Shown here: in pieces, positions 1 through 64,000 of the stretch
Numbering within the stretch: position 1 is the stretch's first letter
How the letters are laid out: each line of letters opens with the position of its first letter
From: Nocardiopsis suaedae
GTDB taxonomy: Bacteria > Actinomycetota > Actinomycetes > Streptosporangiales > Streptosporangiaceae
Direction: 5' to 3'
Length of the DNA: 64,000 nt
Assembly (NCBI RefSeq): GCF_027706745.1
Contig: NZ_JAQFWP010000032.1
Location: 1 to 64,000 of the forward strand
Notes under the pieces: generated by a model
Database searches by the model: none
The model's input: the letters and a program-made list of their open reading frames with translations, nothing else
Told to the model about the DNA's origin: nothing
Translations under genes and position numbers: made by a program

Positions 1-337
1 CCCGCACCGCGAGGAACCCGCCGCCCGGCAGGCAGGCCCGGGGAACCGCCCCGCTCGCGCCGTCGCCGCCCATCACGGCGACCACGCACACGCCCTGTGG
101 CCGACAGCGCCGCCGCTAGGGCCGCTGGCCTTTGTCGTCGCCGCCGTCTACCTGGCACTCCGGTGCCCCGGCGCCCGGCCGGGGCCCGGCAGCGGGGTAC
201 CGGCCGAGCCGCCGCCCACCCGCACCGCGAGGAACCCGCCGCCCGGCAGGCAGGCCCGGGGAACCGCTCCGCTCGCGTCGTCGCCGCCCATCACGGCGAC
301 CACGCACACGCCCGGCGGCCGACAGCGCCGCCGCTAG
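1..337 (+). CDS. C-terminal end of a membrane protein (partial, enters from left edge)
   Basis: Frame 2 is open from the window edge to a TAG at 335-337. The translation contains a His-rich stretch (HHGDHAHA, codons from base 71) followed at once by a hydrophobic helix (GPLAFVVAAVYLALRC), like the last segment of an integral membrane protein. After that the frame runs into a second, out-of-register copy of the same DNA, so the final 50 or so residues are proline/arginine-rich and probably not native. The equivalent segment in copy 2 (frame 1) ends at a TGA at 406-408, which may mark where the ancestral protein ended. The family cannot be named from this fragment. Confidence 0.35.
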   Translation, partial: PHREEPAARQAGPGNRPARAVAAHHGDHAHALWPTAPPLGPLAFVVAAVYLALRCPGARPGPGSGVPAEPPPTRTARNPPPGRQARGTAPLASSPPITATTHTPGGRQRRR

Positions 338-436
338 GGCCGCTGACCTCCGTCGTCGCCGCCCTCCACCTCACACTCCGACGGCCCGGCGCTCGGCCGA
401 GGCCGTGAGCGGGGTACCCGCCGTGCCGCCGACCCC
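1..436. repeat. Imperfect tandem duplication, period 218 bp
   Basis: Bases 1-218 and 219-about 436 are two copies of one unit. For example GCGAGGAACCCGCCGCCCGG recurs 218 bp apart, and AGCGGGGTAC recurs 217 bp apart after a one-base indel. Because 218 is not a multiple of three, the copies are read in different frames. Copy 1 keeps hydrophobic residues (ALWP, LAFVVAAVYLAL) that copy 2 has lost (ARRP, LTSVVAALHLTL), as expected if only copy 1 stayed under selection. Further copies may lie left of the window. Confidence 0.75.
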
Positions 437-440
437 CCTC

Positions 441-476
441 GGTGGTCGTCTCGGTGGTCGTCTCAGTGGTCGTCGG
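441..476. repeat. 12-nt microrepeat, three units, at the plsX stop
   Basis: GGTGGTCGTCTC occurs at 441-452 and 453-464, and a variant AGTGGTCGTCGG at 465-476. On the minus strand the units read GACGACCAC followed by TGA or CGA. The TGA in the first unit is the plsX stop, and the other two units lie just beyond it. Confidence 0.7.
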
Positions 477-1557
477 GGTGGCCCAGGCGGTGCAGCCAGC
501 CCGTGCTGCGGCCCGGTGGGGTCACTCGACGCCTGATCTGGTCCACGATCCTTCCCGCGGCCAGGTCCGCCGCCAGCATGCACGCCCGTTCGATGCCGCG
601 GGCGCGGCTCGCCCCGTGGGCGATGACCACCGTCCCGTTCAGGCCCAGCAGCACCGCCCCTCCAGTGCTCTCGCTGTCCAGGCTCTCCCGGAGCCCCCGG
701 AGGGCCTTGCGCTGCAGCAGCGCCCCCGCCCGGGCGCGGCGGGTGGAGGTCAGCGCCTCGTGCACCGCGTCGAAGGCGAAGCGCACCGTGCCCTCGACGG
801 TCTTCAGCGCCACGTTCCCCGTGAAGCCGTCCGTCACCACCACGTCCACCTCCCCGGCGAGCAGGTCGTGGCCCTCGATGTGCCCCCGGTAGTCCAGCCG
901 CGGCGGTTCGGCGGCCGTCGCCGCCAGCAGTTCGGAGCTCTTGCGCGCCAACCGGTTGCCCTTGCCCGGCTCGGCGCCGATGGTCAGCATCCCCACCCGC
1001 GGCTCGTCCACCCCGTGCGCCGTGTGCGCGTAGGCGGCGCCCAGGTGCGCGAACTGCACCAGCATCTCCGGCTTGGCGTCGGCGTTCGCCCCCGCGTCCA
1101 GCAGCACCGTCGGGCGCGGCCGCGTCGGAAGCACGACCGCCAGCGCCGCCCGCAGCACCCCCGGCTGGGTCCGCAACCGCACGGTGGAGGTGGCCACCAC
1201 GCCCCCCGTCGACCCGGCCGACACCAGCGCCGACGCGTCCCCCTGCCGGATCAGCTTGCAGGCCACCGCGACGCTGGAGCGCGGGCGCCGCCAGCTCGCC
1301 AGCGCGCCCTCGTTCATCGCCAGGGTGTCCTCGGCGTGCACCACCGGCACCTCGCCGGCCGCCCCGTGCTCGGCCAGCAGTCCGGTGAGCTCGGCGATCC
1401 GTCCCACCAGCACGACCCGCAGCCCGTGCTCGCGCACCGCGGACACCGCCCCGGCCACCGTCTCGGCGGGGCCGTGGTCACCGCCCATGGCGTCCAGGGC
1501 GATGACCGGGCCGCCGCGCGGCGGCCCGGCGGTGCCCGCGGGTCCGGCTTGGTTCAC
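463..1557 (-). CDS. plsX: Phosphate acyltransferase PlsX
   Basis: PlsX makes acyl-phosphate from acyl-ACP, the first step of the PlsX/PlsY route to lysophosphatidic acid; it is a peripheral membrane enzyme. The translation shows the family hallmarks: IALDAMGGDHGP (residues 19-30), ALVSAGSTGGVVA (110-122) and LLDAGANADAKPEMLVQFAHLG (152-173). The frame is open further upstream to 1788, but that extension is low-complexity Arg/Pro sequence. The GTG at 1557 begins just before the first conserved strand, has GAGGAT upstream, and gives 364 aa, close to the usual 330-350. The usual partner genes rpmF and rnc are absent here. The stop codon lies in a 12-nt microrepeat. Confidence 0.92.
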   Translation of the reverse strand: MNQAGPAGTAGPPRGGPVIALDAMGGDHGPAETVAGAVSAVREHGLRVVLVGRIAELTGLLAEHGAAGEVPVVHAEDTLAMNEGALASWRRPRSSVAVACKLIRQGDASALVSAGSTGGVVATSTVRLRTQPGVLRAALAVVLPTRPRPTVLLDAGANADAKPEMLVQFAHLGAAYAHTAHGVDEPRVGMLTIGAEPGKGNRLARKSSELLAATAAEPPRLDYRGHIEGHDLLAGEVDVVVTDGFTGNVALKTVEGTVRFAFDAVHEALTSTRRARAGALLQRKALRGLRESLDSESTGGAVLLGLNGTVVIAHGASRARGIERACMLAADLAAGRIVDQIRRRVTPPGRSTGWLHRLGHPDDH

Positions 1558-1907
1558 GTGTGGATCCTCACTGCTCCGCCGGGGTGCGGCGGTGGCCCGC
1601 CGTGCCCCGGTCCGACGTCTTCTCGCACGTGGTGGGGGGTGTGCCCGCCCAGGGGGCAAGCGTATGCCTCGGCCGTCGGGAGCGCGCGGGGCGCCCCGGT
1701 CGTTCGAGGTCAGGAGGGTATTTGTGGAAAGTGGGTAAGAATCAGCGAAGATCGGGTATATCGGTCCGCTGGTCAGGAGGGTGACCACTCCGGGCCCGAC
1801 AACCCATACGAGATCTCGCCGGGCGCCCCCCCTCCTTCGCCGGGGGCGCCCGGATCAGGCCTGCCCTGCCGACGGCGGGGCGCCTGCCGCACCCTGAAGG
1901 GAGACGC
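1558..1907. other. Intergenic region between divergent plsX and kamA-like gene, with hairpin
   Basis: This 350-bp gap carries the divergent promoters. I see no convincing ORF in it. A 12-bp perfect stem is formed by 1819-1830 with 1842-1853 (CCGGGCGCCCCC against its complement). There is no T-run, and it lies about 55 bp before the kamA-like start, so it could be part of that gene's 5' UTR. An AT-richer stretch lies around 1719-1765. Confidence 0.5.
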
Positions 1908-3272
1908 GTGAGCTTGACGCAAGACGCGGCTATGTCCCCGTCCGCGGGACGTCGCTTCCGTGCCTACACCTCGAAGCACTTGGACGAGTTGACGGCGCGG
2001 GCCGGCCTCGGCGAGGACGAGCGGCTCGCCGTCCGCGCCGTCGCCACGGTGCTGCCGTTCCGGGTCAACAGCTACGTCATCGACGAGCTGATCGACTGGG
2101 ACGCCGCCCCCGACGACCCGATCTACCGGCTCGTCTTCCCGCAGGCGGACATGCTGCCCGCCGAGGACGTGGCCCGGATGGCCGATCTTCTGCGCCAGGA
2201 CGCGCCGAGGAAGGAGATCAACGCGGCCGCCAACGAGGTGCGGGCCAAGCTCAACCCGCACCCCGCCGGCCAGATGGATCTCAACGTGCCCAAGGTCGAC
2301 GGGCAGGACCCGCTGGAGGGCATGCAGCACAAGTACCGCGAGACGGTGCTGTTCTTCCCCAAGCAGGGGCAGACCTGCCACGCCTACTGCACCTACTGCT
2401 TCCGGTGGGCGCAGTTCGTGGGCGAGCCCGACCTGAAGTTCGCCTCCGGGGAGGTGGACCACCTGGTCCGCTACCTCAAGGAGAACCCGCAGGTCACCAG
2501 CGTGCTGTTCACCGGCGGCGACCCGATGATCATGGGCGAGGGGGTGATCTCCAAGTACATCGAGCCGCTGCTGGAGGTCGAGACCCTCGAGTCCATCCGG
2601 ATCGGCACCAAGGCGCTGGCCTACTGGCCGCAGCGGTTCGTCACCGACCCGGACGCCGACGACACCCTGCGTTTGTTCGAGAAGGTCGAGGCGTCCGGCA
2701 AGAACCTGGCCTTCATGGCCCACTTCAGCCACCCCAACGAGCTCGAACCCGAGCTGGTGCAGGAGGCCGTGCGGCGGATCCGCGCCACCGGGGCGATCAT
2801 CCGCACCCAGGCGCCGCTGATCCGCACCATCAACGACGACCCGGAGATCTGGGAGCGCATGTGGCGCACCCAGCTCCGGATGGGCATGGTGCCCTACTAC
2901 ATGTTCGTCGAGCGCGACACCGGCCCGCAGGACTACTTCGCGGTGCCGCTGGCCCGGGCCTACGACATCTTCCGCGACGCCTACAAGAACGTCTCCGGCC
3001 TGGCCCGCACCGTGCGCGGCCCGTCGATGTCGGCCACACCGGGCAAGGTGTGCGTGGACGGCGTCACCGAGATCGCCGGGGAGAAGGTGTTCGTGCTCCA
3101 CTTCATCCAGGCGCGCGACCCGGAGCTGGTGGGCAAGCCGTTCTTCGCCAAGTACGACGAGAAGGCGGCCTGGCTCTTCGACCTCGAACCCGCCCTGGGC
3201 GCGACCCACTTCCCCTACGAGGAGGCCCCTCCCGCGGACGTCTCCGCGCTGGTGGACCCCGCCCGCGCCTGA
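1908..3272 (+). CDS. KamA-family radical SAM protein (lysine 2,3-aminomutase-like)
   Basis: This 454-aa protein has the radical SAM cluster motif CHAYCTYC (Cys157, Cys161, Cys164), which binds the 4Fe-4S cluster that cleaves S-adenosylmethionine. It also has a GGD motif in FTGGDPMIM (about 202-209), as in lysine 2,3-aminomutases, and HFSHPNELEPE corresponds to the conserved HFNHPxE region. In classical KamA a lysine in a GGGGK loop holds PLP. Here the best candidate is the TPGK lysine near residue 387, so PLP use and substrate are uncertain. The GTG start at 1908 is preceded by AAGGGAG. It stands alone, divergent from plsX, with a strong terminator behind it. Family assignment is secure; substrate is unknown. 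Confidence 0.85.
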   Translation: MSLTQDAAMSPSAGRRFRAYTSKHLDELTARAGLGEDERLAVRAVATVLPFRVNSYVIDELIDWDAAPDDPIYRLVFPQADMLPAEDVARMADLLRQDAPRKEINAAANEVRAKLNPHPAGQMDLNVPKVDGQDPLEGMQHKYRETVLFFPKQGQTCHAYCTYCFRWAQFVGEPDLKFASGEVDHLVRYLKENPQVTSVLFTGGDPMIMGEGVISKYIEPLLEVETLESIRIGTKALAYWPQRFVTDPDADDTLRLFEKVEASGKNLAFMAHFSHPNELEPELVQEAVRRIRATGAIIRTQAPLIRTINDDPEIWERMWRTQLRMGMVPYYMFVERDTGPQDYFAVPLARAYDIFRDAYKNVSGLARTVRGPSMSATPGKVCVDGVTEIAGEKVFVLHFIQARDPELVGKPFFAKYDEKAAWLFDLEPALGATHFPYEEAPPADVSALVDPARA

Positions 3273-3314
3273 CCGGGGGCCGGGCACGACCCCACATCGG
3301 ACCTTCCCCACCCG

Positions 3315-3348
3315 GGGCGCCCCGTCCGCTTCCGCGGGCGGGGCGCCC
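3315..3348. terminator. Bidirectional hairpin terminator
   Basis: A 15-bp stem with one G-U pair is formed by 3315-3329 and 3334-3348 around a TTCC loop. It lies between the convergent kamA-like gene and the MFS gene, so it can serve both. Confidence 0.75.
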
Positions 3349-3366
3349 TGCTGGACAAGGCCGGAT

Positions 3367-4992
3367 CTAGTCCTGCGACGGCCGCCGCGCCCGCGCAGGG
3401 GGCGTCCTCTCCGGCGGCCCGCGCATGTTGCGGGAGAAGGCGGTGGCCACCAGCCCGGCGGCCATCGCGCCCACCGCCACCCAGCCGACCTCGCGGAAGG
3501 TGTCGGTGAAGGCCTGCGAGAAGACCTGCCCGGCCAGCTCCGCCAGCCGGTCGGCCGCCGCCGGGGACACGCCCTCGGGCGGCGTCGGCGGGGCCGGGCC
3601 GCCCAGCTCCACCCCGGCGCCGTGCTCCGGCTCGACCGCCGTGACGAACGCGTCGCGGTCCTCCGGCGGCAGCGCGTCGGCGGCCGCCCGTGCCTCGCGC
3701 ACCGTGTTCGCCGCCAGGGACGCCTGCATCAGCGCCCCCACCACGGCGCCGCCCAGCACCGATCCGAGCTGCCGCAGGGTGTTGAGCACCCCCGAGGCCG
3801 CCCCCGCCATGCGCGGGTCGACCCGGTACATCGCCAGGGAGTTCATCGGCCCGAACACCGAGGCCACCGCCAGCCCCATCAGCGCCAGCGGCAGCGCGAA
3901 CTCCCACCAGCGCGAGTCCGGGCGGGCGCCCAGCAGCAGCCACCCCAGGCCGACGCAGAACAGCGCGAATCCGCCCATCAGCAGGTACTTGCCGCCCAGC
4001 CGGTCGACCCAGCGGCCCACCACCGGCGCGGCCACCATGGACAGCACCGACATGGGCGCCATCGTCAGCCCGGCGGCCAGCGCGGTCATGCCCAGGGCCG
4101 ACTGCAGGTAGATGGTGAACAGCAGCGAGTGCCCGATCATCGCCACCGACACCAGGGCGGCGTTGAGGCTCATCAGGCTGAAGTTGCGGTCGCCGAACAG
4201 CCCGAAGGGCACCAGCGGGTCACGGCCCTGCCGCGCGCGCTGCTGCAGGAGGAGGGCGGCGAACAGCACGGCGCTCAGGGCGAACAGCAGCGGGATGCTG
4301 ATCGGCCCGTAGACCGTCCCCCAGCCGAAGCGCTCCCCCTCGACCAGGGCGAAGGCGAGCAGCCCCAGGGCCCCGGTGGCCAGCGCGACCCCGGCGGGGT
4401 CGAACCGCGGGCGGCGTTCGGGCTTCGGGTCGGGTGGGATGAGGACCGCGCCCAGCACGAGCGCGAGGGCGCCGAAGGGGATGTTGACGAAGAAGATGAA
4501 CCGCCAGTCGAAGGCGGTCACCAGCAGCCCGCCCAGCGTCGGCCCGGCGACCGTCGCCAGGCCCGCCACCGCGCCCCACACGCCCATGGCGGTGCCGCGC
4601 CGCTCCGGCGGGAACACCCGCACCAGCAGGGCCATGGTCTGGGGCATCATCACCGCCGCGCCGATCCCCTGCACCGCGCGGGCGGCGATCAGCCACCCGG
4701 CGCCGGGGGCGAGCCCGCACAGCACCGAGGCGGTGGTGAACGCGGCGACCCCGACCAGGAAGAGGCGGCGCTGGCCGTAGAGGTCGCCCAGCCGGCCGGA
4801 GGTGATGATCAGGACCGCCAGGGCGAGGGTGTAGACGTTGACCACCCACAGGACCTCGTCGGCGGCGGCGCCCAAGCGCCGGATCATGTCCGGGATCGCG
4901 ATGTTGACGATCGTCAGGTCCAGCAGGGTCATGAAGAACCCCAGGCACAGGGCCGCCAGTACGGCCCACGGATCGCCCCGGATCGAACGCAT
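3367..4992 (-). CDS. MFS transporter, DHA2 (14-TMS drug:H+ antiporter) family
   Basis: This 541-aa integral membrane protein is a proton-driven exporter of the EmrB/QacA type. MFS motif A is GRLGDLYGQRR (residues 66-76) and the antiporter motif C is in GVWGAVAGLATVAGPTLGG (137-155). An Asp in helix 1 (LLDLTIVNIAIP) is typical of DHA2 pumps. There are about 14 hydrophobic segments, with an extra charged loop near residues 430-490. The ATG at 4992 has AGGAGGGG upstream. No adjacent TetR or MarR regulator is seen, so the substrate cannot be inferred. Confidence 0.88.
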   Translation of the reverse strand: MRSIRGDPWAVLAALCLGFFMTLLDLTIVNIAIPDMIRRLGAAADEVLWVVNVYTLALAVLIITSGRLGDLYGQRRLFLVGVAAFTTASVLCGLAPGAGWLIAARAVQGIGAAVMMPQTMALLVRVFPPERRGTAMGVWGAVAGLATVAGPTLGGLLVTAFDWRFIFFVNIPFGALALVLGAVLIPPDPKPERRPRFDPAGVALATGALGLLAFALVEGERFGWGTVYGPISIPLLFALSAVLFAALLLQQRARQGRDPLVPFGLFGDRNFSLMSLNAALVSVAMIGHSLLFTIYLQSALGMTALAAGLTMAPMSVLSMVAAPVVGRWVDRLGGKYLLMGGFALFCVGLGWLLLGARPDSRWWEFALPLALMGLAVASVFGPMNSLAMYRVDPRMAGAASGVLNTLRQLGSVLGGAVVGALMQASLAANTVREARAAADALPPEDRDAFVTAVEPEHGAGVELGGPAPPTPPEGVSPAAADRLAELAGQVFSQAFTDTFREVGWVAVGAMAAGLVATAFSRNMRGPPERTPPARARRPSQD

Positions 4993-5207
4993 TCGGCCCC
5001 CTCCTGCGCGGACCCGGTCATCCTATGTGCGCGGGGCGCGGCGGCCCGGGCGGATGCGGCCGGAGTCGGCGCGCCGCGCCCGTCTGGGGGATCACCGCAC
5101 CCGCGCCCCGGGGGCAGCGGCGGGGGTGCCTGCGTCGCGCAGGTCCTCCTCCAGGGGTGGGTGACGTGCGCCCCACCGCCGACGGAAGGCCGACAGTGCA
5201 CGGGGTG

Positions 5208-5219
5208 TTGTCAAGACAA
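5208..5219. promoter_or_regulatory. Palindrome TTGTCAAGACAA upstream of glkA
   Basis: A perfect 12-bp inverted repeat (TTGTC-AA-GACAA) lies about 60 bp before the glucokinase start, in the 285-bp gap shared with the divergent MFS gene. TTGTCA could also act as a -35 box. No protein can be assigned to it. Confidence 0.25.
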
Positions 5220-5277
5220 ATGCACGTCAGGACCAATGGCCGGAGCGGGGGTGCGGCGGCGGTAAAGTGGGCAGGCC

Positions 5278-6318
5278 ATGGCACTGAGAAGCAGGGGGCG
5301 TCGGCGCGGGCTCGTCATCGGCGTCGACATCGGGGGCACCAAGGTCGCCGCAGGGGTGGTCAACCCGGCGGGGCGGGTGCTGGCCCGCGGGCGCGCGCAT
5401 ACCCCCAACCGCAGCAAGAGCCCCAAGGTGGTCGAGGACACCATCGCCGGCGTGGTCGACGAGCTGCGCCGGGAGTACCCGGTGACCGCGGTCGGCGTGG
5501 GCGCGGCCGGGTTCGTCGACCGGGACCGCTCCTCGGTGCTGTTCGCCCCGCACCTGTCGTGGCGCGGTGAGCCGCTGCGCACCGCGCTGAGCGCCCGCCT
5601 GGGGCTGCCGGTGGCGGTGGAGAACGACGCCAACGCCTCGGCGTGGGCGGAGATGCGGCTGGGCGCCGGGCGCGGCTCCTCCGACGCGGTGGTGGTGAAC
5701 CTGGGCACCGGCATCGGCGGAGCCGTGGTGCTGGACGGGGCGCTGTACCGGGGGCGGCACGGCATCGCGGGGGAGTTCGGGCACATGGTGGCGGTGCCGG
5801 ACGGGCACCGCTGCGAGTGCGGCAACCGGGGGTGCTGGGAGCAGTACGCCAGCGGCAACGCGGTCACCCGTGAGGCGCGCGAACTGGCGGCGGCCGACTC
5901 GCCGGTGGCCCGCGGGCTGCTGCAGGCGGTCGGCGGCGACCCGTCGCGCATCACCGGCCCACTCGTCGCCGAGCTGGCGGCCGAGGGCGACCGCGCGTGC
6001 GTGGAGGTGCTGGAGGACGTCGGCCGGTGGCTGGGCAAGGGCCTGGCCGACCTGGCGGCCGCCTTCGACCCGGAGGTGTTCGTGATCGGCGGCGGGGTGT
6101 CGGAGTGCGGCGACCTGCTCCTGGGGCCGGCGCGCACGGCCTACCGCAGGAACCTCACGGGGCGGGGCTACCGCCCGGAGGCGAGGATCGTCCGGGCCGA
6201 GCTGGGCAACGAGGCGGGCCTGGTGGGCGCGGCACTGCTGGCGCGGGAGGATCCGCCCCAACGGATCCGGGGCGCGGGCCGCGGATCCCGCCGCATCACC
6301 CGCCGGAGGGCCCGGTAG
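5278..6318 (+). CDS. glkA: ROK-family glucokinase
   Basis: This cytoplasmic sugar kinase of 346 aa phosphorylates glucose with ATP and, in streptomycetes, also takes part in carbon repression. The phosphate-1 motif is GVDIGGTK (residues 15-22). ENDANA (114-119) carries the catalytic Asp116. GHMVAVPDGHRCECGNRGCWE contains the His and three Cys that bind zinc in ROK proteins (CECGNRGC at 178-185). There is no N-terminal DNA-binding domain, so it is a kinase, not an NagC/XylR-type repressor. The ATG at 5278 follows a weak GGCAGG. The C-terminal tail is Arg-rich. It is monocistronic, followed by a long inverted repeat. Confidence 0.87.
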   Translation: MALRSRGRRRGLVIGVDIGGTKVAAGVVNPAGRVLARGRAHTPNRSKSPKVVEDTIAGVVDELRREYPVTAVGVGAAGFVDRDRSSVLFAPHLSWRGEPLRTALSARLGLPVAVENDANASAWAEMRLGAGRGSSDAVVVNLGTGIGGAVVLDGALYRGRHGIAGEFGHMVAVPDGHRCECGNRGCWEQYASGNAVTREARELAAADSPVARGLLQAVGGDPSRITGPLVAELAAEGDRACVEVLEDVGRWLGKGLADLAAAFDPEVFVIGGGVSECGDLLLGPARTAYRRNLTGRGYRPEARIVRAELGNEAGLVGAALLAREDPPQRIRGAGRGSRRITRRRAR

Positions 6319-6357
6319 GCCCCGTCCGGAGTCCTCCGGCGTCTCGGCCCCCGGATT

Positions 6358-6425
6358 CCCGTTGATCTCGGGAAAAACGACGCTACAAGCGCGGTTTTAG
6401 CGTCGTTTTCCCCGAGATCAACGGG
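6358..6425. repeat. 28-bp near-perfect inverted repeat
   Basis: The arms 6358-6385 and 6398-6425 are complementary at 27 of 28 positions around a 12-nt loop. The arms begin CCCGTTGATCTCGGG and then contain an AAAAACGACGCTA block, which is A/T-rich for this genome. It lies 40 bp after glkA and before the convergent lipoprotein gene, so it can terminate both. Its size and composition also suit a small palindromic mobile element (REP/MITE-like). Confidence 0.7.
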
Positions 6426-6551
6426 GACTCCACCACTCCAGCGGACACCACCCCTCTTCGGTGGTCGCCGCCCTTCGTCGCCGCCGTCAGGGGCGGAGCG
6501 CGGAAGCGGTCCTTCCGGTGTCGCCCGGCGGTAGGCCGACGCCGGTGGGCC

Positions 6552-7025
6552 TCACGGCACAGGGACCGTCATCGTCTCGCCGCCGTACCCGTTGGTGCTG
6601 TCCCGGGCCTCGACGGTCACCTCTTCGGTGTCGTCCGGGATCTCGACTCCGCGCTGGGTCCGGGTGAAGGGCTGTTCATCCGCGTGGTCGTGGGCCAGCA
6701 CGTGCTCGCCGAGAACCGTGCCGTCCGGACCCAGCACCCGCCATCCGTCGGCGTACCGTTCGGGCGTGTCATAGGGGGAGCTGATGGTGACGGCGAAGTC
6801 GTAGCCCGCGTTCCCTTGGGTGACGGCCACGTCGACGACGTCGGGGAACTCCTGGTCCTGCGCCGCTCCGTCCTCCGAGCCGCCGGTGCCCGCGGGGTCG
6901 GACACGTCGGCCGGGGGGCTCGCGCCGCCGCCTGTGCCGGAGGGCGGCGAGGACTCCTGCCCGGTGCACGCGGCGGCCGTGAGGAGGGCTCCGGCGAGGA
7001 GGGCGGTCGTCGGAAAGCGTCCCAT
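6552..7025 (-). CDS. Small secreted lipoprotein, unknown function
   Basis: This 157-aa protein has a lipoprotein signal: MGRF, a hydrophobic core, then LTAAAC with the lipidated Cys at residue 20. A Gly/Ser/Pro linker (residues 24-58) leads to a beta-rich domain of about 95 residues. That domain resembles the FxxE/DUF-type extracellular Ig-like modules common in actinobacterial lipoproteins, with no named hit. The ATG at 7025 has TAGGGA upstream. The frame opens further up, but the longer version would bury the signal peptide. It is probably membrane-anchored outside the cell. No operon partner is seen. Confidence 0.7.
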   Translation of the reverse strand: MGRFPTTALLAGALLTAAACTGQESSPPSGTGGGASPPADVSDPAGTGGSEDGAAQDQEFPDVVDVAVTQGNAGYDFAVTISSPYDTPERYADGWRVLGPDGTVLGEHVLAHDHADEQPFTRTQRGVEIPDDTEEVTVEARDSTNGYGGETMTVPVP

Positions 7026-7237
7026 GCGGCCGTCCCTACCCCGGAGCCGCGACCGCACACCGGGCGCCGCCCCCGCGCCTCCGGTGCGCCGGCCGGGCGT
7101 CCCCGCGGCGTCCGTTGTGCACCGTGGACATACGTTCGCGCTGATTGCGCCGTTTCGGGACCTTGATCACTCCGTGGCGGCGGTGGTTTAAAGGTCCCCT
7201 GGTCACCCTCGCTACCCCCGAGACGGAGGGGTCCCCC

Positions 7238-8755
7238 ATGTCGGACGCCCCGAACACCCCTGACTCCCCGGGAGCCTCCGGCTCCCCCGGCCCCTCCGGC
7301 ACGCCCGGCACACCTTCCGGGGCCGCCGGGCCGCCCGGTGCGGGAGGGGACGGATTCCTCAAGGTCCTCGGCCGCGGCGACGTGCTCGCGCTCGCCTTCG
7401 GCGCCATGATCGGCTTCGGCTGGATCGTGCTGACCGGCGACTTCATCGACGCGGCGGGCAGCGTCGGCGCCGCCCTCGCCTTCGTCCTCGGCGGCGTGGT
7501 CATCGCCCTGGTCGGGCTCACCTACGCCGAGCTGGTCGCGGCCATGCCCCGGGCGGGAGGCGAGCACCACTACGCGCTGCGCGCGCTCGGCCCCCGGGGC
7601 GCCTTCACCGCCTCCTGGGCGATGGTGCTCGGCTACATCTCCGTCGTGGCGTTCGAGGCCGTCGCCGTCCCGCAGACCCTCGGCTACCTGCTGCCCGGGG
7701 CGATGGAGGCCGGACACCTGTGGACCGTCGCCGACTACGACGTCTCCGCCGCCCAGGTCGCGGTCGGCGTCCTGGCGGCGGCGGTGATGACCGGCGTCAA
7801 CTACGTCGGCATCCGCCCCGCCGGGGTCTTCCAGACCATCGCGGTACTGTTCCTGCTGGCGGCGGGCGCGGCCATGGTCGCGGGCGCCGCCGTGGGCGGC
7901 TCCGCCGCGACCATGGAGCCGCTGTTCACCGGCGGCGTCCCGGGCATGTTCGTCGTGCTGGTGGCGGTGCCGTTCCTGTTCGTCGGGTTCGACGTCATCC
8001 CCCAGTCGGCCAGTGAGATCCGGCTGCCCTTCCGGCAGGTCGGCCGGTTGCTCGTGGTCTCGGTGGCCTGCGCCGCCGCCTGGTACGTGATGATCATGCT
8101 GACCGCCGGGGCCGCGCTCGGCCCGGAGGAGCTGATGGCCTCCGACCTGGCCTCGGCCGATGCCATGGCGGCGCTGTGGAACAGCCCCGCCATGGGGAAC
8201 CTGCTGGTCGTCGGGGGCCTGGCCGGGCTGCTCACCAGCTGGAACGCGTTCCTGATCGGGGGCAGCCGCCTGCTGTACGCGATGGCCGAGTCGCGCATGG
8301 TCCCCGCCTGGTTCGGCCGCCTGCACCCCCGCTTCCGCACGCCCGGCAACGCCCTGCTGTTCATCGGCGCGCTGTCGGTGCTGGCCCCGCTCTTCGGCCG
8401 GCCGATGCTGGTGTGGCTGGTGGACGCGGGCGGCGTGAACATCGTCGTCGCCTACATCGTGGTCGCCGTCTCCTTCCTGGTGCTGCGGCGGCGCGAACCG
8501 GGCATGGAGCGCCCGTTCCGCACCCCGGCGGGACCGGCGGTCGGCGTGGCGGCGCTGGTGCTGAGCCTCGGGCTGCTGGCGCTCTACCTGCCGGGCATGC
8601 CCGCCGCGCTGGTGTGGCCCTGGGAGTGGGTGATCGTGGGGGCGTGGTGGATCGCCGGGCTGGCGATGATGGCCCGCCTGCCGCGGGTCGCCCCGGGAGC
8701 GGACGCGGAGGAGCGCCTGGTCGCCGAGATCGACCGCCGGGCGCGGGGGCGGTAG
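7238..8755 (+). CDS. APC-family amino acid permease
   Basis: This 505-aa integral membrane protein has 12 hydrophobic segments. The first helix carries the family's substrate-binding stretch GAMIGFGWIVLTG, in the same place as the GAIIGTG of amino acid permeases. LTYAELVAAMPRAGGEHHYALRALGP matches the conserved APC helix 2-3 region (the usual P-x-x-G-G-x-Y). The ATG at 7238 follows GGAGGGG; an upstream in-frame start at 7145 has no ribosome site. Residues 4-40 are an unusual Gly/Pro/Ser collagen-like tail ahead of the first helix. The substrate is unknown. Confidence 0.83.
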   Translation: MSDAPNTPDSPGASGSPGPSGTPGTPSGAAGPPGAGGDGFLKVLGRGDVLALAFGAMIGFGWIVLTGDFIDAAGSVGAALAFVLGGVVIALVGLTYAELVAAMPRAGGEHHYALRALGPRGAFTASWAMVLGYISVVAFEAVAVPQTLGYLLPGAMEAGHLWTVADYDVSAAQVAVGVLAAAVMTGVNYVGIRPAGVFQTIAVLFLLAAGAAMVAGAAVGGSAATMEPLFTGGVPGMFVVLVAVPFLFVGFDVIPQSASEIRLPFRQVGRLLVVSVACAAAWYVMIMLTAGAALGPEELMASDLASADAMAALWNSPAMGNLLVVGGLAGLLTSWNAFLIGGSRLLYAMAESRMVPAWFGRLHPRFRTPGNALLFIGALSVLAPLFGRPMLVWLVDAGGVNIVVAYIVVAVSFLVLRRREPGMERPFRTPAGPAVGVAALVLSLGLLALYLPGMPAALVWPWEWVIVGAWWIAGLAMMARLPRVAPGADAEERLVAEIDRRARGR

Positions 8756-8778
8756 GGCCGCCGGGGCCGCCGCCCCGG

Positions 8779-9429
8779 TCAGGCGTCCGGGGCGGCCACG
8801 CCCGCCTCGTGCGCCAGCAGGCCCGCCTGGGTGCGGTTGGCGCACCCCAGCTTGGTCAGCATCCGCGACACATAGCTCTTCACGGTGGGCTCGGCCAGGA
8901 ACAGGCGGCGGGCGATGCCGGCGTTCGACATCCCCTCGCCCAGGCACCCGAGGATGTCGCGCTCGCGGGCGGAGAGCGCGGCGATGCGCCCGCGCACCTC
9001 GGCGGAGCGGCCCCGCCCCGGGCCGCGGACCAGGCGGTGCGCGGCGCCCGGGGACATCACCGTGTGGCCGTCGGCCGCCACCCGCACCAGGTTGACCAGG
9101 TCCTCGGCCGGGGTGGTCTTCACCAGGAATCCGAGCGCCCCGGCCGAGAGCGCCCGCACCACGTGCGTGTCGTCGTCGAAGGTGGTCAGCGCGACCACGG
9201 CGGGCGGGTCCTTCAGGGCGGCGATGCGGCCGGTGGCCGCGATGCCGTCCACCCCCGGCATGCGCAGGTCCATCAGGACCACGCGGGGCCGGTGCCGCAG
9301 CACCGCCTCCACGGCCTCGGCGCCGTCCCGGGCCTCGGCCACCACCTCCACGTCGGCGGCGGACCCGAGGATGGTGCGCAGGTGGGCGCAGACCATCGGC
9401 TCGTCGTCCACCACGAGGACCCTGATCAC
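8779..9429 (-). CDS. NarL/LuxR-family response regulator
   Basis: A 216-aa DNA-binding regulator. The receiver domain (1-120) has the acidic pair DD (8-9), the phospho-acceptor Asp54 in VLMDLRMPG, and Lys near 104 in VKTTP. The LuxR helix-turn-helix covers about 150-210 (LSARERDILGCLGEGMSNAGIARRLFLAEPTVKSYVSRML). Its GTG start overlaps the TGA of the upstream kinase gene (GTGA), with GGAG in the kinase C-terminus, so the two are translationally coupled. Probable target: the divergent ABC exporter at 10968-12868, by analogy with similar loci. Confidence 0.9.
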   Translation of the reverse strand: MIRVLVVDDEPMVCAHLRTILGSAADVEVVAEARDGAEAVEAVLRHRPRVVLMDLRMPGVDGIAATGRIAALKDPPAVVALTTFDDDTHVVRALSAGALGFLVKTTPAEDLVNLVRVAADGHTVMSPGAAHRLVRGPGRGRSAEVRGRIAALSARERDILGCLGEGMSNAGIARRLFLAEPTVKSYVSRMLTKLGCANRTQAGLLAHEAGVAAPDA

Positions 9430-10796
9430 GCGTTCTCCTCCCGGACCGTCCGGTCCGCTCCGCCCGTCCGCTCGTTCTGGTCGGCGCGGTATTCGGGGCC
9501 CCGTCCGGCGCCGCCGGAGGCCCCGCGGGGGAGCTCGGCCCGGACGGCGAAGCCGCCTCCGGCGGTGGGCCCCGCCTCCAGGGAGCCCCCGACCAGCTCG
9601 ACGCGGTGCCGCAGCCCGTCCAGCCCGGTGCCGGCTCCCGCAGTCAGCCGCCCGGTCTCCGCGTCCGGTGGCGGAGGCCCGTTCTCCACCGCCACCGCGA
9701 CCGCGTCCGGCCGGTGGTCGATCCGCACCTCCACGGCCGCTCCCGGGGCGTGCTTGCGCGCGTTGGTCAGCGCCTCTTGGACGACGCGGTAGAGCGTGCG
9801 GGCGGTGTGCGGCGCGAGCCCCTCGGGGCCGCCGGAGGCGGTGTAGTCCACCTGCTGCCCGGCGGCGCGGGCCTCCTCCGCGAGGGTTGCGGGGTCGGGC
9901 ACGGGTTCGCCCCCGCCGCCGGTCGTGTTCGCTTCCCCGGTCCCGGCCCCGGCCCCGGCGCCGACCGCGGCCGCGTTGCCCGACGCGGGCACCTCCGCGG
10001 AACGCCCGGCGGGTTCGGCGTCGTCCCCGCGCAGGACCCCGATGAGGCTCCGCAGTTCCTCGATCGCCCTGCCGCCCGCACCGCGGATCCCGTCGGCGGC
10101 CGACCGCACCTCGGGGTCGTCGGTGGCCACGGACAGGGCACCGGCCTGCAGCACCATCAGGCTGACCTGGTGGGTGACGGTGTCGTGCATCTCGGCGGCC
10201 AGTCGCCTGCGCTCCTCCACCCGTGCCCGCTCGGCGATCAGCTCGCGCTCCCGCGCCTCCTGGCGTATCCGCTCGCGGCGCGCCTGCGTGAGGCGGAACG
10301 TTAGAGCCAGCGTCGTCCCCCCGAGGACCGGGGAGGCCGCGCCCAGCGCGCTCAACAGGTAGGAGCCCTCCGGAGGGGTGGTCACGACGGTGGTCACCAC
10401 CGCGTACGCGGCGAGCGCCGCCATGCCCAGGGCCAGCCGGGCTTTGCGGCGCTCATGCGACACCAACCCGACCGCCGCCCCCGCGATGGCGAGCGGGGCC
10501 CAGGCCAGCCCGCCCGCCGCGGTCAGCTCCCGCCAGGCCGGGTCGACGGTGGAGACGGCGATCGCCGTCCCGGAGGCCGCCGCCGCGGCGGTGAGCGGAC
10601 GGCGCGGCCCGACCAGCGCCGCCAGCGAGGCGACCGCCATTGCTCCGGTGCCCGCGACCACGGCGACCGCGTCGGCGCCGGGCAGCGCCGCCGCGCACAG
10701 CAGCCCTGTCCCGAGCGCCGCGGCGACCAGCAGCGCGCACACCGCCACCTGCCCGCGGCCGGAGCGGCCCTTCGGGGCGCGACCGGGATCGACCAT
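9426..10796 (-). CDS. Sensor histidine kinase, HisKA_3 type
   Basis: This 456-aa membrane kinase has about six N-terminal helices (residues 15-165). The dimerisation/phospho-acceptor helix is RRRLAAEMHDTVTHQVSLMVLQ with His204. The ATPase domain has the N-box in VVQEALTNARKHA and the G-box in GTGLDGLRHRVELVGG. A Gly/Ala linker of about 30 residues (around 270-300) is inserted between helix and ATPase. It has no extracellular sensor domain, as in kinases that sense the membrane or a partner transporter. It is cotranscribed with the response regulator. Confidence 0.9.
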   Translation of the reverse strand: MVDPGRAPKGRSGRGQVAVCALLVAAALGTGLLCAAALPGADAVAVVAGTGAMAVASLAALVGPRRPLTAAAAASGTAIAVSTVDPAWRELTAAGGLAWAPLAIAGAAVGLVSHERRKARLALGMAALAAYAVVTTVVTTPPEGSYLLSALGAASPVLGGTTLALTFRLTQARRERIRQEARERELIAERARVEERRRLAAEMHDTVTHQVSLMVLQAGALSVATDDPEVRSAADGIRGAGGRAIEELRSLIGVLRGDDAEPAGRSAEVPASGNAAAVGAGAGAGTGEANTTGGGGEPVPDPATLAEEARAAGQQVDYTASGGPEGLAPHTARTLYRVVQEALTNARKHAPGAAVEVRIDHRPDAVAVAVENGPPPPDAETGRLTAGAGTGLDGLRHRVELVGGSLEAGPTAGGGFAVRAELPRGASGGAGRGPEYRADQNERTGGADRTVREENA

Positions 10797-10967
10797 GCTC
10801 CGAGGCTAGGCCCTGGCGGCCCGGGGCGGCTCCTCCAGCGCCGAAGTCGCAACTTTGGTTGTCGGTGCCGACGGCTTTGTATGCTCGCCCGCCGCCGCCC
10901 GTGCGCGCTTGGCTGGAGGAGCACATGGAGCAGGAGAGGGCACGGAGCCCGGCGAACGGGGGGCGGA

Positions 10968-11897
10968 ATGATCGAAGCGGCGGACCTGACCAAGGAGTAC
11001 CGGGGCGGCGTCCGGGCGGTGGACGGGCTCACGTTCACCGCTCCGGCCGGGGCCGTCACCGGCTTCCTCGGGCCGAACGGCGCAGGGAAGACCAGCACGA
11101 TGCGGCTGGTCCTGGGGCTGGACCGGCCGACGGCGGGGACGGCGCTCATCCACGGACGGCCCTACCGGACGTTCGAGGCGCCCATGCGCGCGGTCGGCGC
11201 GCTGCTGGGGACCGAGTCCGTGCCCGGGGGCATGACTGCCGCCGCGCACCTGCGGTGGCTCGCCCGCGCGGGCCGCCTGCCCCGGGGCCGGGCCGAGGTG
11301 GTGCTCGGCATGGTCGGGCTCGGTGACGAGGCGGGGCGCAAGGTGAAGGACTTCTCCCTGGGCATGCGCCAGCGGCTGGGGCTGGCCGCCGCCCTCCTGG
11401 GCGATCCCGGGGTGCTCGTCCTCGACGAGCCGGTGAACGGGCTGGACCCCGAGGGCGTGCGGTGGATCCGCACCCTGCTGCGGCGGCTGGCCGACGAGGG
11501 GCGCACGGTCCTGCTCTCCAGCCACCTGCTGAGCGAGACGGCGGCGACCGCCGACCGCGTGGTGGTGATCGGCGGCGGACGGCTCATCGCCGAGGCCGGG
11601 ATCGACGAGGTGGTCCGGCGCGGGTCGGGGCCGGTTTCGGTGGAGACGCCGCAGGCCGGCCTGCTGGCGCGGCTGGTGGCCGAGGAGGGCGCCGAGGCCG
11701 AGCCCGGCCCGGGAGGAAGGGTGTCCGTGCGCGGGCTGGACGCGCGGCGCGTGGGTGAGCTGGCCGCCCGCCACGGGGTGGTCCTGCACGGGCTGGGACA
11801 GGAGAGCCCCGACCTGGAGGAGGTCTTCTTCGAGCTCACCCGGGACAGCGCGCGCCACACCTTCGCGTCCGCCGGGATGAACGGAGACCGACGGTGA
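10968..11897 (+). CDS. ABC transporter ATP-binding protein
   Basis: A 309-aa ATPase of the drug/bacteriocin export (DrrA/CcmA) class. The Walker A is GPNGAGKTS (about 35-43), the signature is FSLGMRQRLGLAAALLGDP, the Walker B is VLVLDEPVNGLDP, and the switch His is in LLSSHLLSE. The C-terminal 80 residues form the usual accessory domain. The ATG at 10968 follows a G-run. Its stop overlaps the start of the permease by four bases. It lies divergent from the two-component system, which suggests regulated expression. Confidence 0.9.
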   Translation: MIEAADLTKEYRGGVRAVDGLTFTAPAGAVTGFLGPNGAGKTSTMRLVLGLDRPTAGTALIHGRPYRTFEAPMRAVGALLGTESVPGGMTAAAHLRWLARAGRLPRGRAEVVLGMVGLGDEAGRKVKDFSLGMRQRLGLAAALLGDPGVLVLDEPVNGLDPEGVRWIRTLLRRLADEGRTVLLSSHLLSETAATADRVVVIGGGRLIAEAGIDEVVRRGSGPVSVETPQAGLLARLVAEEGAEAEPGPGGRVSVRGLDARRVGELAARHGVVLHGLGQESPDLEEVFFELTRDSARHTFASAGMNGDRR

Positions 11898-12868
11898 GCG
11901 CGGCCGACCACCGGGGCCGGAAGGCGGGGAGCCGACCGCCGGTTCCGACCGGCAGCAGCGCCCCGGGCGTACGTGAACGATCCGGTGGGAGTGGGGAGAT
12001 GACGGTGGGGCGGACGGCGTCGGCACCGACGGGCGGGAGCGGGGACGGCGGAACGGCCGGAACCGGTGGCGGCGAGCGCACGGAACGAGGAGCACCGGGG
12101 TTCGGGGCGGCGCTGCGTTCGGAATGGGCCAAGTTCCTGGCGCTGCCCTCCAACCGCGCCATCATCGCGGCCACGGTCTTCCTCACGGTCGGCATCACCG
12201 CCCTGACCGGCCTCTTCGGTGACACGGGGGCCATCGCGCGCGAGCAGGCCGACGGGAGGTACAGCGTCATCTTCTTCGGTGCGTCCTTCGGTGTGTGGAC
12301 CTTCTCGGCCCTGGCCGCGAACGTGGTCGCCGCCGAATACCGCACCGGCGCCATCGCGTGGACCCTGACCGCCACCCCGCGCCGTGCCCGGGTCCTGGGC
12401 GCCAAGTTCCTCGTGGTGGGTGCCGCGGCGCCGGCGTCGGGCCTGGTGATCGCCCTGGCGAACTTCTGGGTCACCCAGACCGTGCTCGCGCGCGCCGGGG
12501 AGGACGTCCTCACCCTGGCCGAACCGGGGATGCTCCGCGCGGTGCTGGTCTACATCCCGGTGGGCATGGCGGTGCAGTCGCTCCTGACGGCCGCTGCGGC
12601 GGCGGTGCTCCGCAGCGGACCGGCGGCGTTCGTGTCGGTGCTGCTCCTCGGCCTGCTCCCGATCGCCGTGGCCCCCGTGCTGGGCGGCTGGTGGGGGGAG
12701 AACATCCCCCGGTACATGACGGGCGCGGCGACCGAGAGCCTGGCGGGAATCGCCGTCCCCGGGACACCGGGCTTCCTGCCGACGCTGCCCGCGGCGCTCG
12801 TCGTGCTGGGCTGGACGGCACTGTTCCTCGCGGTGGCGACGGCCGTGTTCGAGCGCCGCGACGCGTGA
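11894..12868 (+). CDS. ABC-2 type permease
   Basis: This 324-aa membrane partner of the preceding ATPase has an N-terminal Gly/Ser-rich cytoplasmic stretch of about 70 residues, then SEWAKFLALPSNRA and six hydrophobic segments. The RSEWxK element before helix 1 is typical of actinobacterial ABC-2 permeases. The GTG at 11894 overlaps the ATPase stop (GTGA). An in-frame ATG at 12000 lies too close to its purine stretch and would cut only the disordered tail, so the coupled start is preferred. Exported substrate unknown. Confidence 0.82.
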   Translation: MSAADHRGRKAGSRPPVPTGSSAPGVRERSGGSGEMTVGRTASAPTGGSGDGGTAGTGGGERTERGAPGFGAALRSEWAKFLALPSNRAIIAATVFLTVGITALTGLFGDTGAIAREQADGRYSVIFFGASFGVWTFSALAANVVAAEYRTGAIAWTLTATPRRARVLGAKFLVVGAAAPASGLVIALANFWVTQTVLARAGEDVLTLAEPGMLRAVLVYIPVGMAVQSLLTAAAAAVLRSGPAAFVSVLLLGLLPIAVAPVLGGWWGENIPRYMTGAATESLAGIAVPGTPGFLPTLPAALVVLGWTALFLAVATAVFERRDA

Positions 12869-12913
12869 ACGCGGCCGCCCGCGCGGAACTGCCGCCCTGC
12901 CGGTCCCGAGGTG

Positions 12914-13675
12914 TCAGCGGACCGGTTCCGGGGCGGCGGCCGTACGCCCGGCGGCCCGGTCGGCCGCCGCCCCGGTGAAGGCGCGCACCACAGGGTGGGG
13001 GCGCGGGCCGTCGGCGAGTTCCGGCTGGAACAGGGTGGCCAGGAAGAACGGGTGCCCCTCCAGCTCGGCGACCCGGACCCTCCCCTGCTCGTCGTGGCCG
13101 GTGAACCGCAGGCCGCGCCCCTCCAGCAGTCCGGCGGCCTCCGGCGCGGGCCCATACGAGCAGTGGTAGCGCTCGATCCTCCGCTCGGTCCCCAGCACTC
13201 GTGCGGCCAGCGACCCCGGCGTGCATCGGATCTCCCCCTCGTGCCCCACGAGCGAGCAGGCCAGCGGCGCGATCAAGGGCTCCTCCGCGTCGGGGTCCGA
13301 CTCGCCGTGGCGGGCCTCCGACAGCCCGCACACGCCCCGGGCGAACTCCAGGAGCGCGTGCTGGAAGCCGCCGCAGGTGCCGAGGAACGGCACACCCCTG
13401 GTGCGGGCGGTGCGCACGGCGGCGAGCGCGCCCGCCTCGCTCCGGTACGGGCTTCCGGGCATGAGCCAGACCCCGTCGAACCCGTCCAGCCGACCGGGGG
13501 CGGCGGCCTCCTCGGTCGGGACCCAATAGGCGTCGGCGAGCAGGTCCTCGTGCCGCCGCACCCCTTCCAGCAGTCCGGGGACCCGGGCATGGGCCCGCAC
13601 GTGCGGGGAGCGGTCGGCGACCAGGGCGAGGCGGGCGGCGGGCAGGGCGGCCCGCGGTTCGGTGGTGTGCTGCAT
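12914..13675 (-). CDS. CTP-synthase C-terminal-like class I glutamine amidotransferase domain protein
   Basis: This 253-aa protein is a stand-alone GATase domain. It has the oxyanion PGSPY (73-77) and the nucleophile elbow FLGTCGGFQHA with Cys101. In CTP synthase the triad His lies in FHPE; here the equivalent site is FQPE (Gln217), so normal glutaminase chemistry is doubtful. This matches the family annotated as 'CTP synthase C-terminal region-related (seleno)protein'; here the elbow residue is Cys, not Sec. The ATG at 13675 is 39 bp from the divergent LysR gene, the classical arrangement for a regulated target. Substrate unknown. Confidence 0.72.
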   Translation of the reverse strand: MQHTTEPRAALPAARLALVADRSPHVRAHARVPGLLEGVRRHEDLLADAYWVPTEEAAAPGRLDGFDGVWLMPGSPYRSEAGALAAVRTARTRGVPFLGTCGGFQHALLEFARGVCGLSEARHGESDPDAEEPLIAPLACSLVGHEGEIRCTPGSLAARVLGTERRIERYHCSYGPAPEAAGLLEGRGLRFTGHDEQGRVRVAELEGHPFFLATLFQPELADGPRPHPVVRAFTGAAADRAAGRTAAAPEPVR

Positions 13676-13714
13676 CGGCCCAGCATCGCCTGCCGGGGGT
13701 GAGAAGATCCAACG

Positions 13715-14671
13715 ATGGTTTCGGATCCCTCGATCAGTGCTGCTGATACCGGCCGGTCGCAGGCGCGCGACCCGTTGAACGCCCAGTGGTTGCGGACCTT
13801 CGCCGCCGTGGCCCGCCTGGGGTCGTTCTCGGAGGCGGCCGAGGAGCTGAGCTACACCCAGTCGGCGGTGTCGCAGCAGGTCGCGGCGTTGGAGCGGGAG
13901 CTGGGCGCGGCCGTGCTGCGCCGTCGGCCGGTCGAGCCGACCGAGGCGGGCGAGCGGCTGCTGGAACACGCCGTACCGATCCTGCTGCGGCTGGACGCCG
14001 CCCGGACCGACGTGGCGCGGGTCCGTGGGCCGGGCGTCCCCCGCTTGGCGGTGGGGGCCTGCCCCGGCGCGTTCGTGCCGGAGGCGGCCCGCGCCCTGGC
14101 GGCGGTGCGCGCGGCCGACCCCCGCCTGGAGCCGCGGGTGCGGACGGCGGGACTGGACGCGGTGGTCGCCGGGGTCGCCTCCGGGGAGTTCGATGCCGGC
14201 CTGGTCGGCGGGGTGGCCGCGCCGACCGACCCGCTGCGGCTCGGCGCCGGGGAGGGCGAGTCGGTGGAGGTGATGCGGTCGGTGGTGGTGCGGGAGCGGC
14301 CGCTCGTGGCGGCGGTCCCGCACGGCCACCCGTTCGCCGGGCGCGGCGGCGTGAGCGCGGCCGAGCTGGCGGACGCCCTGTGGGTCGACGCCCCGGGGGC
14401 GGCGGTCCCGCTGTCGGCGCTGCGCGAGATGGTGCCCAACGCGGCGCCGCGGGCCGGGGTGCGGCTCGACGGGGGTGACGCGGGCGCCTTGGAGGCCTTG
14501 GTCGCGGAGGGGCACGGGGTGGCGCTGGTGCCGGAGGGGACCCTCGGCGGGGTCCCGGCGGTCCCGCTGGCCGCCCCCAGGCTGGTGCACCGGGTCGAAC
14601 TGCTCCACCTGAACACCCATGGCCCGGCCCAGAGACTGGTCGGCCTCCTGGCGGACGCGTCCACGCGGTAG
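13715..14671 (+). CDS. LysR-family transcriptional regulator
   Basis: This 318-aa regulator has an N-terminal winged helix (residues 20-80; WLRTFAAVARLGSFSEAAEELSYTQSAVSQQVAALERELG) and a C-terminal effector domain. The last 230 residues match the periplasmic-binding-like fold. It is divergent from the amidotransferase gene across 39 bp and probably controls that gene and itself. Both genes lie alone, so the effector cannot be guessed. Confidence 0.87.
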   Translation: MVSDPSISAADTGRSQARDPLNAQWLRTFAAVARLGSFSEAAEELSYTQSAVSQQVAALERELGAAVLRRRPVEPTEAGERLLEHAVPILLRLDAARTDVARVRGPGVPRLAVGACPGAFVPEAARALAAVRAADPRLEPRVRTAGLDAVVAGVASGEFDAGLVGGVAAPTDPLRLGAGEGESVEVMRSVVVRERPLVAAVPHGHPFAGRGGVSAAELADALWVDAPGAAVPLSALREMVPNAAPRAGVRLDGGDAGALEALVAEGHGVALVPEGTLGGVPAVPLAAPRLVHRVELLHLNTHGPAQRLVGLLADASTR

Positions 14672-14742
14672 CGGAGGAGGGGAGCGGGGGAGCGGGCCGG
14701 TGCGGTCCGCCCCCGCACCCGTCGTGTGCCGCCGGGCACCGC

Positions 14743-15777
14743 TCACCGGGTTCGGAAGGGGCCCTGGACGGTGCGCCCGCTCCGCGCCGCCACGGCCTCG
14801 TGGTCGGCGAGCCGCTGCAGGTAGGCGTTGTAGGCGTTGAGCTCGGCGTCGCCGTCGCGCTCGGCCTTCCGGTCGGAGCGGCGGGCGAGCCGCGCGTCCG
14901 AGCGCATCCACAGCACGGCCAGCACGATCATCACCACCAGGGTGGGCACGTCCCCGAATACCCAGGTGAGGCCGCCCGCCCAGAGCTGGTCGTCCATCAC
15001 GTCGATGTCCCACGCCGGGGGCGGCGAGGCGAAGAACCCCACGATCGGCGACTCGGACATCATCACGGCGATCGCGAAGAACGCGTGGAACGGCAGCCCG
15101 GCCATCATCAGCATCATCCGCAGCAGGTGGCTCCGGTTGCCGGGCCAGGGGTCGACCATCAGCACCGGGCCGAAGAAGACGATCCCGGTCAGCAGGAAGT
15201 GCAGGAGCATCAGGTAGTGCCCCCACACGCTGCTCATCAGGATGTCGAAAAGCGGGGTCAGGTAGATGCCGTAGAGGCTGAACACGAACGCCGACAGAGT
15301 GAAGGCCGGGTGGGAGGCGGCCTTGGCGACAGGGCTGTGCAGGAACCGCACCAGGCCCCGGCGCGGGGCGCCGCGGCGGCCCCTTCCCGCGGGCAGGGCG
15401 CGCAGGACCAGGGTCACCGGCGCGCCCATCAGCAGGAACACCGGGGCGAGCATGGTCAGGATCATGTGCTGGAACATGTGCACGCTGAAGACGGCCATGC
15501 CGTAGGCCTCGATGCCGGTGGCCGTCACCCACAGGACCATGGCCACTCCGACGTACCAGCTCACGGTCCGGCCGAGGGGCCAGCGGATGCCGCGCCGCCG
15601 GAGGCGCACCAGGCCGATGGCGTAGAAGGCGGCCAATACGGCGCAGAGGATGGGGAGGATCGCGTACGGCTGGGGCTGCCAGGCGAGGAGGCCGCTCAGC
15701 GTCGGGGGATCGCTCGGCATCCACATGGGGCCTGTCATGCCGTGGTCCATGGTGTCCATGGGCATCTGGTCGTCCAA
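14743..15777 (-). CDS. Cytochrome c oxidase assembly protein, CtaG/Caa3 type
   Basis: This 344-aa multi-helix membrane protein of the CtaG_Cox family acts in copper delivery to cytochrome oxidase. The His/Met-rich N-terminus (MDDQMPMDTMDHGM), the HMFQHM motif in SVHMFQHMILTMLAPVFLLMGAP and later His/Met residues (GHYLMLLHFLLTG, PFHAFFAIAVMM) are typical. The TTG at 15777 is chosen because GGAG lies 8 bases upstream; the first ATG is four codons later and too far from it. It is followed upstream by a small membrane protein gene on the same strand. Confidence 0.82.
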   Translation of the reverse strand: MDDQMPMDTMDHGMTGPMWMPSDPPTLSGLLAWQPQPYAILPILCAVLAAFYAIGLVRLRRRGIRWPLGRTVSWYVGVAMVLWVTATGIEAYGMAVFSVHMFQHMILTMLAPVFLLMGAPVTLVLRALPAGRGRRGAPRRGLVRFLHSPVAKAASHPAFTLSAFVFSLYGIYLTPLFDILMSSVWGHYLMLLHFLLTGIVFFGPVLMVDPWPGNRSHLLRMMLMMAGLPFHAFFAIAVMMSESPIVGFFASPPPAWDIDVMDDQLWAGGLTWVFGDVPTLVVMIVLAVLWMRSDARLARRSDRKAERDGDAELNAYNAYLQRLADHEAVAARSGRTVQGPFRTR

Positions 15778-15977
15778 GGCGTGTCTCCAAGGGCACGGAT
15801 CGACGGCACCGCGTCGGCGCGGTGCGGTGGCGGTACGGAGGGAGGGCGCCGGAAGAGGGGGCGCCCGGCAGGCGGAGCCGCGGCGCGCACAGCCGTGTGC
15901 CCGGTCGCTGGGCCGCCCGCTTTGACGGACGGGGCGGAGCCGGGCGTGGCGTCAGCGCCGCGTGCGGCGGGCTCGGC

Positions 15978-16454
15978 CTATACCCGCTGGATGCAGAGGG
16001 ATCGGAGCAGGGGGACACCCGGGCGGGCGGGGACGGCGCCGCGGCGGACGGGACGGAGCGCCGAGCGCGGTGGCGGCGGCCAGAAGGCGGCGATGAGCAG
16101 CGCGCCCAGGAAGGTGCCCAGGAGGACCTGCAGGTCTCCGGCGCGCTGATCGGTGTTGGCGCCGTCGTCGGCCGGGCAGGGAGAGGCCCTTCCGGTGTCG
16201 GCGGAGCACGCCGTTCCGGTGCCGTCGTCGGTGGCACCGGAGGTTCCGGCGGTGTCGGCGGTGTCGGCGGCCAAGAGCGGGGAGACGGACCCCACCACGG
16301 TGTCCGCCGCGTGGGCGGCGGGGACGCCGCCGACTGCGGCGAGGGAGACGCCGCCGTGCAGGATGGCGCCGATGAAGTGCGCGAGGACGAGGAACGAGAG
16401 CAGGGCGACGCGCCGCGGGGCCGCGCGGTCGTGCGTCCTGGTCGCCTCCTTCAC
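15978..16454 (-). CDS. Small two-helix membrane protein (DUF6153-like, tentative)
   Basis: About 158 aa, with a hydrophobic helix near the N-terminus (ALLSFLVLAHFIGAILHGG, 16-34), an Ala/Thr/Asp-rich outer segment containing two Cys (TGTACS, ASPCPAD), and a second helix (LLGTFLGALLIAAFW). The layout resembles the small actinobacterial DUF6153 proteins often near copper genes, and ctaG lies next to it. The GTG at 16454 is the best start, although its ribosome site is weak. The family name is a guess from architecture only. Confidence 0.5.
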   Translation of the reverse strand: MKEATRTHDRAAPRRVALLSFLVLAHFIGAILHGGVSLAAVGGVPAAHAADTVVGSVSPLLAADTADTAGTSGATDDGTGTACSADTGRASPCPADDGANTDQRAGDLQVLLGTFLGALLIAAFWPPPPRSALRPVRRGAVPARPGVPLLRSLCIQRV

Positions 16455-16637
16455 GGCCCGCAGACTATCCGCCCTCGTCAGAGCGGCCGGGACACCCCCC
16501 GAAAATGACCGGCGGCCGGGGGCGGCCGTACGGCCCGGCCACGCCTCTGCGCCCTCCCCGCTCGGGGAGCCGCCCCACCCGGTGCCCTGTCCGATTCCCG
16601 CCGGTGGGCGGCCGCGGTCCTCGGCAGGATCGAGGGC

Positions 16638-17408
16638 ATGGACAACGCACAGAACACCGAGACGAACCACCTGCCCCTCCTCGGCGGAGCGGCGCTCGTC
16701 ACCGGCGGCAGCCGGGGGATCGGGGCCGCCACGGCCGTCCGGCTCGCCGGGCTCGGGGCCGACGTCGCCATCACCTACCGCGAGCGGGAGGAGAGCGCCG
16801 CCCAGGTCGTCGACCGGGTCAAGGCCGCCGGTCGGCGGTCGCTCGCGATCCGCGCCGACGCCGCCGACCTCGGCGCCGTCACCGGGGCGGTGCGCCGGAC
16901 CGCCGACGCCTTCGGCCGCCTGGACATCCTGGTCAACAACGCCGCCGCCTTCCTGATGGCGGCCACCGAGGAGACCTCGGACGAGGATCTGGACCGCATG
17001 GTGGCGGCCAACGTCGAGGCGCCGTTCGCCGCCGCCCGCGAGGCGCTCCGCCACATGGGCGAGGGCGGCAGGATCATCAACGTCGGCAGCAACGTCTCCG
17101 AACGGCTGCCGTTCCCCGTTCTGACCCTGTACTCGACGACGAAGTCGGCCATGGTCGGCCTGACCAAGGGCCTGGCGCGGGAGGGCGGCCCGCGCGGGAT
17201 CACGTCGGCCATGGTGGTGCCCGGTCCGACCGACACCGAGACGAGCCCGGCCGACGGGCCGATGGCCGAGGCCATCAGCGGGTTCACGGCCCTGGGCCGT
17301 TATGTCCGCCCGGAGGAGGTGGCCGAGACCGTCGCGTTCCTGGCAGGGCCCGGCGGCAGCGCCACCACCGGCACGGCTGTGTACGTGGACGCGGGGTTCA
17401 CCGCCTGA
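16638..17408 (+). CDS. SDR-family oxidoreductase (classical)
   Basis: This 256-aa NAD(P)-dependent dehydrogenase/reductase has the cofactor motif TGGSRGIG (22-29), the NNAA motif (ILVNNAA) and the catalytic Ser-Tyr-Lys in VGSNVSE and LYSTTK. The residues after strand 2 (YRERE) favour NADPH. ATG at 16638 after GAGGGC. It is monocistronic with a perfect 20-bp hairpin behind it. Substrate unknown. Confidence 0.87.
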   Translation: MDNAQNTETNHLPLLGGAALVTGGSRGIGAATAVRLAGLGADVAITYREREESAAQVVDRVKAAGRRSLAIRADAADLGAVTGAVRRTADAFGRLDILVNNAAAFLMAATEETSDEDLDRMVAANVEAPFAAAREALRHMGEGGRIINVGSNVSERLPFPVLTLYSTTKSAMVGLTKGLAREGGPRGITSAMVVPGPTDTETSPADGPMAEAISGFTALGRYVRPEEVAETVAFLAGPGGSATTGTAVYVDAGFTA

Positions 17409-17444
17409 CGGGCCGATCCGACCGGGCCCGGTGAGACCACGGTT

Positions 17445-17487
17445 CCGCGCTTCGGTGGGCGGCCTCCGGCCGCCCACCGAAGCGCGG
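17445..17487 (+). terminator. Perfect 20-bp hairpin after the SDR gene
   Basis: The arms 17445-17464 and 17468-17487 are exactly complementary around a TCC loop. There is no T-run, as is common for high-GC actinobacterial terminators. Confidence 0.75.
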
Positions 17488-17814
17488 GCGTCGGCCGGAC
17501 ACTCGGAGGCGGGCAGATGCGGAGCAGGACGTCCGGGTGGGCCCCGCCGCGTTCGTTGGTGGTGTCCTCCGGGGTGCGGTTCGTCGGCCGGGTCATGGGG
17601 GAGCCCGGCGAGGGCGGCGGTGGTCGCGGCCGCCGGGGATTCCGCCGACGCCGTCGGCGAACCCGGGCCTGGCGGCCCCTTTGCTCAGGCAGGGGATTCC
17701 GGTGGGGTGATGATGCGCCGTTCGGGGGCAGGACGGCGGAGGACGGCGGCGGTGCGGGCAGCGGCCGGGCCGCCGGAGGCAGGGCCCAGGGCACGCCCAT
17801 CGGCTGGGGGACGC
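17488..17814. other. 327-bp gap upstream of the M20 gene
   Basis: Several frames are open, but none shows a recognisable domain, ribosome site plus start, or hydrophobic pattern. A small Arg/Gly-rich frame is continuous with the M20 gene. The stretch probably holds the M20 promoter and 5' UTR. I see nothing else in it. Confidence 0.4.
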
Positions 17815-19104
17815 ATGACCACAGCAGACGTCGACATCGCGGGCGCGATCGACCACGCCGCCGACAGGATCACCGACAAGGTGGTCGGCTGGCGGCACGA
17901 CATCCACCGCCACCCCGAGCTCTCCAACCGGGAGGAGCGCACCGCCGCGCTCATCGCCGACCACCTGCGCTCGGTCGGCGTGGACGAGGTCCGGACCGGC
18001 ATCGCCGGCCACGGAGTGGTCGGGGTGCTGCGCGGCGGGCGGCCCGGCGACCGGGCGGCCGGTCTGCGCGCCGACATCGACGCCCTCCCGGTCAAGGAGA
18101 CCTCCGGGGTCGACTTCGCCTCCACCGCCGTCGACGCCGACTACCCGGGCGGCCCGTTCCCCGTCGCCCACGCCTGCGGACACGACTGCCACACCGCCAT
18201 GCTCATGGGCGCCGCCGAGGTGCTGTCCGGGCTGCGCGAGCACCTGCCCGGCTCGGTGGTGTTCATCTTCCAGCCCGCCGAAGAGGGCCCACCGGTGGAG
18301 GAGAAGGGCGGCGCGCGGGCGATGGTGGGCGACCCGGCCCTGGCCGATCCGGTGCCGACGATGGCCTTCGGCATGCACGTGGCCCCGCTCCCGGTGAACA
18401 CCGTCGGCTACCGGAGCGGCAACTCCTACGCCGCCTCCTGCGTGATCAGGATCAGGATCGACGGCAAGCAGGTGCACGGCTCCACGCCCTGGGAGGGCAC
18501 CGACCCGATGCCCGCCGCCGCCGACACGATCTCCGCGCTCGGGCAGGTCTACCGGCAGGTCCCGGCGACCTCTCCGGTGACGGTGTCCATCGGGCACGTT
18601 GAGGACGTGGGCCGGTTCAACATCATCGGCGGCAAGGTCACCCTGTGGGGCACGATCCGGTGCCTCATCCAGTCGGACATGAACACCGTCCAGGACCACG
18701 TCCGCCGCACGGCCGACCACATGGCGCGGGCGTACGGGTGCACGGCGACCACGGAGTTCCTGCAGCGGGTGCCGCCGGTGCACAACGCTCCGGAGTGGGT
18801 GGACGCGGCCCTGCCCACGCTCCGTCGGGTCGCGGGCGCCGGGAACGTCCACGAGACGCCCCCGGGGCTGCCCTACGACGACGTTTCGGAGTTCATCGAC
18901 CGCTACGGCGGGCTGTACGTGAACCTCGGCTGCCAGGACCTGCGGTACCGCGACGACGGCACGATGGAGGCCGTGCGCGGAGGGCGGGGGACGGTGTTCA
19001 ACCACAACCCCGGCTTCTACGCCGACGACTCGGTGCTGGCGACGGGCGTGCGCCTGCACGCCAACGTGGCCGCCGACCACTTGGAGGGCCGCCTCACCGC
19101 CTGA
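17815..19104 (+). CDS. M20-family amidohydrolase (N-acyl amino acid hydrolase type)
   Basis: This 429-aa zinc peptidase/amidohydrolase has metal and catalytic motifs in RHDIHRHPELSNREERT (27-43), HACGHDCHTAMLMG (119-132; Cys121 is the typical bridging Cys of the IAA-amino acid hydrolase/HipO group) and FQPAEE. The dimerisation domain follows (about 200-310; KQVHGSTPWEGTDP). The closing metal His is in NHNPGF. The ATG at 17815 follows GGGGGAC. It likely removes acyl groups from amino acids; the exact substrate is not visible. Confidence 0.85.
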   Translation: MTTADVDIAGAIDHAADRITDKVVGWRHDIHRHPELSNREERTAALIADHLRSVGVDEVRTGIAGHGVVGVLRGGRPGDRAAGLRADIDALPVKETSGVDFASTAVDADYPGGPFPVAHACGHDCHTAMLMGAAEVLSGLREHLPGSVVFIFQPAEEGPPVEEKGGARAMVGDPALADPVPTMAFGMHVAPLPVNTVGYRSGNSYAASCVIRIRIDGKQVHGSTPWEGTDPMPAAADTISALGQVYRQVPATSPVTVSIGHVEDVGRFNIIGGKVTLWGTIRCLIQSDMNTVQDHVRRTADHMARAYGCTATTEFLQRVPPVHNAPEWVDAALPTLRRVAGAGNVHETPPGLPYDDVSEFIDRYGGLYVNLGCQDLRYRDDGTMEAVRGGRGTVFNHNPGFYADDSVLATGVRLHANVAADHLEGRLTA

Positions 19105-19320
19105 GGGCCCCGCTCTCGGGCCGCGTCCTCGGCTCGTGTCCTCGGGCACTCCATCCGACCAGGTCAGCGCGGTCGGCGCGGTGCTGGGGGCGGGACCGGC
19201 CCGCAAGCGCCCCTGCCGGGGCCCCACCCGGCGACGGCGGCGGCCGCCGGATGCCGCACCACTCCAGCGGCCCCGTCCCTTCCCGCCCGCCGCTGCGGCG
19301 CTGGTGGCCGCGGCCGGGCA

Positions 19321-19375
19321 TTGACATATCGATAGTCGTTATTATCCTTTATCGATAACATCGATCATCGATATG
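19321..19375 (+). promoter_or_regulatory. Consensus promoter with repeated ATCGAT palindromes
   Basis: TTGACA (19321-19326) is a perfect -35. TATCCT (19343-19348) lies 16 bp downstream as a -10. The same 55 bp are AT-rich and contain CATATCGAT (19325-19333) and its exact inverse ATCGATATG (19367-19375), the palindrome TTATCGATAA (19349-19358), and a further ATCGAT near 19360. These overlap the promoter and the start region and look like operator sites, most simply for the HTH protein encoded two genes on. Confidence 0.6.
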
Positions 19376-19391
19376 CCTGTGGAGGCGGAGC

Positions 19392-20000
19392 ATGCCGTCA
19401 CTCACCCACGCCCGCGTCTGGCTGCAACGGTTGTACGCCTTCATCGCCGTCGCCGGAGCCGCCTTCGGGGCGGCGGCCGCCGCCCTGGCCGCCGTCATCG
19501 CGGGGGCCGCGCTGGGCGTCCGCATCCCCCTGGCCGAGACGGTGGTCTCCGTCCCCGTCGACTGGGCGGAGGCCGACCTCGGCGCCCCCGCCAGCGGGGG
19601 AGAGGCCTACGGGTCGGTCGACGTCGCCGTCACCGACCCCACCGCGGGGCAGGTGCTCCTGTCGGCCGGCCCCGACCTCGTGCAGGTCCTCCTGCTCCTG
19701 GCGGGCGCGCTCGTCCTCGCCTCCGCCGTGGGCAAGGCGCGGACCGACCCGTTCGCCCCGGACGTCGCCCGGCGCGTGCGCGTGATCGGGTGGCTGGCCG
19801 TCTTCGGGTCGCTGGGCGGCGCCCTGCTGGAGTCGGTCGCGTCCGCGGTGCTGGCGTCGACGGTCGTCGACGCCGACGGGTGGTTCGCCGGAATGACGCT
19901 CCCGCTGCCGTTCCTGCTCATGGGCGTGGGGATGTTCGCGGTCGCGGCCATCCTCGGCGTCGGCGCCGAGATGCGGGACGACCTGGAAGGGACCGTGTGA
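19392..20000 (+). CDS. DUF2975-family membrane protein
   Basis: This 202-aa protein has four hydrophobic segments (about residues 13-43, 96-116, 130-150, 165-190) with an extracellular loop between the first two. This is the DUF2975 layout, in which the C-terminal part carries FLLMGVGMFAVAAILGVGAEMRDD. Its stop overlaps the start of the downstream HTH gene (TGATG). DUF2975 genes are regularly paired with a YozG-like small HTH gene, as here. Function of the pair is unknown. Confidence 0.75.
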   Translation: MPSLTHARVWLQRLYAFIAVAGAAFGAAAAALAAVIAGAALGVRIPLAETVVSVPVDWAEADLGAPASGGEAYGSVDVAVTDPTAGQVLLSAGPDLVQVLLLLAGALVLASAVGKARTDPFAPDVARRVRVIGWLAVFGSLGGALLESVASAVLASTVVDADGWFAGMTLPLPFLLMGVGMFAVAAILGVGAEMRDDLEGTV

Positions 20001-20287
20001 TGGGGGTCCCCGACGGTGCGAACGGGGGGCCGGCGGTCGTGGTCCACCTGGACGAGCTGCTGGAACGGCGCGGAATGACGCTCGCCGAGCTCGCGCGCAG
20101 GGTGGACGTGACGGTGGTGAACCTGTCGGTCCTGAAGAACGGCCGGGCGCGGGCGATCCGGTTCTCCACCCTGCTGCGCATCTGCGAAGCGCTCGGGTGC
20201 CAACCGGGCGACCTGCTCTCCTACCGCCCGGGCGACGGGCCGCCCGATTCCGCTGCGGGGCCCGCGGAGCCGCCCGCGGGGAGCTGA
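20000..20287 (+). CDS. Small XRE/YozG-like helix-turn-helix regulator
   Basis: A 95-aa protein. The HTH covers residues 15-75 (LDELLERRGMTLAELARRVDVTVVNLSVLKNGRARAIRFSTLLRICEALGCQPGDLL), the form seen in YozG-like partners of DUF2975 proteins, followed by a disordered Pro/Gly tail. It is coupled by a 1-base TGATG overlap. It probably binds the ATCGAT sites in front of the operon (inference). Confidence 0.82.
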   Translation: MGVPDGANGGPAVVVHLDELLERRGMTLAELARRVDVTVVNLSVLKNGRARAIRFSTLLRICEALGCQPGDLLSYRPGDGPPDSAAGPAEPPAGS

Positions 20288-20314
20288 CCCCGGGGCGGAC
20301 CGGTCCAGATGGGC

Positions 20315-20782
20315 CTACCGCTGAGCCCCGCCGCGGCGGGACGGGTCCCCGCAGCACTTCTTGTACTCGCGGCCCGCCCCGCACCAGCAGGAGGCGTTGC
20401 GCTCCGGCGGCCAGGGTGCCGCCTTCCCGGTGCGGGCCAGTTCGGTCCCGTACCGGGCGAGGACCTGGCCGTCGACCGCCGACGCGCCGTCCTCCGTCCC
20501 GAAGCGCTCGAACCCCTCGACGCAGCCGTGCCCCACGGACAGCCGCTGCGTCCCCTGGGCCGACAGGTGGCGCAGCTCGTCCTCCACCCCGGCCATGTGC
20601 TCACCGTGGTCCGTTCCGTAGTGCCCGGCCGGCTCGGGCCGGGCCGTGAGCAGGCGGTCGAAATCCGGCGGCTGCGGTGCTGACGGCCGTGCTACCGAGG
20701 AGGAGCGGTCTGCATCGAGTAGGCGATCGGTGCCCTCTTCTTGGAGCGTGAGGAGGAGACCCCGGAGTACAGGGCCCTCCAT
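20315..20782 (-). pseudogene. SEC-C motif protein, N-terminally truncated
   Basis: The C-terminus has the zinc-binding SEC-C motif NASCWCGAGREYKKCC (about residues 128-143), as at the end of SecA and in many stand-alone actinobacterial proteins. The part before it (GPVLRGLLLTLQEEG, PDFDRLLTARPEPAGHYGTDH) looks like the middle of longer SEC-C proteins, which usually carry a further N-terminal half. Here an in-frame TGA lies four codons before the only start, at 20782, and no ribosome site precedes that ATG. It is therefore probably a truncated copy, although a short product is possible. Confidence 0.5.
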
Positions 20783-20866
20783 GAAGGGGGTTCAGGAAGC
20801 TGCTCTCCCACCCGATCGAACCCGGGAACTGGCCCAGAAGGTCTTGGACGAGCGGTACGAGCAGTC

Positions 20867-21061
20867 AAGGAGGAGACGAAGCCGGATTGGCGTAATTCGG
20901 GCTACAGCGGTGGCAAGGGCGAGTGCGCGGAGGTCGCCGATCTCCCCTCCGGGGCCGCTGTCCGGGACTCGAAGCGGCCGGGCCTCGGCCGTCCCGCCTT
21001 CCCTGCCTCGGAGCGGGCCGCCTTCCTCTCCGGCCTCGATCGCCTCTGGGGCCCCTGCGGC
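20867..21061 (+). pseudogene. DUF397-domain relic
   Basis: Frame 2 encodes a near-complete DUF397 module (PDWRNSGYSGG, GECAEVADLPSGAAVRDSK, FPASERAAFLSGL), clearly similar to the intact DUF397 gene at 37101-37292. It lacks an ordinary start: the codon in the right place is ACG (20876) just after AAGGAGG. It also lacks its own stop and runs on antisense to the GntR gene. The adjacent SEC-C gene is truncated on the facing side, which suggests that a rearrangement joined two broken ends here. Confidence 0.5.
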
Positions 21062-21802
21062 TCAGCTCGTCAGGGTGAGCTCGAAGGAGTACCTCGACGC
21101 GCGGTAGACGTGCGAGCCGACCTCCACCACACGGCCGATGTCGTCGTAGGCCGTGCGGTCCATGGTCAGCAGCGGCGCCCCCTTGGCCTCGCCCAGGGCC
21201 TTGGCCTCGGCGGCGGTCGCCCCCCGGGCGCCGATGCTCTGGGAGGCGATCTTCAAGGTCACCCCCGCCGTCCTCAGCAGCCGGTACAACCCCGTCTCCA
21301 GCAGGCTCTCGCGGGTCAAGTCCACCAGGCCCAGCGGCAGGTAGTTGTGCATCAGCGCCAGCGGCTCGTCGCCCACGTGGCGCAGGCGCTCCAGGACGTA
21401 CACGTCCGCCCCGGGGTCCACCTCCAGCGCCCGGGCGACCGACTCCGGGGCCGGGCGCACGCTCAGCTCGCGCACCTCGGTCCACGGGTGCTGCCCGGCC
21501 TGCGCCAGGTCGTCGTAGAGGCTGGACAGCTCCACCGGGCGCCGCACCCGCGGGGTGACCACCTGGGTGCCGACCCCGCGCTTGCGCACCACCAGCCCCT
21601 GGTCGACCAGGTACTCGATGGCGCGGCGCAGCGTCGGGCGGGACAGGCCGAGCCGGTCGGCGAGCACGATCTCGTTCTCCAGGCGGGTCCCCGGGGGCAT
21701 CTCGCCCTCGCGGATGCGCCGTTCCAGCTCCTGGGCCAGCTGGAAGTACAGCGGCACCGGGCTGGTGCGGTCGAGCGCCACCTGCGGCTGCGATTCGGCC
21801 AC
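21062..21802 (-). CDS. GntR/HutC-family regulator (UTRA domain), probable inositol regulator
   Basis: This 246-aa repressor has a winged helix at about 12-80 (PLYFQLAQELERRIREGEMPPGTRLENEIVLADRLGLSRPTLRRAIEYLVDQGLVVRKRGVGTQV) and a C-terminal UTRA ligand domain (about 95-240). The GTG at 21802 has GGAG five bases upstream and matches the usual length; an in-frame GTG at 21883 would add 27 Arg/Pro-rich residues. It is divergent from an inositol-dehydrogenase-like gene, with the GTCTAGAC-core palindrome expected for this subfamily between them, so it should control that gene and itself. Confidence 0.85.
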   Translation of the reverse strand: MAESQPQVALDRTSPVPLYFQLAQELERRIREGEMPPGTRLENEIVLADRLGLSRPTLRRAIEYLVDQGLVVRKRGVGTQVVTPRVRRPVELSSLYDDLAQAGQHPWTEVRELSVRPAPESVARALEVDPGADVYVLERLRHVGDEPLALMHNYLPLGLVDLTRESLLETGLYRLLRTAGVTLKIASQSIGARGATAAEAKALGEAKGAPLLTMDRTAYDDIGRVVEVGSHVYRASRYSFELTLTS

Positions 21803-21928
21803 GCGGCTCCGATCGGTCGGGGGACGGGTGCGGGTCGGCGCGGGAAGGCGCGTCTCCCGTGACGGGGCGCCCGCGCGCACCACTTCAGTCTACGTCTCCG
21901 TCCGGTTGATGGCAGATCACTACGTGCA

Positions 21929-21974
21929 TATGTCTAGACATACTATTGACAGGCAGGTCGACGGGGCGTAGAAA
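21929..21974 (+). promoter_or_regulatory. GntR-type operator and promoter in front of the Gfo/Idh gene
   Basis: TATGTCTAGACATA (21929-21942) is a perfect 14-bp palindrome with the GTCTAGAC core known for HutC/DasR-type regulators. TTGACA (21946-21951) and TAGAAA (21969-21974) follow with a 17-bp spacer, so the operator touches the -35 box. Confidence 0.7.
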
Positions 21975-22049
21975 TCTCCCCAGGCGTGACGCAGGGGACG
22001 GCCCCCTGTGACCCGGGCCATCCGGCCCGGAACCGGGAGGAGGCGGCAC

Positions 22050-23072
22050 ATGCGCATCGGACTCGTCGGCGCCGGCCGGATCGGCGCCTCGCACGCCGCG
22101 GCCGTCGCCGCGCGCCCCGAGGTGGACGAGCTGCTGGTGGCCGACGTCGTCCCCGGGCGCGCCGGTGCGGTCGCCGCCGCCGTCCCCGGGGCCCACCCCG
22201 CCTGTGCCCCGGACGACCTGCTCGTCCCCGGCGCCGTCGACGCCCTGGTGATCACCTCCGCCACCGCCTCCCACCCCGGGTTCATCCTGGGCGGCGTGCG
22301 CGCCGGGATCCCCGTGTTCTGCGAGAAGCCGGTCGCCCCCGATGTCGCCGGGACCGTGCGGGTCCTGCGCGAGGTCGAGCGGACCGGCGCCGCCGTGCAC
22401 ATCGGCTTCATGCGCCGCTTCGACGCCGGGTACGCCCGAGCCCGGCAGGCCCTGCGGGCCGGAGAGCTCGGCGACGTGCACCGCGTCCACGCCGTGACCT
22501 GCGACGCCGCGCCGCCGCCCGCCGGGTACGTGCCCTCCTCCGGCGGCATCTTCCGCGACTGCCACGTGCACGACTTCGACATCCTGCGCTGGGTCACCGG
22601 CCGCGAGGTCGACGAGGTGCACGCCTACGGCGCCAACCGCGGCGCCGCCTACTTCGCCGAGGCCGGGGACGTCGACACCAGCGCCGCCGTGATGCGCCTG
22701 GACGACGGCACCCTGGCCACCCTCCAGGGGTCGCGCTACAACGGGGCCGGGTACGACGTGCGCATGGAGGTGGCGGGGACCCTCGGGACCATCGCCGTCG
22801 GCCTGGACGAGCGCACCGCCCTCGCCTCGGCCGAGCCCGGGGCCGCCTTCCCGGAGGGGGAGCCGTGGCAGGAGTTCTGGTCCCGCTTCACCCCCGCCTA
22901 CGAGGCCGAGATCGCGGCCTTCCTGCGCATGGCCGCCGAGGGCGGCCCCAGCCCGTGCACCGTCGCCGACGCCCTGGAGGCCGTGCTCGTGGCCGACGCG
23001 GCCGACCGCTCGATGCGCCTGGGCCGCCCGGTCCGCGTGGCCGAGGTGCGCGAGGAGGCGGTCGCCGCATGA
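22050..23072 (+). CDS. Gfo/Idh/MocA-family dehydrogenase, inositol 2-dehydrogenase-like
   Basis: This 340-aa NAD(P)-dependent oxidoreductase has the Rossmann motif GLVGAGRIG (4-12), the EKP motif (CEKPVAPD) at the substrate edge, GFMRRFDAGY, and the catalytic HDFDILRW. These are shared with IolG, and this paralogue resembles the second iolG at 35084. The ATG at 22050 has GGGAGGAGG upstream; a GTG 14 codons earlier is less likely. It may act on myo-, scyllo- or another inositol. It is controlled by the divergent GntR gene. Confidence 0.83.
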   Translation: MRIGLVGAGRIGASHAAAVAARPEVDELLVADVVPGRAGAVAAAVPGAHPACAPDDLLVPGAVDALVITSATASHPGFILGGVRAGIPVFCEKPVAPDVAGTVRVLREVERTGAAVHIGFMRRFDAGYARARQALRAGELGDVHRVHAVTCDAAPPPAGYVPSSGGIFRDCHVHDFDILRWVTGREVDEVHAYGANRGAAYFAEAGDVDTSAAVMRLDDGTLATLQGSRYNGAGYDVRMEVAGTLGTIAVGLDERTALASAEPGAAFPEGEPWQEFWSRFTPAYEAEIAAFLRMAAEGGPSPCTVADALEAVLVADAADRSMRLGRPVRVAEVREEAVAA

Positions 23073-23254
23073 ACCCGGATCCGGACCCGCTGAAGGGCGC
23101 CGCTGAACGCGTCGTCTCCCTGATCCGGCGGGAATGCGACGTGATGGCGGTGGAAGAGGCCGCGCGCACCGCAGGGCAGGCCACGGCAGGCCCGGCGCGA
23201 CATGGAGCCGCACGGTCGCGTGGGCCCGGTGGAGGAGGTGTCGGCCGTGCTTGA
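23069..23254 (+). CDS. Possible 61-aa ORF coupled to the dehydrogenase gene
   Basis: An ATG overlaps the preceding TGA (ATGA), and the frame stays open for 61 codons. The first 35 residues could form a helix (LKGAAERVVSLIRRECDVMAVEEAART); the rest is Gly/Arg-rich. No domain is recognised, and it may be non-coding. The remaining 90 bp to the LacI gene show nothing. Confidence 0.2.
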   Translation: MNPDPDPLKGAAERVVSLIRRECDVMAVEEAARTAGQATAGPARHGAARSRGPGGGGVGRA

Positions 23255-23345
23255 TCAGTGGATGGAGCCGACTGCCGGTGCTCCTCCGCGGTGGGCCTGT
23301 GAGGACGGGGTGGGCGATGCGGCCGCCCCCGGCGCGCGGCCGGTG

Positions 23346-24392
23346 TCATCCGCCCCGCGCCTCCTGCCCCCGTGGCTCGGCTGTGGTGTCGCGCACCATC
23401 AGTTCCGGTTCGAGGACCTCGTCCCGGGGCTCCATGTCCGGGTCCTCGGTGCGGGCGGCGGCCGTGCGGACGGCCGCGCGGGCCAGCCCTCCGGCGTCCT
23501 GGTGCACCGTGGTCAGGGCGACGTGCGCCATCGCGACCGCCGGGATGTCGTCGAACCCGACCAGCGAAACGTCCCCGGGCACGTCCAGCCCTCCCCGGGT
23601 CGCCGCGTCGAGGAACCCGATGGCGCACCGGTCGTTGCCCGCGATCACCGCGGTGGGCCGGTCGCGTCCGGGTGCGTCGAGGAGCGTGCGCGCCGCCGCC
23701 GCACCGGAGGCCTCGGTCTGGTCGCCGGGCAGCACCCGCACGTGCTCGGCCAGGCCGTGCCGCCGCATCGCCTCCCGGTAGCCGCGCCGCCGCTCGGCCG
23801 ATCCCGCGGCGTTGCCGCCGTCGATGTGCGCGATCGCCCGGTGCCCGAGGCCCACCAGGTGGTCGGCGGCCAGCCGGATGCCGCGCGCCTCGCGGGTGTG
23901 CACCGCGTCCGCCCCGCTGCCCGGGTAGCGGCGGCCGACCGTGACCACCGGCAGCTCCCGGGCGAGCGCGGCGACCTCGGAGGGGGCCGCCACCGGCCCC
24001 AGCAGGATCAGCGCCTCGCACCGGTTGCGCAGCAGCGCCTCGGTGGCCTCGGCGGGGTTGCGCGTCCGGGTGAGGGCGGACAGCAGCACCGCGTACCCGG
24101 CCTCCTCGGCCTGGGGGTACAACGCCTCGACGAGTTCGGCGTGGAACGGGTTGGCCGGGGTCATCACCACCCCGAGGACCCGGGTGCGGCTGCGCGCCAG
24201 CATCCGCGCGGCGTTGTGCGGCCGGTAGCCCAGCTCCTCCGCGGCGTCGAGCACGCGGCGGCGCGTCTCGGGCCCCGCGCCGGGCGCGTCGCGGAAGACG
24301 AGCGAGACCAGCGCCCGGGACACGCCCACATGGCGGGCGACGTCCTCCATGGTCGGGCGGCGGCCCCGTCTCGGCCGGGGAGTGGTGGTCAC
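23346..24392 (-). CDS. LacI-family regulator of the inositol operon
   Basis: This 348-aa repressor has an N-terminal HTH with the LacI pattern (TMEDVARHVGVSRALVSLVFRD, residues 14-35), the hinge helix (NAARMLARSRTRVLGVV) and a periplasmic-binding-like effector domain. The GTG at 24392 follows AAGGAT. It is divergent from iolC with an 18-bp palindrome between, so it is the likely repressor of the operon; the inducer would be inositol or a catabolite (inference). Confidence 0.87.
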   Translation of the reverse strand: MTTTPRPRRGRRPTMEDVARHVGVSRALVSLVFRDAPGAGPETRRRVLDAAEELGYRPHNAARMLARSRTRVLGVVMTPANPFHAELVEALYPQAEEAGYAVLLSALTRTRNPAEATEALLRNRCEALILLGPVAAPSEVAALARELPVVTVGRRYPGSGADAVHTREARGIRLAADHLVGLGHRAIAHIDGGNAAGSAERRRGYREAMRRHGLAEHVRVLPGDQTEASGAAAARTLLDAPGRDRPTAVIAGNDRCAIGFLDAATRGGLDVPGDVSLVGFDDIPAVAMAHVALTTVHQDAGGLARAAVRTAAARTEDPDMEPRDEVLEPELMVRDTTAEPRGQEARGG

Positions 24393-24538
24393 GGCAGATC
24401 ATCCTTCTCGTTCATGGACCGGTGGGCCGTCCCTCGGCCCCCGTCTTCGTGTCGGCGCAGGTCACGTGCTTCCCGGGCGATCCGGGCGGCCGTGCCGCCG
24501 ACCGGACCGGCCGGAACGGCAAAGCCCGGCCGAATGTA

Positions 24539-24604
24539 TTGACATCCCTCTGTGACGCGGCTCACCATAGGGGAATACTAGAGCGCTCTAGTAGAGCGCG
24601 CTAG
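24539..24604 (+). promoter_or_regulatory. iol operon promoter region and LacI-type operator
   Basis: TACTAGAGCGCTCTAGTA (24576-24593) is a perfect 18-bp palindrome with the central CG/GC step usual for LacI operators. A second partial copy, TAGAGCGCGCTAG, overlaps it (24592-24604). TTGACA (24539-24544) lies upstream as a -35; the -10 is not clear. The palindrome sits downstream of the -35, about 95 bp before iolC, in position for repression. Confidence 0.65.
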
Positions 24605-24688
24605 CCCCACCGGGGAGATCCGCCGTCCGGAGACCGCCACGACCAGGGCGGACGCACCGGCGTCCGCCGCGACCGACGGAGGTCCGCG

Positions 24689-25675
24689 TTGAGTGCCACT
24701 GACCGCCGGCCCGGAGGCGACCCGTTCGAGGTCGTCACCATGGGCCGCGTGGGCGTCGACATCTACCCCGAGCAGGTCGGCGCCGGGCTGGAGCGGGTGC
24801 GCTCCTTCGCCAAGTTCCTCGGGGGCAGCCCGACGAACGTGGCCGTGGCCGCCGCCCGCCACGGCCGCCGCGCCGCGGTGGTCACCCGCACCGGGGACGA
24901 CCCCTTCGGCCGCTTCGTCCGCGAGGCGCTCGGCTCGTACGGCGTCGACCCCCGCTACGCCACCCCGGTCCCCGGCACCGCCACCCCGGTGACCTTCTGC
25001 GAGATCTTCCCGCCCGACGACTTCCCGCTGTACTTCTACGGCCGCACCCCCAAGGCCCCCGACCTGGAGATCCGCCCCGAGGAGCTGGACCTGGACGCGA
25101 TCGTGGCGGCCGACGTCCTCTGGGTCACCGTCACCGGCCTGTGCGCCGAGCCCAGCCGCACCGCGACCCTGGAGGCGCTGCGCGCCCGCGGCCGCCGCGG
25201 CACCGCCGTCATCGACCTCGACTACCGCCCCATGTTCTGGGACTCCCGCGAGGAGGCCCGCCGCTGGGTGGCCGAGGCGCTCCCGCAGGCCACCGTCGCC
25301 GTGGGCAACCTCGACGAGTGGGAGACCGCCGTGGGCACCCGCGACCCCGCGGCCGCCGCCGACACCGCCCACGACCGCTTCGGCGTCTCCCTGGCCGTGG
25401 TCAAGCAGGGCCCCGCCGGGGTCATGGCCTCCGACGCCTCCGGCCGCACCACCGTGCCGCCGGTGCCGGTGGAGGTGGTCAACGGCCTGGGCGCGGGCGA
25501 CGCGTTCGGCGGCGCGCTCTGCCACGGCCTGCTCTCCGGCTGGGACACCGGGCGCACCATGCGCTTCGCCAACGCCGCCGGGGCCATCGTCGCCTCCCGC
25601 CTGTCCTGCTCGGACGCCATGCCCACGCCCGACGAGGTCGAGGCCCGGATGCGGGAGGCGGCCGATGCGCGCTGA
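24689..25675 (+). CDS. iolC: 5-dehydro-2-deoxygluconokinase IolC
   Basis: This 328-aa PfkB-family kinase phosphorylates 5-keto-2-deoxygluconate in inositol breakdown. FLGGSPTNVAVAAARHG (residues 38-54) is the first PfkB signature with the IolC-type GGSPTN. VNGLGAGDAFGGAL contains the catalytic Asp in the GAGD anion hole. The TTG at 24689 follows GGAGG with ideal spacing. It is the first gene of the operon and overlaps the next gene by 11 bases. It lacks the aldolase-like C-terminal extension found in some IolC proteins; the next gene encodes that kind of fold separately. Confidence 0.92.
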   Translation: MSATDRRPGGDPFEVVTMGRVGVDIYPEQVGAGLERVRSFAKFLGGSPTNVAVAAARHGRRAAVVTRTGDDPFGRFVREALGSYGVDPRYATPVPGTATPVTFCEIFPPDDFPLYFYGRTPKAPDLEIRPEELDLDAIVAADVLWVTVTGLCAEPSRTATLEALRARGRRGTAVIDLDYRPMFWDSREEARRWVAEALPQATVAVGNLDEWETAVGTRDPAAAADTAHDRFGVSLAVVKQGPAGVMASDASGRTTVPPVPVEVVNGLGAGDAFGGALCHGLLSGWDTGRTMRFANAAGAIVASRLSCSDAMPTPDEVEARMREAADAR

Positions 25676-26540
25676 CACCCTGCGCGAGCTGACCGCCACG
25701 CGCGTCGAACGCCCCGGGGCCATCGCCGAGGCGGCCGCCGCCCGCACCCGCCCCGCCTCCCCGCTGGGCGAGCACGGCAAGGCGATGATCATCGCCGCCG
25801 ACCACCCCGCCCGGGGGGCGCTGCGCTCCGGGGACCGCCCCATGGCCATGGCCGACCGCGCCGACCTGCTCGACCGGCTGTGCGCGGCCCTGGCCCGGCC
25901 CGGCGTCACCGGGGTCCTCGGCACCGCCGACATCCTGGAGGACCTGCTCCTGCTGGGCGCCCTGGAGGGCAAGACCGCCATCGGGTCCATGAACCGGGGC
26001 GGCCTGACCGGCGCCGCCTGGGAGATCGATGACCGGTTCACCGGCTACGACGCCGCCGGGCTGCGGTCCATGCGGTTCGAGGGCGGCAAGATGCTGCTCC
26101 GCCTGCACTACGGCGACCCGCGCACCGCCGACACCATGGAGGCCTGCGCGCACGCCGTGGACGAGCTCAACACCGCCGGGCTGACGGCCATGGTCGAGCC
26201 GTTCATCTCGCACACCGTCGACGGGGCGGTCAGGAACGACCTGTCGCCCGACGCCGTCGCCCGGTCGGTGGCCATCGGCTCCGGCCTGGGCCGCACCACC
26301 GCCCACACCTGGCTCAAGCTGCCCGTCGTCGAGGAGATGGAGCGCGTGGTGGCCGGATCGACGCTGCCGGTGGTGCTGCTGGGCGGCGAGCTGTCCGCCG
26401 ACCCCGACGCCGCCTACGCCCGCTGGGCCGAGGCCCTGAAACTGCCCACGGTCAAGGGCCTGACCGTCGGGCGCTCCCTGCTCTACCCCGCCGACGACGA
26501 CGTCGTCGGTGCCGTCGACACCGCCGTGGGGCTGCTGTGA
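25665..26540 (+). CDS. Cgl0159-family (beta/alpha)8 protein, probable inositol aldolase
   Basis: A 291-aa TIM-barrel protein of the Cgl0159 type, related to class I aldolases such as DeoC/LacD. KAMIIAADHPARGAL is strand 1 with an Asp/His pair, LLRLHYGDPRT and AMVEPFISH are later barrel strands, and HTWLKLPVV supplies the Lys that would form the Schiff base. By position between iolC and iolB it is the best candidate for cleavage of 2-deoxy-5-keto-gluconate-6-phosphate to DHAP and malonate semialdehyde (the IolJ role); no IolJ-type class II aldolase is present. Role inferred from context. Confidence 0.75.
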   Translation: MRADTLRELTATRVERPGAIAEAAAARTRPASPLGEHGKAMIIAADHPARGALRSGDRPMAMADRADLLDRLCAALARPGVTGVLGTADILEDLLLLGALEGKTAIGSMNRGGLTGAAWEIDDRFTGYDAAGLRSMRFEGGKMLLRLHYGDPRTADTMEACAHAVDELNTAGLTAMVEPFISHTVDGAVRNDLSPDAVARSVAIGSGLGRTTAHTWLKLPVVEEMERVVAGSTLPVVLLGGELSADPDAAYARWAEALKLPTVKGLTVGRSLLYPADDDVVGAVDTAVGLL

Positions 26541-26583
26541 GGCGCCCAGGACCGAGGAGGCAGACCGTGCCCGGAGGCCGCCG

Positions 26584-27495
26584 ATGACCGCGAACCACCA
26601 TGTCCCCGCGGGCTCGACCGCGCAGGGCCCCTACGCCGCCGTCGTGACCCCCTCCTCCGCCGGGTGGGGCTACTCCGGCCTGAAGGTGCTGGAGCTGGCC
26701 CCCGGCCAGAGCGCCGAGGTCTCCACCGGCGACGCCGAGACCCTGGTCCTCCCGCTGAACGGCTCCTGCACGGTGGAGTGCGGGGGCGAGCGCTACGACC
26801 TCGTCGGCCGCCCCGACGTGTTCTCCCGCGTCACCGACTTCGCCTACGTGCCCCGCGACGCCGCCGCGACCGTCACCAGCGCCGGGGGCGGCCGGTTCGC
26901 CCTGCCGTCCGCGCGCTGCGAACGGCGGCTGCCGTTCCGCTACGGCAAGGCCGAGGACGTGCCGGTCGAGCTGCGCGGCGCGGGCCGATCCAGCCGCCAG
27001 GTGAACAACTTCTGCACCCCGCAGGCCTTCGAGGCCGACAAGCTCATCGCCTGCGAGGTGCTCACCCCCGAGTCGAACTGGTCCTCCTACCCGCCGCACA
27101 AGCACGACGAGGCCACCGGCACCGAGTGCGAGCTGGAGGAGATCTACTACTTCGAGGTCGGCTCCGGCCCCGTCGGTCCGGGCATGGCCTACCAGCGCGT
27201 CTACGGCACCGAGGACCGCCCGATCGACGTCCTCGCCGAGGTCCGCACCGGGGACGTGGTCACCATCCCGCACGGCTGGCACGGCCCGTCGATGGCCGTC
27301 CCCGGCTACGACCTCTACTACCTGAACGTCATGGCCGGCCCCGGCGAGGAGCGCGCCTGGCGCATCTGCGACGACCCCGCCCACGGGTGGGTCCGCCGCA
27401 CCTGGGAGCACCAGGAGATGGACCCCCGCCTGCCGCTGTACACCGCCGACGGCCCGAACCCCGGCCGTGCCTCCCGCGCGGGAAAGGGGGAGTGA
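26584..27495 (+). CDS. iolB: 5-deoxy-glucuronate isomerase IolB
   Basis: This 303-aa double-cupin isomerase converts 5-deoxy-D-glucuronate to 5-keto-2-deoxygluconate. The metal site is seen in SSYPPHKHDE and ELEEIYYFEV (residues about 172-205), with the later His in IPHGWHGP. The ATG at 26584 follows GGAGG; an earlier in-frame ATG at 26509 has none. Its stop overlaps iolD (TGATG). Confidence 0.93.
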   Translation: MTANHHVPAGSTAQGPYAAVVTPSSAGWGYSGLKVLELAPGQSAEVSTGDAETLVLPLNGSCTVECGGERYDLVGRPDVFSRVTDFAYVPRDAAATVTSAGGGRFALPSARCERRLPFRYGKAEDVPVELRGAGRSSRQVNNFCTPQAFEADKLIACEVLTPESNWSSYPPHKHDEATGTECELEEIYYFEVGSGPVGPGMAYQRVYGTEDRPIDVLAEVRTGDVVTIPHGWHGPSMAVPGYDLYYLNVMAGPGEERAWRICDDPAHGWVRRTWEHQEMDPRLPLYTADGPNPGRASRAGKGE

Positions 27496-29396
27496 TGGCC
27501 ACCGACGACACCGTGGGCACCGGCACCGTCCGCCTGACCACCGCGCAGGCGCTCGTGCGCTTCCTCGCCGCCCAGTACAGCGAGCGCGACGGCGAGCGGC
27601 AGCGCCTCGTCCCCGGCGTGTGGGGCATCTTCGGCCACGGCAACGTCGCCGGGCTCGGCCAGGCCCTGCTGCAGGCCGCCACCACCGGCGAGGCCGACCT
27701 GCCCTACTACCCGGCCCGCAACGAGCAGGCCATGGTGCACGCCTCGGCCGCCTTCGCCAAGATGCGCGACCGGCTGCAGGCCTTCGCCTGCACCGCCTCC
27801 ACGGGCCCCGGCTCCACCAACATGGTCACCGGAGCCGCCCTGGCCACCACCAACCGGCTGCCGGTCCTGCTGCTGCCCAGCGACATGTTCGCCACCCGCG
27901 GCCCCGACCCGGTCTTGCAGCAGTTGGAGGACACCCGCGGCGGCGACGTGACGGTCAACGACGCCCTGCGCCCGGTCTCCAAGTACTGGGACCGGGTGGT
28001 CCGGCCCGAGCAGCTCGTCCCGGCCGCCCTGGCCGCGATGCGGGTGCTCACCGACCCGGCCGAGACCGGCGCGGTCACCCTGTGCCTGCCCCAGGACGTC
28101 CAGGCCGAGGCGCACGACTGGCCGGTCGACTTCTTCCGCCCCCGCACCTGGCACATCGACCGCCCGCAGCCCGACCCGGCGGCCGTGCGCCGCGCGGCCG
28201 AGGCGATCCGTGACGCCCGGCGTCCGCTGATCATCGCCGGAGGCGGCGCGGTCTACTCCCGCGCCACCGAGGAGCTGCGCGCCTTCGCCGAGGAGACCGG
28301 CATCCCCGTCGCCGACACCCACGCCGGAAAGGGCGCGGTGCCGTGGGACCACGCGTGCGCGGTCGGCGGCATCGGCTCCACCGGGACCTCGGCCGCCAAC
28401 GCCCTGGCCCGCGACGCCGACCTGGTCATCGGCATCGGCACCCGCTACAGCGACTTCACCACCGCGAGCCACACCGTGTTCGCCGACCCGGACGTGGAGT
28501 TCGTCAACCTCAATGTGGCGCGCCTGGACGCCGCCAAGCACTCGGCTCACCAGATCGTCGCCGACGCGCGCTCCGGCCTGGAGGCGCTGCGCCGCGAGCT
28601 GTCCGGGTGGAAGGCCGAGGACGCCCATCGGGAGCGCGCCCGCGCGCTGGCCGGGGAGTGGGCCCGCACCACCGACGCCTGCTACGCCGTCGACAACGGG
28701 CCGCTCCCCGCGCAGACCGCCGTCCTGGGCGTCCTCAACGACGCCCTCGACGACACCGACGTCATCATCAACGCCGCCGGGAGCCTGCCCGGCGACATGC
28801 AGATGCTCTGGCGCGCCCGCGACCCTAAGGCCTACAACGTCGAGTACGCCTACTCCTGCATGGGCTACGAGGTCGCGGCGGGACTGGGCACCAAGATGGC
28901 CGCCCCCGAGCGCGAGGTCGTGGTCCTCGTCGGCGACGGCTCCTACCTGATGCTCTCCCAGGAGATCACCACCATGGTGGCCGAGGGCGTCAAGGTCGTC
29001 ATCGTCGTCCTGCAGAACCACGGGTTCGCCTCCATCGGGGCGCTCTCGGAGGACCTGGGCTCGCAGCGGTTCGGCACCCGCTACCGCTACCGCGACCCCG
29101 GGACCGGGCTCCTCGACGGGTCCACGCTCCCCGTCGACCTGGCCGCCAACGCCGCCAGCCTCGGTGCGCGGACCATCCGCGCCGACGGCCTCAAGGAGCT
29201 GCGCGCGGCGGTCGGGGCCGCCAAGGCCGCCGACACCGTGACGGTCGTGCACATCGAGACCGACCCGACCGGCCCCAACCCGCCCTCGAACGGCTGGTGG
29301 GACGTCCCGGTGAGCGAGGTGTCCGAGCTGGACAGCACCCGCCGGGCCTACCGCGCCTACGCCGAGCACAAGCGCGAGCAGCGCCACTACCTGTGA
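27495..29396 (+). CDS. iolD: 3D-(3,5/4)-trihydroxycyclohexane-1,2-dione hydrolase IolD
   Basis: This 633-aa thiamine-diphosphate enzyme opens the inositol-derived ring. It has the three domains of the acetolactate synthase family: Pyr domain with the catalytic Glu in ARNEQAMVHAS (residue about 78) and FACTASTGPGSTNMV, a central Rossmann-like domain (IIAGGGAVYS), and the PP domain with GDGSYLMLSQEI for ThDP/Mg binding, ending in QNHGFASIG. Length matches IolD. It is translationally coupled to iolB. Confidence 0.94.
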   Translation: MATDDTVGTGTVRLTTAQALVRFLAAQYSERDGERQRLVPGVWGIFGHGNVAGLGQALLQAATTGEADLPYYPARNEQAMVHASAAFAKMRDRLQAFACTASTGPGSTNMVTGAALATTNRLPVLLLPSDMFATRGPDPVLQQLEDTRGGDVTVNDALRPVSKYWDRVVRPEQLVPAALAAMRVLTDPAETGAVTLCLPQDVQAEAHDWPVDFFRPRTWHIDRPQPDPAAVRRAAEAIRDARRPLIIAGGGAVYSRATEELRAFAEETGIPVADTHAGKGAVPWDHACAVGGIGSTGTSAANALARDADLVIGIGTRYSDFTTASHTVFADPDVEFVNLNVARLDAAKHSAHQIVADARSGLEALRRELSGWKAEDAHRERARALAGEWARTTDACYAVDNGPLPAQTAVLGVLNDALDDTDVIINAAGSLPGDMQMLWRARDPKAYNVEYAYSCMGYEVAAGLGTKMAAPEREVVVLVGDGSYLMLSQEITTMVAEGVKVVIVVLQNHGFASIGALSEDLGSQRFGTRYRYRDPGTGLLDGSTLPVDLAANAASLGARTIRADGLKELRAAVGAAKAADTVTVVHIETDPTGPNPPSNGWWDVPVSEVSELDSTRRAYRAYAEHKREQRHYL

Positions 29397-29431
29397 AGCG
29401 CGCAGAAGCCGTGCCTCTGAAAGGCAAGACC

Positions 29432-30928
29432 ATGGAATACATCCAGCACTGGATCGACGGGGCCGCCACGACCGGGGTCTCCACCCGCACACAGCCCGTG
29501 TGGGACCCGGCCTCCGGCGCCGAGCAGGCGAAGGTGCTCATGGCCGAGACGGCCGACGTCGACGCCGCTGTGGCCGCCGCCGCCAAGGCGTTCGAGACCT
29601 GGGGCGAGTCCTCCCTCACCAAGCGTGCCCGCGTCATGTTCCGCCTGCGCGAGCTGCTGGTCGAGCACGAGGACGAGCTGGCCCGCACCATCGCCTCCGA
29701 GCACGGCAAGGTCGTCGACGACGCCCGCGGCGAGATCGTCCGCGGCCGCGAGGTCGTCGAGTACGCCTGCGGGATCGTCTCCGCCCTCAAGGGCGGCTAC
29801 TCCGACCAGATCTCCACGGGCGTCGACGCCTTCGACTTCCGCCAGCCCCTCGGCGTCGTCGCCGGGATCACCCCGTTCAACTTCCCGATCATGGTGCCGC
29901 TGTGGATGCACCCGATCGCCATCGCCTGCGGCAACACCTTCGTGCTCAAGCCCAGCGAGCGCGACCCGTCGGCCTCCGACCTCGTCGCCGAGCTGTACAA
30001 GGAGGCCGGGCTGCCCGACGGCGTGTTCAACGTCGTGCACGGCGACAAGACCGCCGTCGACGCGGTGCTCGACCACCCCGGCGTCTCCGCGGTGTCCTTC
30101 GTCGGCTCCACCCCGATCGCCAAGTACGTGCACGAGCGCGCCACCGCCTCCGGCAAGCGCGTCCAGGCCCTCGGCGGCGCCAAGAACCACGCGGTCGTGC
30201 TGCCCGACGCCGACCTGGACGACGCCGCCTCCCACCTGACCGCCGCCGCCTTCGGCTCGGCCGGGCAGCGGTGCATGGCGATCTCGGTCGCGGTGGCCGT
30301 CGGCGAGGCCGCCGACGCCCTCGTACCGGTGCTGGCGGACCAGGCCCGCGCCGTCAAGGTCGGCCCCGGCCACGACGCGGGCAACGACATGGGCCCGGTC
30401 ATCACCGCCGAGGCGCGCGAGCGCGTCGCCTCCTACGTGGCCTCCGGCACCGAGCAGGGCGCGGTCGCCGTCGTCGACGGGCGCGGCCTCAAGGTCGACG
30501 GCCACGAGGACGGGTTCTTCATCGGCCCGTCGGTCCTCGACAAGGTCACCACCGACATGGACGTCTACACCACCGAGGTGTTCGGCCCGCTGCTGGTGGT
30601 CGTCCGGGCCGCCGACCTGGACGAGGCCATCGACATCGTCAACGCCAACCCGTACGGCAACGGCACCGCCGTCTTCACCGGCGACGGCGAGGCCGCCCGC
30701 CGCTTCCAGCGCCGGGTGAGCGTCGGGATGATCGGCGTCAACGTGCCGATCCCGGTGCCCATGGCGCACTACTCCTTCGGCGGCTGGAAGGACTCGCTCT
30801 TCGGCGACACCCACATCCACGGCCCCGAGGGCGTGCGGTTCTACACCCGCGCCAAGGCCGTCACCAGCCGGTGGCCGCGCGTGGACCGCTCGGTCCAGGC
30901 CGCCTTCAACTTCCCGACCCACGGCTGA
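29432..30928 (+). CDS. iolA: CoA-acylating methylmalonate-semialdehyde dehydrogenase IolA/MmsA
   Basis: This 498-aa aldehyde dehydrogenase oxidises malonate semialdehyde to acetyl-CoA with CO2 release, the last step of the pathway. Catalytic Cys281 is in FGSAGQRCMAIS. ITPFNFPIMVPLWMHPIAI and the Glu-poor ALGGAKNHAVVLPDAD are typical of the CoA-dependent MmsA subgroup. The ATG at 29432 follows AAAGGC; a GTG at 29411 is an alternative. Confidence 0.93.
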   Translation: MEYIQHWIDGAATTGVSTRTQPVWDPASGAEQAKVLMAETADVDAAVAAAAKAFETWGESSLTKRARVMFRLRELLVEHEDELARTIASEHGKVVDDARGEIVRGREVVEYACGIVSALKGGYSDQISTGVDAFDFRQPLGVVAGITPFNFPIMVPLWMHPIAIACGNTFVLKPSERDPSASDLVAELYKEAGLPDGVFNVVHGDKTAVDAVLDHPGVSAVSFVGSTPIAKYVHERATASGKRVQALGGAKNHAVVLPDADLDDAASHLTAAAFGSAGQRCMAISVAVAVGEAADALVPVLADQARAVKVGPGHDAGNDMGPVITAEARERVASYVASGTEQGAVAVVDGRGLKVDGHEDGFFIGPSVLDKVTTDMDVYTTEVFGPLLVVVRAADLDEAIDIVNANPYGNGTAVFTGDGEAARRFQRRVSVGMIGVNVPIPVPMAHYSFGGWKDSLFGDTHIHGPEGVRFYTRAKAVTSRWPRVDRSVQAAFNFPTHG

Positions 30929-30978
30929 GCCCGGCCCGCCGACCCGCACCCCTTCAGCTCCAGCAAAGGACGGCAGCA

Positions 30979-31899
30979 ATGAGCACCGTGAAGGACAAGC
31001 TCGTCCTCGGATCCGCCCCCGACTCCTGGGGCGTGTGGTTCCCCGAGGACGAGTACCAGACCCCGTGGAACCGCTTCCTCGACGAGCTGGCCGAGGCCGG
31101 TTACGCGTGGGTGGAGCTGGGCCCCTACGGCTACCTGCCCACCGACCCCGCCCGTCTCGCCGACGAGGTCGGCGGGCGCGGCCTCAAGGTGTCCGGCGGC
31201 ACCGTCTTCGGTGCCCTGCACGACGACGCCCAGTGGGACGGCATGGTCTCCACGGTGCGCAAGGTCGCCGGGCTGACCCAGGCCATGGGCGCGCACCACC
31301 TGGTGTTCATCCCGCCCATGTACCGCGACGAGAGGACCGGCGGGTTCACCGAGTCGCCCACCCTCGACGACGGGCAGTGGAGGACCCTGCACCGCAACGC
31401 CGACCGTCTCGGAAAGCTGCTGATGGAGGAGTACGGCGTGCGGCTGTGCCTGCACTCCCACGCCGACTCCCACATCCAGACCCAGCCCGAGATCGAGAGG
31501 TTCCTGGACGGCACCGACTCCGAGCACGTCTCGCTGTGCCTGGACACCGGCCACGTCGCCTACGGCGGCGGCGACGCGGTGGACCTCATCCGCCGCTACT
31601 CCGAGCGCATCGGATACGTGCACATCAAGCAGATGGACCCGGAGGTGCTGCGGCAGAAGGACGCCGAGGAGCTGTCCTTCGGCGAGGCCGTCAAGCGCGG
31701 GGTGTGCGTCGAGCCGCCCGCGGGCGAGCCGGTGCCCTCCACGGTCCTCGACGCCCTGGACGACGTGGACGCGCGCGTGTTCGTCATCGTCGAGCAGGAC
31801 CTCTACCCGTGCGAGCCCGACGTGCCGCTGCCCATCGCCGTGCGCACGCGCGAATACCTGAACAGCTGCGGTCTCGGCGCCCGCTACCAGCAGGCCTGA
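30979..31899 (+). CDS. iolE: myo-inosose-2 dehydratase IolE
   Basis: This 306-aa AP-endonuclease-2-like TIM barrel dehydrates 2-keto-myo-inositol. LGSAPDSWGVWFPED (10-24) is the IolE start, with GYAWVELGPYGYLP, CLHSHADSHIQT, LCLDTGHVAYGGGD and VHIKQMDPEVL supplying the metal His/Asp residues. The ATG at 30979 follows AAAGGA. It closes the enzyme half of the operon; a 10-bp hairpin separates it from the transporter genes. Confidence 0.9.
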   Translation: MSTVKDKLVLGSAPDSWGVWFPEDEYQTPWNRFLDELAEAGYAWVELGPYGYLPTDPARLADEVGGRGLKVSGGTVFGALHDDAQWDGMVSTVRKVAGLTQAMGAHHLVFIPPMYRDERTGGFTESPTLDDGQWRTLHRNADRLGKLLMEEYGVRLCLHSHADSHIQTQPEIERFLDGTDSEHVSLCLDTGHVAYGGGDAVDLIRRYSERIGYVHIKQMDPEVLRQKDAEELSFGEAVKRGVCVEPPAGEPVPSTVLDALDDVDARVFVIVEQDLYPCEPDVPLPIAVRTREYLNSCGLGARYQQA

Positions 31900-31920
31900 G
31901 GAACGCGGACACACCGGCCC

Positions 31921-31944
31921 CCGGGCCCGCGACGGCGGGCCCGG
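31921..31944 (+). terminator. Intra-operon hairpin between iolE and the transporter genes
   Basis: A perfect 10-bp stem (31921-31930 with 31935-31944) around GACG. No T-run, and no new promoter is obvious before the binding-protein gene, so it more likely adjusts mRNA levels or stability than ends transcription. Confidence 0.4.
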
Positions 31945-32042
31945 ACATCCCCCTATCGGAACGACCGGGACGACCGGACAGCGCCGGCGACCGAGAAAGG
32001 ACCCACCCCAGCAGTTTCCGGAAGCAGACAGAGGTACCACCC

Positions 32043-33029
32043 ATGAACCGCACCCCCAAGCTCTCCGCCTACCTGGCAGCGGCGTCCGTCCTGGCCCTGG
32101 CCGCGGCCGCGTGCAGCTCCGGAGGCGGTGCACAGCAGGAAGACACGGGCGCCAACGCCGAGGCCGGCGACCTGACGATCGCGATGATCACGCACGAGGT
32201 GCCCGGAGACACCTTTTGGGACCGGATCCGCGCCGGTGCCGAGGACTCGGCCGCCAACCACGGCATCACCCTGGACTACAACTCCGACCCCAGCGCCTCC
32301 GAGCAGGCGACCCTGGTGCGGACCGCGATCGACAAGGGCGTCGACGGCATCGCCGTCACCCTCGCCAAGCCCGCCGAACTCCAGGGGGCGGTGCAGGAGG
32401 CGGAGGACGCCGGGATCCCGGTGGTCGCCTTCAACTCCGGCATCGAGGAGTGGCAGGACATGGGCGTCACCGAGTACTTCGGCACCGACGAGTCCCTGGC
32501 CGGGGAGGCCTTCGGGGAACGGCTCAACGAGGCCGGGGCGGAGAAGGCGCTCTGCGTCATCCAGGAGCAGGGCCACGTGGCGCTGGAGACGCGCTGCTCC
32601 TCGCTGGAGGAGGCCTTCGACGGCGACACCGAGACCCTGTACGTCGACGGGTCGAGCATGCCGGACGTGAAGTCCTCCATCACCTCCAAGCTGCAGTCCG
32701 ACGAGGACATCGACCACGTCGTCACCCTGGGCGGCCCCTTCGCCATGGCGGCGCTGGACTCGGTGTCCGACGCGGGCAGCGACGCGAAGGTGGCCACCTT
32801 CGACCTGAACAAGGAGGTCGTGGCCGCCATCGAGGACGGCACCATCGAGTGGGCCGTCGACCAGCAGCCCTACCTGCAGGGCTACCTGTCCGTCGAGGGA
32901 CTGTGGCTGATCAACGCCAACGGCAACGACATCGGCGGCGGCACCGAGCCGGTCCTGACCGGGCCCAGCTTCGTGGACGCCGACAACGTCGGCGAGGTCG
33001 CCGAGTTCGCCGAGAAGGGAACCCGGTGA
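32043..33029 (+). CDS. Sugar/inositol ABC transporter substrate-binding lipoprotein
   Basis: This 328-aa RbsB-like binding protein has a lipoprotein signal with Cys24 (LALAAAACSS). The mature part has the type I periplasmic-binding fold (IAMITHEVPGDTFWDRIRAGAEDSAANHGI at the start, GIAVTLAKPAELQGAVQEAEDAGIPVVAFNSG in lobe 1, DQQPYLQGYLSVEGLWL near the hinge). It delivers ligand, most likely myo-inositol given the operon, to the permease encoded next. Confidence 0.87.
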   Translation: MNRTPKLSAYLAAASVLALAAAACSSGGGAQQEDTGANAEAGDLTIAMITHEVPGDTFWDRIRAGAEDSAANHGITLDYNSDPSASEQATLVRTAIDKGVDGIAVTLAKPAELQGAVQEAEDAGIPVVAFNSGIEEWQDMGVTEYFGTDESLAGEAFGERLNEAGAEKALCVIQEQGHVALETRCSSLEEAFDGDTETLYVDGSSMPDVKSSITSKLQSDEDIDHVVTLGGPFAMAALDSVSDAGSDAKVATFDLNKEVVAAIEDGTIEWAVDQQPYLQGYLSVEGLWLINANGNDIGGGTEPVLTGPSFVDADNVGEVAEFAEKGTR

Positions 33030-33035
33030 CGCGCG

Positions 33036-34100
33036 ATGGCGAGCACCCTCGCACCGCGGCCGGCGCCCGCGGCCACCACTGAGAAGGAGCTGCGGGCCGG
33101 GCGCCGCCCGCTGCTCAACCGCCTGCTGAGCCGCCCCGAGCTGGGCTCGCTCATCGGCGCGGTGGCGGTCTTCGCCGTCTTCTTCGCGATGGCCCCCACC
33201 TTCCGCCAGGGGGACTCCTTCGCGACCGTGCTGTACGCCTCCTCCGTGGTCGGCATCATGGCGGTCGGCGTCGCGCTGCTGATGATCGGCGGCGAGTTCG
33301 ACCTGTCCGCCGGGGTGGCGGTGGTGACCGCGGCGCTGACCGCGGGGATGGCCGGCTACTACCTGAACCTGAACGTGTGGGCGGCCGCCGGGATCGCTCT
33401 GCTGGCGGCCCTGGCCATCGGGTTCGCCAACGGCGCCATCCTGGTGCGCACCAAGCTGCCGAGCTTCCTGGTCACCCTGTCGATGTTCCTGATGCTCCAG
33501 GGCCTCAACATCGCCGTGACCAAGCTCGTCACCGGCAGCGTGTCCGGGCCCAACATCTCCGACATGGACGGCTACGCCTCCGCGCGGGCGGTGTTCGCCT
33601 CCTTCGTGCCGGTCCCGGTGCTGGGCAGCGTGCGCATCACCGTGGTCTGGTGGCTGGTGTTCGTCGCCCTGGCCACCTGGGTGCTGATGCGCACCCGCGT
33701 GGGCAACTGGATCTTCGCGGTGGGCGGCAATGCCGAGAGCGCCCGCGCCGTCGGCGTCCCGGTGACCCGGGTCAAGATCGGCCTGTTCATGACCGTCGGC
33801 TTCTTCGCCTGGTTCAGCGGCATGCACCTGCTCATGGCCTCCGGGCGCCAGCAGTCCGGCGAGGGCGTGGGCATGGAGCTGCTCTACATCATGGCCGCCG
33901 TCGTCGGCGGGTGCCTGCTGACCGGCGGCTTCGGATCCGTCATCGGCGCCGCGATCGGCGCGTTCATCTACGGCATGACCACGATGGGCATCGTCTACGC
34001 CGGCTGGGACAACAACTGGGTGATGTTCTTCGTCGGCGCGATGCTGCTGCTGGCCGTGGTCGTCAACGCCTGGGTCCGCCGCCAGGCGAGCAAGAGGTGA
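33036..34100 (+). CDS. Sugar/inositol ABC transporter permease (RbsC type)
   Basis: A 354-aa membrane protein with 8-10 hydrophobic segments. [17 protein letters not shown] and [29 protein letters not shown] are the conserved features of ribose-type permeases (the usual GGIDLSVG and N-x-x-P-x-F-I-x-T-L-G). [19 protein letters not shown] is the cytoplasmic EAA-like coupling loop. The ATG at 33036 is six bases after the binding-protein stop. Confidence 0.88.
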
Positions 34101-34105
34101 GGACC

Positions 34106-35014
<909 letters not shown>

Positions 35015-35016
35015 CC

Positions 35017-35048
35017 CCCGGCCGGTGCCTGGCACGGCACCGGCCGGG
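35017..35048 (+). terminator. Intra-operon hairpin between ATPase gene and iolG
   Basis: A perfect 13-bp stem (35017-35029 with 35036-35048) around TGGCAC, directly after the ATPase stop. It could weaken read-through into the last two genes. Confidence 0.4.
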
Positions 35049-35083
35049 CCCGATACCCGCACCCCTGTGAGAGGAACGAGAAG

Positions 35084-36088
35084 ATGACCGTGAACGTCGG
35101 CGTCATCGGCGCCGGGATGATCGGCACCGACCACATGCGCAGACTGGACCGGGTGGTCAGCGGCGCCCGCGTCGCGGCGGTGACCGACATCGACCCCGCA
35201 CGGGCCGCCGAGGCGGCCGCCGGTGTCGGCGCCCGCGCCCTGGCCACCGACGCCGAGGTGGTCGCCGCCCCGGAGGTGGACGCGGTCCTCGTCGCCTCCT
35301 GGGGGCCCGCGCACGCCGCCTCCGTGCTGGCCGCCGTCGCGGCGGGCAAGCCGGTGCTGTGCGAGAAGCCGCTGGCCACCACCGCCGAGGACTGCCGCCG
35401 CATCATGGAGGCCGAGCGCGCGCACGGCTCCCGGCTGGTGCAGGTGGGCTTCATGCGCCGCTACGACACCGGGTACCGGGCGATGAAGGCGCTCATCGAC
35501 GAGGGCGCGATCGGCGCCCCGCTGATGGCGCACTGCGCGCACCGCAACCCGACCGTGCCCGAGGCCTACCACTCGGAGATGGCGACCAAGGACACCGCCA
35601 TCCACGAGATCGACACGCTGCGCTGGCTGCTCGGCGAGGAGCTGGCCACCGCCCAGATCATCCGGCCGCGCCGCACCTCCAAGCGGTTCGCGCACCTGGT
35701 GGACCCGCAGCTGCTGCTCTTCGAGACGGAGTCGGGCGCGCGCATCGACCTGGAGGTCTTCGTCAACTGCCAGTACGGCTACGACATCCGCTGCGAGGTC
35801 GTCGGCGAGGACGGCGCGGTGCGCCTGCCCGAACCCCGGGAGGCGGTCCTGCATGCGGCCGGGCGCAGCGGTTCGTCCGTGCCTCAGGACTGGAAGCGCC
35901 GCTTCGGCGCGGCCTTCGACGCCGAGGTGCAGGCCTGGGCGGACGCGGTCGCGGCCGGGCGGATCGAGGGGCCGAGCGCCTGGGACGGCTACGCCGCCGC
36001 GATGGTCGGCGACGCGGCCGTGCGGTCGCTGGAGACCGGCGAGGTCGTCCCGACGAAGGTGGAGGAGCGCCCGGACTTCTACGCCTGA
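35084..36088 (+). CDS. iolG: Inositol 2-dehydrogenase IolG
   Basis: This 334-aa Gfo/Idh/MocA enzyme oxidises myo-inositol to 2-keto-myo-inositol with NAD+, the first step of the pathway. It has [16 protein letters not shown] (6-21), CEKPLATT with the catalytic Lys, [13 protein letters not shown], and [13 protein letters not shown] with the catalytic His/Asp. The match to actinobacterial IolG is close over the whole length. ATG at 35084 after GAGAGGA. Confidence 0.9.
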
Positions 36089-36128
36089 TGCCGACCGCCC
36101 CGCCGCCCCATTCGGAAAGGAGCCGACC

Positions 36129-37004
36129 GTGAAGATCGCGCTCGACCCCTACATGTTCCGCAAGCTGCCCATGGCGGAGATGGTCCGCACGGTCGCCGAC
36201 ATCGGCTACTCCTCCATCGAGCTGTCCCCGCGCGACGAGTTCATGCCCTTCTTCCTGCACCCCCGCGCCGACGACGAGAGGGTCGCCGAGCTGAAGGGGG
36301 TGCTGCGGGAGACGGGCGTGGAGCTGGCCAGCGTGCTCCCGCTGTACAAGTGGTCCAGCCCGGACGAGGAGGAGCGGCGCGCCGCCGTGCGCTACTGGAG
36401 GCGCATGGTCGAGGTGACCGTCGAGCTCGGGTGCACCCTGATGAACTCCGAGTTCAACGGGCGCCCGGAGCGGGCGGCGGAGAGCGAGGCCGCCTTCTGG
36501 AGGTCGCTGGAGGAGCTGCTCCCGGTGTTCGAGCGCGAGGGGATCGCGCTGAACCTGGAGGCCCACCCCGACGACTTCTGCGAAGTGAACGAGCCCGCCG
36601 TGGACCTGGTGCGGGCCATCAACAAGCCGTGGGTGAACTACCTGTACTGCGCTCCGCACACCTTCCACCTGTCGGGCGACGCCCCGGGGGCGGACGTGCG
36701 GCGAATGATGGCCTACGCGGGGGACAAGCTGAAGCACGTGCACATCGCCGACAGCTTCGACCACAAGGGGTCGAGCGGGCTGCGCTACATCCTCAACCCG
36801 CCCGGCACCCCCGCCCGGATCCACCAGCACCTGGACATCGGCCAGGGAGAGGTGGACTGGGACGCGTTCTTCGGCACGCTGAGGGACATCGGGTTCGACG
36901 GCGTGGCCACCGTGTGCGTCTTCGCCTGGGAGGAGCGCGCCCGCGAGTCGAGCGCGTTCATGCTGGAGCGCGTCACCAAGGAACTGGGGGCCCTGGTGGC
37001 GTAG
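36129..37004 (+). CDS. IolH/IolI-like sugar phosphate isomerase/epimerase
   Basis: This 291-aa AP-endonuclease-2-like TIM barrel has the metal residues in LNLEAHPDDFCEVN, YLYCAPHTFHLSG, LKHVHIADSF and IHQHLDIGQGEVDW. In other iol clusters this type is annotated IolH or IolI (inosose isomerase); which reaction it catalyses cannot be decided here. The GTG at 36129 follows AAAGGAG. It is the last gene of the operon. Confidence 0.82.
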   Translation: MKIALDPYMFRKLPMAEMVRTVADIGYSSIELSPRDEFMPFFLHPRADDERVAELKGVLRETGVELASVLPLYKWSSPDEEERRAAVRYWRRMVEVTVELGCTLMNSEFNGRPERAAESEAAFWRSLEELLPVFEREGIALNLEAHPDDFCEVNEPAVDLVRAINKPWVNYLYCAPHTFHLSGDAPGADVRRMMAYAGDKLKHVHIADSFDHKGSSGLRYILNPPGTPARIHQHLDIGQGEVDWDAFFGTLRDIGFDGVATVCVFAWEERARESSAFMLERVTKELGALVA

Positions 37005-37023
37005 GTACTGAGAGGAGACGGCG

Positions 37024-37072
37024 CACGACGGCCGCCGGAGAGAGGGGTTCCCTCGCCGGCGGCCGTGTCGTG
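37024..37072 (+). terminator. Terminator of the iol operon
   Basis: An 11-bp stem (37028-37038 with 37056-37066), extended outward by CACGAC/GTCGTG with a bulge and inward by GAGGG/CCCTC. The long hairpin closes the operon before the convergent DUF397 gene. Confidence 0.7.
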
Positions 37073-37100
37073 TTCGAGCGCGATGAGGTGCGGTGAGTGG

Positions 37101-37292
37101 TCAGAGCGCGTGGCGTCGGGCGGCCGTGAGGAAGGCGGCCCACTCGGAGGAGGGGAGGAAGAGGGCGGAGGCGTCTGGGTGCTTGGAGTCCCTCATGCCC
37201 TGGAAGGCGGGGGAAGGGGCGACTTCGACGCACTCGCCTCCCTGACCTGTGCTGTACGACGATTTGCGCCAAACTCTGGGAGTGATGTCCAT
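37101..37292 (-). CDS. DUF397-domain protein
   Basis: This 63-aa protein is a complete DUF397 module (VWRKSSYSTGQGGECVEVA, FQGMRDSKHPDA, FLPSSEWAAFLTA). Such proteins are small partners of XRE-DUF5753 regulators in actinobacterial WhiJ/AbaA-like systems, and the regulator gene lies 14 bp upstream on the same strand. It is the intact counterpart of the relic near 20.9 kb. Confidence 0.85.
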   Translation of the reverse strand: MDITPRVWRKSSYSTGQGGECVEVAPSPAFQGMRDSKHPDASALFLPSSEWAAFLTAARRHAL

Positions 37293-37306
37293 CGTGTGCA
37301 GACTTT

Positions 37307-38170
37307 CTAACGCTTGTCCGTGAACGCTGCGGCTGCCCTGTCGAGCAGGGCGATCGACCTCTCACGGTCAGGTGCCTTCATAGTGAGGTGGTCGAAGAGT
37401 GTCGTGTACATCTCCACCTCCTCGGGAGCTTCGAGGTAGATCGCTCCCATTCGATACTCGATGTAAACGACATCGCGGTCACGTGTGTCCGCGAAGCCCA
37501 GGATCGTGAAAGGCGTTTCACCTGCGGGGTGTGCACCTGCCGCGTTCGGAAGCACTTGGATCGTCACGTTGTCCAACTGTGCGAGGGCGACCAAGTGGTC
37601 AAGCTGGTCGCGCATGACCTGATGGCCGCCGATCTGACGATACAGGGCGGCCTCATTGATGATGGCCCACAGTTTTGGCGGGGTATCGCCGGTCAGACGT
37701 GCTTGACGTGCCTTCCGTACCGTGACCCTGCGATCGGCCTCTTCGGGGGACACGGCTGCGGGCTCGGCATCGATGAGGGCGCGCGTATAAGCCTCGGTCT
37801 GGAGAAGGCCGGGGATGACCTCGATCTGGTACTGGAACAGCGACTTCGCCTCGTGCTCCAGCCCCACGTATACCGAGAACCATGACGGAATCTTGTACGA
37901 GTACCGCTGCCACCAGCCCCGCTTCTTCGCGGCGCGGGCCATGTCGAGGAGTTCCTCGCGCTCCTCGGCGGTGACGTTGTAGAGGTCCAGCATCATCGCC
38001 ACGGTGCCGACCTCGACGCGCACGGACGCGGATTCGATGCGGTTGACCGTCGGCGGAGCGATCCCGGCGTGCTTGGCCACCTGCTCCCTGCTGATCCCCA
38101 GCTCCTTGCGGCGCTCGCGCAGGAGGCGGGCCAGGCTCCTGCGGGCGACCGTGGGTCCTCGTCGCGTCAT
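37307..38170 (-). CDS. XRE-family regulator with DUF5753 domain (WhiJ-like)
   Basis: A 287-aa regulator. The HTH is at about 13-70 (LARLLRERRKELGISREQVAKHAGIAPPTVNRIESASVRV). The DUF5753 ligand-like domain follows from about 95 (YVGLEHEAKSLFQYQIEVIPGLLQTEAYTRALI). The ATG at 38170 has GGGAG with good spacing; the GTG at 38203 would add 11 residues without one. Together with DUF397 and the divergent HATPase gene it forms the usual trio linked in streptomycetes to development and secondary metabolism (known of the family, not shown here). Confidence 0.88.
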   Translation of the reverse strand: MTRRGPTVARRSLARLLRERRKELGISREQVAKHAGIAPPTVNRIESASVRVEVGTVAMMLDLYNVTAEEREELLDMARAAKKRGWWQRYSYKIPSWFSVYVGLEHEAKSLFQYQIEVIPGLLQTEAYTRALIDAEPAAVSPEEADRRVTVRKARQARLTGDTPPKLWAIINEAALYRQIGGHQVMRDQLDHLVALAQLDNVTIQVLPNAAGAHPAGETPFTILGFADTRDRDVVYIEYRMGAIYLEAPEEVEMYTTLFDHLTMKAPDRERSIALLDRAAAAFTDKR

Positions 38171-38394
38171 CCGGCGGCTCCCGTCAGCAATATTTATCTG
38201 CACTAGTAGTACTGAATCTATTGCAGGTAAAGCTAGTGCGGGTCATACTCTCACTATCGCTGTACTCGTTCGACTTCGCAGCGTTACCCGTGAAGTCGTG
38301 CCAGGAGCGCGACAACAGAACGGCCCTGCCCGGGTGGTGGAGCACCTGGGCAGGGCCTTGTCCCACTCGCCTGCCGTAACCAGGGAGTAGAACC
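38171..38394. promoter_or_regulatory. Divergent promoter region of the XRE and HATPase genes
   Basis: The segment 38188-38260 is strikingly AT-rich for this genome (AATATTTATCTG, AGTAGTACTGAATC). The inverted repeat GCACTAG (38200-38206) / CTAGTGC (38233-38239) spans it and may be a binding site for the regulator. The rest is an untranslated leader for the plus-strand gene. Confidence 0.45.
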
Positions 38395-38922
38395 GTGTCC
38401 ACGGTAGTACCACGCCCGTCCACCACGCACCCGGGCCAGGGCTGGGGGCCCGCGCTCGACCGGATCGCCCTCGCCGGAACCCCCGACGCCTCCGCCGAAC
38501 TGCGGGTGTGGGCCGCCCGCCGCCTCACCGGCTGCCCGCGCCCCTACCGCAACGACTCCGACCTGCGCGACCGGCTGGAACTCGTCGCCAGCGAGCTCGC
38601 CTCGAACGCCGTCCGCCACTCCGCCTCCGGCCGCGACGGCGGCTTCATGGTCGCCGCGCTCTTCACCCCGCACGACCGCGTCGCCCTCCGCCTCTACGAC
38701 GAGGGCCCACGCCGCGAACTCCCGACCCGTCCGGCGCCTCCGCCCCCGGAGCTCGACGCACTGGACATGCACGCCGCCGAGTCGGGCCGGGGCATCGCTC
38801 TCGTCGCGCTCAGTTCCATCGGCTACGGGTTCACCGCTCCGCCCGAGCAGTCCGCCTACTCGGTCTGGGCCGAATTCGCCCCTTCCACGCGCTCTGCGGA
38901 CGCTGGGGAGCGGTGGTTCTGA
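38395..38922 (+). CDS. HATPase_c_2 anti-sigma-type kinase (RsbW-like)
   Basis: This 175-aa GHKL ATPase domain protein has the N-box in LELVASELASNAVRHS (about residues 61-76), the G1 box DEGPRR, and the G2 box AESGRGIALVALSS. Such proteins act as anti-sigma factors or partner-switch kinases and are constant companions of XRE-DUF5753/DUF397 pairs. The GTG at 38395 follows GGGAG. It is divergent from the regulator. Confidence 0.83.
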   Translation: MSTVVPRPSTTHPGQGWGPALDRIALAGTPDASAELRVWAARRLTGCPRPYRNDSDLRDRLELVASELASNAVRHSASGRDGGFMVAALFTPHDRVALRLYDEGPRRELPTRPAPPPPELDALDMHAAESGRGIALVALSSIGYGFTAPPEQSAYSVWAEFAPSTRSADAGERWF

Positions 38923-39140
38923 TGCGGCGCACCAGGACCGCTCTCCGCACCCCGACCCCGTCTCCGCCCCTGGCGCATCGCGGCCGACGCGCCTGCTCCC
39001 GGGTCCGTCGCTACACGAACCCGGCCCCGGCGGCCGGTCCGGCCTCAGCCCCGGTGCGGCACCGCGTCATGCGGGGCGCGGCCCCCGTCCGCCCCGCCCC
39101 CGTGTGGCTCCTGGGCGCTGTTGCCCCGGCGCCCGCCTGA
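38922..39140 (+). CDS. Possible 72-aa Arg/Pro-rich ORF
   Basis: The ATG overlaps the HATPase stop (TGATG) and GGGGAG lies upstream, so translation could be coupled. The product is Arg/Pro/Ala-rich with no recognisable domain, as non-coding high-GC DNA often appears. Listed for completeness only. Confidence 0.2.
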   Translation: MRRTRTALRTPTPSPPLAHRGRRACSRVRRYTNPAPAAGPASAPVRHRVMRGAAPVRPAPVWLLGAVAPAPA

Positions 39141-39212
39141 CCACCGGAACCGCGGTCCGCCCGTATCCAGGAGGGGGACGGGCGGACCGCCCATGCTCCC
39201 GCCCCCGATCGC

Positions 39213-39827
39213 TTACAGCCGGTCGACCTCGGTGAGGTCGATGTCCACGGGGAACGGGGTGGCCACCTTCAACCGGTCGTGGTGGATCCCGGTGGGGACG
39301 TATGACGAGATGGCGGGGTCGAGTTCGTATACGTAGACGATGGGCCTCCCGCCGTCCGTCTCCACGCGCCAGAAGTGCCGGATGCCCGCGTGTGCGTAGA
39401 GCTGCGGCTTGCGCTCGCGGTCCCGGACCCGCGATTCGGGGGAGACCACCTCGACGACGAGTTCGACCGAGTCGGCGGGATAAGAGGTCTGGTCCTGCTC
39501 TGTATCGGCGGACGCCTGGACGACCATGATGTCGGGTTCCGGCCTTTGACGGGGCCCGAGAACCGTGGTCATCTCCCTGCGGACCTTGAGATCGCCAGGG
39601 CAACTCGACCGCAGCCCTGGGACGAGGATGTCGAGTATGAGCGTGTGGAACCTCTTCTGCGGACTCACGAGAACGAGGCTCCCGTCGATGAGCTCGGTGT
39701 GCGGGGGAAGGTCGGAAAGCCTGTCGAGGTCTTCGGCGGTGAACCCGTCAGGCGGCGGGATCATCCAGTCGGGGACCGGCTGAGCGCACACAGCCGCCAC
39801 CTCCCATGTCGTGGCCTGTATCCACAT
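39213..39827 (-). CDS. Uma2-family (PD-(D/E)XK nuclease-like) protein
   Basis: About 204 aa. The Uma2/DUF820 core is clear: LPPHTELIDGSLVLVSPQKRFH, EPDIMVV (the catalytic Asp), SVELVVEVVSPESRVRDRERKPQLYAHAGIRHFWRVE with the E-V and K residues of the restriction-endonuclease-like fold. Such genes are common and multi-copy in actinobacteria, and their role is unknown. Start uncertain: ATG at 39827, GTG at 39836 or ATG at 39764; none has a clear ribosome site. Confidence 0.75.
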   Translation of the reverse strand: MWIQATTWEVAAVCAQPVPDWMIPPPDGFTAEDLDRLSDLPPHTELIDGSLVLVSPQKRFHTLILDILVPGLRSSCPGDLKVRREMTTVLGPRQRPEPDIMVVQASADTEQDQTSYPADSVELVVEVVSPESRVRDRERKPQLYAHAGIRHFWRVETDGGRPIVYVYELDPAISSYVPTGIHHDRLKVATPFPVDIDLTEVDRL

Positions 39828-39903
39828 GTTAGCCACGGAGCGGCCCGGGTGTACGAGGTCTTCGCACGATCCCGGGCCGCTCGCGACGACGTCCTACGAC
39901 TTC

Positions 39904-41613
39904 CTACCCCCGCTCCCCGTTCTCCAGGTAGAGGTGGTCCCCTTCCCAGCTGCGGCGCAGCCAGCGGTCGTGGCTGGCGACCGCCACCGCTCCGGGCGCG
40001 GTCTTCAACGCCTCCTCCAACTCCTCGCTCAACGCCAGGGAGATGTGGTTGGTCGGCTCGTCCAGCAGCAGCACGTGCGGGGCGGCCGCCACCATCAGGG
40101 CCAGCGCCAGACGGCGGCGCTGGCCCACGCTCAGCTCGCCGACCGGGCGGCGGACGTCGCGGCGCGCCATCAGTCCCAGCTCGTCCAGCGACGGCGCGTC
40201 CGCGATCCTCAGCACCCCCTCTTCGTTCAGCCGGGCGAGCTCCGCGGTGTAGATCTCCCGCGGGGTGCGCTCCGGGTCGGGGAACTCCACGTCCTGCTCC
40301 AGCAGCGCCACCCGGGTCCCGTTGCGGACCTCGACACTGCCCGACACGGGGGCGATGCGCCCCGCCAGGACGTGCAGCAGCGTCGACTTCCCGGCACCGT
40401 TCGGCCCGGTCACCAGCAGCCGCCCGTCCGAGAGCAGGTCCAGGCGGTCGAGGCGGAGCCTGCCGGGCACCTCCAGGCCCCGCGCGCTCAGCGCCGTGCC
40501 CGCGCCCGCGGCCGCGCCGCCGGTGAGCGTCCCGGCGAACGCCAAGGGCTTGGGCGGTTTCCGCACCTGAGTGCCCTCCAGCTCCTCAAGGCGGCGCTGG
40601 GCGTTGCGCACCCTGCGGGACAACTGCTTCTGTACACGCGCCCCCTTGAAGTCGTAGAGCATCTTGCTGTTGTTGCCCAGCGGCCGCCCCGGGGCGACCT
40701 GGCGTGCGGTCACGTCCACCGACACGCGCAGGGCCCGCAGCTCCTCCTGCTCGTCCCGGTAGCGCTGCTCCCAGCGCTGGTAGGCCTTGCGCTTCTCCTC
40801 CAGGTAGAAGGTGTACGCCCCGCCGTAGTAGGTGGGGCCCTGATCGGAGGACGGGTCCAGGTCGAGCAGGCCGGTGCAGACCGCGTCCAGGAAGGCGCGG
40901 TCGTGGCTGGCCAGGACGACGGCGCCGGGGAGGTCGGACAGGAACCCCTCCAGGAACGCCACCGCCTCGTCGTCGAGGTGGTTGGTCGGCTCGTCCAGGA
41001 TCAGCGCGCGCGGGCGCCGGATCAGCAGCGCGGCCAGGGCCAGCCTGCTGCGCTGCCCACCGGACATGGCGGACACGGGCCGGTCGGACTCCACATCGGC
41101 CAGGCCGAGCCCGGCGAGCACCAGTTCCGCACGGCGGTCGGCGTCCCAGACGTCCAGGGCCTCCGCGCGTTCCAGCGCCGCCGCGTAGGCCCGCTGGGCC
41201 GCGTCGCCGCCGTCCTCCAGCGCCTGGGCGCACGCGGTGAGCTCCCGCTCGGCCGCGTGCGGCTCGGACAGCGCCTCGGCGACCGCGTCCCCCAGGGTGG
41301 TGGTCTCGGTGAAGGGCGGCTCCTGGGCGAGGTACCCGGTGTCGCGGGGCCGGGACACGGCGCCGACGTCGGGGTCGGCGGTCCCGGCCAGCAGCGCCAG
41401 CAGGGTCGACTTGCCCGCGCCGTTCTCGCCGACCAGCCCGAGGCGCTGCCCCGGGGCGACGTCGAGCCGCAGGCCGTCGAGGACGGGCCGGGCGCCGTAG
41501 GCCTTGGACAGGTCGCGGGCGCTCAGCAGCGGGGTCGGGCCCTCGGCCGCGCCCCCTTCGGCGGGGGAGCGGTGGGTGCGGCGGAATCGCGGTTCGGTCG
41601 TACGAGAGGTCAA
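39904..41613 (-). CDS. ABC-F family ATPase (ribosome-protection type)
   Basis: This 569-aa soluble protein has two ABC modules and no membrane segment. Module 1: GENGAGKST, MSGGQRSRLALAALL, ALILDEPTNHLD. Module 2: [34 protein letters not shown]. The linker between them (about 250-340, rich in Arg/Glu, YRDEQEELRALRVSV, RVQKQLSRRVRNAQRRLEELE) is the helical arm that reaches into the ribosome. The TTG at 41613 is chosen because GGAGG lies five bases upstream; the GTG at 41619 would overlap that site. Relatives give resistance to macrolides, lincosamides or similar drugs, or act as translation factors. The long leader favours inducible resistance. Confidence 0.85.
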   Translation of the reverse strand: MTSRTTEPRFRRTHRSPAEGGAAEGPTPLLSARDLSKAYGARPVLDGLRLDVAPGQRLGLVGENGAGKSTLLALLAGTADPDVGAVSRPRDTGYLAQEPPFTETTTLGDAVAEALSEPHAAERELTACAQALEDGGDAAQRAYAAALERAEALDVWDADRRAELVLAGLGLADVESDRPVSAMSGGQRSRLALAALLIRRPRALILDEPTNHLDDEAVAFLEGFLSDLPGAVVLASHDRAFLDAVCTGLLDLDPSSDQGPTYYGGAYTFYLEEKRKAYQRWEQRYRDEQEELRALRVSVDVTARQVAPGRPLGNNSKMLYDFKGARVQKQLSRRVRNAQRRLEELEGTQVRKPPKPLAFAGTLTGGAAAGAGTALSARGLEVPGRLRLDRLDLLSDGRLLVTGPNGAGKSTLLHVLAGRIAPVSGSVEVRNGTRVALLEQDVEFPDPERTPREIYTAELARLNEEGVLRIADAPSLDELGLMARRDVRRPVGELSVGQRRRLALALMVAAAPHVLLLDEPTNHISLALSEELEEALKTAPGAVAVASHDRWLRRSWEGDHLYLENGERG

Positions 41614-41862
41614 GGCCACCTCCGAGAAAGGTCGGGGCGGGCCGCGGCGCCGGCGTCCATGGGTGCCCGAGGGCGGGCCCAGACGCGCGGAGCGCGCCGG
41701 ACGCCGTCGTCGAGACCACGCCGGATCAGCGAAGAGCACGTCCCGGACAGGGGACGGGCCGAAACGGACGGGAGGCGCCGGGAGGGGCCGCTCCAGCCTC
41801 AGAGGGCGAGCGGCCGCGGCTCCCGGCGCGTGGTCTCGACGGTCAGTTGCGCATCGCCGGAG
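41614..41862 (-). promoter_or_regulatory. Structured leader of the ABC-F gene
   Basis: The predicted mRNA leader of about 240 nt contains a 10-bp stem (41820-41829 with 41775-41784) and an inner GGCCGCT/AGCGGCC helix. It also has a 13-bp perfect long-range inverted repeat (41829-41841 with 41708-41720). The two helices share the segment at 41829, so they compete. A 3-codon ORF ends just before this segment. This is the geometry of ribosome-stalling attenuation, as known for several antibiotic-induced ABC-F genes; here it is inferred from sequence only. Confidence 0.5.
41843..41854 (-). CDS. Possible leader peptide ORF (Met-Arg-Asn)
   Basis: ATG-CGC-AAC-TGA begins about 9 bases after the predicted -10 box, so it would be nearly leaderless. 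Its stop lies directly before the 5' arm of the long inverted repeat. Too short to support by itself; its placement is the argument. Confidence 0.3.
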   Translation of the reverse strand: MRN

Positions 41863-41891
41863 ACGCTACCCCGGCCCCGGGGCGAGGGCAA
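41863..41891 (-). promoter_or_regulatory. Predicted promoter of the ABC-F gene
   Basis: On the minus strand TTGCCC (41891-41886) and TAGCGT (41868-41863) are separated by exactly 17 bases, a good actinobacterial sigma-70-type promoter. Transcription would start near 41856. Confidence 0.5.
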
Positions 41892-41955
41892 CGGATTTTT
41901 CCGGTGGGGCGGAGCGGCTGCGCACGGCGGATGCCGGATGGCAGGCTTCAGGGCA

Positions 41956-41997
41956 GCGGCCGTCCCCCGGGGCTCTGGGACCCCGGGGGACGGCCGC
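41956..41997. terminator. Perfect 17-bp hairpin between the ABC-F promoter and the next gene
   Basis: The arms 41956-41972 and 41981-41997 are fully complementary around an 8-nt loop. It stands between divergent units and 30 bp before the 42027 gene, so it may be in that gene's 5' UTR or act as a barrier. Confidence 0.5.
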
Positions 41998-42026
41998 GAA
42001 CGGACCCCCTCCGGAGGAGAGAGAGC

Positions 42027-42308
42027 ATGGCCTGGCCCCCTACGGACCCGCTCGGCAGGATCCTCATGGACCTGGCCGGAGCCAAGGTCGTCGAGTACCA
42101 CGGCACCGAGCGCACCGACCGCGGCCGGGTGCACCGGATCACCACGGCGCACGGGTACGAGATCGCCCTCGCCGACGACGAGGTGCTGCCGTTCGCGGTC
42201 GGCGCGGGCGCCGCCGACTTCAACCGCACGCACGCCTACACCCTGGCCGCCGAGCTGGTCGACGAGGCCGTGTACGAGCGCTGGCAGAGCGGCTCCGACC
42301 AGGAGTGA
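42027..42308 (+). CDS. Conserved-looking hypothetical protein, 93 aa
   Basis: A short acidic soluble protein (PLGRILMDLAGAKVVEYHG, RVHRITTAHGYEIALADDEVLPFAVGAGAADFNRTHAYTLAAELVDEAVYERW). The ATG at 42027 follows GGAGGAGAG, so translation is well supported. No family recognised, no Cys, no membrane segment. Confidence 0.65.
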   Translation: MAWPPTDPLGRILMDLAGAKVVEYHGTERTDRGRVHRITTAHGYEIALADDEVLPFAVGAGAADFNRTHAYTLAAELVDEAVYERWQSGSDQE

Positions 42309-42408
42309 CGGACCGGTTCGGGCCCGGTGCGGGGCAGGGCGCGCCCGTCTCCGCGCCGGGCCCGCACGAAAACCGAACCCGGTTCTAGTCGTCGGCGCGG
42401 CGGGTCTG

Positions 42409-42421
42409 TAGTGTTCCGCAC
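42409..42421 (+). promoter_or_regulatory. -10 box for leaderless transcription of the SDR gene
   Basis: TAGTGT (42409-42414) lies 7 bases before the ATG, and there is no ribosome site, so the mRNA probably starts at or next to the ATG. A weak TAGTCG -35 lies 17 bases upstream. Confidence 0.45.
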
Positions 42422-43195
42422 ATGGATCTCAACGGAATTTCCGCCGTCGTCTCCGGCGGCGCGAGCGGGCTCGGCGAAGCGACCGTCCGGCAGCTTGCCG
42501 ACGCCGGCGCCACCGTCGTGGTGGCCGACCTCAACGCCGAGCGCGGCGAGGCCGTGGCCAAGGAGGTCGGGGGCGTCTTCGTCGCCACGGACGTCTCCGA
42601 CGAGGCCCAGGTGCAGGCCGCCGTGCAGGCCGCGGTCGACACCGGCCGCCCCCTGCGCGCCGCCGTGGCCTGCGCCGGGATCGGATGGGCGACCCGCACC
42701 GTGAACCGCGAGGGGCAGCCGCACGACCTGGCCAGCTATAAGAAGGTCATCGACGTCAACCTGATCGGGACCTTCAACCTGCTGCGGCTGGCGGCCGCGG
42801 CCATGTCCGAGACCGAGCCGGTCAACGAGGACGGCGAGCGCGGCGCGATCGTCAACACCGCCTCCCTGGCCGGGATCGAGGGCCAGATCGGGCAGATCGC
42901 CTACTCCTCCTCCAAGGGCGGCGTCATCGGCATGACGCTCCCGGCCGCGCGCGACCTGGCGGCCATCGGCGTCACCGTGAACACGGTGGCCCCCGGCATC
43001 CTCGACACGCCCATCTACGGGCAGGGCCCCGAGTCCGAGCAGTTCAAGGAGCGCCTGGCCGCGCCGGTGCCGTTCCCCAAGCGCCTGGGCACCGCCGACG
43101 AGTTCGGCCGCCTGGTGCGCTCACTGCTGGAGATCAGCTACATCAACGGCGAGGTCGTGCGCATCGACGGCGGCCTGCGCATGCCGCCGAAATAG
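42422..43195 (+). CDS. SDR dehydrogenase, 3-hydroxyacyl-CoA dehydrogenase type II-like
   Basis: This 257-aa SDR has [11 protein letters not shown] (11-21) for NAD, Asp after strand 2 (VVADLN, so NAD-preferring), and the Ser-Tyr-Lys triad in [23 protein letters not shown]. The pattern AAVACAGIG and the insertion [28 protein letters not shown] are characteristic of the HSD10/type II 3-hydroxyacyl-CoA dehydrogenases. An enoyl-CoA hydratase gene follows after 8 bp, so both probably act in beta-oxidation or short-chain acyl-CoA metabolism. Confidence 0.85.
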
Positions 43196-43203
43196 GAGGG
43201 CGC

Positions 43204-43986
43204 ATGGCAGCGGAAGAGGCGATGGGGCCCGAGGTCCGGTTCGAGGCGGCCGACGGCGTCGCCGTGGTCACCATCGACCGGCCCGAGGCGAAGAACGCGG
43301 TGAACGCCGCGGTGGCCAAGGGCATCGCCGAGGCCCTGGACGAGCTGGACGCACGCAAGGACCTGACGGTCGGGATCCTCGCGGGCGCGGGCGGCACGTT
43401 CTGCTCGGGCATGGACCTGAAGGCCTTCATGAAGGGCGAGGTGCCGGTGGTGGAGGGGCGCGGCTTCGCGGGCTTCGCCCAGCGCCCGCCGCGCAAGCCG
43501 CTCATCGCCGCGGTGGAGGGCTACGCCCTGGCCGGCGGGTTCGAGGCGGTGCTCGCCTGTGACCTGGTGGTCGCGGCCGAGGGCGCGAAGTTCGGCATCC
43601 CCGAGGCCAAGCGGGGACTGGTGGCGGCGGGCGGCGGCCTGCTGCGGCTGCACCGGCGCATCCCCCGCAACATCGCCATGGAGTTCGCGCTGACCGGCGA
43701 CTTCGTCGGCGCGCAGCGGATGGCCGAACTGGGGCTGGTGAACACGGTCGTCCCGAGCGGCGGGGCGCTGGAGGGCGCCCGCGCTCTGGCGGCGCGCATC
43801 GCCGGGAACGCCCCGATGGCGGTGCAGGTGTCCAAGGAGGTCATGACGGCCTCCGACGACTGGTCCACCGAGGAGATGTGGACCCGCCAGGACGCCGTCA
43901 CCGGCCCGGTGTTCGTGAGCCACGACGCCATGGAGGGCGCGGCCGCCTTCGCCGAGAAGCGCAAGCCGAACTGGAAGGGCGAGTAG
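43204..43986 (+). CDS. Enoyl-CoA hydratase/isomerase (crotonase) family protein
   Basis: This 260-aa protein has the crotonase pattern: AVVTIDRPEAKNAVN, the oxyanion residues in GTFCSGMDLKAF and ALAGGFEAVLACDLVVAA, and FGIPEAKRGLVAAGGGLLRLHRRI. In this subfamily the first catalytic Glu is replaced (GGFEAVL keeps one Glu), as in many carnitinyl-CoA dehydratase-like members. ATG at 43204 after AGGAGGG, eight bases behind the SDR gene. Confidence 0.85.
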   Translation: MAAEEAMGPEVRFEAADGVAVVTIDRPEAKNAVNAAVAKGIAEALDELDARKDLTVGILAGAGGTFCSGMDLKAFMKGEVPVVEGRGFAGFAQRPPRKPLIAAVEGYALAGGFEAVLACDLVVAAEGAKFGIPEAKRGLVAAGGGLLRLHRRIPRNIAMEFALTGDFVGAQRMAELGLVNTVVPSGGALEGARALAARIAGNAPMAVQVSKEVMTASDDWSTEEMWTRQDAVTGPVFVSHDAMEGAAAFAEKRKPNWKGE

Positions 43987-44012
43987 CCGCAGGTCTTTCG
44001 ACCCTTTCGGCG

Positions 44013-44040
44013 GGGCCGTCCCGGGACACCGGGGCGGCCC
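44013..44040 (+). terminator. Hairpin terminator after the enoyl-CoA hydratase gene
   Basis: 12-nt arms 44013-44024 and 44029-44040 pair with one G-U around GACA. It also lies downstream of the convergent small membrane-protein gene. Confidence 0.6.
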
Positions 44041-44121
44041 GTCGGCGTCCTCGCGCGGAAGCGGGCGCGGCCCCGGTGGGAGGGACGGGCGGCGGACGGA
44101 GCGCGCCGCCCACCGGGGCCG

Positions 44122-44313
44122 CTATTTGGCCTTCACGATGATGACGAGTGCGATCACGACGACGGTGAGGACCAGGCCGAGGGCGCCGATATTGACCTCC
44201 CACGGGCCGATGCCCACCGTTGCATCAAGGATTTCGGTCACGTCTTCGTATTCAGATCCGTGGGGGGCGATGCGGGGGTCGATGTCGGTCCGGAGAAGAC
44301 AACTATGGAACAC
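44122..44313 (-). CDS. Small single-helix membrane protein
   Basis: Up to 63 aa. The last 20 residues are a clear membrane helix with a short positive end (GALGLVLTVVVIALVIIVKAK). The start is uncertain: GTG at 44313 (AAGG upstream) gives 63 aa, GTG at 44241 gives 39 aa beginning VTEILDATVGIG. It lies downstream of the GAP-family gene on the lanthipeptide strand. The region has lower GC than its neighbours. Function unknown; not a plausible lanthipeptide precursor (one Cys at most, in the doubtful N-terminus). Confidence 0.5.
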   Translation of the reverse strand: MFHSCLLRTDIDPRIAPHGSEYEDVTEILDATVGIGPWEVNIGALGLVLTVVVIALVIIVKAK

Positions 44314-44379
44314 CCGGCCGCCTTGCGCATCGTTCCCCGAGAGGATCTCTGTGTCATGAGAAATATGTAGGCACGCCGT

Positions 44380-45093
44380 TCAGGCGGCGTCTCTGAGGGC
44401 GTCCAGAAACCGCTGGAAGAGCGTGGAGTCCGACAGGAGCAGGAATCCGGCGATCGCGAGCAGCCACGCCGTGTTCTCCTGCGCGTTGTCCCGCAGCCAG
44501 GTGTCGACCCGGTCCAGGACCGGGCGCAGCGCCCCGCGCGAGGCCTGGAACAGCAGGGTGGCCAGGAGGGCGGGGGCGACCATGACCAGGCAGTAGACCG
44601 CGAGGACGGGGGCGGCGCCGGCCCCGGTGAGCCCCTGCCCGGACAGGATGTCCATCGCGGCCAGGTAGGGGAACATGGTGGGGACCTCGAGCGCCACGGC
44701 GAGGAGCGCCACCGTGAGGACCCCGCCCGCCGACGCGTCCTCGCCGACCGCGGACTCGCGCCACCGGGTCAGGCGGCCCAGACCGGAGGCGGGCCGCCTG
44801 CGCATTCCGTACCACAGCCCGGCCAGGATGAGCGCGGCCCCGGCTGCCCCGAGCGCCGTGTCGGCGGCCGGTGAGGCCAGCACGTCGCCCAGCGGATCGC
44901 GCAGCCGGTCGACCGCGCCCGTGAGCAGCACGCCGAGCAGCAGGTAGCCGCCGCCGACGAGCGCCAGGTAGAGCAGGACGTTGCCGATCCGGGGGCCCCG
45001 GGGGGCCAGCAGGAACCAGACCGGGATCGCCAGCGTGGCGACGCTGACGGTGTCCAGGAGTGCGAGCGGGAGAAGCTGTCCGAGGGTTTCCAC
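44380..45093 (-). CDS. GAP-family (LysE-like) membrane transporter
   Basis: This 237-aa protein has six hydrophobic segments in the GAP/Sap layout (LLPLALLDTVSVATLAIPVWFLLAP at the start; VPTMFPYLAAMDIL in the middle). GAP proteins export or address lipids, for example glycopeptidolipids and sulfolipid in mycobacteria. The GTG at 45093 follows AGGAACG. Located 57 bp downstream of the lanthionine synthetase on the same strand, it could export or protect against an acylated peptide (inference). Confidence 0.72.
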   Translation of the reverse strand: METLGQLLPLALLDTVSVATLAIPVWFLLAPRGPRIGNVLLYLALVGGGYLLLGVLLTGAVDRLRDPLGDVLASPAADTALGAAGAALILAGLWYGMRRRPASGLGRLTRWRESAVGEDASAGGVLTVALLAVALEVPTMFPYLAAMDILSGQGLTGAGAAPVLAVYCLVMVAPALLATLLFQASRGALRPVLDRVDTWLRDNAQENTAWLLAIAGFLLLSDSTLFQRFLDALRDAA

Positions 45094-45150
45094 GTGGTGC
45101 CGTTCCTAGGTCGGGCGGTCCCGCCGGGGCGGGGCGCCCCGACGGCGGCC

Positions 45151-47799
45151 TCAGAAGAGCCCGGGCAGCCAGTCGTCGCGGCGGCCGGTGGCGAACGCGA
45201 CGCCGGTGAGAACCCCGGCGCCGCCGGTCCGCAGGTCGCCGGAGATCCGGAAGTTCCCGGAGCCCGGGTAGTGGAGGCCGCGGCCGTTCGGCCGCAGCTC
45301 GTGCAGTCCGAGCCGGTCGGCGTGCCGCCGGACCAGGGGGTCGGCCGACGCGCCGTGGCCGTCCCGCGCGAGCTGGGCCAGCCCCGCGAGGAACCCGGCG
45401 CGGCCGCGGAACAGCCCCGCCTGCACCATGAGCTCGGGGCCCAGCGCCCGCATCAGGTCCGGCACCGAGGCGCCGCGCGGGCGCCACCCGTCGCGGCGGC
45501 CCAGCTCGGCGACGGCGAGCGCCGTGCCGCACGATCCCTCCTCCAGGTAGGCGAGGGTGCGCCTGCCCTGCTCGTTGTACTGCAGCGACCCGTCCGTGCA
45601 CCGCACGTAGGCGGCCAGTTCGCGCTCCACCAGCTCCCGGGCCGTGTCCACGGCCGAGGGGTCGTCGGCCAGGACGCCGTACCGGTGGGCGGCCAGGCCG
45701 ATCCCGGCCAGGCCGTGCATCAGCCCGTGGGCGGCCCCCGGCCCGCCGTCGGAGGAGTGCGGCCGGGCGGCGAGCCCGTGGGCGCGGTCGGCCAGCTCGG
45801 CGCCGATCCGTTCGGCCTCCGCCCGCTCCACGATCGGGTCGGGGCCCCCGGCCATCGCGGCGACGGCGAGGAAGATGCCGGCCGTCCCGCCGAAGACGCC
45901 GCTGCCGCAGCCGGAGCGGTCCTTGGCCAGGGCGGCGTCCACGCACCAGCGCGCGTGGTCGGGCCATCCCGCCCTCCACAGCGCGTAGCCCGCGCCGAGT
46001 TCGCTGTCGTACAGCCCGCAGTGCGGACGGTCCGTCGCGCCGCGGGCGTTGGCGAGGGTCCACTCGGCGATCCTGCGCACGAGGCCGGGCTCGTACACGC
46101 CGTCGGTGCCCAGGAGGGACCACAGGACACCGGCGCTCCCGGTGGCCAGCGACACCGGGGACAGCGAGAACCCCGTGGGGTCGCAGGGGAACAGGCGGTC
46201 GGTCCTCTCCTCGGACATGGAGGCGCGGAACCCCTCCACGACCTGCCCGGCCCACCCCTCGAACCCGAGGGCGCCGTCGAGGTGGCCGGAGGCCGCCGGG
46301 GGCGCCCCCGCGGCCCTGCCCGTCGTGGCTGGAACGGGGTCCGGTGCGGGCGCGGCGTCGGGCGTCCCGGTGCCGACGAAGGTCCGGCGGATCCGCTCCG
46401 CCCACTCGGCGGAGAGGTCGAACATCTCCCGGGCGGCCGCTAAGAACGGGGTGAGCTTGGCCGGGTCGAGCCGTAGGAGCGGGGTCAGCGGCAGGTAGCA
46501 CGACAGCTCCAGCAGGCGCAGCCCGTACTCGTCGCCGTCCCGGCCCTGGCGCCGCACGTCGCTGAAGCCGGGCGCCCCGGGGAACGGCCGATGCTCGCCC
46601 AGGGGGACGCAGGCCTCAAGGTCGATGAGGGTCGCCTCGCCCTCGGGCGAGACCATGATGTTCCCGGGGTGCAGGTCCCCGATGGCGTAGCCGTGCTCCC
46701 AGGCCGCCTCCACCGCCTGGGCCACCTGTTCCAGGACCGCCTCGATCCGCTCCCGGTAGTCCTTGGCCTCGGCGGGCGCCGGAGGCGCGAAGGGGTCGGG
46801 CCGCAGCAGGTAGGGGTGGTTGGCGGCGGACCACTCCTGGAGGGTCGTGCCGCGGATGTACTCCATGGAGGTGAAGACGTGCGACTGCCAGGTGAACCGG
46901 TCGTAGACCTCGGGGAAGCCGGGCAGGCCGGAGAGGGCGCGCAGGGCCTCGTACTCGCGGGCGGCCCGCCGGACGGCGTCGCCGCCGACGAGGTCGAGCC
47001 CGGCGTAGGGGCGCGCCTCCTTGAGCACGACCCTGCGCCCTGAGCCCGAGGCGCCCTCCGAGGCGAGGTAGACGCCGCCGCCGTTGCTGAAGTGCAGGGC
47101 CTTGTCGATCCGGTAGGGCAGGCGGTCGCCGCCGTCGCGGGATCGCGGGGGCGGCCGGAAGAGGGAGGGGACGCTCACGAAGTCGGGGGCCTTGAACGGC
47201 ACCGTGCGGGGGTCGGGGACCGGCCGCCCGTCGCCCCCCGTCATCGCCTGGCGGACGCGGCCCCGCTCGTCGCGGCAGTACCGGCGCACGAAGGCGCCGT
47301 ACCGTGCGTGCACGACGGTGTCCCCCACCCGGGCGTCGGACAGGATCCGCGGCCCCTCGGTCCCGCGTGTGCGCTCCGCCAGCTCGGCCGCCAGCGCGAC
47401 GGACTCGTGCTCGTCGGCGGGGTAGACCGCGATGCCCTTCCCGCTTCCCGACCGCGCCGCGTACTTGGCGTTGACCAGCCAGGCGTACTCGTACCGGGAG
47501 AGGAACTTGAAGGGGGCGCGCCACCGGCGGCACACGTCGGCGACGGTGTGCAGGAGCGGCTCGAAGGTGTCGGGCGTCACCGCGATGTGCAGCTTCCACC
47601 CCTGGTCGGGCAGCGGCCGGTCCTCGGGGCGGCACAGGGTCCAGATCCCGGTGCCCGAGCGGGTCCAGCCCTCGGCGTAGGGCAGGGGGACCGGCCCCTT
47701 GCGCACACGGGTGAAGCGCGGGTCGCCGGGGTCGCACCGCCAGCGGCCGATGTCGTCGTAGAAGTCGGGGTCGGCGAAGGTGAAGTAGAAGCGTTCCAC
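45151..47799 (-). CDS. Class III lanthionine synthetase LanKC
   Basis: This 882-aa trifunctional enzyme phosphorylates Ser/Thr of a precursor peptide, eliminates phosphate to give dehydro-residues, and cyclises. Domains in order: lyase (1 to about 215), protein kinase (about 228-480; Lys260 in VVLKEA, GDLHPGN at 374-380, IDLEA at 392-396 in place of DFG) and LanC-like cyclase (about 530-882). The cyclase lacks the Cys-Cys-His zinc ligands: the CHG position reads LFRGRAG, and the other conserved segments read HGLMHGLAG and EEGSCGTA. This places it in class III, not IV. The GTG at 47799 follows GAGGAG. It lies 10 bp behind the LanD gene. Confidence 0.9.
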   Translation of the reverse strand: MERFYFTFADPDFYDDIGRWRCDPGDPRFTRVRKGPVPLPYAEGWTRSGTGIWTLCRPEDRPLPDQGWKLHIAVTPDTFEPLLHTVADVCRRWRAPFKFLSRYEYAWLVNAKYAARSGSGKGIAVYPADEHESVALAAELAERTRGTEGPRILSDARVGDTVVHARYGAFVRRYCRDERGRVRQAMTGGDGRPVPDPRTVPFKAPDFVSVPSLFRPPPRSRDGGDRLPYRIDKALHFSNGGGVYLASEGASGSGRRVVLKEARPYAGLDLVGGDAVRRAAREYEALRALSGLPGFPEVYDRFTWQSHVFTSMEYIRGTTLQEWSAANHPYLLRPDPFAPPAPAEAKDYRERIEAVLEQVAQAVEAAWEHGYAIGDLHPGNIMVSPEGEATLIDLEACVPLGEHRPFPGAPGFSDVRRQGRDGDEYGLRLLELSCYLPLTPLLRLDPAKLTPFLAAAREMFDLSAEWAERIRRTFVGTGTPDAAPAPDPVPATTGRAAGAPPAASGHLDGALGFEGWAGQVVEGFRASMSEERTDRLFPCDPTGFSLSPVSLATGSAGVLWSLLGTDGVYEPGLVRRIAEWTLANARGATDRPHCGLYDSELGAGYALWRAGWPDHARWCVDAALAKDRSGCGSGVFGGTAGIFLAVAAMAGGPDPIVERAEAERIGAELADRAHGLAARPHSSDGGPGAAHGLMHGLAGIGLAAHRYGVLADDPSAVDTARELVERELAAYVRCTDGSLQYNEQGRRTLAYLEEGSCGTALAVAELGRRDGWRPRGASVPDLMRALGPELMVQAGLFRGRAGFLAGLAQLARDGHGASADPLVRRHADRLGLHELRPNGRGLHYPGSGNFRISGDLRTGGAGVLTGVAFATGRRDDWLPGLF

Positions 47800-47809
47800 A
47801 CCGGGCTCC

Positions 47810-48436
47810 TCAGGAGGCGGGGCCGGCGGCGGGGCCGTCCTGCGGACCGCCCGTCCCCTGCCCGGCCTCTTCGAACGCGCTGACGGCCTCCCACAGGGGC
47901 GCGGCGACGTCGGCCTCGCGGCCGACGCTGCTGCTCGCCTTCTTCCGGGTGGGCACCAGCCGGTACCCGGGGACCTCCGCGAGGCGGGCGAGCACGCCGC
48001 GCACGATCGGGTTGTCGGCGACGCCCGGAGGCAGGGACGGCGCCAGGACCACGGGGACCTGGGCCCCCAGCGCGGCCAGGGTGAACGGCTTGTCCCCGGA
48101 CCCCGAGGCGAGTGCGGACAGGAAGGCGACGGAGGCCGGGTAGACGATGATCCCGTCGTGGCCCTCGGCGATGGAGGTGTGCACCGGCCGCAGCCCGTCC
48201 GGGGTGGTCCAGGTGTTGGAGACCACCGGTGAACCGGTCAGCGCCGTGAGCGCGGCCGGGCTGACGAACTCCTTCGCGGAGTCGGTGAGCCCGGCGGTCA
48301 CCGTGTAGTCCGGCCGGTTCGTCGCGAGCCAGTTGAGCCAGAAGGGCAGGTGGGCGGTGGACAGGGTGCCCGTCGCGATGAGGAAGAGGTCGGCCTTGCG
48401 GGACCGGGCCTCATCGTCGTGGCGGAATTCGGCCAT
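47810..48436 (-). CDS. LanD-type flavoprotein cysteine decarboxylase (HFCD family)
   Basis: This 208-aa FMN protein is like EpiD/MrsD and Dfp. LFLIATGTLSTAHLPFWL is the flavin-binding start; the catalytic His is in LRPVHTSIAEGHDGIIVYPAS, and PASVAFLSALASG stands for the PASANT motif. LanD enzymes oxidatively decarboxylate a C-terminal Cys to an aminoenethiol, which then forms AviCys or, with class III LanKC, avionin. The ATG at 48436 has TTGGAG seven bases upstream. Directly upstream of lanKC and clearly coupled. Confidence 0.85.
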   Translation of the reverse strand: MAEFRHDDEARSRKADLFLIATGTLSTAHLPFWLNWLATNRPDYTVTAGLTDSAKEFVSPAALTALTGSPVVSNTWTTPDGLRPVHTSIAEGHDGIIVYPASVAFLSALASGSGDKPFTLAALGAQVPVVLAPSLPPGVADNPIVRGVLARLAEVPGYRLVPTRKKASSSVGREADVAAPLWEAVSAFEEAGQGTGGPQDGPAAGPAS

Positions 48437-48518
48437 GCGGTTCTCCAACCGGTCGGCCCGGTCTCCCGGGGTGTTCTGCGACTCCTCTCTCCCGGTGCGG
48501 AACCGACCGCCCCGGGGC

Positions 48519-48785
48519 TCACCGGTCCCGGTCGTCCCGGCGGTCCCCGGACCCGGACGACCGGCCGCCGAAGCCGATGTCGTCCTTGACGTCCTCGAAC
48601 AGGGACTTGGGCTTGTGGCCCCGGGAGCGGCGGAACTCGTCGCCCAGGTCCAAAACGCCGATCAGGATGAGCAGAAGGCCCAGCGGACCGCCCTGGAACC
48701 AATAGAATTCGAGGTCCCAGAAGAAAATGGAAAGAATCGCGCCGGCGGCCACGAGTGCAAGTCCGATGACCGTCTTGAAGCCCAT
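48519..48785 (-). CDS. Small membrane protein, 88 aa
   Basis: Two close hydrophobic segments (TVIGLALVAAGAILSIFFW and GGPLGLLLILIGVLDLG) are followed by a charged tail of 40 residues (DEFRRSRGHKP, DRRDDRDR). The ATG at 48785 has AAGGGGGG upstream. It sits between the thioesterase and lanD on the same strand. Function unknown; immunity or a scaffold role in the lanthipeptide locus is possible, but it may be unrelated. Confidence 0.65.
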   Translation of the reverse strand: MGFKTVIGLALVAAGAILSIFFWDLEFYWFQGGPLGLLLILIGVLDLGDEFRRSRGHKPKSLFEDVKDDIGFGGRSSGSGDRRDDRDR

Positions 48786-48896
48786 GGCTCCCCCCTTCGG
48801 AATCGTCGTCCACCACTGCCTCCCGCAGCCTAGCGCGGTCCCGGGAGGCGGGGACTCCTGCGATCCGAGGAGATCCGGCCGGGCCGGTGTACATCT

Positions 48897-49631
48897 TTAT
48901 GCGTATTGGCGGCACAGGGCGGCGATGCCGAAAACGGCGTTCCGTATGCGGCCGGAGTCCTCCGCCAGAAGGAAGTGGCCGCCCGGGTGGAATACGACCT
49001 CCACCTCCTCGGCCACCTCCGTCCAGGGCCGGACCGCCTCGGGCGGGAAGAGCCGGTCCTCCTGGCCGCCGAAGACGTGCACGGGCACGCCCAGCGGGCG
49101 CTCCTGCGGCCGGTGGCGGTAGGAGGCGCACAGGCCGGCGTCGTCGCGTACCAGCCCCAGGAACGGCTCCAGCCACTCCGGGTTCCTGAAGAGCCACTGC
49201 GGGATCCCTCCGATCTCGTACAGGCGGCGGGCGAGTTCCCGGTCGTCGCCGGTGGAACCGAGGTCGGGACGGGGCAGGTGCGGGGCCCCGAAGGCGGCGA
49301 CGGCGAGCGCCGCCGGGCGCGGCCCGCCCCCCCTCGCAGAAGCGCCGGGCCAGCAGGTAGGCCAGCAGGCCGCCCATGCTGTACCCGAACAGGACGTAGC
49401 CGCCGTCGTCCACCTCGCGCTCCAGCCGGTCGGCGAGGACGGGGACGAGCCCGTCGGCCGTGCGGTGGCGGCGCCGGCGCACCCGCCCCCGGTCGTCGGC
49501 AGTACCACCGGCGCCACCTCGACACCGTCGGGGGCGGCCCGGCTCCACGGCCGGAACAGCGAGGGGTGCCCGCCCGCGTGGTGCAGGCACACCAGGGTCA
49601 CGGGCGGCCCCGTCGGGCCCGGTGTCAGCAC
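48897..49631 (-). pseudogene. Type II thioesterase, frameshifted twice
   Basis: Both ends read as a type II (RifR/GrsT-like) thioesterase: TLVCLHHAGGHPSLFRPW at the start; GVPVHVFGGQEDRLFPPE and HPGGHFLLAE with the catalytic Asp and His at the end. The middle 50 or so codons, with the nucleophile motif FGYSMGGLLAYLLARRF, are in another frame. The shifts map to homopolymers: C5 at 49486-49490 (one base short) and C7 at 49327-49333 (one base extra). They compensate, so one 244-aa frame stays open but lacks GxSxG. Sequencing error or true decay cannot be separated here. The GTG at 49631 overlaps the PKS stop. Confidence 0.75.
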
Positions 49632-50880
49632 GCGGACCCCTCCTCTCCGTCCTCTTCGGCCCCACCGTCCCCGTCGACGGCCCGCAGCAGGTGGCCGGCG
49701 AGGGCGTCGATGGTGGGGTGCTCGAACACGACCGCTTGGGGCAGGCCGACGCGCGCCGCCTGCTGCAGGCCGTGGCGGAGCCGGATGGCCGTCAGGGAGT
49801 CGAGCCCGTTGGCGAACAGGTCGCCGTCGCCGTCCACCTCCTCCGCGCGGCCGAGCACGGTGCCGACCTGCCGCCGCACCTCCCGCACCAGCAGCGCGCG
49901 GCGCTCCTCCCCACGGGCCGCGTCCAGGGCGGCCCGGAAGTCCGCCGGACGGGCCGCGGCACCCGCCGGGGGCCGGTCCGGCAGCAGGGGAAGCAGGCTG
50001 GGCAGGGTGTCGGCGGCGTGGTCGGCCAGCCGCCGCCAGTCGGTCGGCAGGACGGCGACCGGATCCGCGAACGGCCGCTCCGCCAGCAGCCCGAGGAGCG
50101 CGGCCCCGCCCTCCTCGACGGGGATGGTGCCCTCACCGCTGCGCTCCAGGTCCTCGTCCAGCCCCGCGCGGTGGCTCATCCCGGTGCCCGCCCACGACCC
50201 CCACTGGACGGCGGCCGTCGGGGCGCCCAGCGCGTTCCGGTAGGAGGCCAGGCCGTCGAGGAACGCGTTGCCCGCCGCGTAGCCCGCCTGCCCCGGCGTC
50301 CCCAGGAGCGCGGACGCGGAGGAGTACAGGACCAGGGCGTCCAGGTCCGTGTCGCGGGTCAGCAGGTGCAGGTTCCAGGCTCCGACGGCCTTGGCCGCCA
50401 TGGCGCGGCGGACGCGGTCGCGGGTCTGGAGCAGGAGGGCGCCGTCGTCGAGCGCTCCGGCCAGGTGCAGCACGGCGGCCAGGGGCGGCAGCTCCGCCTC
50501 TCGCCCGACCGCGTCGAAGGCCGCGGTCATCGACTCCAGGTCGGCGGCGTCGGCGGTGAACGTCCGGACACAAGCGCCCGCGTCCCGGAGCCGTGTGATG
50601 CCCCGCGCCGTCTCGGCGCCGGGTGCGCCGCGGCCGACCAGGACGAGGTGGCGGGCGCCCGCCGCGTGCAGGGTCCGCGCCGCCTCCAGCCCCAGGCCGC
50701 CGGTCCCTCCGGTGATCAGGTAGGTGCCGTCGGGCCGGACCGGGGCGGGGGCGCCGCCCGGTGCGGGGCGCCGCGGGTGCACGCGGGCGACATGGCGCCG
50801 CTCGCGGGCGTAGCCGACCTGTTCGCGGGGAGCGGCCCGGCCCCTGCGGACAGGGCGGCGAGTTCGTCGAACAGCCGTCG
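49625..50880 (-). pseudogene. Type I polyketide synthase, KR-ACP terminal fragment (5' side missing)
   Basis: The ketoreductase has GTYLITGGTGGLGLEAAR for NADPH and catalytic Lys, Ser, Tyr and Asn (AAKAVGAWNLH, LYSSASALLG, GYAAGNAFLD). A carrier domain follows with the phosphopantetheine serine in FANGLDSLTAIRLRHGL. The C-terminus is acidic. Upstream of the KR, GYARERRHVARV continues the PKS pattern, then RLFDELAALSAG appears in another frame (a base seems lost in the G4 run at 50827-50830). Near 50880 PKS-like sequence stops and antisense kinase sequence begins. KS/AT domains are absent, so the gene is truncated. Confidence 0.8.
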
Positions 50881-51464
50881 CCAACCGCTTCAGCGTCATC
50901 GTCGTCCAGTCCAGCGCCCTGCTGCGCCGGGACGACCTGGACGCACAGACCCGGACGCGGCTGCTCACCCGGATCTACGACGACGGTCGGCAGGGGCTCG
51001 AGGAACTCCGCATGATGATCGACGTCCTGCGCAGGGAGACGGGCGAGGACGGCGGCGACGAGCCTTCCGTGACCGCCTTCGGCGGGGCGGAGGACATCGG
51101 GTCCCTCGCGCGGAGCCACGGCGGGGACGTGGACCTTGAGGTGTCGGGGACGGTGCGCCCCCTGTCGGCCGCGGCCGGGCACGCCGCCTACCGCATCACC
51201 CAAGAGGCGATCACCAACGCGCTCAAGCACTGCGGGGGACCCGTCTCCGTCCGCATCGCCTACCGTGAGGAAGAGGTCGAGTTGTCCATAGAGAACACGC
51301 TCTGCGGGGGCGCCCGGCCGGGGCCGCCCGGCGGCGGATTCGGCGTCCCCGGCATGCGGGAGCGCGCCGAGTTCCTGGGCGGGCGCATCACGGTCGGCCC
51401 CGCCGGGGACGGGGTGTGGCGCGTGTGCGCGGTCCTGCCCGCGCCCGTGGGGGCGGGCCGGTGA
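50877..51464 (+). pseudogene. Sensor histidine kinase, 5' half missing
   Basis: From GTC at 50877 the frame reads VANRFSVIVVQSSALLRR, the part of a HisKA_3 helix that follows the phospho-acceptor His, then LEELRMMIDVLRRE and an intact ATPase domain ([29 protein letters not shown]). The His, the membrane part and any start codon are missing: no ATG, GTG or TTG occurs in frame between the last stop and 51012. Its other end is intact and overlaps the response regulator gene (GTGA). A product cannot be a functional kinase. Confidence 0.8.
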
Positions 51465-52096
51465 TCCGCGTCGTTCTCGCCGACGACCAGGACGCCGTCC
51501 GCACCGGGCTGTCGCTGATCCTGAACGGGGCCGAGGACATCGAGGTGGTCGCCGAGGCGGCCGACGGCCAGGAGGCCGTCGACCTCGCGCACGAGCTGGT
51601 CCCGGACGTGCTGATCATGGACATCCGGATGCCGCGCAGGGACGGGATCTCCGCCACCCGGGAGATCGGACCGACCTGCGACGTCCTCATCCTCACCACC
51701 TTCGACCTCGACGAGTACGTCTTCGCCGCGCTGCGCGCCGGTGCGGCGGGCTTCCTGCTCAAGAGCACCGACAGTGACACGCTCATCCACGCCGTGCGCC
51801 TCGTCGCCCGGGGCGAGGGCATGATCGCCCCGGCCGTGACGCGCCGCCTCATCCGCTCCTTCGCGGCCTCGCCCGCGGACGCCTCCCCGGAGCCCCGGCT
51901 GGAGCGCCTGACCGGCCGCGAGCGCGAGGTGCTCAGGTGCATCGGCCGCGGGCTGTCCAACCTGGAGATCGCCGAGCGGCTGGACATGGCCGACGCCACC
52001 GCGAAGACGCATGTCAGCCGGATCCTGTCGAAGCTGGAGCTGAAGAGCCGGGTCGAGGCGGCCATCGTCGCCCAGGAACAGGAACGGGGGCTGTGA
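51461..52096 (+). CDS. NarL/LuxR-family response regulator
   Basis: This 211-aa regulator has a receiver domain (DDQD near the start, phospho-acceptor Asp in [13 protein letters not shown], residue about 53, Lys in LLKSTDSD) and a LuxR HTH ([43 protein letters not shown]). The GTG at 51461 overlaps the truncated kinase gene, its former partner. With the kinase broken it may be unregulated or respond to another kinase. Confidence 0.88.
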
Positions 52097-52177
52097 GCCC
52101 GTCGGCGTGGGCGCCTCCCCGCCGCGCGGCGTGAGCCGGGCTGGAAGGGCGGACGGCCCCGGGCCGCGAGGAGGAGG

Positions 52178-52207
52178 CGGGCCGCCCCGGGACGCCGGGG
52201 CGGCCCG
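52178..52207 (+). terminator. Hairpin terminator of the kinase/regulator unit
   Basis: A perfect 13-bp stem (52178-52190 with 52195-52207) around GACG. Confidence 0.65.
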
Positions 52208-52547
52208 TCGGCGTAGGCGAGGAACGGGTGCGCGGGCAGGGATGTAAGGAACCTTCACCGGTTAGTAAACCCATCTCCGACAAAGGGCGTCTTACGGGTG
52301 AAATCTGGGGGACGAGAGTTCCGTGTTCGCCGAGTCCCGGGGAGAGGCGGGCGGACCACCGATCTCCCGGCAGTGCCGAGTGCTCTGGGATGCGCAGGTC
52401 AGAGGTCCGCACAGCGAAGAGAAAGGGTGAAGCGCATCCCTCGACGGTCCGCGCTCAAATGAGCGCTGCGCCGTTCCATCCCCCGTTTCCAGGGTGCCCG
52501 ACGCTGTCTTTTCCGTGCCCGCCTTCAATCACACGGAGTAGTCATCG
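52208..52547 (+). other. 340-bp leader region of the phosphatidyltransferase gene
   Basis: No credible ORF. The sequence is clearly less GC-rich than its surroundings and holds elements such as GGTTAGTAAACCC near 52260 and ACGGGTGAAATCTGGGGG near 52295. A long, low-GC, non-coding 5' region suggests a structured leader or several promoters. I could not match it to a known riboswitch consensus. Confidence 0.35.
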
Positions 52548-53609
52548 ATGCCCTTTGACGGGTTCACTCTCGCCGACGTCCGCGAGAGGACATATAAGAA
52601 GCGTGATTCGTGGTGGACGGTCTACCTCGTGGACCCCGTCGCCGCACGCCTGGTCCTGTTCACCGCGAACCGGACCTCCCTCACGCCCGACCACCTGACG
52701 ACCGCCGCGCTCCTGCTGGGCTGCGCCGCCGCGTTCTCCTTCGGCCGGGCCGACGTGCTCGGGCTGGTCCTGGGGGCGGTCGTCTTCCATGTCAGCTTCC
52801 TGCTGGACTGCATGGACGGCAAGATCGCCCGCTTGAAGGGCAACGGCACGGTCTTCGGGTCCTGGCTGGACTACGTGTTCGACCGGGTGCGCGTGCTCAT
52901 CTGCACGCTCGGCCTGATGGGCGGGCAGTTCGCCGCCACCGGGGACACCGTCTACATCTGGTTCGCGCTCGTCGTCGTCTTCACGGACATGTTCCGCTAC
53001 CTCAACTCGCCCCAGATGGCGAAGGTCCGCAAGAAGATGCGGCGCGCGCAGAGGGCGCGGGTGCGCCGCGGGCTGACGGAGGCGGATATCGGGGACGAGG
53101 CCTTCGTCCGGGTGCTCGGCGAGAAGCGGTACGGCGAGCTGCGGCCCCGCTTCCTCGACGAGGTGCCCGACGAGGAGGCCGCCGGGGACGGCGGTGGCGC
53201 CGTCGGCGGAGAGGCGGACGGTCTCGGCGCCTCCAGGCTCTCCTACGTGCCCGAGGAGCCTCCGTCGGGCAGCCTCGCCGAGCGCTTCCCCGCCTACGCC
53301 CGCTTCCGGGACGCGCTGCTGCGCCACCGCGTCCGCCCCCACCTGTTCAGCGGCATCGAGTTCCAGATGGGCGTGTTCATCGTCGCCCCGCTGGTGGGCG
53401 CCTTCTTCCCGGGCGCCATGCTGTGGGTCGTGGGCGCCTCCTGTGCGGGCCTGCTGTTCTTCGAGTCCTTCATCGTGGGACGGCTCTGGCAGGCGTCGCG
53501 GCGCTATGAGCGCGAGGCGGTCGTCCTGGACGAGCTCGTGCTGAGCGCGGCCGGCGACGGCGCCGAGCCGCCGAACGCGGGCCGGGCCGGGGAGAAGGCC
53601 GCCGTGTAA
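52548..53609 (+). CDS. CDP-alcohol phosphatidyltransferase family protein
   Basis: This 353-aa membrane enzyme transfers a phospho-alcohol from a CDP-activated donor. The complete motif D-x2-DG-x2-AR-x8-G-x3-D-x3-D is present in LLDCMDGKIARLKGNGTVFGSWLDYVFDR (about residues 84-112). Hydrophobic segments flank it, and a charged cytoplasmic insertion of about 110 residues (about 160-270) separates them from the last two helices. The ATG at 52548 follows CGGAG. The alcohol acceptor is unknown. Confidence 0.85.
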   Translation: MPFDGFTLADVRERTYKKRDSWWTVYLVDPVAARLVLFTANRTSLTPDHLTTAALLLGCAAAFSFGRADVLGLVLGAVVFHVSFLLDCMDGKIARLKGNGTVFGSWLDYVFDRVRVLICTLGLMGGQFAATGDTVYIWFALVVVFTDMFRYLNSPQMAKVRKKMRRAQRARVRRGLTEADIGDEAFVRVLGEKRYGELRPRFLDEVPDEEAAGDGGGAVGGEADGLGASRLSYVPEEPPSGSLAERFPAYARFRDALLRHRVRPHLFSGIEFQMGVFIVAPLVGAFFPGAMLWVVGASCAGLLFFESFIVGRLWQASRRYEREAVVLDELVLSAAGDGAEPPNAGRAGEKAAV

Positions 53610-53625
53610 GGGCGGTCCGAGCCGT

Positions 53626-53666
53626 CGCGGGGCGGGCACCGGCACCCTGCCGGCGCCCGCCCCGCG
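53626..53666 (+). terminator. Strong hairpin after the phosphatidyltransferase gene
   Basis: 19-nt arms (53626-53644 and 53648-53666) pair with one mismatch around CCC. Confidence 0.75.
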
Positions 53667-53844
53667 CGTCTCCGCGGCGCCGGGGCGCGGCCCCGCGGGT
53701 GCCCGCCGCGCGGCCTGAGCACCGCGAAGCGTGACGGTGACCCCGCACGCTAAAGGAAACAGTGGTTGGTGTCGCCGTCGCGTGAGGGATCGATGGCGAA
53801 ACTCGATTTTTACAACGGAATCCCTTGTCGTAGGCCTGTGTGCT

Positions 53845-53865
53845 CTGTCAAGGTACCGAGGACAG
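53845..53865 (+). promoter_or_regulatory. Possible operator before the polyamine operon
   Basis: CTGTC (53845-53849) and GACAG (53861-53865) are inverted around a GGTACC core, 40 bp before the first gene. The surrounding 53735-53905 is AT-richer and must hold the promoter. No regulator gene is adjacent. Confidence 0.3.
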
Positions 53866-53905
53866 CAAATGTGCCTTGCATCACCTTCGTCAGGGAGTGC
53901 CACGC

Positions 53906-55357
53906 ATGACCGAGCAGGCCAGGCCGCGCCAGCTGCGGAACTTCGTCAACGGCGACCACGCCGAGGCCGCCGACGGGCGCACGAGCGACATCGTCGATCC
54001 GGCCACCGGGCGGGTCGTCGCGCAGGCGCCGGTCTCCTCGGCGGCCGACGTGGACGCGGCCTTCAAGGCCGCCCTCGCCGCCTTCGAAGGCTCCTGGCGC
54101 GACAGCACCCCCGCCGACCGCCAGATCGCCCTCAACCGGTTCGCCGACGCCGTGGAGGAGCGCGCCGACGAGCTGGTCGCCGCCGAGGTCGCCAACTGCG
54201 GCAAGCCGGTGGCCTCCACCCGCGACGAGGAGCTGTGGCAGGTCACCGACGCGCTCCGGTTCTTCGCCGGCGCCGCCCGCACCCTGGAGGGCCGGGCCGC
54301 CGCCGAGTACCTGGCCGACCACACCTCCTGGGTGCGCCGCGAGCCCATCGGCCCCGTCGGGCAGATCACCCCCTGGAACTACCCGATGGCGATGGCCGCC
54401 TGGAAGATCGGCCCCGCCCTCGCGGCGGGGAACACCGTCGTGCTCAAGCCCTCCGACACCACCCCCATGTCCACCCTGCTGCTCGCCGAGATCGCCGCGG
54501 AGTTCCTGCCCGCCGGGGTGTTCAACGTCGTCTGCGGCGACCGCGGCACCGGCCGCGCCCTGGTCGAGCACCCGGTCCCCCGGCTCATCTCGCTCACCGG
54601 CTCCACCCGCGCCGGGTTCGAGGTCGCCCAGAGCGCCTCCACCGACCTCAAGCGCCTCCACCTGGAGCTGGGCGGCAAGGCCCCGGTCGTCGTCTTCGAC
54701 GACGCCGACGCGGCCAAGGCCGCCCAGGGCATCGCCGAGGCCGGGTTCTTCAACGCCGGGCAGGACTGCACCGCCGCCACCCGCGTGCTGGCCACGCCCG
54801 GCGTCTACGACGGCCTCTGCACCGCCCTCGCCGAGCGGGCGCGCACGACCCGCACCGGCGGCCCCGACGACACCGGCGCCGACTTCGGCCCGCTGAACAA
54901 CCCCGACCAGCTCGCCCGCGTCTCCGGCTTCCTCGACCGGGTGCCGGGCCACGCCGAGGTGCTCGCGGGCGGGAGGCGCTCGGGCGAGGCCGGGTACTTC
55001 TTCGAGCCCACCGTCGTCGCCGGGCTCCGCCAGGGCGACGAGATGGTCACCGACGAGGTCTTCGGCCCGGTCATCACCGTGCAGCAGGTCCCCGACGAGG
55101 ACACCGCCGTCGAATGGGCCAACGCGGTCCGCTACGGCCTGGCCTCCAGCGTGTGGACCCGCGACCACGCCCGTGCGCTGCGCGTCTCCCGCCGCCTGGA
55201 CTTCGGGTGCGTGTGGATCAACACCCACATCCCGCTCATCGCCGAGATGCCGCACGGCGGGTTCAAGCACTCCGGCTACGGCAAGGACCTCTCCCTGTAC
55301 AGCCTGGAGGAGTACACCCGCGTCAAGCACGTCATGAGCCACATCGGCCGGGACTAG
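53906..55357 (+). CDS. Gamma-aminobutyraldehyde dehydrogenase
   Basis: This 483-aa NAD-dependent aldehyde dehydrogenase has catalytic Cys288 (FFNAGQDCTAATRVL), general base Glu254 (LHLELGGKAP) and the Asn/Lys sites in TPWNYPMAMAAWKIGPALAAGN. The N-AGQDC form and the overall pattern match PatD/PuuC-type aminobutyraldehyde dehydrogenases. The ATG at 53906 has GGGAG upstream. Its position before a polyamine importer and an amine oxidase gene fits oxidation of the putrescine-derived aldehyde to GABA. Confidence 0.86.
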   Translation: MTEQARPRQLRNFVNGDHAEAADGRTSDIVDPATGRVVAQAPVSSAADVDAAFKAALAAFEGSWRDSTPADRQIALNRFADAVEERADELVAAEVANCGKPVASTRDEELWQVTDALRFFAGAARTLEGRAAAEYLADHTSWVRREPIGPVGQITPWNYPMAMAAWKIGPALAAGNTVVLKPSDTTPMSTLLLAEIAAEFLPAGVFNVVCGDRGTGRALVEHPVPRLISLTGSTRAGFEVAQSASTDLKRLHLELGGKAPVVVFDDADAAKAAQGIAEAGFFNAGQDCTAATRVLATPGVYDGLCTALAERARTTRTGGPDDTGADFGPLNNPDQLARVSGFLDRVPGHAEVLAGGRRSGEAGYFFEPTVVAGLRQGDEMVTDEVFGPVITVQQVPDEDTAVEWANAVRYGLASSVWTRDHARALRVSRRLDFGCVWINTHIPLIAEMPHGGFKHSGYGKDLSLYSLEEYTRVKHVMSHIGRD

Positions 55358-55368
55358 GTGAGGGCACG

Positions 55369-56547
55369 ATGGAGAGCATGACCGAGCCCACCCCCGCCGG
55401 CGCCGCCGAGGCGCCGCCCCCGACCCCCGACGTGCCCGCCATCGCGCTGGAGGGGGTCGCCAAGACCTACCGCTCCGGCCGCGAGGAGGTGCACGCGGTC
55501 TCGCGGATCGACCTGGAGATCGCCCAGGGCGAGTTCTTCTCCCTCCTCGGCCCCTCCGGGTGCGGCAAGACCACCACCATGCGGATGATCGCCGGGTTCG
55601 AGGACCCCACCGAGGGGACCGTCCGGCTCAAGGGCGCCGACGTCACCCGGGTGGCCCCGGACCGCCGCGACGTCAACATGGTGTTCCAGAGCTACGCGCT
55701 CTTCCCGCACATGAACGTCTTCGACAACATCGCCTTCGGACTGCGGCGCAGGGGCACCCCCGGCGCCGAGATCCGCAGCCGGGTCGGAGAGATGCTCGAC
55801 CTCGTCGAGCTGTCCGGCCGGGAGAGGACCAAGCCCGGCCGCATGTCCGGGGGCCAGCAGCAGCGGGTCGCCCTGGCGCGGGCGCTGGTCAACCGGCCCA
55901 GCGCGCTCCTGCTGGACGAGCCGCTGGGCGCCCTCGACCTCAAGCTCCGCCAGGCCATGCAGATGGAGCTCAAGCGCATCCAGCGGGACGTGGGCATCAC
56001 CTTCGTCTACGTCACCCACGACCAGGGCGAGGCGCTGACCATGTCGGACCGCATCGCCGTGATGAACAAGGGCTCCGTCGAGCAGCTCGGCGGGCCGCGG
56101 GAGATCTACGAGCGCCCGGCCTCGCGGTTCGTCGCCGGGTTCATCGGCACCTCCAACCTGCTGTCGGGGAGCGTCACCGACGCCTCGGGCGGACTGGTCA
56201 CCTTCCCGGTCGGCGAGAGCGGCGCGGTCTGCGCCACCGCGGAGGCCGCCGTCGGCGCCGCGGTGGAGGTCACCGTCCGGCCGGAGAAGATCGCGCTGCA
56301 CACCGCGCGCCCGGACGGCGCGGGCGCCCGCTCGCGGGTGCCGGGCACGGTCCGGGAGGTGGTGTACCTGGGCGCGTCCACGCACTACACCGTCGTCCTC
56401 GACGGCGCGGGGTCCGACGGCGGATCCGCCGCGCCGGAGCTCACCGTCTTCACCCAGAACGCCGCCGGGACCGACGACGGCCCCGGCCGCGGCGACCGGG
56501 TCTGGCTGGAGTGGAGCCCCGAGCACTCCTATGTGCTGCCCGCCTGA
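55369..56547 (+). CDS. potA: Spermidine/putrescine ABC transporter ATPase PotA
   Basis: This 392-aa ATPase has Walker [11 protein letters not shown] (about 61-70), signature [15 protein letters not shown], Walker [16 protein letters not shown], switch His YVTHDQGEA and a C-terminal TOBE domain (about 280-392, [11 protein letters not shown]). The ATG at 55369 is preceded by GGTGAGGG; ATG at 55378 is an alternative. First of the four transporter genes. Confidence 0.88.
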
Positions 56548-56613
56548 GGCCCCGGCGCCCGCGGACCGCACCACCGGGAACCACCATCCCCCGACACGGA
56601 AGAGAGTCCTCCC

Positions 56614-57840
56614 GTGAGCAGAATCGACCGCGCCCTCCTGCGAGGGATGACCCGTGCCCGCATGAGCCGCCGCGGCCTGCTGGGGGCGGCCGGGCTGGCC
56701 GCCGCCGGCGCGGCGCTGACCGGCTGCGGCGTCGGCGGGCAGGGGGCGGGCAAGGCCCCCGAGTCCGAGGACTTCTGGGCGGGCAAGGAGAGCAACGGCA
56801 AGCTGAGATTCGCCAACTGGCCGCTGTACATGGACGCCGAGCGCACCCAGCTCAAGGAGTTCACCGAGGCCACCGGCGTCAAGGTGGACTACGACGAGGC
56901 GGTGCAGGAGAACCACTCGTTCTTCGGCAAGATCCAGCCCAAGCTCGCCGACGGCGAATCCATCGGCTACGACCTCATGGTGCTGTCCACCGGCATCGAG
57001 CTGGCCAAGCTGGTCGAGCTGGGCTACCTGGCGCCGCTGGACCACACCAAGATGCCCAACTTCTCCGACTACGCCGGGGACAAGTACCAGGACCCCAGCT
57101 ACGACCCGGGCAACCGGTTCACCGTGCCCTACACCTCCGGCATCACCGGCATCGCCTACAACCCCGATTACGTGGACCGGGAGATCACCAGCATCGCCGA
57201 CCTGTGGCGGCCCGAGTTCGAGGGCAAGGTCGGCATGATGGCCGACCCGCAGGAGATCGCCAACTTCGCGCTGCTGCTCAACGGGGTGGCCCCGGCCGAC
57301 TCCACCGAACAGGACTGGGAGAAGGCCGCCGACAAGCTCAAGGAGCAGCGCGACAAGGGCATCGTGCGCCGCTACTACCAGCAGGACTACATCCAGCCGC
57401 TGACCAACGGCGACGTGTGGCTGTCCATGGCCTGGTCGGGCGACGTGTTCCAGCAGAACGCCGAGGAGGGCGCCGGGCTGGAGTTCGTCGTCCCCGAGGA
57501 GGGCGCCACGCTCTGGAGCGACCTGATGATGATCCCGCGCACCGCCGCCAACCCGGTCGACGCCCTGATGCTGATGGACTTCCTCTACGAGCCGGACGTG
57601 GCCGCGGGCCTGGCCGAGTACATCAACTACATCCCGCCGGTGCCCGAGGTGCAGAACATCCTGGAGGAGAAGGCGGCCGACGCCTCCGGAGAGGAGAAGG
57701 AGTTCCTGGAGGACCTGGTGGGCAGCCCGCTGGTGTTCCCCACCGATGAGGACTACACCAAGCTGCACAACTACGTCCCGCTGTCGGTGGACCAGGAGGA
57801 GTCGTTCTCCCCCCTGTTCCTGTCGGTGACCCAGTCCTAG
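56614..57840 (+). CDS. potD: Polyamine-binding lipoprotein PotD type
   Basis: A 408-aa substrate-binding protein with a twin-arginine signal (MSRRGLLGAAGLAAAG) that ends in a lipobox, LTGC, with Cys38, so it is exported folded and lipidated. The mature domain begins KLRFANWPLYMD, as in PotD/PotF, and contains YTSGITGIAYNPDYV, LWRPEFEGKVGMMADPQE and LSMAWSGDVFQ, the usual polyamine-pocket region. GTG at 56614. Confidence 0.88.
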   Translation: MSRIDRALLRGMTRARMSRRGLLGAAGLAAAGAALTGCGVGGQGAGKAPESEDFWAGKESNGKLRFANWPLYMDAERTQLKEFTEATGVKVDYDEAVQENHSFFGKIQPKLADGESIGYDLMVLSTGIELAKLVELGYLAPLDHTKMPNFSDYAGDKYQDPSYDPGNRFTVPYTSGITGIAYNPDYVDREITSIADLWRPEFEGKVGMMADPQEIANFALLLNGVAPADSTEQDWEKAADKLKEQRDKGIVRRYYQQDYIQPLTNGDVWLSMAWSGDVFQQNAEEGAGLEFVVPEEGATLWSDLMMIPRTAANPVDALMLMDFLYEPDVAAGLAEYINYIPPVPEVQNILEEKAADASGEEKEFLEDLVGSPLVFPTDEDYTKLHNYVPLSVDQEESFSPLFLSVTQS

Positions 57841-57850
57841 GGCGGCGCGC

Positions 57851-58729
57851 ATGACCGACGAACGCAGACCGCGGCTCGCCACGCGGGCCGCCCCCTACCT
57901 CCTGGTCGCCCCGGCCTGGCTGTGGCTGGCGCTGTTCTTCGTGGTGCCGATCGCCACGATCCTGTCGATGTCCCTGATGAGCGGGAACCTCTACGACGGG
58001 TACTCGCTCACCTGGGAGTTCGGCAACTACGCCGCGGCGGTCGGCACCTACTGGGAGCAGATCGGCCGCTCGCTGCTGTACGGCGCCTGCGCGACCGTGC
58101 TGTGCATCCTCATCGGCTACCCGTGCGCCTACTGGATCGCCTTCCGGGGCGGGGCGTACAAGAACGTCTACCTGCTGCTGCTCCTGCTGCCCATGTTCGT
58201 GTCGTTCGTGCTGCGGACGATCTCCTGGAAGGCCTTCCTCGCCGACCAGGGCATCATCCTGGGCACGCTCAAGGGCATCGGGCTGCTGCCGGACGGCGCC
58301 TACGTCCTCAACAGCGCGCCGGCGGTCGTGTTCGGTCTGGCCTACAACTTCCTGCCGTTCATGGTGCTGCCGGTGTACGCGGTGCTGGAGCGGATGGACC
58401 ACCGGGTGGTCGAGGCCGCCCGCGACCTGTACGCCGGGCCGGTGCGCGCCTTCACCCGGGTCGTGCTGCCGATGTCGCTGCCGGGCGTGTTCGCCGGGGT
58501 GATCATGACCTTCATCCCGACCTCGGCCGACTACGTCAACGCCACCGTGCTCGGCGGCGCCCACAACACCATGGTCGGCAAGGTCATCGAGAGCCAGTAC
58601 CTGGTGAACAACGCCTACCCGATGGCGGCCTCCATCACCTTCGTGCTGATGGCGGTGCTGCTGGTGGGCATCTTCAGCTACGCCCGGGCGCTGGGGACCG
58701 ACCGAGTGATGGAGGCGAGTGCCCGATGA
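57851..58729 (+). CDS. potB: Polyamine ABC transporter permease PotB type
   Basis: A 292-aa permease with six hydrophobic segments. The EAA coupling loop is VVEAARDLYAGPVRAFTRVVLPMSLPGV. PYLLVAPAWLWLALFFVVPIATIL is the first helix. ATG at 57851, ten bases after the binding-protein stop; overlaps potC by four bases. Confidence 0.9.
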   Translation: MTDERRPRLATRAAPYLLVAPAWLWLALFFVVPIATILSMSLMSGNLYDGYSLTWEFGNYAAAVGTYWEQIGRSLLYGACATVLCILIGYPCAYWIAFRGGAYKNVYLLLLLLPMFVSFVLRTISWKAFLADQGIILGTLKGIGLLPDGAYVLNSAPAVVFGLAYNFLPFMVLPVYAVLERMDHRVVEAARDLYAGPVRAFTRVVLPMSLPGVFAGVIMTFIPTSADYVNATVLGGAHNTMVGKVIESQYLVNNAYPMAASITFVLMAVLLVGIFSYARALGTDRVMEASAR

Positions 58730-59562
58730 CCGCGACGAGCGCGCCCGCCCCGCCCGCGGCCCCCGCACCGGCCCGCGCCCGCCGTCCGCGGCGGCGCGTC
58801 GACTGGGGCAAGTACGTCACCTGGGCGGTCATCGCCTGGCTGCTGTCCCCGATCGCGTTCATGATCGTGTTCAGCTTCAACGACATCAAGGGCCGCCACA
58901 ACGTGACCTGGCAGGGGTTCACCCTGCACTGGTACGCCGACGCCCTCGCCTACCCGGACCTGACGCAGGCGCTGGTGAACTCGCTGCTCATCGCCCTGCT
59001 GACGATGGTGTTCGCCGGGCTGCTGGGCGGGCTGCTGGGCCTGGCCCTGGGGCGGTACACCTTCCGCGGGCAGGGCGCCACCGACCTGGTCATGTTCTCG
59101 GCCATCTCGGCGCCCGAGGTGGTGATGGGCGCCGGGCTGCTGTCGATGTTCCTGACCATGAACATCGCCACCGGGTTCTGGACGATCGTGGTCAGCCACG
59201 TGATGTTCTCGGTGTCGTTCGTGGCGATCACCGTGCGGGCCCGGGTGCTGGCGCTCGACCCGGCCCTGGAGGAGGCCGCCCGCGACCTGGGCGCCTCGGC
59301 CTGGACCACGTTCCGGCTGGTGACCCTGCCGATGCTGGCCCCGGCGCTGATGGCCGGCGGGCTGATCGCCTTCGTGCTGTCCATCGACGACTACATCATC
59401 ACCACCTTCGTCAGCGGCAACACCAGCACGTTCCCGCTGTGGATCTGGGGCACCACCCGGGTGGGCACCCCGCCGCAGGTGAACGTGATGGGGACGCTGA
59501 TCTTCGCGGTCGGCGTGCTGCTCGCGGTGGTGAACGCGGCCATGGCCCGGCGCCGGGCCTGA
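58726..59562 (+). CDS. potC: Polyamine ABC transporter permease PotC type
   Basis: A 278-aa permease, the second membrane subunit. The EAA loop is LEEAARDLGASAWTTFRLVTLPMLAPALMAG; LSIDDYIITTFVSG is highly typical of PotC/PotI. The first 25 residues are an Ala/Pro/Arg tail. ATG at 58726 inside the potB stop (ATGA). Confidence 0.9.
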   Translation: MTATSAPAPPAAPAPARARRPRRRVDWGKYVTWAVIAWLLSPIAFMIVFSFNDIKGRHNVTWQGFTLHWYADALAYPDLTQALVNSLLIALLTMVFAGLLGGLLGLALGRYTFRGQGATDLVMFSAISAPEVVMGAGLLSMFLTMNIATGFWTIVVSHVMFSVSFVAITVRARVLALDPALEEAARDLGASAWTTFRLVTLPMLAPALMAGGLIAFVLSIDDYIITTFVSGNTSTFPLWIWGTTRVGTPPQVNVMGTLIFAVGVLLAVVNAAMARRRA

Positions 59563-59911
59563 CCCGCGCCGACGCCCCGGCCCCGCCCCGGTGGCCTCTT
59601 CCCCGGGGCGGGAGCACGGGCGCCCGCCTGTCCGTTTAATCGATGAACCGTCCGCGATGGGTGATTCGGCCGGATCCCCGGCAGACCCGACCGGCCCCAG
59701 GACGCCCAGGGCCGTCCGCCGCCGAGGAGTTGAGGATTCGAAGGCTCCCCGCCTGAAGGCGGGGGGTTCCGGCCTCCACGGCGTGCGCGGGGATTCACGG
59801 CTCAGGCAGCCACCCGGGCCAGCGGCCTGGGTGGACGTGCACCGTCGACACCGTCCGGGGGCCGGCCCGCCCGGACCAGCACCACAACAGCCTATGAGGA
59901 AGGTACGACAG
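59563..59911. other. 349-bp gap between potC and the amine oxidase gene
   Basis: No gene is visible. It contains the small hairpin at 59747-59764, described separately, and must hold the promoter of the amine oxidase gene if that gene is not read through from potC. Confidence 0.4.
59728..59772. mobile_element. Possible IS200/IS605 end relic
   Basis: GAGGATTCGAAGGCTCCCCGCCTGAAGGCGGGGGGTTCC contains a 7-bp stem (59747-59753 with 59758-59764) with a TGAA loop. Such CCCCGCCT-GAA-GGCGGGG hairpins with a short flank are typical of IS200/IS605 ends and of the omega-RNA tail after tnpB. No transposase or tnpB remnant is found, so at most a solo end remains. Confidence 0.3.
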
Positions 59912-61336
59912 ATGCGGAGACCGTTGGCCTCCCTCGTGGAGGAGTCCCTGGCGGGGGTCCGCCCCCGCACCTTCTGGCTCGACCCGTCCGTGCCCGGGCA
60001 CGAGGAGCCCGAGGCCGCCCCGCCGCTCGGCGGGGAGTCCACCGCCGACCTGGCCATCGTCGGCGGCGGCTACGCCGGGCTGTGGACCGCCCTGCTCGCC
60101 AAGGAGCGCGACCCCGGCCGGGACGTGGTGCTCATCGAGGCCCGCACCTGCGGCTGGGCGGCCTCCGGGCGCAACGGCGGCTTCTGCGCCGCCAGCCTCA
60201 CCCACGGCTTCGGCAACGGCGCCGAGCGCTGGCCCGAGGAGGTCGCCGACCTGGAGCGGATGGGCCGGGAGAACCTCGACGGCATCGAGGAGGCCGTGCG
60301 CCGGTACGGCATCGACGCCGAGTTCGAGCGGACCGGCGAGCTGGCGGTGGCCACCGAGTACTGGCAGCTGGAGGAGCTGGAGCGGGAGGCCGCCGAGCTG
60401 GCGGAGCTGGGCTACGCCCCCGAGGTGCTCACCGCGAGCCAGGTCCGGGCCGAGGTGGACTCGCCCACCTACGTCGGCGGCACGATCGACCGCTCGGCCT
60501 GCGCCATGGTGCACCCGGCCAAGCTGGCCCGGGGCCTGCGCGAGGCCTGCCTGCGGCTCGGGGTGCGCATCCGCGAGCACTCGCCGGTCCGCGGCATCGA
60601 GCCGGTGCGCGGCGGGCTGCGGCTGGCCTCCGACGGCGGCGCCGTCACCGCCCGCCGCACCGCCTGGGCCACCGGGGCCTTCCCCGGGCCGCTGCGCCGC
60701 CTGAAGCACTTCGTGGCGCCGGTGTACGACTACGCGCTGATGACCGAGCCGCTCACGGCCGAGCAGAAGGCGGCCGTCGGGTGGAAGGGCCGCCAGGGCG
60801 TCGGCGACTCGGCCAACCTGTTCCACTACTACCGGCTCACCGCCGACGACCGCATCCTGTGGGGCGGCTACGACGTGGTGTACCGCTACGGCGGCCGCAT
60901 CCGCCCCGAGCACGACCAGCGGCCGGAGACCTTCCGCCGCCTGGCCGAGCACTTCTTCACCACCTTCCCGCAGCTGGAGGGGGTGCGGTTCGGGCACTCC
61001 TGGGGCGGGGTGATCGACACCTGCAGCCGGTTCTGCGCCTTCTTCGGCAGCGCCTACCAGGGGCGGATGGCCTACACCGCGGGCTACACCGGCCTGGGGG
61101 TCGGGGCCACCCGCTTCGGCGCCCAGGTGATGCTGGACCGGCTGGAGGGCGCCGACACCGAGCGCACCCGGTCGGCGATGGTGCGGGAGCGGCCGATCCC
61201 CTTCCCGCCCGAGCCCGCCCGATATGCGGGGATCGCGCTCACGCTGCGCGCGACCGCGGCGGCCGACCGGGACCGCGGCCGACGGAACCTGTGGCTGCGC
61301 ACCCTCGATCGCTTGGGAATGGGCTTCAACAGCTGA
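59912..61336 (+). CDS. FAD-dependent amine oxidoreductase (PuuB/DAO family)
   Basis: This 474-aa DAO-family oxidase has the FAD dinucleotide motif DLAIVGGGYAGLWTALLA (about 46-63), ARTCGWAASGRNGGFC (a PuuB-type FAD segment) and the C-terminal MAYTAGYTGLGVGATRFGAQVMLD. Next to the polyamine importer and aminobutyraldehyde dehydrogenase it is best read as a putrescine or gamma-glutamylputrescine oxidase producing the aldehyde. The ATG at 59912 follows AGGAAGG; ATG at 59894 is possible. Confidence 0.8.
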   Translation: MRRPLASLVEESLAGVRPRTFWLDPSVPGHEEPEAAPPLGGESTADLAIVGGGYAGLWTALLAKERDPGRDVVLIEARTCGWAASGRNGGFCAASLTHGFGNGAERWPEEVADLERMGRENLDGIEEAVRRYGIDAEFERTGELAVATEYWQLEELEREAAELAELGYAPEVLTASQVRAEVDSPTYVGGTIDRSACAMVHPAKLARGLREACLRLGVRIREHSPVRGIEPVRGGLRLASDGGAVTARRTAWATGAFPGPLRRLKHFVAPVYDYALMTEPLTAEQKAAVGWKGRQGVGDSANLFHYYRLTADDRILWGGYDVVYRYGGRIRPEHDQRPETFRRLAEHFFTTFPQLEGVRFGHSWGGVIDTCSRFCAFFGSAYQGRMAYTAGYTGLGVGATRFGAQVMLDRLEGADTERTRSAMVRERPIPFPPEPARYAGIALTLRATAAADRDRGRRNLWLRTLDRLGMGFNS

Positions 61337-61426
61337 TCAGAGGCGGGGTCCGCGCTCTTGGCAGGTCGCGCGCGGGTGTGCTTCGATTCACACCGGTACT
61401 TGCTCGGGGGAGGGGCGAGGACGGTG

Positions 61427-61906
61427 ATGGCTTCGGAGTATCGGGCCGGGCCGCCGCAGGGGCGGACGGAGGGGGACGACGGCGCGGCGGGCGCCGGGGG
61501 GTCCGCGGACGGGGGCGCGGTGACGCTGACGCTGCCCCGGGGGTTCGCGTCCTGGCTGAACGGGAGCGACGCGATCCGGACGCCGGGCGGGGACCCGTTC
61601 CACGCCTCGGCCCGCCGCGCGGTCGCCGGGGCGCGCGCCCGGCCCACCGGTGATGTCGACGTCACCTGCGACATCGGCGGGATCTGCGTGATCGGCGAGC
61701 AGGCCTACAAGCTGGCGCACACCCCGGGCATCCCGGAGGCGCTGCTGGACGAGGCCCTGGTGACCCTGGAGCGGTTCCACTCGGCGATGGACGCCTGGAC
61801 CGCCAAGGAGGGCATGTGCGTGGACTGCGGCGGCAGCGGCCGTGGACCCGACGGCGCCCCGTGCCCGCAGTGCAAGGGCACGGGGCGGATCCCCACGGGC
61901 TGGTGA
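61427..61906 (+). CDS. Unknown protein with DnaJ-type zinc-finger tail
   Basis: A 159-aa soluble protein. Residues 29-130 contain a globular part (VTLTLPRGFASWLNGSD, GDVDVTCDIGGICVIGEQAYKLAH, EALLDEALVTLERFHSAMDAW). The C-terminus has two CxxCxGxG units (CVDCGGSG and CPQCKGTG, residues 131-155), the zinc-binding repeat of DnaJ. No J-domain is present. The ATG at 61427 follows GAGGAC. No family recognised; the finger suggests a chaperone-like or nucleic-acid role at most. Confidence 0.65.
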   Translation: MASEYRAGPPQGRTEGDDGAAGAGGSADGGAVTLTLPRGFASWLNGSDAIRTPGGDPFHASARRAVAGARARPTGDVDVTCDIGGICVIGEQAYKLAHTPGIPEALLDEALVTLERFHSAMDAWTAKEGMCVDCGGSGRGPDGAPCPQCKGTGRIPTGW

Positions 61907-61933
61907 GGGCCGGGCCGCCCGCGGGGCGGCCGG

Positions 61934-62839
61934 TCAGGCCCTCTTGTCCATCAGGGTGATGAGGCGGGCGAAGGTGCTCTCGCCGAACCCGGCGTCGATG
62001 CCGCGCCGGAACAGGGCCAGGACGGCCTCGGGGAGCGCCGCGTCCACGCCCGCGTCGCGCGTGGCCTGGAGGACGTGCTCCATGCTGGCGGTGTCCATGG
62101 CCAGGCGGTCCTGGTCGCCGGGGAAGCGGCCCTCGGCGACGGTCTGGGAGGTCATCTCGAAGAACATCGGCATGTCGTTGCCCTCGATGATGTACGGCGT
62201 GATGGTCTCCTCCGGGATGCCCTCGGCGCGGGCGAGCGCCAGGGCGTGCAGGAAGCCGGTCATGGTGGTCCAGAACAGGTCGAGCTGGATCTGGTAGTAG
62301 ACCTGCGCCAGCCCGGGGTCCTCGCCGCGGAAGTCGGTGGAGGTCAGCACCTCCAGGACCGCCTTGTTCTCCTCGAAGGCGGCGCGGTCGCCGCTGTAGT
62401 AGGCCGACATCGACGCGTCGCCGATGCCCGGGGCGGGCGACATGACGCCGCCGGTGACGTACCGCGCGCCGTGCCGCCCGGCCCACGCGGCGGCCTCCCG
62501 GGAGGCGGCGGGGGTGTCCGAGCCGAGGTTGATGAGGGTGCGCCCGTCGAGGTCGGCCTCGGCGCCCTCCAGGACGCGGTACATGACGGCGTGCTCGGTG
62601 AGGCTGAGCAGGACGGGGCCGCCCGCCCGCAGGGCCTCGGCCGGGGACGCGGCCACGTGGGCCCCGCGCCCGGCGAGGGCGTCGGCCTTGGAGCGCGTGC
62701 GATTCCAGACGGTCAGGTCGTACCCGGCCTTGAGGAGGACACCGGCCATCGCCTGGCCCATGGGGCCCAGACCGATGAGGGTGACGGGGGTGGGGTTCGG
62801 CTTCGTGGCCGCCTGCGCGGTCGCCTGCGTGTTCGCCAT
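61934..62839 (-). CDS. Imine-reductase-like NADPH oxidoreductase (6-phosphogluconate dehydrogenase fold)
   Basis: This 301-aa protein has the Rossmann motif LIGLGPMGQAMA (about residues 21-32) with NRT after strand 2 (NADPH type). The all-alpha C-terminal domain contains YYQIQLDLFWTTMTGFLHALAL, where Asp sits at the catalytic position of R-type imine reductases. The ATG at 62839 has AAGGAG upstream; the frame opens 33 codons further up without one. It is divergent from a SARP gene, so it may belong to a secondary-metabolite cluster to the right. Confidence 0.8.
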   Translation of the reverse strand: MANTQATAQAATKPNPTPVTLIGLGPMGQAMAGVLLKAGYDLTVWNRTRSKADALAGRGAHVAASPAEALRAGGPVLLSLTEHAVMYRVLEGAEADLDGRTLINLGSDTPAASREAAAWAGRHGARYVTGGVMSPAPGIGDASMSAYYSGDRAAFEENKAVLEVLTSTDFRGEDPGLAQVYYQIQLDLFWTTMTGFLHALALARAEGIPEETITPYIIEGNDMPMFFEMTSQTVAEGRFPGDQDRLAMDTASMEHVLQATRDAGVDAALPEAVLALFRRGIDAGFGESTFARLITLMDKRA

Positions 62840-62949
62840 GGTGGTCTCCTTCGTTCTGCGGAGTTCTCCGCCGTTCTCCGTCGCCGATCTCCGACTCCGG
62901 GCGCCGGTGCCCGGCCCGGTCGGTCGCGATGGGTACACAGTGGCGGCGG

Positions 62950-62990
62950 GCGCTACGGAACGGCTGTCAGAGCGCTACGGGAGGCGCTAC
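62950..62990. promoter_or_regulatory. GCGCTAC heptamer direct repeats (SARP-box-like)
   Basis: GCGCTAC occurs at 62950-62956, 62972-62978 and 62984-62990, with 22 and 12 bp between starts. SARPs bind heptameric direct repeats spaced by one or two helix turns (11 or 22 bp). The repeats lie in the 166-bp gap between the imine reductase gene and the SARP gene, 15-56 bp before the SARP start. Confidence 0.5.
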
Positions 62991-63005
62991 CGGTACCTTT
63001 GCGCC

Positions 63006-64000
63006 ATGCGCTTGGGGGTGCTCGGTCCGCTCGTACTGTGGGACGGCGAAGGCGGCGAGGTACCGCTGCCGGGCGCCAAGGTGCGCGCGCTGCTGGCGTC
63101 CCTGGTGGTGCGCCGTGGGGCGCCGGTACCGGTGGACTCGCTGGTCGACGATGTATGGGGCGACTCCCCTCCGTCCGACCCGGCAGGGGTGCTGCAGGCG
63201 CGGGTGTCCCAGCTGCGCAAGGTGCTCCGGAGTGCGAACACCGGCTCCGGGGACGCCCCGACCGTGGTGTTCCGGTCCCCTGGCTACCGGCTGCACGGCG
63301 CGTTGAGCGTCGACGCAGACGATTTCGAGTACAAGGCCGACCGGGCGTCGCGGCTGTTGAGGGGGGCCGACGCCGCCGCGGCGGCGGAGCTCCTCGACGA
63401 CGCGCTGGCGCTGTGGCGGGGCCGGGCCCTTGTGGAGTTCGCCGACGAGCCCTTCGCGCGCGCCACCGCCGCCCGCCTGGAAGAGCGCCGACTGGCCGCG
63501 GTGGAGGACAGGGCCGAGGCACGGTCGGCGCTGGGGGAGGACGCGGCGCTCGCGGGGGAACTGCGGGCACTGCTGGACGCCCACCCGTTCCGGGAGCGCT
63601 TGCGCGCGGCCCATATGCGCGCGCTGTACCGCTCAGGGCGCCAGGGGGAGGCGCTGGACTCGTACGAGGAGCTGCGGACGAGGCTGGCCGACGAGCTGGG
63701 GACCGCCCCGGGGCCGGAGATCGCGGCTCTGCACACGGCGGTGCTGAGGCACGCCCCGGAACTGGGGCCGGGGAGCCGGACCGCGGGTGGGGCGGGGAGC
63801 GAACTCGGGCTCGGGCTCGCGCTCGGGAGCGGAGACGGTGGCACCAGCTCCGGGGAGGACCCGCGCCCGGACGGCGCGCGTGCCGGGGCGTCGGATGTCG
63901 CGGCCGCCGGAGCGTCGGACAAGGACCGCACCGGCCCCGGCCATCAACCCGGGCGCCGACCCGCCGAAGAGGACACGGCAGCGGCCGCGGCCGTCGTCGG
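63006..64000 (+). CDS. SARP-family regulator (partial, runs off right edge)
   Basis: At least 331 aa. The N-terminal winged helix (about 1-95: LGPLVLWDGEGGEVPLPGAKVRALLASLVVRRGAPVPVDSLVDDVWG) and the BTAD domain (about 96-250: VDADDFEYKADRASRLL, LRALLDAHPFRERLRAAHMRALYRSGRQGEALDSYEELRTRLADELG) are complete. A Gly/Ala/Ser-rich linker begins near 255 and continues past the edge, so a further domain, such as an AfsR-type NB-ARC, may follow. SARPs activate antibiotic clusters. ATG at 63006. Confidence 0.87.
   Translation, partial: MRLGVLGPLVLWDGEGGEVPLPGAKVRALLASLVVRRGAPVPVDSLVDDVWGDSPPSDPAGVLQARVSQLRKVLRSANTGSGDAPTVVFRSPGYRLHGALSVDADDFEYKADRASRLLRGADAAAAAELLDDALALWRGRALVEFADEPFARATAARLEERRLAAVEDRAEARSALGEDAALAGELRALLDAHPFRERLRAAHMRALYRSGRQGEALDSYEELRTRLADELGTAPGPEIAALHTAVLRHAPELGPGSRTAGGAGSELGLGLALGSGDGGTSSGEDPRPDGARAGASDVAAAGASDKDRTGPGHQPGRRPAEEDTAAAAAVV

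Follow-up and report, generated by a model that had tools for sequence, protein, structure and literature searches.

Goadvionins are reportedly PKS-RiPP lipopeptides that combine a class III synthetase, a polyketide part and acylation by a GNAT. Lipoavitides are said, in an abstract, to carry a FabH-started fatty acid on a RiPP, and to our knowledge they need neither an A-PCP-PKS megasynthase nor an amidinotransferase. Labyrinthopeptin-type class III lanthipeptide clusters are not known to contain a cysteine decarboxylase or genes for an acyl chain. Nocavionin, which a first-pass annotation of the present DNA had wrongly placed in Nocardiopsis, comes from Nocardia. Nocaviogua also has a Nocardia source, and a 2023 paper gives its register as Ala-Avi-Val-Ser-Avi-Asn/Asp-Gly-Avi; to an earlier total of 12 lipolanthines, which fall into three groups, the same paper adds two more, and it describes microvionin as strongly active against MRSA.

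The DNA studied here is a 64,000-nucleotide stretch of the Nocardiopsis suaedae genome, called the window throughout. With a probability of about 0.8, and judging from sequence, we read its locus as a lipolanthine cluster killed by a deletion, with only its downstream half left; the intact form would make a microvionin-like avionin octapeptide that bears a guanidino acyl chain at its N-terminus. The first-pass annotation had called it a lipolanthine locus, which appears right as to class and needs correcting in that the window genome holds a deletion remnant, so the claim is supported in part. In the open papers that we searched, a literature outside which the primary lipolanthine papers lie, we came across no account of these clusters, and none of them has a product known to us.

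Gene content of the window locus

The LanKC, LanD, membrane protein, thioesterase and KR-ACP end of a PKS that had been proposed all lie on the minus strand at the places assigned to them, and all but the membrane protein have matching domains (Table 1). The LanKC scores 697 bits against the NCBIfam equivalog for class III LanKC (cut-off 575) and matches RamC_N at E 6e-60, and its counterpart in the sister genome Nocardiopsis chromatogenes is 55.9-58.7% identical to the copies in eight other orthologous clusters (one cut by a contig end). LanD is 62-68% identical across the eight other orthologous clusters, and its nearest solved relatives are CypD (6jdd) and the flavoprotein 6jls, which we take to be TvaF. 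The TAHLPFW motif, with what is presumably the catalytic histidine, is kept in the window and in all nine orthologues. Where HFCD enzymes usually have PASANT, LanD carries PASVAF. A reading of LanD as a dead or different enzyme for want of the PASANT asparagine was dropped, because the solved 6jls has PATAAT at that position.

Table 1. Features of the window locus, numbered from the first base of the window
Feature	Position	Strand	Evidence and remarks
63-aa ORF, one hydrophobic stretch (by eye)	44122-44313	-	doubtful cluster part
SfLAP / GAP-family membrane protein	44380-45093	-	PF11139 E 1e-24
Class III lanthionine synthetase LanKC	45151-47799	-	intact frame; NF038151, RamC_N
LanD, HFCD-type peptide-cysteine decarboxylase	47810-48436	-	intact frame; PF02441 E 4e-9
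88-aa membrane protein (by eye)	48519-48785	-	conservation; kept alongside acyl cassette
Type II thioesterase	48897-49631	-	PF00975; frame broken by two compensating indels
KR-ACP, C-terminal remnant of A-PCP-KS-AT-DH-KR-ACP megasynthase	49625-50879	-	KR E 4.5e-55, PP-binding
Deletion junction	50879-50880		alignment to N. chromatogenes
HisKA_3 sensor kinase, 3' remnant	50880-51464	+	HATPase_c; truncated just behind histidine box
LuxR/GerE-type response regulator	51416-52096	+	Response_reg and GerE; presumed partner of the truncated kinase

Two of the accessory membrane proteins are conserved. The SfLAP protein, which possibly exports a lipid or lipopeptide, lies behind the LanKC block in each of the eight orthologous loci long enough to show it (the ninth stops short) and also beside the acyl cassette of a related Streptomyces cluster (G841). 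The 88-aa protein, which has no match in Pfam or NCBIfam, is present in G841 and in all nine orthologous loci. Behind lanKC, where two tiny membrane proteins had been proposed, only one plausible ORF could be found, the 63-aa frame beyond the GAP-family gene. A search of 12 loci gave it a single clear match, in N. chromatogenes (85%). As it is not conserved across these loci, we dropped it as a candidate immunity protein.

Intact clusters in related genomes

The same cluster, in the same gene order and with a precursor, is found in N. chromatogenes and in eight further actinomycete genomes. With G841 this gives ten located relatives, each with a precursor, several of them in culture-collection strains such as S. 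natalensis ATCC 27448; among the nine orthologous clusters one has a reduced megasynthase and one is cut by a contig end. For the thioesterase, the orthologous loci were searched with the sequence from the window, which contains the frame error. The orthologous clusters carry the PKS next to LanD and LanKC, and the outcome named beforehand as speaking against the annotation (orthologues with no PKS, or a PKS of another cluster) did not appear.

The N. chromatogenes stretch that is missing from the window encodes the precursor, an amidinotransferase, the A-PCP-KS-AT-DH part of the megasynthase, FabH, an ACP, a reductase, two FabD-like proteins and two GNATs. The precursor (MMDIADVMDLQGEEVVADGVELPASTASDGC) lies, as had been expected, beyond the rearrangement point. 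In all nine orthologous clusters its gene stands between a GNAT-like gene and the FabH gene, and a GGAGG site is found at the gene in all five clusters checked. The peptides are 30-31 aa long, with an MDLTNVxxLQ-type leader and a core of the form [AV]SxxS[DE][GT]C; 9/9 orthologous clusters have a C-terminal Ser-x-x-Ser-x-x-Cys, which the window genome lacks. Because of this lack we file the window copy as a remnant only, and the claim of membership applies to the nine orthologous clusters.

The acyl line does include a PKS, as had been proposed, but it amounts to more than a PKS end: the PKS is fused to an NRPS part, and an amidinotransferase and a distinct FabH/ACP set go with it. The amidinotransferase is present in all nine orthologous clusters (76-89% identical to the G841 copy). 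It has no NCBIfam match and only a short match to PF02274, just at or over the cut-off, so its assignment rests on PDB sequences: E 4e-80 against the solved L-arginine:glycine amidinotransferase and 4.5e-65 against SxtG. In the nine orthologues and G841 it would be the guanidino source within the cluster; the gene falls in the stretch absent from the window genome. The megasynthase has the order A-PCP-KS-AT-DH-KR-ACP in N. chromatogenes, and KS-AT-DH-KR is present in eight of the nine loci. Its adenylation domain scores 352 bits against TIGR01733 (amino-acid adenylation, cut-off 317), and most pocket positions, read by eye with GrsA numbering, are identical in all nine. DH domains usually carry HxxxGxxxxP and an Asp; here the glycine is absent in two of eight domains and Glu replaces the Asp in all eight, which counts against our preferred explanation. 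The first GNAT, a predicted acyltransferase, matches PF13302 at E 1.7e-8; the second has a profile match to SpeG-type GNATs (E 5.5e-6) and matches Pfam weakly (two of nine members, best E 0.046). Both GNAT genes lie within the stretch absent from the window genome. In a reading of the gene list, neither a guanidine N-methyltransferase nor a leader protease was recognised among the conserved cluster genes.

The observed gene content, order, conservation and precursor suggest a pathway, the chemical steps and product of which are proposed as follows. LanKC would bind the precursor through its leader and phosphorylate and eliminate the two core serines, LanD would oxidatively decarboxylate the C-terminal cysteine, and ring closure via both dehydroalanines would give avionin. 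In parallel, a guanidino acid made by the amidinotransferase would be loaded by the A-PCP part of the megasynthase and then extended and reduced by KS-AT-DH-KR-ACP, with FabH, the free ACP, the reductase and the two FabD-like transferases assisting. A GNAT would then link the acyl chain to the residue that is N-terminal after leader removal (Ala; Val in two species). The peptide of the intact cluster probably carries a fatty tail, and the SfLAP and 88-aa membrane proteins may serve product export or self-protection.

Two of the relatives depart from this arrangement. The megasynthase homologue of Streptomyces sp. ISL-10 has only the A domain and a carrier protein, its PKS module having been lost in frame, and in G841 the acyl cassette stands beside a related precursor with LanKC and LanD of another type. 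Such an in-frame module loss and the LanKC/LanD exchange are natural experiments on the combination of tail and ring. As a tentative extension, which we put somewhat short of even odds, these clusters could form a separate lipolanthine subfamily in which the two GNATs join and attach two acyl units, a guanidino acid supplied by the NRPS-PKS line and another supplied by the FabH line, and in which the acyl cassette, together with the SfLAP and 88-aa proteins, is a movable module. Such a module would combine with different types of LanKC/LanD, as in G841, shed its PKS module in frame, as in ISL-10, and be open to loss by deletion, as in the window genome. It is also conceivable, though unlikely, that the acyl group is short and derived from an amino acid or from FabH, that the amidinotransferase modifies something else, and that the product is nearer to lipoavitides than to microvionin. 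The megasynthase has a single extension module, which the ISL-10 homologue lacks, and the FabH, ACP and reductase are reminiscent of the genes reported for lipoavitides. The amidinotransferase gene, however, lies directly before the megasynthase gene in all nine loci and in G841, which favours a guanidino acyl chain.

The deletion and the state of the remnant

The rearrangement point that had been suspected is real: the alignment to N. chromatogenes, at 96% identity up to 50879, breaks between 50879 and 50880. Here 13,905 bp of the sister genome are absent, with a 2-bp overlap (GC), and the locus is fused to half of a sensor kinase that is full length (403 aa) in N. chromatogenes. The missing stretch was searched for in the window genome itself by scoring the best 40 of 1323 and the best 40 of 1503 first-look candidates. 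Among the resulting 38 and 11 matches there is no near copy; those longer than 200 bases reach at most 69% identity, and those above 80% identity span at most 60 bases. The 13.9 kb absent at the junction, with no near copy among the candidates scored from the rest of the genome, make the locus a deletion remnant. A 13.9-kb deletion would have taken the upstream half of the cluster together with the first part of the sensor kinase.

A search of the whole genome for the missing KS/AT module, as had been suggested, returned 11 KS-type matches, five of them long (on contigs C29, C13, C7, C38 and C15), with incomplete ones at the ends of C29 and C38. The missing DNA of the sister matches the KS contigs only at 64-77%, bar one 36-base piece, so we take these for other PKS genes. 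No precursor was found in the window genome either (best E 1.12). Since the window cluster has lost its precursor, amidinotransferase, KS, AT, FabH and acyltransferases, it cannot function in its present form and is dead, and its LanKC and LanD are frames that are open but probably of no use. A cluster finder may still call a lipolanthine in this genome, though only half of a dead cluster remains.

The thioesterase frame is broken. Two compensating one-base indels in G runs (49326 and 49485) put its GYSMGG motif in a different frame from the rest of the protein, while in N. chromatogenes the motif is in frame, and the KR-ACP remnant has one further G-run indel at 50826. These indels could have arisen in sequencing. 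As the same comparison gave 17 more frame-breaking indels in six ORFs outside the cluster (ORFs called in this analysis), the three indels of the remnant argue only weakly for decay. The dN/dS values of LanKC (0.42) and LanD (0.68) are above those of the left flank (0.10-0.19) but near those of the right flank (0.33-0.45), and thus do not prove relaxed selection.

The deletion and the G-run indels are known from one assembly, and the junction could in principle be an artefact in a genome that has a full, working cluster. The genome is a 139-contig draft, and all three frame-breaking indels of the thioesterase and PKS are in G runs, a common type of sequencing error. We nevertheless consider an artefact quite improbable. 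The joined sequences share only 2 bp, which leaves no repeat to mislead an assembler, no near copy of the missing 13.9 kb turned up on other contigs, among the best 40 candidates of each search, in a genome rated 99.98% complete, and the precursor was likewise not found.

Distribution and comparison with known systems

LanKC-type matches are common, occurring in 147 of 200 genomes of the family, at 32-41% identity among the matches listed with the window genome and N. chromatogenes excepted. LanKC on plasmids was also considered and dropped (28 records, all under 60% identity). In a class-wide survey of 394 genomes, 18 including the window genome had a LanD-type match at E <= 1e-18, in 21 places. 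The acyl cassette was sought at 14 of these and found at none, one (L130) giving weak matches to two queries; within the stretches viewed a LanKC match occurs only at L137, 8 kb from LanD and with no cluster of the lipolanthine kind around it. Among 392 Streptomyces genomes, 29 had a LanD match at E <= 1e-50, and the four at E < 1e-95 were the centre genome of the sample and three found previously. One of the 26 weaker loci (L148) is the module swap of G841, and the other 25 show no LanKC in the 3.5 kb viewed.

That a labyrinthopeptin-like or AviCys class III cluster merely lies beside an unrelated PKS is hardly credible: acylation does not follow from the presence of LanKC and LanD, and LanKC-type genes are frequent, but the megasynthase-thioesterase-membrane protein-LanD-LanKC order is kept in 9/9 loci of three genera (Nocardiopsis, Streptomyces and Nonomuraea), and G841 keeps its acyl cassette beside a related precursor despite LanKC and LanD of another type.

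Unlike the labyrinthopeptin type, the present cluster conserves LanD and acyl genes. Avionin-type clusters of Sinosporangium and Nonomuraea (L076-L078) resemble it in that LanKC adjoins LanD and, in the two loci viewed widely (G124 and G074), in a single-cysteine precursor, MDLSNILELQELE[VP]APEYAELPGSNNSTITC. Their LanD, however, is only 38-40% identical, and they give no match to the acyl-cassette queries. By eye, sugar-type genes and several GNATs surround them. Compared by description, the lipoavitides share a FabH-type synthase, ACP, reductase and acyltransferase, which here adjoin the precursor, and differ in the A-PCP-PKS megasynthase and amidinotransferase found here. The goadvionins, likewise compared by description, also have a class III synthetase, a polyketide part and acylation by a GNAT, whereas here there is one NRPS-PKS fusion with a FabH/ACP set and an amidinotransferase. 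Microvionin, nocavionin and nocaviogua are likened here by compound and not by gene cluster, and their acyl lines may be the same as the one described. Their core residues differ, and no guanidine methyltransferase was recognised in the intact clusters. They share LanKC with LanD and a single-cysteine Ser-x-x-Ser-x-x-Cys core, the amidinotransferase of the intact clusters fits their guanidino acyl group, and the nocaviogua register Ala-Avi-x-x-Avi-x-Gly-Avi fits the core ASTASDGC.

The cluster remnant and its break point

The first-pass annotation had described a lipolanthine locus with genes for a class III lanthionine synthetase (LanKC), a cysteine-decarboxylating flavoprotein (LanD), a thioesterase and a polyketide synthase (PKS) end. 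The genes and their order are borne out (see the table), and the LanKC scores 122 bits over the NCBIfam class III equivalog cut-off. The class assignment also stood, with intact relatives that carry a precursor gene, but the window holds only a remnant of the cluster. We give a probability of about 0.80 to the reading that this is a lipolanthine cluster broken in this genome, slightly lowered from 0.82 because of indels outside the cluster and weak family matches of the amidinotransferase.

The rearrangement suspected earlier next to the PKS end proved to be real. Among five other genomes of the genus, Nocardiopsis chromatogenes YIM 90109 (contig 48) has a LanKC 96% identical to that of the window, and 39.8 kb around its locus matches the window on both flanks, with 13,905 bp extra between the two halves and the alignment breaking at exactly 50879|50880. 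In N. chromatogenes this extra stretch is bounded on one side by the middle of the megasynthase gene and on the other by the histidine box of a sensor kinase that is complete there (403 aa). Because the window has only a part of each of these genes, the DNA was lost by the window genome and not gained by N. chromatogenes, and the rearrangement is, judged from this alignment, a deletion. The two joined ends overlap by 2 bp.

In the window's own genome (6.97 Mb, 139 contigs, with the window as C32:1-64000) no near copy of the missing 13,905 bp was found when the best 40 of 1323 and of 1503 first-look candidates were scored: among the 38 and 11 matches, all those longer than 200 bases had at most 69% identity and all those above 80% identity covered at most 60 bases. 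A precursor search of this genome gave a best E of only 1.12. A second, distant class III LanKC (G000:C9:60713-63349, 40% identical) is present elsewhere in it.

Genes of the window remnant and of the intact N. chromatogenes cluster (locus stretches L015 and L067, listed from the kinase side)
Gene	Position	Strand	Remark
PKS end, KR + carrier domain	window 49625-50879	minus	first in transcription order
Thioesterase	window 48897-49631	minus	second
88-aa membrane protein	window 48519-48785	minus	third
LanD flavoprotein	window 47810-48436	minus	fourth
LanKC	window 45151-47799	minus	fifth
SfLAP membrane protein	window 44380-45093	minus	last; Pfam PF11139
GNAT-like protein	L015:6617-7273		profile match to SpeG-type acetyltransferases
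Precursor	L015:6414-6509
FabH-type synthase	L015:5255-6316
ACP	L015:5011-5247		by resemblance; without Pfam match
GNAT	L015: about 4370-4999
Reductase	L015:3603-4373
FabD-like protein	L015:2686-3606
FabD-like protein	L015:1806-2699
Amidinotransferase	L067: about 240-1430
Megasynthase	L067:1430-8779		A-PCP-KS-AT-DH-KR-ACP
Thioesterase, 88-aa membrane protein, LanD, LanKC, SfLAP			follow the megasynthase in this order

Intact clusters in other genomes

A scan with a LanD alignment over a genome collection of 84,980 species returned 12 loci. It needs exact matches to two peptide patterns, so further clusters may exist and the window's own genome was possibly missed. The cluster occurs in the same order in nine of the 12 (N. 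chromatogenes, Streptomyces natalensis, S. flavochromogenes, S. jumonjinensis, a Streptomyces MAG, S. albidochromogenes, Nonomuraea candida, S. aureus and Streptomyces sp. ISL-10); the other three are a different avionin-type cluster. All nine contain LanD, the 88-aa protein, thioesterase, amidinotransferase, FabH, ACP, reductase, both FabD-like proteins and both GNATs, as well as LanKC (truncated in S. aureus, where the contig ends). SfLAP was seen in the eight loci that extend far enough, and KS-AT-DH-KR in eight, the exception being ISL-10. There the megasynthase (L075 6925-8943) is a single frame of 672 aa with A and the last carrier protein; PCP1-KS-AT-DH-KR is gone in frame and the rest of the cluster is present. 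This short gene may reflect a real loss or an assembly collapse between carrier domains. Orthologous LanD was found in 4 of 392 sampled Streptomyces genomes, the centre S. natalensis included, and, at this level, in none of 394 genomes of the class except the window's own.

A precursor ORF of 30-31 aa lies at the same place in every one of the nine clusters; that of S. natalensis reads MDLTNVMELQGTEIVADGVELPASTSSDGC and that of N. chromatogenes MMDIADVMDLQGEEVVADGVELPASTASDGC. Its C-terminus is always Ser-x-x-Ser-x-x-Cys, and the preceding Ala is replaced by Val in two.

The amidinotransferase is related to the solved L-arginine:glycine amidinotransferase (E 4e-80) and to SxtG (E 4.5e-65), with no match in NCBIfam and only a short one to PF02274. 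Its presence beside the A-PCP loading part suggests that the starter is a guanidino acid; more speculatively, the two GNATs could correspond to two putative acyl parts. The GNAT-like protein found no match in a single-sequence Pfam search; when its nine copies were combined into a profile, SpeG-type acetyltransferases of the PDB were matched (E 5.5e-6). Neither FabD-like protein matches Pfam, the second having been searched with a longer start. NCBIfam gives weak FabD and MdcH matches for one of them, and the other is named by its position and a GxSxG motif.

Indels and selection in the remnant

Set against the N. chromatogenes gene, the thioesterase of the window lacks a base at 49485 and has an additional one at 49326. 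Both indels are in G runs, and the frame between them is shifted, so that GYSMGG is lost; a third G-run indel lies in the PKS remnant at 50826. No frame-breaking indels were seen in this comparison in LanKC, LanD, the 88-aa protein or SfLAP. The three could perhaps reflect further decay of the remnant. They may also be sequencing errors in G runs. Of the 20 frame-breaking indels in the whole comparison, 17 fall outside the cluster, in six self-called ORFs, many of them near ORF starts or in badly aligned stretches. The dN/dS values do not settle the matter of decay: 0.42 for LanKC, 0.68 for LanD, 0.58 for KR-ACP and 0.34 for the 88-aa protein, 0.44 for the kinase remnant, 0.06 for SfLAP and 0.07 for the response regulator, with 0.10-0.19 in three left and 0.33-0.45 in three right flanking genes. 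The operon has lost its upstream end, and expression of the window's LanKC and LanD may be lost with it.

Synonymous divergence from N. chromatogenes over window 39904-58729 falls near 44 kb, from about 0.13-0.14 in three genes to its left to 0.03-0.065 across the remnant and right flank; the latter part looks as if the two species had exchanged it more recently.

Exchange of parts and relation to known lipolanthines

In one Streptomyces genome (G841, L175-L177) the acyl cassette parts, including thioesterase, 88-aa protein and SfLAP, are 45-70% identical, and the amidinotransferase is 76% identical to that of N. chromatogenes. Its LanKC and LanD are of the Sinosporangium/Nonomuraea type, sharing 48-58% identity with that group and 36% with the N. 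chromatogenes copies. The precursor, MDLTNILELQGEEIVAEGVELPASTGSSTC, is found between the two halves. Where the other clusters have their precursor, between the GNAT-like gene and FabH, a second frame ends MDPRGTESAAEGAELSASTSSDGC and resembles a former precursor whose leader has decayed. The 88-aa protein and SfLAP have stayed with the acyl cassette, at a distance from LanKC, which suggests that they handle the lipid part. Transposase-like ORFs were seen nearby by eye.

Nonomuraea indica (L063/L066) and Sinosporangium siamense (L064/L065) carry a different avionin-type cluster with near-identical precursors ending PGSNNSTITC. The distance from precursor to LanD is about 1 kb in one of them and some 20 kb in the other, and several GNATs and genes of glycosyltransferase and sugar type were seen by eye around the cluster. 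In a 3.2-Mb genome (G485, L137/L142) about 8 kb separate a LanD-type gene from a LanKC-like one; genes resembling peptidases and ABC transporters were noted by eye, and no cluster of the lipolanthine kind was seen at this locus.

Lipolanthine clusters as a kind are already known: antiSMASH has had a rule for them since 2019 (PMC6602434), and lanthipeptide clusters that contain PKS, FAS or NRPS genes are described in a survey (PMC7268733). Among the open papers listed on lipolanthines and avionin peptides, no title or abstract opening described these particular clusters, which the supplements of Wiebach (2018, 2020), Kozakai and Ren may list. The new member is the intact cluster, and the window copy, which lacks the precursor, is a remnant. 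The intact relatives show loss and exchange of parts in such clusters; they also supply the precursor and predict a guanidino acyl avionin peptide. The core of nocaviogua, a known guanidino lipolanthine, is published as Ala-Avi-Val-Ser-Avi-Asn/Asp-Gly-Avi (PMC10435860). This register matches Ala-Ser-x-x-Ser-Asp-Gly-Cys of the precursors, which makes it likely, by analogy, that they are cleaved after the proline and N-acylated on the alanine (or valine).
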